From Sulfuricella sp. (lineage in GTDB: Bacteria; Pseudomonadota; Gammaproteobacteria; Burkholderiales; Sulfuricellaceae): a stretch of 19,241 nucleotides of DNA. The stretch is taken from positions 1-19,241 of the forward strand of contig JAIOJM010000066.1 of assembly GCA_019911785.1 (NCBI GenBank), given 5' to 3'. A model generated the notes under the pieces. It was not told the DNA's origin. It was given only the letters and a program-made list of their open reading frames with translations, and ran no database searches. A program made the position numbers and the translations under genes. Below are positions 1-19,241 of the stretch, one piece after another (the stretch's first letter is position 1; every line of letters starts with the position of its first letter).

Positions 1-1
1 C

Positions 2-631
2 GAAGTGTTCCAGAGCGAGTCGGCAAAACTGCCGAACGCCAAGTGGCTGGCGCAGGGGACGATCTACCCGGACGTGATCGAATCGGCCAGCTCCAAGACC
101 AAGAAGGCCCATACCATCAAGTCGCACCACAATGTCGGCGGCCTGCCCGATACCCTGCACCTCAAGCTGCTGGAGCCGCTGCGGGAACTGTTCAAGGATG
201 AAGTGCGCGAGCTCGGCGTTGCGCTCGGCCTCCCTCATGACATGGTTTACCGTCACCCCTTCCCGGGTCCCGGCCTGGGGGTGCGCATCCTGGGCGAAGT
301 GAGGCCGGAGTTCGCCGAACTGTTGCGTCGTGCCGATGCCATTTTCATCGAGGAGTTGCGCGCTTCGGGCTGGTATGAAAAAACCTCGCAGGCCTTTGCC
401 GTATTTCTGCCCGTGAAAGCAGTAGGGGTGATGGGCGACTGCCGCACCTATGATTACGTCGTCGCGCTACGCGCAGTGCAAACCCAGGACTTTATGACCG
501 CACACTGGGCGGAGCTGCCCTATACTCTTCTGGGCAAGGTTTCCAACCGCATCATCAACGAAGTGCGCGGCATCAACCGCGTCGTCTACGACATCTGCGG
601 CAAGCCGCCCGGAACGATTGAGTGGGAGTGA
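2..631 (+). CDS. guaA: GMP synthase (glutamine-hydrolysing), C-terminal part
   Basis: The gene is cut by the left edge of the window; about 209 C-terminal residues of a protein normally near 520 are present. GuaA converts XMP to GMP in the cytoplasm, using ATP and glutamine. What is visible is the end of the ATP-pyrophosphatase domain ([20 protein letters not shown] near the start) and the dimerisation domain, with the family signatures [27 protein letters not shown] and the terminal KPPGTIEWE. The first codon seen (GAA at 2-4) is internal, so the GTG at 5 is not a start. The last codons, IEWE-stop, lie inside the repeated att core, so the gene end doubles as an island integration site; the reading frame is intact after integration. 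The family call is certain. The betaproteobacterial assignment of its C-terminus is from memory of the family. Confidence 0.98.
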
Positions 632-693
632 CAGGGACTATTAGTACCTATTAGCGACTATTGAAAACCGTCGAAAAATCAATCATCAACGAG
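613..693 (+). repeat. att1: guaA 3'-end attachment site with island left end
   Basis: These 81 bases, covering the guaA stop codon and 62 bases after it, match 3865-3945 with about 8 mismatches. The core attgagtgggagtgacagg (617-635) also recurs exactly at 19101-19119. The part left of the stop is guaA coding sequence, and the part to the right (ending atcaatcatcaacgag) is shared by the left ends of two islands. This is the expected structure of the guaA-proximal junction of an island inserted at the gene end. guaA 3' ends are known integration targets of tyrosine-recombinase islands. Confidence 0.88.
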
Positions 694-742
694 AAATATA
701 TAGATTGGTTTTTAAGGGAATTATGCCCCAGCCTTCTTCTGG

Positions 743-829
743 TGACGGTATTCGTGGCGGTATTGGAGCAATCGTCAACAAGCGTAAGGGTCGATACCGT
801 CGTTCTGAATTTCTTGATCTGACGGTATC
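743..829 (+). repeat. Putative integrase arm-type sites, left end of island A
   Basis: Four copies of a TGACGGTAT motif lie here: TGACGGTATT at 743-752, TGGCGGTATT at 755-764 (one mismatch, 12 bp after the first), GATACCGTC at 793-801 in inverted orientation, and TGACGGTATC at 820-829. The 12-bp direct pair recurs at 3790/3802 and 19021/19033, and the inverted-plus-direct pair recurs at 19132/19157. Association with the att cores suggests arm-type integrase or excisionase binding sites. That role is inferred, as no integrase gene is present to confirm it. Confidence 0.6.
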
Positions 830-908
830 GGGTGAAGCCTATCGATATTGCTCTTCTCGATTTGTCGGATGGCGTGAGTTTGATTGAATTATTTGCGATA
901 GTTAGCGC

Positions 909-1103
909 ATGGCTTTAACTCAATCAAATAGTTCAATAAGGCGCCTGCTTGAAGCGTTGCCGCGCGGCGAGGCCGTGAGCCTCTACCTGCCATTCAAGCC
1001 ATATCAGAAATTTGGCAAGACAGAGCCGCCTGAGCGCTGCAGCCTTGTGGAGCAGTTGGTAAGTCGGATATGGAGCCCTGCTCGACTGACAGAGTATTTA
1101 TGA
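909..1103 (+). CDS. Small hypothetical ORF translationally overlapping the SNF2 gene
   Basis: This is a 64-residue ORF beginning MALTQSNSSIRRLLEAL that I do not recognise. Its stop codon TGA (1101-1103) overlaps the preferred ATG of the helicase gene (1100-1102) as ATGA, the arrangement used for translational coupling; that is the main reason to take it seriously. It has no clear Shine-Dalgarno sequence and no recognisable domain, signal peptide or membrane segment. The N-terminus is faintly like the opening of some integrases, but the rest does not follow. It may be a leader ORF or a chance frame. Between guaA and this ORF I see only the att and arm sequences and no convincing gene; the frame at 705-887 is built from the repeats. 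Confidence 0.3.
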   Translation: MALTQSNSSIRRLLEALPRGEAVSLYLPFKPYQKFGKTEPPERCSLVEQLVSRIWSPARLTEYL

Positions 1104-3592
1104 AAAACAAATCGCCCAAACCAGGTGGCACCAAGACAACCAAGCCACCAAAAGAACCCAAACTCTCCCGTACTCAGGCGCCGGCGGAGCTGTCCCCTGT
1201 TGACTGGCAGCGTGCGCTACGCCGTCAGTTCGGTCGTGAGCAGACTTTCGGGCTGGAAAATATCGGCACGGAGCCGTTCTTTTCCGAGTTTCGCGTCAGC
1301 AACCCGCAGTCGAAGAGCGCCTATCGCGTGGCGATTCGCGGCAAGCAGCCGGGCGACAACTATTGCGCCTGCCCCGATTACGGTAGCAACGAACTGGGAA
1401 CCTGTAAACACATCGAGTTCGTTCTTGCCGTGCTGGAGAAAAAACGTGGCGCCAAGGCAGCCTTTACGCGCGGCTACCATCCGCCGTTCTCCGAACTCTA
1501 TTTGCGCAACGACAGTATGCGCAGCGTGCATTTCCGTGCCGGCACGGATTGTCCGCCAGCCGTGCGCAAGGCGGCGGTGCTGTTGTTCGACGAGGCACGA
1601 GAATGGCAGTTGCGGGATCTGCAATTGGATGGGCTGGAACGCTTTATCGCTCTGGCAGCAAAAAGCGGCCACGAGTTGCGAGCCTATGACGATGCGCTCG
1701 ATTTTCTTGCCGGGCGACGTGATGCGGAACGCCGGTCGCTTGCACTCGATGGCTTGTTCCCGCGAGGGGTGACCGATCCGTCGCTGAAGAGACTGCTCAA
1801 AGTGCCGCTCTACCCGTACCAGACAGAGGGTGCTTTGTTTGCCGTGCGCGCGGGCAGGGCGCTGATCGGCGACGAAATGGGCCTGGGCAAGACCATCCAG
1901 GCCATCGCCGCCGCCGAGATTCTGGCCCGGCATTTCGGCATATCGAAAGTGCTGGTGATCTGTCCGACTTCACTCAAATACCAGTGGCAAAGCGAGATAA
2001 TGCGTTTTTCAGGGCGTGACTCTCGCGTCATTGCCGGTGGTCGCTCCCAGCGCCAGAAAGACTATGCGCTGGACGACTTCTGCAAGATCACCAATTACGA
2101 AAAGCTCCAGCCCGATCTCGACCTGATCACTGCCTGGTCGCCGGACCTGGTGATCGTCGACGAGGCACAGCGGGTGAAGAACTGGAACACCATCGCCGCC
2201 CGTGCACTGAAACGCATCGACAGCCCCTACGCCGTGGTGCTCACCGGCACGCCGCTGGAAAACAAGCTGGAGGAATTGATCTCCATCGTCCAGTTCGTCG
2301 ACCAACACCGCCTTGGACCGACCTGGAAATTGCTGCACGAACACCAGGTCAAGGACGAGCATGGGCGCGTCACCGGCTACACCGGGCTGGAAAAGATCGG
2401 CCAGACACTGGCGCCGATCATGATCCGCCGCCGGAAATCCGAAGTGCTGCAACAGCTGCCGGAGCGCACCGACCAGAACCTGCTGGTGCCGATGACCGAA
2501 TTGCAGATGACTTACCACCAGGAAAACGCGGAGATCGTGACCAAGATCGTGCAGCGCTGGCGGAAGATGAAGTTCCTTTCCGACAAGGACCAACGGCGCT
2601 TGACCTGCGCCCTGCAGAACATGCGCATGTCGTGCAACAGCACTTATCTGCTTGACCAGGAAACTGATCACGGCGTCAAGGCGGATGAACTGGCGGCGTT
2701 GTTCGATGGCCTGTTCGAACAATCGGATGCAAAGGCCGTGGTGTTCAGCCAATGGACGCGCACCCACGACATCGTGATCCGGCGCCTGGAAGCGCGCGGC
2801 ATCGGCTACGTCAGCTTTCACGGTGGCGTCCCTTCGGAGAAACGCCCGGCGCTGGTGGAACGCTTCCGCGACGATCCCGATTGCCGCGTGTTCCTCTCGA
2901 CCGATGCCGGGGCGACGGGCTTGAATTTGCAACATGCATCCACCCTCGTGAATATGGATTTGCCGTGGAATCCGGCGCTGCTCGAACAGCGCATCGCCCG
3001 GATTCACCGCATGGGTCAGAAGAGGCCGGTGCGGATCGTCAATTTCGTCGCCAAGGGCACGATAGAAGAGGGCATGCTCTCGGTGCTGGCCTTCAAGCGT
3101 TCGCTGTCGGCGGGAATTCTCGACGGTGGAACGGGCGAGATATCGCTGGGCGGCTCGCGCCTCAACCGCTTCATGAAGGACGTCGAGAACGTCACCGGCC
3201 GCATGGGTGAAGGCGAGGCCATGACACCTGCCGAAGAAGCGGCAGGCGTGACGACCGTGACCGAAGCCACATCCGTGCCGGAAGAGAATACTGACGCAAA
3301 AGTCGGCGTTGGCGAGATGGCGATCCCGGAGCATGAGGGGCGAGATGTGTCAGAACAGACCCCGCGCAACGAAGCGGATCCTTGGCAAGCATTGGTGCTG
3401 GTTGGTGCTCAGTTGGTTTCTGCCCTCGGAGCGGCCAGCAATCCCGCTGCTCCGGCGCATCCATGGATCGAGCGCGATCCGGGTACCGGGGCGCAAAGTC
3501 TCAAACTCCCTTTGCCGCCACCGGAAACGGCGGGAAAAATTGCCGATGTGCTTTCACTGTTGGCGAACACCTTGCGGGGCCGACGCCCATGA
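1100..3592 (+). CDS. SNF2-family helicase/ATPase with N-terminal SWIM zinc finger
   Basis: A soluble superfamily 2 dsDNA translocase of 830 residues. A SWIM zinc finger CxCx(10)CxH lies at about residues 89-104 (C89, C91, C102, H104) after a Lys/Pro-rich, probably disordered N-terminus. The SNF2 core follows: Walker A GDEMGLGKT at 257-265, DEAQ Walker B at 354-357, motif III LTGTPLENK at 381-389, then the second RecA lobe with STDAGATGLNLQ, DLPWNP and the arginine-finger motif QRIARIHRMGQ. The last 150 residues are low-complexity and acidic. ATG 1100 is preferred over in-frame ATG 1070 because it overlaps the upstream stop (ATGA) and has an AGAG at 1091-1094. It is the only large gene of island A. 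Related bacterial SNF2 proteins act in transcription recycling (RapA) or in defence systems (DISARM DrmD). A stand-alone defence or DNA-remodelling role is inference. Confidence 0.93.
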   Translation: MKNKSPKPGGTKTTKPPKEPKLSRTQAPAELSPVDWQRALRRQFGREQTFGLENIGTEPFFSEFRVSNPQSKSAYRVAIRGKQPGDNYCACPDYGSNELGTCKHIEFVLAVLEKKRGAKAAFTRGYHPPFSELYLRNDSMRSVHFRAGTDCPPAVRKAAVLLFDEAREWQLRDLQLDGLERFIALAAKSGHELRAYDDALDFLAGRRDAERRSLALDGLFPRGVTDPSLKRLLKVPLYPYQTEGALFAVRAGRALIGDEMGLGKTIQAIAAAEILARHFGISKVLVICPTSLKYQWQSEIMRFSGRDSRVIAGGRSQRQKDYALDDFCKITNYEKLQPDLDLITAWSPDLVIVDEAQRVKNWNTIAARALKRIDSPYAVVLTGTPLENKLEELISIVQFVDQHRLGPTWKLLHEHQVKDEHGRVTGYTGLEKIGQTLAPIMIRRRKSEVLQQLPERTDQNLLVPMTELQMTYHQENAEIVTKIVQRWRKMKFLSDKDQRRLTCALQNMRMSCNSTYLLDQETDHGVKADELAALFDGLFEQSDAKAVVFSQWTRTHDIVIRRLEARGIGYVSFHGGVPSEKRPALVERFRDDPDCRVFLSTDAGATGLNLQHASTLVNMDLPWNPALLEQRIARIHRMGQKRPVRIVNFVAKGTIEEGMLSVLAFKRSLSAGILDGGTGEISLGGSRLNRFMKDVENVTGRMGEGEAMTPAEEAAGVTTVTEATSVPEENTDAKVGVGEMAIPEHEGRDVSEQTPRNEADPWQALVLVGAQLVSALGAASNPAAPAHPWIERDPGTGAQSLKLPLPPPETAGKIADVLSLLANTLRGRRP

Positions 3593-3737
3593 CTGCCGAG
3601 GTGATGGATCAACGATGCATTCAGCGATGGTTACACGGACCGCAGCACCTATTGCCACGACCGACCATCGCGCAACCAGTCGGCTATGATCGGCGACGGC
3701 GTTTGAACCCATAGTCCTGAATAGTCAGTACAGGATC

Positions 3738-3811
3738 AGTTTTTCGTTATTGCCCGGGAACCCGCATGAACACTGAACGTTCTTCTGGAGACGGTATCGG
3801 TGACGGTATTG
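3738..3811 (+). repeat. Right end of island A with arm-type direct pair
   Basis: The segment with a T-rich run, then gcccgggaacccgcatgaa (3752-3770), then a 12-bp-spaced pair (aGACGGTATC at 3790-3799 and TGACGGTATT at 3802-3811) is matched by 18969-19042 upstream of att3. The same order at the same distance before two att cores marks the inner right ends of two related islands. The interval 3593-4015 has no gene I can support; it holds this repeat, att2 and a short leader. Confidence 0.65.
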
Positions 3812-3864
3812 AGAGGGGTAGTTCTGATCAAACCTAGTAATGGCAAGGCTTTCAAGGCCATCGT

Positions 3865-3945
3865 AACAATCGAGTGGGAGTGACAGGGACTATTAACGTC
3901 TATTGACGACTATTGAAAACCGTCGAAAAATCAATCATCAACGAG
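3865..3945 (+). repeat. att2: island A/B junction carrying a displaced guaA tail
   Basis: About 90% identical over 81 bases to 613-693. The upstream frame reads TIEWE-stop (ending at 3883), the displaced last codons of guaA with a synonymous change. The downstream part repeats the left-end sequence found after att1. This is the junction between two tandemly inserted islands. Confidence 0.85.
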
Positions 3946-4015
3946 TAGGGAAGTAAGCGTCCATTCCATTAGAGCCCGGGGACTTTAGTTTTGTGAGCCG
4001 TTGTCACCTCATTGA

Positions 4016-6112
4016 TCAGAACCCACCCTCGCGCCAAAATACCGTGAATATCTGGCGCAAGAAGCGCAGTCCCGGCGCTTCCCAAGTGCCGGCGATGGTG
4101 ACCCGGCCGCGCCAAGCATGCTGCATCGTGTCTCCGGCCGAGACGACTTTCAGCACCACCCGATAGACCGCCTGCTCCGGGTAGAGCACGCCGTTTTTCT
4201 CGCGCACCGGCACCTGGCCGCCGAACAGGCTGGCCAGTTCGGGTTCGCTCAGGGTACGCGTCGCATCGCGGTCAATGCTCGCCACCTCCAACCGCAGGTC
4301 GGGCCCGCCCATGCCGTCCGCGACGAACAGCGCCCGGTCGCCAGGTGCGATGCGATAGATGTCGCGGTCGTCGATATAGGCAACGACCTGGAGCTTGTCT
4401 TCCCGTACGTGCCAGCCGATCGCCTCGTGCTGGCCGACCCAGTCGCCGACGCGCAGATCGGGGTCGACATCGCGCAAGGTTCCGGCATAGGGCGCCACCG
4501 GCGCGTAGGCTGCGGCATCGGCTGACACCGTGCCGGCCTCGGCCTCGGCGGTCGCCAGCTGTTCGTTCAACACCTGCCACTGGCTGCGCTGATCGCTGTC
4601 GAACCCCGCCACCGCCGATTGCCACGACAGGCGTTTCTGGCGTGCATCGCTTTGTCCGGCACGCAGCTGTAATTCCGGCGAATCCATGCGCACCAGCAGC
4701 GTGCCGGCGTCCACGCGGGCATCAGTCGCCACCGGTAGCGCGACGATGCGCGCATGCGCGGGTGCGTAGATGGCGAATTGTTCCTGCGGCTGTAACAGCC
4801 CGCTCGTGCCGATCCGCGTCGGCCACGGCAACACGAACAGCACGGTCAGCGTGCCGGCCATCAGGGCGCTGCGCCGCGCCCGGCGGCTTCGCCGCAGTGC
4901 CGGCCAGCGTACCCGCCAGGCCTGGCTTTCGTGCCACAGCGGCAGCAGCACGAACCAGCCAATTTCGACGAGGAACAGGAATATGCCCAACGCTTTGATG
5001 AAAAAATGGTAGACCAGCACCGCAATGCCGAGAAACAGCACCAGCCGATAGACCCAGGTCGCCCAGGCGAACAGGAGCAGCGCGGTATGGCGATGCTGCG
5101 GGAAATGCTCGGGCACCGGCTCCCCCAGTGCGAAAAGCCGCTCGCGCAAGTCCCATCGGGCCAGCGCGAAGGCCCGCGCATGGAGGTTGGGAACCTGCAA
5201 ATAGTCGGAAAGCATGAAATAACCGTCGAAGCGAAGGAACGGGCTGGCGTTGATGGCGAGCGTGGCGATCCAGGTCGTCGTGGACAGCAGGAAGGCCGCC
5301 GACTTCGGCCAGCCTTCGGGCAGCCACACCCAGGCCAACGTCGCCCAGGCCGCGATCATCAGTTCGACGGCGATGCCGGCTGCGGCGACCTTGAGGCGCT
5401 GGTCGCGGCGTGTGAGTTTCCAAACTTCGTTGGTGTCGGTATAGGCCACCGGCCATAGCACCAGGAAGGCCACTCCCATCGTCGGCACGCGGCAACCGTA
5501 GCGCCTGGCAGTGAGGCCGTGGCCCAGCTCATGCAGCACTTTTACGGCAGCGATGGTGGCGCCGTAGGCGAATAGACCTTCCGTGCTCAACAGGTCCACG
5601 AGCGTTGCGGAAAAGCGTGCCCATTCGCGGTAAATGCCCAGCAGTCCGAAGACGCCAGCGGCCAAGGTAAGGTGCAGAAATCCCCGGCTATAGAGGAAAT
5701 CCAGGCGACCGGCCCAGCGGGCAAGCCAGCGGTCAGGCCGCACCAGGGGAATGCGGAAGAACAGGTAGTTGTGCAGCAGCCAGCGCGCCAGGCCGCCGCG
5801 TCGCCTTTGCAGCGCCTCGGCCAGACGGGCGGCGCTGCCCGGCTCGGGCTGCAGGAGTTGGTGTTCCTGATTGAACAGCGCGAGCCGCTCGACGTCGGCG
5901 GCCTCGATATGCAATGTGGTTTCCATGCAAACCGCTGCGGCGATGCTTTCGGCATCGCCCATGAACCAGCGGCTCAGTATCTCGAAGCTCGGCCAGTCGA
6001 TCTGGAAGAACTGGTTGCGCACCGGGTCGTGTAGCGTCCAGCTCGGCTGGCCGTCGGCCAGGTGGGACCCGGGCAACAGAGCCAGTTCCTCGCGCAGCGG
6101 CGGCAGCGCCAT
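4016..6112 (-). CDS. M50 (site-2-protease-like) membrane metallopeptidase fused to HlyD-like domain
   Basis: A 698-residue inner-membrane protein. A cytoplasmic N-terminal region of about 140 residues precedes roughly eight hydrophobic segments (about 145-160, 177-200, 210-225, 245-263, 273-290, 345-368, 370-392, 418-430). The zinc motif HELGH is at 194-198 within an M50 context (HELGHGLTARRYG). The second M50 motif NASPFLRFDGYF (289-300) supplies the probable third ligand D296, so the active site looks complete. Residues about 445-680 form a HlyD-like barrel-sandwich/beta-barrel stalk (APAHARIVALPV, GTLLVRMDSPEL, APVAPYAGTLRDV), expected in the periplasm. Its start overlaps the stop of the upstream adaptor gene by one base (TGATG), so it is the last gene of the adhesin operon. 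The context suggests it processes or exports the adhesin, or controls its release. Related M50-HlyD proteins occur in peptide-export clusters. The substrate is inferred. Confidence 0.88.
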   Translation of the reverse strand: MALPPLREELALLPGSHLADGQPSWTLHDPVRNQFFQIDWPSFEILSRWFMGDAESIAAAVCMETTLHIEAADVERLALFNQEHQLLQPEPGSAARLAEALQRRRGGLARWLLHNYLFFRIPLVRPDRWLARWAGRLDFLYSRGFLHLTLAAGVFGLLGIYREWARFSATLVDLLSTEGLFAYGATIAAVKVLHELGHGLTARRYGCRVPTMGVAFLVLWPVAYTDTNEVWKLTRRDQRLKVAAAGIAVELMIAAWATLAWVWLPEGWPKSAAFLLSTTTWIATLAINASPFLRFDGYFMLSDYLQVPNLHARAFALARWDLRERLFALGEPVPEHFPQHRHTALLLFAWATWVYRLVLFLGIAVLVYHFFIKALGIFLFLVEIGWFVLLPLWHESQAWRVRWPALRRSRRARRSALMAGTLTVLFVLPWPTRIGTSGLLQPQEQFAIYAPAHARIVALPVATDARVDAGTLLVRMDSPELQLRAGQSDARQKRLSWQSAVAGFDSDQRSQWQVLNEQLATAEAEAGTVSADAAAYAPVAPYAGTLRDVDPDLRVGDWVGQHEAIGWHVREDKLQVVAYIDDRDIYRIAPGDRALFVADGMGGPDLRLEVASIDRDATRTLSEPELASLFGGQVPVREKNGVLYPEQAVYRVVLKVVSAGDTMQHAWRGRVTIAGTWEAPGLRFLRQIFTVFWREGGF

Positions 6113-7491
6113 CAGAGCGCCAGGAACTGGTGTACTGCGGCCAGCGGCCGGCGCAGCACCCAGTAGCAGAACGGTACCCGGCCGCCGTAGATCCTGGCCG
6201 TGCCCTTAAGGCCGATGCGTTGGCCGGTCGCACCGTCGAGCGCCGCCCGCAGCCGGTATGCGTAGCTGCCATCCGGCCGCGGCACGGCGCCGTAGCTCAC
6301 GTAGCGCATATGGCCGGATACGGCGGAAAAGGGGCTAGCGGCGAGATAGAGGTCGGTTTGTGCCTGTTGTGGCAGCGGAATCGCGTCGCCGACGGCGATC
6401 CACGCCTCGATTTCCACCTCGTCGGGCATGGCCACCCGCATCACTTTCTCGCCGGTCTGCACCGGCCGACCGATCCATTCCGAGGGATCGTCGAAGATGG
6501 CGATGCCGTCCTGGGGGGTAACGACTTGGGCGCGTTCGAACTGGCCCTGGAGAAATTCCGCCTCGGCGCGTTTTTCGCCAATCTTGCCGAGTAGCACGGC
6601 GAGCTGCCCCTTTGCTTTGGCGTCGGTCAAAGCGATCTGCGCGATCTGGCGATATTCGGTTTCTGCCGTCTCCAGCGCCTGACGGGCCATTTCGAGCCGG
6701 CTGGCGATGGGCGCTTCGTCGAAGCTGAACAGCGGCTGTCCGGCCTTCACCACAGCGTTTGGCTGCACGTGAATCTGCCCGATTACGCCATCGAGCGGCG
6801 CGCGGATGACGGCTGGATGCGCCGGCACCAGTTCACCCGGCGCAAGCACCGTCAATCGCACCGGAAACAGCAACGCCGCCAGCACGGCCAGGCCGATCTG
6901 CACCGGGCGGCGGCGCCACCACTTGCCATGGGCATCGTCGGCCAGCCACGCGGAGAGCTTTTCCCGCAGCAGCGCCGCCGACCACGGCGGCGCACGAAAA
7001 CGCGCCAGCCAGGCGTGGCGCCAAGCGTCGATCCACTCGCCGAGCAGCGCCAGCGTCGCGTCGGCATAGCGGACATCCCCCGCCAGCAGCAGGCCGCCGC
7101 GCGCGCTGCCCGGATGATCGGCGCTCCCCAGCAGCGGCAGCCAGACGGCTTCGCCCGGTAGCCAGTCTGCCCATTCCGCCGCGACAGCGGCCGGCACGTC
7201 CGCCGACGTCACTCGTTGCGGCGCCGCGATGACGCAAAGTTCGCGGCACAGGCGATCGAGCCATTGCACATAAGGGGCATTGCCCTCCGGCTGGATCACC
7301 CCCGACAGCGTGCGCACGCCGCCGTCCTCGAACCACAGCGCCGCCTGCCGGTAGGGTGCCAGCGCGCGGCTGTCGTTGACCAGCAGGAACGCCAGCTCCT
7401 CGGCGCTCGCCGCCGCGCGGGCATGGTGGCACAGCTCGACAAGGGCGAGCAGCGGATTGGCGGGCGACGCTTCACCTTGCGGAAGACTCAT
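6112..7491 (-). CDS. HlyD-like membrane-fusion protein with N-terminal GAF-like domain
   Basis: This 459-residue protein has an unusual order. An N-terminal domain of about 20-165 resembles a GAF sensor domain (LVELCHHARAAASAEELAFL, then PYRQAALWFEDGGVRTLSGV). Next come an amphipathic linker, a single membrane helix at about 196-215 preceded by KWWRRR, and a HlyD-type periplasmic adaptor (APGELVPAHPAVIRAPLDG, coiled-coil arms about 265-335, second lipoyl half VVTPQDGIAIFDD, then a beta-barrel). The positive-inside charge puts the GAF-like part in the cytoplasm and the adaptor in the periplasm. The ATG overlaps the adhesin stop codon as ATGA (7488-7491) and there is no good Shine-Dalgarno, so it is probably translationally coupled to the adhesin. 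A role as signal-gated adaptor of the export apparatus is inference. The GAF call rests on pattern only; a degenerate sensor fold is the alternative. Confidence 0.85.
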   Translation of the reverse strand: MSLPQGEASPANPLLALVELCHHARAAASAEELAFLLVNDSRALAPYRQAALWFEDGGVRTLSGVIQPEGNAPYVQWLDRLCRELCVIAAPQRVTSADVPAAVAAEWADWLPGEAVWLPLLGSADHPGSARGGLLLAGDVRYADATLALLGEWIDAWRHAWLARFRAPPWSAALLREKLSAWLADDAHGKWWRRRPVQIGLAVLAALLFPVRLTVLAPGELVPAHPAVIRAPLDGVIGQIHVQPNAVVKAGQPLFSFDEAPIASRLEMARQALETAETEYRQIAQIALTDAKAKGQLAVLLGKIGEKRAEAEFLQGQFERAQVVTPQDGIAIFDDPSEWIGRPVQTGEKVMRVAMPDEVEIEAWIAVGDAIPLPQQAQTDLYLAASPFSAVSGHMRYVSYGAVPRPDGSYAYRLRAALDGATGQRIGLKGTARIYGGRVPFCYWVLRRPLAAVHQFLAL

Positions 7492-10400
7492 GCGCGCACG
7501 CGGCTCGCCGCCTGGGCGCTACGCGACAGGGCGGCCAGGTGCTCGGCCAGAACCGGCGGGTGCCTGGTGAGACGCAACTGCTCGCTCAGGCTGGTGCGAC
7601 CCTGCGGACCCGGGCGGATGCCGGTGTCGCGCCCCTGCCCGCGGCCTACATCCTGGCTCTGTTCATGGCCGACAACGATGCGAAAGGTAGCGACCGCCTC
7701 GCGCCCTTGCGCGTCGCGGGCAACGACTTTGATATAGAGCTCGCCGCTCGCGCCGGCGGGCGGCTGCACCTTGAATTTGCCGCTGGCGGCATCGAAGGAA
7801 ACCCAGGCGGGCAGCGGCTGCCCGTTCATTTGCGCCGCCTGTAGCTGCACTATGGCATTCGGATCGGTGTGGGCAAAGGCGTCGGCCGGAATGGCGATTT
7901 CCGTTCGTGCTGCCGGTTCCAGGATGGTGTCGGGCATGCCGCGATTGACGACCAGCGTGTCCGCCGCCCCGTCCGCCTTGGGGATCACCACCGCCTGGAA
8001 TCCGCTGGGGTTGGGCGGCTGAGTCAGGACAAAGGCGGCTTCGCGCGGCGGTGCCTCGCTAACCGGGCGGGTTGCGCCCGGCGCAGGGAATGCCGGTACG
8101 GTTATCGGAGCCGGTGGCGTCATCGTGCCAATCGCATTGAGGTTCGCCAGCGTTGGCGCGCTGACCGACGACGTCTCACTAACGAACACGATCGTCGTGG
8201 TTGTTGGCGCGGTTATCGGCACTGCGGGTGGTTCAGGCGTCGGCGCGGCCGTCGGCGGCGTGCTCATCGCCGTCGTTGGGGGCAACGGGGGCGGGACCAG
8301 CGCAGCCGTGTACGTGGATGCCGCCGTCCGGGTGCTGCGACCGTCGTCGGCCGTCACCAGCACCTTGACGTGCTTGTTGAGGTCGGATGAGGTCGACACG
8401 TAGGTGTTGGCGGTCGCTCCGGCGATCATCGCTTCGTTCGTGCCGCTGGCATCGTCGGCGCGGTACCACTGGTAGCTGTAGGTGAGCGTATCGCCGTCGG
8501 CGTCGCTCCACGAGCCGCTGCCAGCGGTGAGCTGGCTGCCGACCGTCGTTGTACCGCCTATGCTCGGCACCACTGAGTTGTTCGGCGCCGTGTTGGCAAT
8601 CACGCTGCGCGTCGTGGCTGCCGTCACCGTGTTGCTACCGTGGCCGTCGTCGGCCGTCACCACCACCTTGACGAACTTATGGGCGTCCGCCGTCGCCAGC
8701 GTGTAGGCGCTCGCGGTGGCGCCGGAGATAGCCGCTTCGTTGGTGCCGCCGGCATCGTCGGCGCGGTACCACTGGTAGCTGTAACTCAGCGTGTCGCCGT
8801 CGGCATCCGTCCAGGTGCCGCTGCTTGCCGTCAGTTGGCTGCCCACGGTCATCGTGCCAATGATCGTCGGCACCGCCGCGTTGACCGGCGCGGTGTCGGC
8901 GATCGCGCCGCGTGCCGAAATCGCGGTCTGCGTATTGCTACCGTGGCCGTCGTCGGCGGTGACCACCACCTTGACAAACTTATGGGCGTCCGCCGTCGTC
9001 AGCGTGTAGGCGCTGGCGGTGGCGCCATTGATGGCTGCTTCATTGGTGCCGTTGGCATCGTCGGCGCGGTACCACTGGTAGCTGTAGGTGAGCGTGTCGC
9101 CGTCGGCGTCGCTCCACGTGCCGCTGCCAGCGGTGAGCTGGCTGCCGACCGTCGTTGTACCGCTGATGGTCGGCACCGCCGTGTTGCCTGGCGGCGAGTC
9201 GGTCACCAGAGTCCAGGCGGTGGCGGCGGTCGGCGTGTTGCCGTGGCCATCGCTGGCCGTGACCACGGCGCGCACGTACTGGTGCGCTTCGGCGGTGGTC
9301 GCGGTGTAGCTGCTATTCGTGGCGCCGACGATGTTCGCCGCGCCTGTGCCGGCGTTATCGCTCGCGCTCTGCCACTGGTACGAATAGGTTACGGGGTCAC
9401 TGTCGGGATCGCTCCAGGTGCCCGTGTCGGTCGAGAAGGCGCCGCCGCCGACCGTTGTGCCGCCGCCGATCGTCGGGGCGATGCTGTTGGCGGGCGACGC
9501 ATTGTTGACGACCAAGGCCGGCGTCGAGTAGGCCGCTGCGGTGGCGGTGCCGTCGCCGGCAATGACTTTCACATAAACGTACTTGGTGTTATCCGCCGAC
9601 ACCAGGGTATAGCTGTTGGCGGTGGCGCCAGCGATAGCGGCTTCGTTGCTGCGGCTGGCGTCGTCGGCACGGTACCACTGGTAGCTGTAGGTCAGCGTGT
9701 CGGCGTCGGCATCGCTCCAGGTGCCATGATCGGCGGTCAGTTGATTGTTGACCGTATGGGTGCCGCTGACTGCGGGAACCACATCGTTGGCCGGCGCCGA
9801 GTTGGCGACGGCGCTACGTGTTGTGGCAGCGGTCTGGTCGCTGCTGCCGTGGCCGTCGTCGGCGGTGACCACGACCTTGACGAACTTGTGGGCGTCGGAA
9901 CTCGCCAGCGTGTAGGTGGCGGCTGTGGCGCCGGAAATCGCCGCTTCGTTCGTGCCATTGGCATCGTCGGCGCGATACCACTGGTAGCTGTAGCCCACCG
10001 TATCGGCATCTGCGTCCGTCCAGGTGCCGCTGCCGGCGGCGAGCTGGCTGCCTACGGTCATCGTGCCGGTGATCGCCGGCAGCGCCGCGTTGGCTGGGGC
10101 GGTGTTGGCGATTGCGCTGCGCGTCGAGGCTGCCGTCACCGTGCTGCTGCCGTGGCCGTCGTCAGCGGTCACCACGACCTTGACGAACTTGTGGGCGTCG
10201 GAACTAGCCAGCGTGTAGGTGGCGGCGGTGGCGCCATTGATGGCCACTTCATTGGTGCCGCTGGCATCGTCGGCGCGGTACCACTGGTAGCTGTAGGTCA
10301 CGCTGTCGCCGTCGGCGTCGCTCCAGGTACCGCTGCCGGCGGCGAGCTGGCTGCCCACCGTCGTCGTGCCGCTGATGGTCGGCACCGCCGTGTTGGCTGG

Positions 10401-13400
10401 CGCCGAGTCGGTCACCAGAGTCCAAGCGGTGGCGGCGGTCGGCGTGTTGCCGTGGCCATCGCTGGCCGTGACCATGGCGCGCACGTACTGGTGCGCTTCG
10501 GCGGTGGTCGCGGTGTAGCTGCTATTCGTGGCGCCGACGATGTTCGCCGCGCCTGTGCCGGCGTTGTCGCTGGCGCTTTGCCACTGGTACGAATAGCCGA
10601 TGGTGTCGCCGCCGGCGGTGGCGTCGGTCCAGCTGCCGTTGGTGGTGGTGAAGGCCGTGCCGCCGACGGTGGTGCCGCCGCCGATGGCCGGGTTGGTGCC
10701 GCACACCGGCGCCGGGTCGAAACTGACGGCGAAGGTCTTGGCGGAGGCCGCCGCCGCGACGGCGTTGCCGGCCAAGTCCTTGACGGAGCCGCCGTTGATG
10801 CCGATGGTATAGGTGCCGGCGTCGCTCGTATCCCAACTGCCGCCGGGCGGCGTGACGGTGTAGGTCACGGTGTTGCCGCTGGCGGAAATACCGGTGACGG
10901 TCAGGGCGTTGTTGGACGGGTCCTTGACCGTGACGTTGCCGGTGCCGAAGGTGGCGGTGTCGATGCCGGCGCCGGCGTCGGCATAGGCGACGGTAAAGCT
11001 GAAGCTGGTGCCGCCGGGCGCCGAGAGGTCCGCAGCCACCGGCGTGCCCGCAGTCGGCGCGGTGCTGTCGAGCGTAATCGCGTTGGCCGAATGCGCGCTG
11101 ACGTTGCCGGCGGCATCGACGGTATAAACGTAGTAGCTGCCGTCGGCGAGCCCCGTCGCCGCAATCGTGGTGTTCGTGTTCGCCGCCGCGACCGTCGTCG
11201 CCTTGGCCGTGCCGGCGGTGACGGCGTTGTCGAGCGAGGCCATGTCGGTCACCGTGACCGACGCGGCGACCAGGTAGGCCTTGCCGGTTTCGGTGCTCTG
11301 CGCCGTCGTCACGCTGGTCGAGTTGGTCTGCGTCGCGGCGGTGACCGAGGCGGTGGGCGCGGCGGTGTCGAGCGTATAGGCCTGGCTCTTGACCGTGCCG
11401 TCGTTGCCGGCGAGATCGGTGACTTTGATCTGGAGGGTGCCGCTGCCGGAAAGCGTCACGCCGTTCCAGGTCAGCGCGGTGCCGGAGACCTTGCTGGTGA
11501 TGTCGGCCCAGGTGGCGCCATTGTCGAGCGAGCCGTAGACGACGTCCGTTCCGGCCGGCGTTCCGCTCAGCGTCGCGGTGATGGTCTGGGAGGCCGTGTT
11601 GGTGATGAAGTCGCTGCCGCTCGTGCCGGTGTCGTTGGAGAAGGCGAGATTGCTGAAGGTGATGGCCGGGGCGGTCTTGTCGAGCGCGATGCTGCGCGCG
11701 CCGCTCAGGGCGCTGGTCAGCGAACCCGTCGCCGAGGTGACAACGGCATAGATGTTGTAGGTGCCGTCGGATACGCCGCTGGTGGAAAGCCCAGTCACCG
11801 ACCACGAGCCGTTGCTGAGCGTGGCGGTGGCGGTCGGATCGGTGCCGGCGTCGTAGCTGCCGTTGGCGGTCTTGTCGAGGAACACGCGCACCGTGCTGGC
11901 GGAGTCGCCGGCCGCGCTGGTGCCGGAGAGGTCGAGGCTGGCGGCGTTGGTGACGTTGTCATTATTGTAGGTGCCGCGGTCGCTGGCCGCAGCCAGGGCC
12001 GGCGTGCCGGGCGCGGCGGGGGTGACATTGACGCTGATGGTGCGGGTCGTGCTCGCCGTGCCGTCGCTGACCTGTATCTGGAAGCTGTCGCTGCCCGCGA
12101 AGCCGGTCGTGGGCGTGTAGGTGAGCATGCCGCCGGGGGTAATGTCGGCGCTGCCGGAATTGGCGGTGGCGCCGGTAATAGTCAGGCTGCCGTGGCTGGG
12201 CGCGGCGGCCTGCGTCCAGGTTTCGGTCTGGCTGGCGTCGCTGTCGCTTGCGTGCACCAGGGAGGCGAAGTCGGTGGCCGAGGCGTTCTGCGCGATGTTC
12301 AGCGTGGTGCCGGTGGCCGTGAAGGTGGGGGCGGTGTTGGCGGCCACCGGGTCTGAAAAATCGATGTTGTCCAGTGTGATGCAAACCCCGCGGGTTTCAC
12401 CCGCTGCCCGAATGAATCTCACAGTATCGATTTGGTTCCACGAGGTTCCGAACGAAAGCACCCCCGCGCCATAGTTAGCCGAGTTCCTGGTGTAGGCAAT
12501 TGCCGCATTGCCGGAACCGTAGGAGCCGCTCGCCTGGAAGTTGAATCCGCTGACCCTTACAACTTCTGTTCCACTGCTACCGCCATCGTATCCGACGATG
12601 TCGAAATTCTGGGCGAAGGAAGCACTTGTGTCATAAGCATTTCCCGCCAGGGAAACCAGCTTGAAGTTGCTGCCATCCGAGGTTCCGAATTCGAACTGGG
12701 AAATACCCGTATCGGCTGATCCGGCAAAATCGGATACCAGCCCCTTGCCGGAAAATCCCGTGATGTTTTCGCCGAAATAAGCGATCAGATCGTCAATGAC
12801 ATCTGGAGTCGCAATGCCATTCGATGCGTAGGTAATGCCGTCGACAACAAGGCTGGTCGCGGAATTGTTCGAATTGTTGTTGCTCTCGAAGTTCTTGTCG
12901 GATGGTGTTGCAAGAAGCCAGGCGAAGCCTGCCGCCCGTTGCGCATCGACAATAACGGCCGACTCTATGCTTCCTTTCTCGATTTCGAGTGCCCAATTCC
13001 CGCCTAGACCCGCCGCTCCGGTCGCATCGTTCGAGGCCGCCACGTCGCACCCGACACTACCAGCCAGTGCATCGACAAACGCTTGGCCATCCGCTCCCTT
13101 GGCGATGTCGCAACCGTAGAGCAGCAAATCACCGCCCGACTTCATGGCATGGCCGATCTCGGCGAGTTCAGCTTGCACGACCGGGGCGAACAAACTGTCA
13201 TTGGTGAGAGTATCGCTGCCTAGGCGCAGGGTAGCCTCATTGCCGTGGCTCATGAGGTGGATGGCATCGTAGCCGGTATGGGTTTCGGCCCACTTGGCGA
13301 TCTGCGCGAGGCCGCTCTTGCTACCGTCGATTTCCTGGATTTCCACGCCGGCGCGGATGCCGGCTTCGAGCGTCTTGTAATCGGCGACCGAGGTGTCGAC

Positions 13401-13736
13401 GAAGGAGACCTCCTTCTTGCCGCCGTTCTGGCTCGGATCGGCCGCGCGTACCTGCACGGGTGTGGGGGCGTCGGGGATCAGCGCCTTGGCGGCGGCATCG
13501 GGCAAGGCGTGAGCGGCATCTGCAATAGCGGCGCCGTCAAACATGAAGCGTTGTTCGAGGGCCAGCGGGCGAATACAGGGCAAGGGAAGGCGGCGCGACT
13601 CGTTGGGCGCGGAGGCTGCTGTCGCGCGCGTAGCGCAACGGCTCGTTGTCCGCTTGCCGCGGCTGCGGACGGTTTCGGCGACGGCGACGAAGCTGCGGGT
13701 GACTTCGTTCCAGACGGTGCGGTAGAGGTGGTTCAT
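7488..13736 (-). CDS. Giant DUF4347 / cadherin-like repeat adhesin with ESPR-like leader
   Basis: A 2082-residue predicted surface or secreted adhesin. ATG 13736 is chosen over 13832 because it has GGGAG seven bases upstream and starts exactly at MNHLYRTVWNEVTRSF, an ESPR-type motif. An LEPR-like motif (LEQRFMFDGA, 60-69) follows, with no hydrophobic signal core between. Residues about 108-272 are DUF4347, with SHG (H164) and LLLYGCD (C209). Residues 280-460 are a beta-rich Asn/Gly/Ser module, 465-573 a cadherin-like domain (SDSD, DSFQIQVSDG), and 575-1008 bacterial Ig-like domains. Residues 1009-1813 hold eight repeats of about 100 residues (SYQWYRADDA, TADDGHGS). A Pro/Thr-rich linker, a dystroglycan/cadherin-like domain (PAWVSFDAASGKF) and a 59-residue tail follow. 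There are no RTX nonapeptides and no autotransporter barrel. First gene of a three-gene operon; adhesion or biofilm function is inferred. Confidence 0.9.
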   Translation of the reverse strand: MNHLYRTVWNEVTRSFVAVAETVRSRGKRTTSRCATRATAASAPNESRRLPLPCIRPLALEQRFMFDGAAIADAAHALPDAAAKALIPDAPTPVQVRAADPSQNGGKKEVSFVDTSVADYKTLEAGIRAGVEIQEIDGSKSGLAQIAKWAETHTGYDAIHLMSHGNEATLRLGSDTLTNDSLFAPVVQAELAEIGHAMKSGGDLLLYGCDIAKGADGQAFVDALAGSVGCDVAASNDATGAAGLGGNWALEIEKGSIESAVIVDAQRAAGFAWLLATPSDKNFESNNNSNNSATSLVVDGITYASNGIATPDVIDDLIAYFGENITGFSGKGLVSDFAGSADTGISQFEFGTSDGSNFKLVSLAGNAYDTSASFAQNFDIVGYDGGSSGTEVVRVSGFNFQASGSYGSGNAAIAYTRNSANYGAGVLSFGTSWNQIDTVRFIRAAGETRGVCITLDNIDFSDPVAANTAPTFTATGTTLNIAQNASATDFASLVHASDSDASQTETWTQAAAPSHGSLTITGATANSGSADITPGGMLTYTPTTGFAGSDSFQIQVSDGTASTTRTISVNVTPAAPGTPALAAASDRGTYNNDNVTNAASLDLSGTSAAGDSASTVRVFLDKTANGSYDAGTDPTATATLSNGSWSVTGLSTSGVSDGTYNIYAVVTSATGSLTSALSGARSIALDKTAPAITFSNLAFSNDTGTSGSDFITNTASQTITATLSGTPAGTDVVYGSLDNGATWADITSKVSGTALTWNGVTLSGSGTLQIKVTDLAGNDGTVKSQAYTLDTAAPTASVTAATQTNSTSVTTAQSTETGKAYLVAASVTVTDMASLDNAVTAGTAKATTVAAANTNTTIAATGLADGSYYVYTVDAAGNVSAHSANAITLDSTAPTAGTPVAADLSAPGGTSFSFTVAYADAGAGIDTATFGTGNVTVKDPSNNALTVTGISASGNTVTYTVTPPGGSWDTSDAGTYTIGINGGSVKDLAGNAVAAAASAKTFAVSFDPAPVCGTNPAIGGGTTVGGTAFTTTNGSWTDATAGGDTIGYSYQWQSASDNAGTGAANIVGATNSSYTATTAEAHQYVRAMVTASDGHGNTPTAATAWTLVTDSAPANTAVPTISGTTTVGSQLAAGSGTWSDADGDSVTYSYQWYRADDASGTNEVAINGATAATYTLASSDAHKFVKVVVTADDGHGSSTVTAASTRSAIANTAPANAALPAITGTMTVGSQLAAGSGTWTDADADTVGYSYQWYRADDANGTNEAAISGATAATYTLASSDAHKFVKVVVTADDGHGSSDQTAATTRSAVANSAPANDVVPAVSGTHTVNNQLTADHGTWSDADADTLTYSYQWYRADDASRSNEAAIAGATANSYTLVSADNTKYVYVKVIAGDGTATAAAYSTPALVVNNASPANSIAPTIGGGTTVGGGAFSTDTGTWSDPDSDPVTYSYQWQSASDNAGTGAANIVGATNSSYTATTAEAHQYVRAVVTASDGHGNTPTAATAWTLVTDSPPGNTAVPTISGTTTVGSQLTAGSGTWSDADGDTLTYSYQWYRADDANGTNEAAINGATASAYTLTTADAHKFVKVVVTADDGHGSNTQTAISARGAIADTAPVNAAVPTIIGTMTVGSQLTASSGTWTDADGDTLSYSYQWYRADDAGGTNEAAISGATASAYTLATADAHKFVKVVVTADDGHGSNTVTAATTRSVIANTAPNNSVVPSIGGTTTVGSQLTAGSGSWSDADGDTLTYSYQWYRADDASGTNEAMIAGATANTYVSTSSDLNKHVKVLVTADDGRSTRTAASTYTAALVPPPLPPTTAMSTPPTAAPTPEPPAVPITAPTTTTIVFVSETSSVSAPTLANLNAIGTMTPPAPITVPAFPAPGATRPVSEAPPREAAFVLTQPPNPSGFQAVVIPKADGAADTLVVNRGMPDTILEPAARTEIAIPADAFAHTDPNAIVQLQAAQMNGQPLPAWVSFDAASGKFKVQPPAGASGELYIKVVARDAQGREAVATFRIVVGHEQSQDVGRGQGRDTGIRPGPQGRTSLSEQLRLTRHPPVLAEHLAALSRSAQAASRVRA
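8297..10712 (-). repeat. Eight Ig-like coding repeats in a duplicated four-unit block
   Basis: The SYQW signature recurs at about 300-bp intervals near 10583, 10277, 9977, 9671, 9371, 9066, 8763 and 8462. Units 1 and 5 are a distinct type (QWQSASDNAGTG, AEAHQYVRA) and the others are of QWYRADDA type. Unit n and unit n+4 lie about 1.21 kb apart for all four pairs. The DNA around 10388-10590 and 9178-9380 is nearly identical, including synonymous positions, so the four-unit block was duplicated recently or is homogenised by gene conversion. Confidence 0.9.
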
Positions 13737-13743
13737 GGCGGTG

Positions 13744-13748
13744 CTCCC
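13744..13748 (-). promoter_or_regulatory. Ribosome binding site deciding the adhesin start
   Basis: GGGAG on the minus strand, seven bases before ATG 13736. It supports the ESPR-like start MNHLYR. The longer in-frame start at 13832 has an N-terminus with no family resemblance. Confidence 0.65.
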
Positions 13749-13815
13749 GGAATCAAGGCCGGCTCGGTTCGGGCAGGCAGGGCGTTGTCGAGTTTGCGGC
13801 GGGGGTCGGCAAGGC

Positions 13816-13856
13816 TTGTATTTGTCGGCCAAAACGATAAACTGTGCATATATGCA
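13816..13856 (+). promoter_or_regulatory. Candidate promoter and operator of the toxin-antitoxin pair
   Basis: TTGTAT (13816-13821), 16 bases, then TAAACT (13838-13843) gives a plausible sigma-70 promoter. It is followed directly by the perfect 12-bp palindrome tgcatatatgca (13845-13856) just upstream of the antitoxin start. RHH antitoxins usually repress their own operon at such palindromes. The stretch is AT-rich against its GC-rich surroundings. It also lies in the upstream region of the divergent adhesin gene, so binding could affect both. Confidence 0.45.
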
Positions 13857-13878
13857 TATAAAAAGCGAGGTGATGAAG

Positions 13879-14109
13879 ATGCAAAAGCGAATGACTATTT
13901 CGATCGATGAAGCGGTCTATGAAGGTCTGGTTCGGGTCGTCGGGCGGCGGAAGATCAGCCGCTACCTGGAGGACTTGGCGCGCCCTCACGTTGTCAAGGA
14001 CGACCTGGAAGCTGGCTACGAGGCCATGGCCAAGGACAAGCGGCGCGAGCATGAAGCGCGCGAGTGGAGCGAAGGGCTGATCGGGGACGTGGCCGATGCT
14101 GCGCGGTGA
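13879..14109 (+). CDS. Ribbon-helix-helix type antitoxin (partner of PemK/MazF toxin)
   Basis: A 76-residue protein with an N-terminal ribbon-helix-helix pattern ([17 protein letters not shown] followed by [12 protein letters not shown]). A charged helical C-terminus ([16 protein letters not shown]) is the likely toxin-wrapping region. ATG 13879 is preferred over 13873 because GAGG (13867-13870) then sits eight bases upstream. It overlaps the toxin gene by 14 bases, typical of a type II module with the antitoxin first. It is expected to bind DNA as a dimer, repress the operon and neutralise the toxin. It is read divergently from the adhesin gene and is the only plus-strand operon inside the export cluster, which suggests later insertion. 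Confidence 0.85.
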
Positions 14110-14422
14110 GGTCTGGTGGGTGGAGTTCGATCCGGCAGTCGGTAGCGAGATCAGGAAAACCCGACCGGCCGTGATCGTGAGCAACAACGCATCGAACAAA
14201 TACATGGCTCGTGTCCAAGTGGTGCCGCTCACGAGCAACACCGGGCGCTTGTATCCGAGCGAAGCCGTGGTGAGCGTGGCCGGCAAGCAAAGCAAGGCGA
14301 TGGCCGACCAGATCGCGACGGTGGACAAGCAGCGCTTGAAGGAGCGGCTGGGCCAGCTTTCCCGCGAAGACATGACGGCTGTCGAGAAGATCATAAAGAT
14401 TCAGTTGGGAATCCCGCTTTGA
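14096..14422 (+). CDS. PemK/MazF-family endoribonuclease toxin
   Basis: A 108-residue protein with the PemK/MazF fold signatures: [27 protein letters not shown] at the N-terminus (conserved Gly-Glu-Val-Trp start and the Arg-Pro-Ala loop), then VQVVPLTSN and [12 protein letters not shown]. Members cut mRNA at short sequences and stop growth when the antitoxin is lost. Length and all main motifs look intact, so the toxin is probably active. It starts inside the end of the antitoxin gene and converges on the adaptor gene ending at 14480. The role in stabilising the island, given that no integrase is present, is inference. Confidence 0.92.
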
Positions 14423-14479
14423 GGATACTGAGCTTCCCCAAAAACAGGCAAAATCTGGGACAGCCCCCGGTTTTCCGCT

Positions 14480-15280
14480 TCATTTCCCCTCCGGTTGCGC
14501 CATCAGCACCTTGCCGCTCATGCCGGCGATCAGATCCTTGAAGCGGCCGTCGATGACGGCGGTGAGCTTGACCGACTGGCTCACCGGGTCTACGCGGGCG
14601 CCGATGCGCAGCACCTTGGCCGGGTAGGTCTTGGCGGTTTCGTCGATGCTGACCTGGAAGCCGGCGCCGGGTTTGAGCCACACCAGCCATTTCGAGGGAA
14701 CGATGAATTCGAGTTCCAGCGCGGAATCGTCGAGGATTTCGAGCAGCGCCTGGCCGGGCTGGACGTATTGCTGTTCGCGCACTTTCTGCTCGGCGATGCG
14801 GCCGGCGAAGGGAGCCGCCACGGCGCACTTGCTGATCACGGCGGCGTAGGCAGCGACTTCGGCGCGCGCTTTCATGGCTTCGGCTTCCGAGGTTTCGAGC
14901 TCCACCTTGCCGACCGAATGGAGCTCCATCAGGCGGCGGTTGGCGTCCCGGATTTTCTCGGCGCCGCCGAGGGCGGCCCGGGCCTTGTCGAGTTGGGCCT
15001 GCTGTAGCGTGCAGTCGAACTGGATCAGTGTCTGGCCATGGCGGAAAGCCGCGCCTTCGGGCAGCGGCAGGCGGCTTACCTTGGCGCCGATTTCGGCTGC
15101 CAGCGTGGTGTAGCGGCGCGGGGCGAGCTGGGCGCGGATTTCGCGCCGGTCGAGGGCGCTCGGCGCGGTGGTGGGGGGCGTTATGGTGTTCTTTTGCATT
15201 GCATTTGCGCCGCTATTGTCGGCGCAGACGACGCCGGCCCAGAGGCAGCCTGCGAGCAGCAGGGGAAGCGGCGCTTTCAT
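14480..15280 (-). CDS. Periplasmic adaptor (RND/HlyD membrane-fusion type), short
   Basis: A 266-residue exported adaptor. The N-terminus MKAPLPLLLAGCLWAGVVCA is a Sec signal with likely cleavage after VVCA. An LLAGC lipobox-like string lies so early (Cys12) that lipidation is uncertain. Barrel-sandwich halves are seen at about 58-92 (LAAEIGAKVSRLPLPEGAAF) and 152-185 (KCAVAAPFAGRIAEQKV), with a short coiled-coil between (about 93-148) and a beta-barrel after (DSALELEFIVPSKWL). It is shorter than RND adaptors such as AcrA (about 400), having a reduced hairpin. The start overlaps the TolC-like gene stop as ATGA (15277-15280), so the two are cotranslated and likely form an adaptor-pore pair. 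No RND pump or ABC transporter is adjacent. Confidence 0.88.
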   Translation of the reverse strand: MKAPLPLLLAGCLWAGVVCADNSGANAMQKNTITPPTTAPSALDRREIRAQLAPRRYTTLAAEIGAKVSRLPLPEGAAFRHGQTLIQFDCTLQQAQLDKARAALGGAEKIRDANRRLMELHSVGKVELETSEAEAMKARAEVAAYAAVISKCAVAAPFAGRIAEQKVREQQYVQPGQALLEILDDSALELEFIVPSKWLVWLKPGAGFQVSIDETAKTYPAKVLRIGARVDPVSQSVKLTAVIDGRFKDLIAGMSGKVLMAQPEGK

Positions 15281-16848
15281 TTGCGCTCGGACGTTGTGAC
15301 CAAGGGCGCCTGTTTTTCCTCGGGCGTGGACAGCAGCGCGGCGCTACCGGAATTCCATGCCACGATGGCGCGCCCAACCGCCGCGCGCAGATCGGCGAGC
15401 GGGATGTCTTCCTGTGCGCCGATCAGCGGTTCGAGGCCCAGCGTCGCTTGCAGCTTGGCGGCGGCGGTCTGGGCGTTGGACAGCGCCTGGTAGCGTCGCA
15501 GTTGCGAGAGGATGGTGGCGGTCTGCTGTGCGACGCGGTCGAGCCGGGTCTGTTTCCCGGCCTCCTCCTGGTTGGCGACGTGCCCGGCCAGGCGTGCGTC
15601 CACTGCGGCGATGGCGTCGGCGCGCGCAAACTGGTGGGCGGCGTTGGCATATTGCAGGCGTGCGATGTGCAGTTGCGTGAGCACGGCCATCTGCGTGGTC
15701 ATGCGCTTCTGGTCGGCCAGCATGACGCCGGCATCGGCGAGGCGCATCTGCGCGGGCGCCGCGAGCAGGCCGAGCAGGTTGAGCGAAAGTTGCGCGCCAA
15801 CTTCGTTCCAGTTCTGGTTGATGAGGTAACTGTCGTTGCTGGTCTTGACGGCGTAGTTGAACGAGAGCCCCGGGAATATCTTGAGCAGGGTACGGCGGGT
15901 TTCCTGCTGCGCGATGCGACCGTTGTAAATGCTTTCGCGCAGGTCGGGGTTGTTGAGCAGCGCGCGTTCTTCCATCTTGTCGACGGAGACATCGAGCCAG
16001 ACGGTGTTCACGCCGGCGGCGGGCTCGACGACGGTGAATGAGTGTGCCAGCGGCAGGCTGGCGAGCGCGGCGAGTTCGATGCGTGCGGTGGAAAGTTCCT
16101 GTTCGATGGTTTCGAGCAGGCGCAGGTTTTCGAGTACCTGGCGCTGGTAACGTAGCGGTTCGACGGGCGAGCGCTGCCTCTCGTTCTCGGCTTGCCTGGC
16201 GTCGGCGAGCGCCGCTTCGGCCTCCGCAATGGTGCTGCGCAGGGTGCCGATAAGCTGTTGGGCGGCGACCACGCGCCAGTAGGCGGTGCGCACGTCCTGG
16301 ATCAGGTTGTGCAGCGACTTGCGGCGGTGCTCGGCGGCGATCAGGACGCGGTCGGCATTCTGCCTGGCGGCGTAATAGCTCTGGCCGAAATCCAGCAGGC
16401 TCCAGGAGAAGCCGAGGTCGGTGGTGCTGGCCGAGCGATCGGAGGAGATGAATGGGTTGGCGAGCGAGGGCGCGCCGGTGACCGAATCTTTGCTGCGCGT
16501 GGTGAGATCGTTGTTGCGGCTATGGTAGCCGGCGGCGGCGACCAGCTTGGGCAGCATGTCGTATCTGCCGACGTCGAGGGTGCCGGCGGCGATCGCCTCT
16601 TCCATCGCCTTGAGGCGGCGTTCCGCGTTGTACTTAATGGCCCGCGCGATGGCGTCTTCGAGCGTGAGCGGCCCGTTCAGCGGTTCAACGCCGCGCGCCA
16701 GCGCCAGTTTGTCGGCATGAGCTGTTTCGGCGATTTCGGCGCTACGTAGCGCTTCAGGCTGTAAGGAGGCACAGCCTGCAAGCAGCAGAGCAGCCGCTGC
16801 GCTTGCAGCAAAGGCGTAGCGGGAAGGGCGCGGCCGGGAGGTTCGCAT
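15277..16848 (-). CDS. TolC-family outer-membrane efflux/secretion lipoprotein
   Basis: A 523-residue outer-membrane channel of the TolC/OEP family. The N-terminus has a basic n-region, a hydrophobic Ala/Leu core and lipobox LLAGC with Cys26, so it is probably lipidated like OprM-type proteins. Two long helical OEP halves follow, with LTLEDAIARAIKYNAERR and NLIQDVRTAYWRVVAAQQLI in the first, and NPDLRESIYNGRIAQQETRRTL plus AVLTQLHIARLQYANAAHQF in the second. It would supply the outer-membrane exit duct for the adhesin. First gene of the upper operon, preceded by a candidate AraC operator and an inverted repeat. No strong Shine-Dalgarno is seen before ATG 16848. The family call is firm; its partnership with the adhesin genes is from context. 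Confidence 0.93.
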   Translation of the reverse strand: MRTSRPRPSRYAFAASAAAALLLAGCASLQPEALRSAEIAETAHADKLALARGVEPLNGPLTLEDAIARAIKYNAERRLKAMEEAIAAGTLDVGRYDMLPKLVAAAGYHSRNNDLTTRSKDSVTGAPSLANPFISSDRSASTTDLGFSWSLLDFGQSYYAARQNADRVLIAAEHRRKSLHNLIQDVRTAYWRVVAAQQLIGTLRSTIAEAEAALADARQAENERQRSPVEPLRYQRQVLENLRLLETIEQELSTARIELAALASLPLAHSFTVVEPAAGVNTVWLDVSVDKMEERALLNNPDLRESIYNGRIAQQETRRTLLKIFPGLSFNYAVKTSNDSYLINQNWNEVGAQLSLNLLGLLAAPAQMRLADAGVMLADQKRMTTQMAVLTQLHIARLQYANAAHQFARADAIAAVDARLAGHVANQEEAGKQTRLDRVAQQTATILSQLRRYQALSNAQTAAAKLQATLGLEPLIGAQEDIPLADLRAAVGRAIVAWNSGSAALLSTPEEKQAPLVTTSERK

Positions 16849-16856
16849 GGGTTCGA

Positions 16857-16877
16857 GACTCGTGGAATTGACGAGTC
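16857..16877 (-). promoter_or_regulatory. Perfect inverted repeat in the TolC-gene leader
   Basis: gactcgt (16857-16863) and acgagtc (16871-16877) are a perfect 7-bp inverted repeat with a 7-base spacer, ending eight bases before the ATG at 16848. A minus-strand CATAAT at 16886-16881 is a possible -10. The repeat could be a leader hairpin that hides the start region or a repressor operator; sequence alone does not decide. Confidence 0.45.
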
Positions 16878-16917
16878 AATATTATGCCGTTCGTGATATC
16901 CGGCGTGGCGTCTGGCG

Positions 16918-16949
16918 TTCTATGTAATTGCGCCGGATTTCTATGCAAT
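16918..16949 (-). promoter_or_regulatory. Candidate AraC-type operator (21-bp direct repeat)
   Basis: On the plus strand ttctatgtaat (16918-16928) and ttctatgcaat (16939-16949) match at 10 of 11 bases and start exactly 21 bp apart, two helical turns, as in classical AraC half-site pairs. The pair sits between the AraC-type gene and the TolC-like gene, just upstream of where a -35 (16909-16904, poor match GCCACG) would pair with the CATAAT -10. A weak -35 with adjacent half-sites fits an activator-dependent promoter. Confidence 0.55.
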
Positions 16950-16984
16950 ACGTATATGTCGCTCTGCGTGTGTTCTGCCGAACA

Positions 16985-17989
16985 CTATCTCGGCTTCCGC
17001 TGGCGCAGCTTGCCTGGCGGATAACCGAATTTTTTCCGGAATGCGTTGATGAAGTTATTGACGTGTGAAAAACCGATTCGTTCCGCCAGCACTTTCATGG
17101 GCACATGGCTTTCCTGTAGCGCCAGATGCGCTTCGCGCAGCCGGTGTTCGGTGATGAAGGTGTAGATCGACTGCCCGTATTCCTGTGCGAATCGGTCGTT
17201 CAAAGACTTGACGGGCATGCCGTAGCGCATTGCCAGCTGTTCGAGCGTCGGCAGCTTGCCTTCAAGCCGCATCAGGTCGTCGTGCAATTGGCGCACGGCA
17301 TTGCGCCAGCGCACTTGGCAGGGTATGGTTTGCGGTTCGGTGGCCACGTGTGCTGCCAGGATGCAAAGATATTCGAGCAGTTTCGATTGTGCAAAGAGCC
17401 TCTTCAGTGGCCCGGAAAATGCTGGTGACATGATGGCGCATAGCGGTGCCGAAACGTGAGGCGGCATCGCCGCCATTTTCACGACGGGTGCCGGGTTCAG
17501 GCCCAGACCGGTCAGCAGACGGTCTGCCAATTCGTCGCCGAGCAGTTCGGCGAGCAGCGTGTCGGTGAGGGCAAAACCTGACACTTCGCTGTCGGAAGAG
17601 GCGTCGATCATCTGCCGGACGTGGAATCTGTCAGCATGGCGAAAGAAATCGACGCCCGGCTTGAGGATCAATTCCGCTGCCGGAAAGCGCTCATGGCGGT
17701 GGCAGATGCCGCCGCGTATGGTCGCCGCGTGGAAGGTAAGCTCTGCAAACGACGACTGGATTTCCCCTGTCAGTACCAGATTTCCGGCTGCTTCCGGGAG
17801 GAATCGATGGGTGGCTTTGAAGACCCGTGCGCCTTCGGCGAGCACCAGGTATTCGAACCAGCCTTGGCCGATTTCCGCCGGGAACGGGTAATCAAGGCGG
17901 TGGACGGCGGCGCTTGCCGGGCCGGCCATACCGTCGTTACCGCCGACGGATGGATCGATCAACCAGCGAATGTCTATTTCACGGTGCAT
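16985..17989 (-). CDS. AraC-family transcriptional regulator
   Basis: A 334-residue cytoplasmic regulator. The C-terminal ~95 residues hold the two helix-turn-helix motifs of the AraC family: LEQLAMRYGMPVKSLNDRF, then MKVLAERIGFSHVNNFINAFRKKFGYPPGKLR with the signature F-x-x-x-FGYPP. The N-terminal 220 residues have no recognisable cupin or ligand-domain motif and presumably sense a signal or dimerise. It lies directly upstream of and in the same direction as the TolC-adaptor operon, with 136 bases between that contain a 21-bp direct repeat. It is the likely local regulator of the export cluster, probably an activator. The start ATG 17989 has only a weak upstream Shine-Dalgarno. The ligand is unknown. 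Confidence 0.92.
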   Translation of the reverse strand: MHREIDIRWLIDPSVGGNDGMAGPASAAVHRLDYPFPAEIGQGWFEYLVLAEGARVFKATHRFLPEAAGNLVLTGEIQSSFAELTFHAATIRGGICHRHERFPAAELILKPGVDFFRHADRFHVRQMIDASSDSEVSGFALTDTLLAELLGDELADRLLTGLGLNPAPVVKMAAMPPHVSAPLCAIMSPAFSGPLKRLFAQSKLLEYLCILAAHVATEPQTIPCQVRWRNAVRQLHDDLMRLEGKLPTLEQLAMRYGMPVKSLNDRFAQEYGQSIYTFITEHRLREAHLALQESHVPMKVLAERIGFSHVNNFINAFRKKFGYPPGKLRQRKPR

Positions 17990-18558
17990 GGCGGTATTTC
18001 GCGGGCAAGGGACGCATTGTTTTCATTATGGTTCAATCTGCCGGTAGCGATGAGTAGCGGAGGTGGAGTGTTATGGCGATCAAGGGCGCGATTTCAAACA
18101 ACCTACTGAGAAACAAACGGTACCCATCGGCAGCATTCTGCTGTAACCGAAATGGAATATCAAGGCTGGCCCGCAGAGAGTTGAGAGGCATTCCAGCCTT
18201 CATCGCCCAATTTTGACCAAGGTAAACACGGCATTCAATGCTGATTCCGGATCGTGGCAACCCAGGCTCAGGATGCCTTGGCGGTTGGTCATGCCAACCG
18301 GTCGTGGGCAACGCACCCTGATGCCGTCCCGGAAGTATTGCGCACGAAAGCCATTCCACGAGCCTTGGATCGCATCCGTTTCGTTTGCGAAAGCAGCCGG
18401 CCGGCCCGAGCTTGGCGATGTTGTTGAGCAGAGGCTGGCTTTACCGTGGAACAAAAAGGCTTGGCATAAACTGGCTAGGTAAAATTTGCTGCTCAACGAG
18501 CATTGATTATTGGCAGGAAGAGTGAGTATTTTTGGCCAAAAATAAATGATCGTTTATC
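17990..18558. other. Intergenic stretch without a convincing gene
   Basis: The 569 bases between the AraC-type and HipB-like genes have ORFs on both strands but none with a recognisable domain. Visible items are a short ORF with a good Shine-Dalgarno (18073-18216), a perfect 9-bp inverted repeat gttgagcag/ctgctcaac (18423-18431 and 18489-18497), and the palindromes before the HipB-like gene. It may hold decayed cargo. Confidence 0.4.
18073..18216 (+). CDS. Short hypothetical ORF with good Shine-Dalgarno
   Basis: A 47-residue ORF starting MAIKGAISNNLLRNKR and ending AFIAQF. GGAGG (18059-18063) sits nine bases before the ATG, the best ribosome binding site in this stretch. The product would be small and basic (many Arg/Lys, two adjacent Cys) with no recognised family or membrane helix. 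It could be a small protein or a fragment of a decayed gene. Confidence 0.22.
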   Translation: MAIKGAISNNLLRNKRYPSAAFCCNRNGISRLARRELRGIPAFIAQF

Positions 18559-18560
18559 AT
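18527..18560 (+). promoter_or_regulatory. Palindromic operator candidates before the HipB-like gene
   Basis: A perfect 18-bp palindrome tatttttggccaaaaata (18527-18544) is followed at once by atgat-cgttt-atcat (18546-18560), which reaches the start codon. HipB-like regulators repress their own operons at inverted repeats near the promoter. A TTGATT at 18503-18508 could be the -35, placing the palindrome over the -10. Confidence 0.5.
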
Positions 18561-18804
18561 GATGCCCATGAAAGAGCGAATCGTGACGATCCATTCAGCA
18601 GACGAATTGGGCGCTACGCTCAGGATGCTTCGTAAGGAATCAGGCCTGACGCAGCGCGATGCGGCTGGATTGTGCAACGTCAGCCTTCCGTTCTTGAATC
18701 AGGTGGAGCAGGGCAAGTCGACAGCGCAGATCGGCAAGGTACTTGATGTCTGCAAGAGATTTGGGATCGAGATTGTTTTCAAACTACCGGGCCAGAAGTT
18801 ATGA
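18559..18804 (+). CDS. HipB/Y4mF-like helix-turn-helix antitoxin or regulator
   Basis: An 81-residue protein with one XRE-type HTH: LGATLRMLRKESGLTQRDAAGLCNVSLPFLNQVEQGKS, then GKVLDVCKRFGIEIVF and the end KLPGQKL. The order and length match the Y4mF/HipB antitoxin group, normally the first gene of a hipBA pair. Starts at 18559, 18562 and 18568 are all in frame; none has a clear Shine-Dalgarno, so the exact start is open. Palindromes immediately upstream fit autorepression. No HipA kinase follows: the next frame overlaps its stop but closes after 15 codons at the island end. It is therefore an orphan, either a relic or a regulator used for another purpose. Confidence 0.85.
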   Translation: MMPMKERIVTIHSADELGATLRMLRKESGLTQRDAAGLCNVSLPFLNQVEQGKSTAQIGKVLDVCKRFGIEIVFKLPGQKL

Positions 18805-18848
18805 CTTTAGCTATCCTCATGTACTTACAGCATTTATTTGCACGTTGA
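18801..18848 (+). pseudogene. Possible remnant start of a hipA-like gene
   Basis: An ATG at 18801 overlaps the HipB-like stop as ATGA, the usual hipBA coupling. The frame reads MTLAILMYLQHLFAR and stops at 18846-18848, exactly where the first TGACGGTATT arm motif begins. It is too short to identify. The overlap and the abrupt end at the island boundary suggest that the partner gene was removed by recombination there. Confidence 0.25.
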
Positions 18849-19042
18849 CGGTATTGGAGTGGGGTGTTCTGGGCTGATACCGTCATCGGGATCGTCCGAG
18901 CTTTGTAACAAATGAGGCTCCCGAAAATTGACAGGTGAGCCAATAGTAGTTAATAGTAGGCGAAAGGTCGTTTTTTCAAAATCGCCCGGAAACCCGCATG
19001 AATACTAAGCGCCATTTTTTTGACGGTATAAGTGACGGTATT
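18846..19042 (+). repeat. Right end of island B with arm-type sites
   Basis: TGACGGTATT (18846-18855) and inverted GATACCGTCA (18876-18885) form one pair, and TGACGGTATA (19021-19030) plus TGACGGTATT (19033-19042) form a 12-bp-spaced direct pair. Between them gcccggaaacccgcatgaa (18984-19002) repeats 3752-3770. Gene-free; it is the counterpart of the right end of island A. Confidence 0.65.
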
Positions 19043-19100
19043 TCGGAAAGATCAACGAGCCAAACCCAGTATCCACGCGGGTTTCACGGCTCAGTTGGTA

Positions 19101-19119
19101 ATTGAGTGGGAGTGACAGG
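19101..19119 (+). repeat. att3: third guaA 3'-end core
   Basis: attgagtgggagtgacagg is identical to 617-635, including the IEWE-stop codons in the same sense. It ends island B. Confidence 0.85.
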
Positions 19120-19241
19120 TCTTTCAACTACATACCGTCAACCAAATTTTTCGGGCTGACGGTATCAGGGCAAGGGAAATCGTTAGGAACCACCGCCGGT
19201 GGCATCTGTTTCGCTCGTCAAAACATGTGGATTTCAAAACG
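19120..19241 (+). other. Apparent left end of a further island
   Basis: After att3 come inverted ATACCGTCA (19132-19140) and direct TGACGGTATC (19157-19166), spaced as at 794-801 and 820-829 in island A. Sites of this kind past the third core suggest that another island follows rather than ordinary chromosome. The last 75 bases hold no recognisable gene. Confidence 0.45.

Follow-up and report, generated by a model that had tools for sequence, protein, structure and literature searches.

A linked gene set that may export and display a giant adhesin-like protein without its own ABC transporter

Gene content of the locus

The window analysed here comprises 19,241 nucleotides of a Sulfuricella sp. 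contig (JAIOJM010000066.1), and its open reading frames place all five parts of the locus on the minus strand, where an earlier note on this DNA had put them. A TolC-family outer-membrane protein of 523 aa (15277..16848) was identified by the Pfam profile OEP (PF02321, 114.7 bits), and a small RND-type periplasmic adaptor of 266 aa (14480..15280) by HlyD_3 (71.4 bits), HlyD_D23 and, above its cut-off, TIGR01730. The likely substrate is a giant protein with an ORF of 2114 aa (7488..13832) that contains a DUF4347 domain (164.4 bits) and Ig-like repeats. It is accompanied by a GAF-HlyD-type protein of 459 aa (6112..7491; HlyD_3, 59.2 bits) and an M50-HlyD fusion protein of 698 aa (4016..6112; Peptidase_M50, 37.4 bits; HlyD_3, 35.2 bits). 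The periplasmic adaptor and TolC-like pore that are typical of type 1 secretion are both present (Pfam HlyD_3 and OEP). Neither an ABC nor a SecA protein was found among the nine window proteins scanned with Pfam and NCBIfam, and a pattern scan of the window for Walker and ABC-signature motifs gave zero matches. Linkage of an adhesin substrate, a TolC-like pore and three adaptor-type proteins in the absence of an ABC ATPase, as the earlier note had claimed, is hence borne out by Pfam and the pattern scan, with "adhesin" a putative designation taken from the domain architecture.

The same note had described an M50 metallopeptidase-HlyD fusion, which Pfam confirms, and a GAF-HlyD adaptor, for which this holds as regards the HlyD part; the GAF domain was not called by Pfam in the window protein or in 14 relatives at E-values up to 10. 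The name GAF-HlyD is based on the order of predicted secondary structure elements and on the annotation of relatives in the accessible text of Kamneva, Poudel and Ward (2015; PMC4452313). The protein shows an adaptor fold with one predicted membrane segment. The M50-HlyD fusion contains the HExxH zinc motif of site-2 (M50) proteases at residues 194-198 (5519..5533, minus strand), which is invariant in 16/16 sequences and present in 25/25 of a wider set. Membrane proteolysis and a cytoplasmic sensor, by which the earlier note supposed export to be controlled, are putative roles suggested by these domains. The N-terminal domain of M50-HlyD (residues 20-93; 5834..6055, minus strand) is possibly PqqD-like, as it forms a collinear profile alignment with SecA-linked relatives that match PqqD. 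Its own similarity to PqqD is weak, and Pfam called no PqqD in this domain of window-type proteins (0/16 and 0/3 proteins, E up to 10), which speaks against a PqqD-like receptor step. The structural model of M50-HlyD is poor (mean pLDDT 62), and a search of its profile against solved structures gave no convincing match (best E 0.049).

The giant probably starts at codon 33 of its ORF (about 13736), where a match to ESPR begins, and no obvious signal peptide was found in it. An N-terminal tag, LEQRFMFDGAA (13527..13559, minus strand), was identified by pattern scan and aligned in 23 giants; the DUF4347 domain follows at residues 142-306 of the ORF (12915..13409, minus strand), and a C-terminal tag, GRTSLSEQLR (7572..7601, minus strand), was found with a strict pattern.

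Conservation of the module and the tags of its giants

Of 80 related loci, 79 have GAF-HlyD immediately ahead of M50-HlyD; the M50 match of the one exception (L079) starts 16 bases from the end of the locus, so that the linkage is not due to chance. The module, recognised by a window-type M50-HlyD with a cut against the SecA-type placed after a gap from 545 to 248 bits had been seen, occurs in 30 of 300 genomes of one order. In E. coli, 22 of 5426 genomes contain 80% or more of the locus, and replicons of this species carry the full set of five genes.

The tag consensus in the giants is LE[QP]RFMFDGAA at the N-terminus and GRxSLSEQLR at the C-terminus. Of 81 locus sequences, 32 contain the N-terminal tag, each in a single copy that lies close to the start of a giant ORF. 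Its profile matches all 30 genomes with a window-type M50-HlyD versus two of the 270 others in the 300-genome sample, some matches falling in short ORFs (G143, G316, G238). Of these two, one concerns a contig end (G149) and the other a decayed module (G238) in which TolC, GAF-HlyD and M50-HlyD are present as fragments. Since the former genome has an LssB ABC gene on the contig with the tag (L096), we considered whether the tag also serves ABC-linked giants, and rejected this. On that contig TolC and an adaptor, with 51% and 53% identity to those of the window, precede the tagged giant, and the ABC gene and an adaptor-like ORF are situated upstream; the contig ends inside the giant, hence M50-HlyD would fall past its end.

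For the C-terminal tag, the strict pattern was found in 46 of 71 ORFs preceding GAF-HlyD, at least four of which are not the giant, versus 1 of 646 other ORFs. A relaxed pattern, set after the misses of the strict one had been seen, was found in 61/71 versus 2/646 controls, one of these being a giant. The tags let likely substrates be recognised by sequence alone.

Candidate motors and rival explanations

Genome searches for ABC and SecA proteins covered 46 of the 80 loci, mostly in draft genomes, with only top candidates scored and with E. coli hosts outside the ABC count. At least one type 1 ABC transporter exceeds one of three NCBIfam cut-offs in 38 of the 46 module genomes; none does so in the remaining 8, among them Hydrogenophaga pseudoflava CZa25-1 and Variovorax sp. 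N23. In the one-order sample no LssB/LapB-type ABC exceeds its cut-off in 19 of 30 module genomes; the LssB-type is present in 11/30 versus 49/270 other genomes (one-sided p 0.02, a value inflated by related genomes). A second SecA over the cut-off is lacking in 37 of 46 module genomes. Since so many module genomes are without a type 1 ABC or a second SecA over the cut-offs, neither dedicated motor seems to be required. The earlier note had named a dedicated ABC transporter that always co-occurs as what would speak against it; as far as the mostly draft assemblies show, there is none.

Whether an ABC transporter is ever linked was checked by a pattern scan with simple ORF calls in flanks of up to 10 kb, many of them truncated where the contig stops. 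Type 1-like ABC genes were found near 3 of 80 loci (L005, L008, L078), in addition to the upstream gene in L096, and linkage is not conserved. Together with the somewhat higher frequency of LssB-type transporters in module genomes, these few neighbours are observations against a dedicated module. ABC genes near three other loci (L006, L046, L068) were rejected as exporters, as they resemble urea, molybdate and peptide importers.

The counts bear on ordinary type 1 secretion through a shared transporter, with an unlinked HlyB-, LapB- or PrtD-type ABC as the motor and the module supplying adaptors and pore. The 38 genomes with such a transporter, the mild enrichment of the LssB-type and the conserved C-terminal motif of the giants, which resembles type 1 signals in position, all agree with it, but the ABC families vary among genomes with no dedicated type in every one, eight genomes have none over the cut-offs and conserved linkage is lacking; we regard it as unlikely. 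Following a logic similar to that of LapD/LapG, the giant could also be exported by another route, the module serving mainly to tether it by its N-terminal tag to M50-HlyD and, upon a signal sensed by GAF-HlyD, to release it through proteolytic cleavage. In favour of this, a sensor-type domain, an intact protease motif and the tag come together in one module; the conserved C-terminal tag and the linkage of TolC and an adaptor are however left unexplained, which makes retention and release decidedly unlikely as the main function of the module.

Sec-dependent, type V-like export, in which an ESPR-like N-terminus would act as Sec signal and TolC would pass the protein on, is highly improbable. 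Although ESPR (PF13018) matches the window's giant at 44.4 bits and the N-termini of L001, L004 and L096 are similar, simple hydropathy detects no hydrophobic signal core ahead of the tag, and many other giants begin just upstream of the tag and lack such an ESPR-like stretch. Members of the families to which the small adaptor and TolC belong also serve in efflux, yet a small-molecule pump that merely neighbours an adhesin gene is hardly conceivable given that RND, MFS and ABC pump genes are absent from the window and that the N-terminal tag and M50-HlyD occur together in 30/30 genomes.

Proposed working and comparison with known systems

We prefer to read the locus as a module dedicated to exporting one giant adhesin-like protein and displaying it on the cell surface, type 1-like in build without an ABC transporter, guided by a tag and driven by a non-specific motor, and give this reading a probability of about 0.5. 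The N-terminal, PqqD-like domain of M50-HlyD would bind the N-terminal tag and thereby bring the giant to the inner membrane, where the M50 site may cut or hold the tagged end in a step that GAF-HlyD would gate on a cytoplasmic ligand. The HlyD parts of both fusion proteins and the small adaptor could make up the periplasmic channel that leads to TolC. The motor would not be module-specific; the cell's own SecA/SecYEG is the most likely candidate, because a sister branch of such loci has its own SecA paralog, and membrane potential is the other. For a protein with no signal peptide, passage through SecYEG would be an unusual route. Giant surface proteins are commonly held to need an ABC transporter for their export, and a widespread module without one raises the question of the driving force.

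Type 1 secretion of giant adhesins of the LapA and SiiE type involves TolC, adaptors and a giant repeat protein without an obvious signal peptide. The window shows all of these, but it has no linked ABC transporter, a dedicated one being likewise lacking over cut-offs in 8/46 module genomes, and its adaptors include fusions with a protease and with a sensor-type domain. The conserved C-terminal motif of its giant and others is a candidate secretion signal. A LapG-type periplasmic cysteine protease was not found by Pfam among the nine window proteins scanned. M50-HlyD has an M50-like membrane domain in common with NF041824, an intramembrane metalloprotease that takes part in daptide biosynthesis, and scores 153.9 bits with this model, short of its cut-off of 300. 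It differs in carrying a periplasmic adaptor part and in having as its linked partner a giant protein in place of the precursor of a peptide.

The accessible text of PMC4452313 describes loci of M50-HlyD, GAF-HlyD and a further HlyD protein, sometimes with OEP, that lack ABC transporters, as the window does, and contain a secondary SecA_DEAD ATPase, which was not found among the window proteins scanned. The earlier note's distinct secretion or display system is supported as regards the missing transporter of its own (8/46; 19/30), while its kind is not new. The window has the same M50-HlyD/GAF-HlyD pair and further HlyD protein, and M50-HlyD aligns with the SecA-linked proteins by profile (E 5.6e-61). 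In the tree, however, ten SecA-linked and fifteen other rows are separated by one branch (support 100/100), and the window protein falls outside the SecA-linked side. As judged from sequence, the module is a sister of the locus described in 2015. The accessible text of that paper describes neither tags nor giant substrates; DUF4347 giants lie close to 4 of 10 fetched secondary-SecA_DEAD loci. The branch without a motor and the protein tags that go with it seem to be new, no later work on such loci having been found by title in literature searches, mostly outside subscription journals.

Giants of the SecA-linked branch bear a different N-terminal tag. In LEPR-XLL domain proteins (NF012209), giants likewise carry a short LExR tag at the N-terminus; the profile gives no match in three window-type N-termini tested, the window's own included, and a weak one in ten window-type tags (E 2e-4 to 0.006). 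Unlike window-type tags, strong matches go with secondary SecA. Among the 300 genomes, all 26 with a strong match fall among the 34 with at least two SecA_DEAD matches, where the strong cut (E <= 1e-4) was picked after looking and excludes 12 of 38 LEPR-XLL genomes, and where such double matches may also arise from fragments or contamination. We tentatively suggest, at somewhat less than even odds, that giant export is tag-guided in two branches, each N-terminal tag (MFDGAA or LEPR-XLL) being paired with its own PqqD-like/M50/HlyD receptor, one with a private SecA and one without a private motor. If so, proteins of thousands of residues are moved without a private motor, and the type 1 logic of an ABC transporter and a C-terminal signal would be insufficient. 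From the counts above, the SecA-linked sister suggests a function for the LEPR-XLL domain as well as for the secondary SecA proteins of Gram-negative bacteria.

Gene content and conservation of the module

All five parts of the module lie on the minus strand of the window: TolC (15277-16848), a small RND-type adaptor (14480-15280), a giant DUF4347/Ig-like protein (7488-13832, probable start about 13736), a GAF-HlyD-type protein (6112-7491) and an M50-HlyD protein (4016-6112). The ORFs of the last three share 4 and 1 bases at their junctions. Nine window proteins were scanned and neither an ABC nor a SecA protein is among them, which bears out the export cluster lacking a linked ABC transporter proposed in the earlier note. 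An AraC-type regulator gene (16985-17989, minus) is found just upstream of TolC, which it could control. PemK/MazF-like toxin and probable antitoxin genes (13735-14422, plus) are located between adaptor and giant on the opposite strand. A SNF2-family helicase gene (1070-3592, plus) adjoins the module and is preceded by the end of an ORF (2-631) that resembles guaA.

A genome scan was performed with the M50-HlyD alignment and the best 80 of 114 loci were used. M50-HlyD is directly preceded by GAF-HlyD in 79 of these 80 loci. The gene set described for the window is conserved. Upstream of GAF-HlyD there is usually a giant ORF; in Herbaspirillum loci L023, L030 and L041 the giant is encoded downstream on the opposite strand. 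Of the 80 loci, many of which end before these genes, 22 gave a DUF4347 match, 20 an adaptor match and 17 a TolC match by tblastn with the window proteins. The closest loci in the genome collection, at 69-71% identity, include Zoogloea, Thauera and Rhodocyclaceae records.

Escherichia coli replicons encode, in this order, a giant (4460 aa), TolC, adaptor, GAF-HlyD and M50-HlyD. The locus was matched in 25 of 5426 E. coli genomes, in 22 over at least 80% of its length. Five-gene copies in E. coli (L083, L094, L095) reside on IncF-type plasmids and chromosomes and have IS elements on their flanks. A comparable set is carried by the one Azospirillum plasmid viewed, in which the giant is broken up into several ORFs. 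One gene family recurs between adaptor and giant in L007, L013, L014, L019, L028 and L040, its member in L007, the one scanned, showing Sel1 repeats. At this position a sulfotransferase-like gene is found in L048, from Pseudomonas, and an ORF of similar size in L059.

Peptidase_M50 and HlyD_3 were matched by the window's M50-HlyD and by 16/16 relatives, in which both HExxH and the subsequent N..PF.RFDGY motif are invariant (16/16). In a wider set HExxH was present in 25/25 sequences; L062, L088 and L089 escaped the pattern used for the second motif. GAF-HlyD has one predicted membrane segment and an adaptor fold with MacA, AcrA and MexA as best matches. The predicted order of helices and strands in residues 1-165 suits a GAF domain, for which Pfam gave no call in this protein.

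Whether an ABC transporter is required

The ABC search scored the top candidates in the genomes. Among 46 module genomes, 28 have an LssB/LapB-type, 18 a PrtD-type and 12 a HlyB-type transporter over cut-off. An obligate unlinked type 1 ABC transporter, the alternative raised in the earlier note, was not found in these mostly draft genomes, as 8/46 module genomes (G005, G008, G017, G019, G024, G033, G035 and G037) have none of the three types over cut-off. Most of these eight contain lower-scoring HlyB-like or other ABC proteins; in G019, G024 and G037 no ABC protein among the matches listed covers the peptidase-like N-terminal region. Furthermore, 300 genomes from the order of G005 (Herbaspirillum sp. 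RV1423, carrying L007) were sampled, with window-type M50-HlyD defined as exceeding 500 bits. LssB-type transporters over cut-off occur in 11/30 module genomes versus 49/270 others. The LssB-type ABC is mildly enriched with the module but is not required.

Type 1-like ABC genes were found in the flanks of 3/80 loci (L005, L008, L078). L096 (genome G149) also has an LssB-type ABC gene, upstream of a set of TolC, adaptor and tagged giant after which the contig ends.

Tags on the giant protein and their possible recognition

The pattern LE.R.[MLI][FLM]D[GAS], hereafter N-tag, has 32 occurrences in 81 locus sequences, one per locus and all near the start of the giant ORF. A profile of the tag region made of 23 sequences matched 32 of the 300 sampled genomes, 30/30 with window-type M50-HlyD and 2/270 others (Fisher p about 3e-39, which is overstated because the genomes are related). 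Of the two exceptions, one is a contig ending inside the giant and one a decayed module. There were no matches in the six genomes having solely the other M50-HlyD branch. For a C-terminal motif of the giant, the strict pattern GRxSLSEQLR was found in 46/71 ORFs ending at GAF-HlyD versus 1/646 other ORFs.

Simple hydropathy detected no signal-like core before the N-tag in 32 tagged giants: 30 scored below the mark of 2.0 and in the other two the segment sits after the tag. In the window (13611-13736, minus) and in L001, L004 and L096 the tag is preceded by an N-terminus of the ESPR type, as occurs in type V secretion, that has no hydrophobic signal core.

PqqD scored over cut-off in 6/7 SecA-linked M50-HlyD proteins tested and in none of the window-type ones (0/16, and 0/3 in a further test). 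Profiles of both types align collinearly, with residue 20 of the window protein as the starting point. Comparison of the N-terminal parts alone gave a weak likeness (E 0.006, probability 6%), with eight control segments at E 0.14 or more. PqqD-like domains of peptide-maturation systems are leader-peptide binders, and we infer that the N-terminal domain of M50-HlyD might likewise read the N-tag.

The SecA-linked branch and known systems

PMC4452313 describes secondary SecA_DEAD proteins encoded with M50-HlyD, GAF-HlyD and HlyD proteins, without ABC transporter, and proposes that SecA_DEAD acts as the ATPase and that M50 forms the pore. In 9/46 module genomes SecA_DEAD was matched over cut-off a second time, and ten such places were taken, two of them in G016. 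M50-HlyD is present in 10/10 (25-38% identity to the window's), a GAF-HlyD match in nine and a DUF4347 match in four. In an unrooted M50-HlyD tree a single branch, supported at 100/100, separates the ten SecA-linked sequences from fifteen others, and the copy from E. coli groups on the window's side. In Zoogloea genomes G001, G009, G042 and G043 (L001, L012, L073, L074) the SecA-less module occurs together with a SecA-linked locus, the latter including a DUF4347 giant.

LEPR-XLL was tested on three SecA-linked giants, of which two scored over cut-off and one just under. It was matched at E <= 1e-4 in 26/300 genomes, all of them among the 34 genomes that have at least two SecA_DEAD matches; eight of these 34 were without it at this threshold. 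Some of the tagged ORFs are longer than 14,000 residues. Substrates of the secondary SecA system may carry LEPR-XLL as their tag. At weaker E-values the LEPR-XLL model matches some window-type tags too, so that the two look like variations on a common theme; the N-tag goes with window-type and LEPR-XLL with SecA-linked loci, thus each branch has its own tag form.

No description of the likely substrate and tags was found in the available parts of the literature searched. M50-HlyD and GAF-HlyD are common to the loci of PMC4452313 and the window's module, and no ABC transporter is encoded in either; a secondary SecA_DEAD is part of the former and is missing from the latter. The locus type known since 2015 has in this module a sister that lacks both ABC and SecA.
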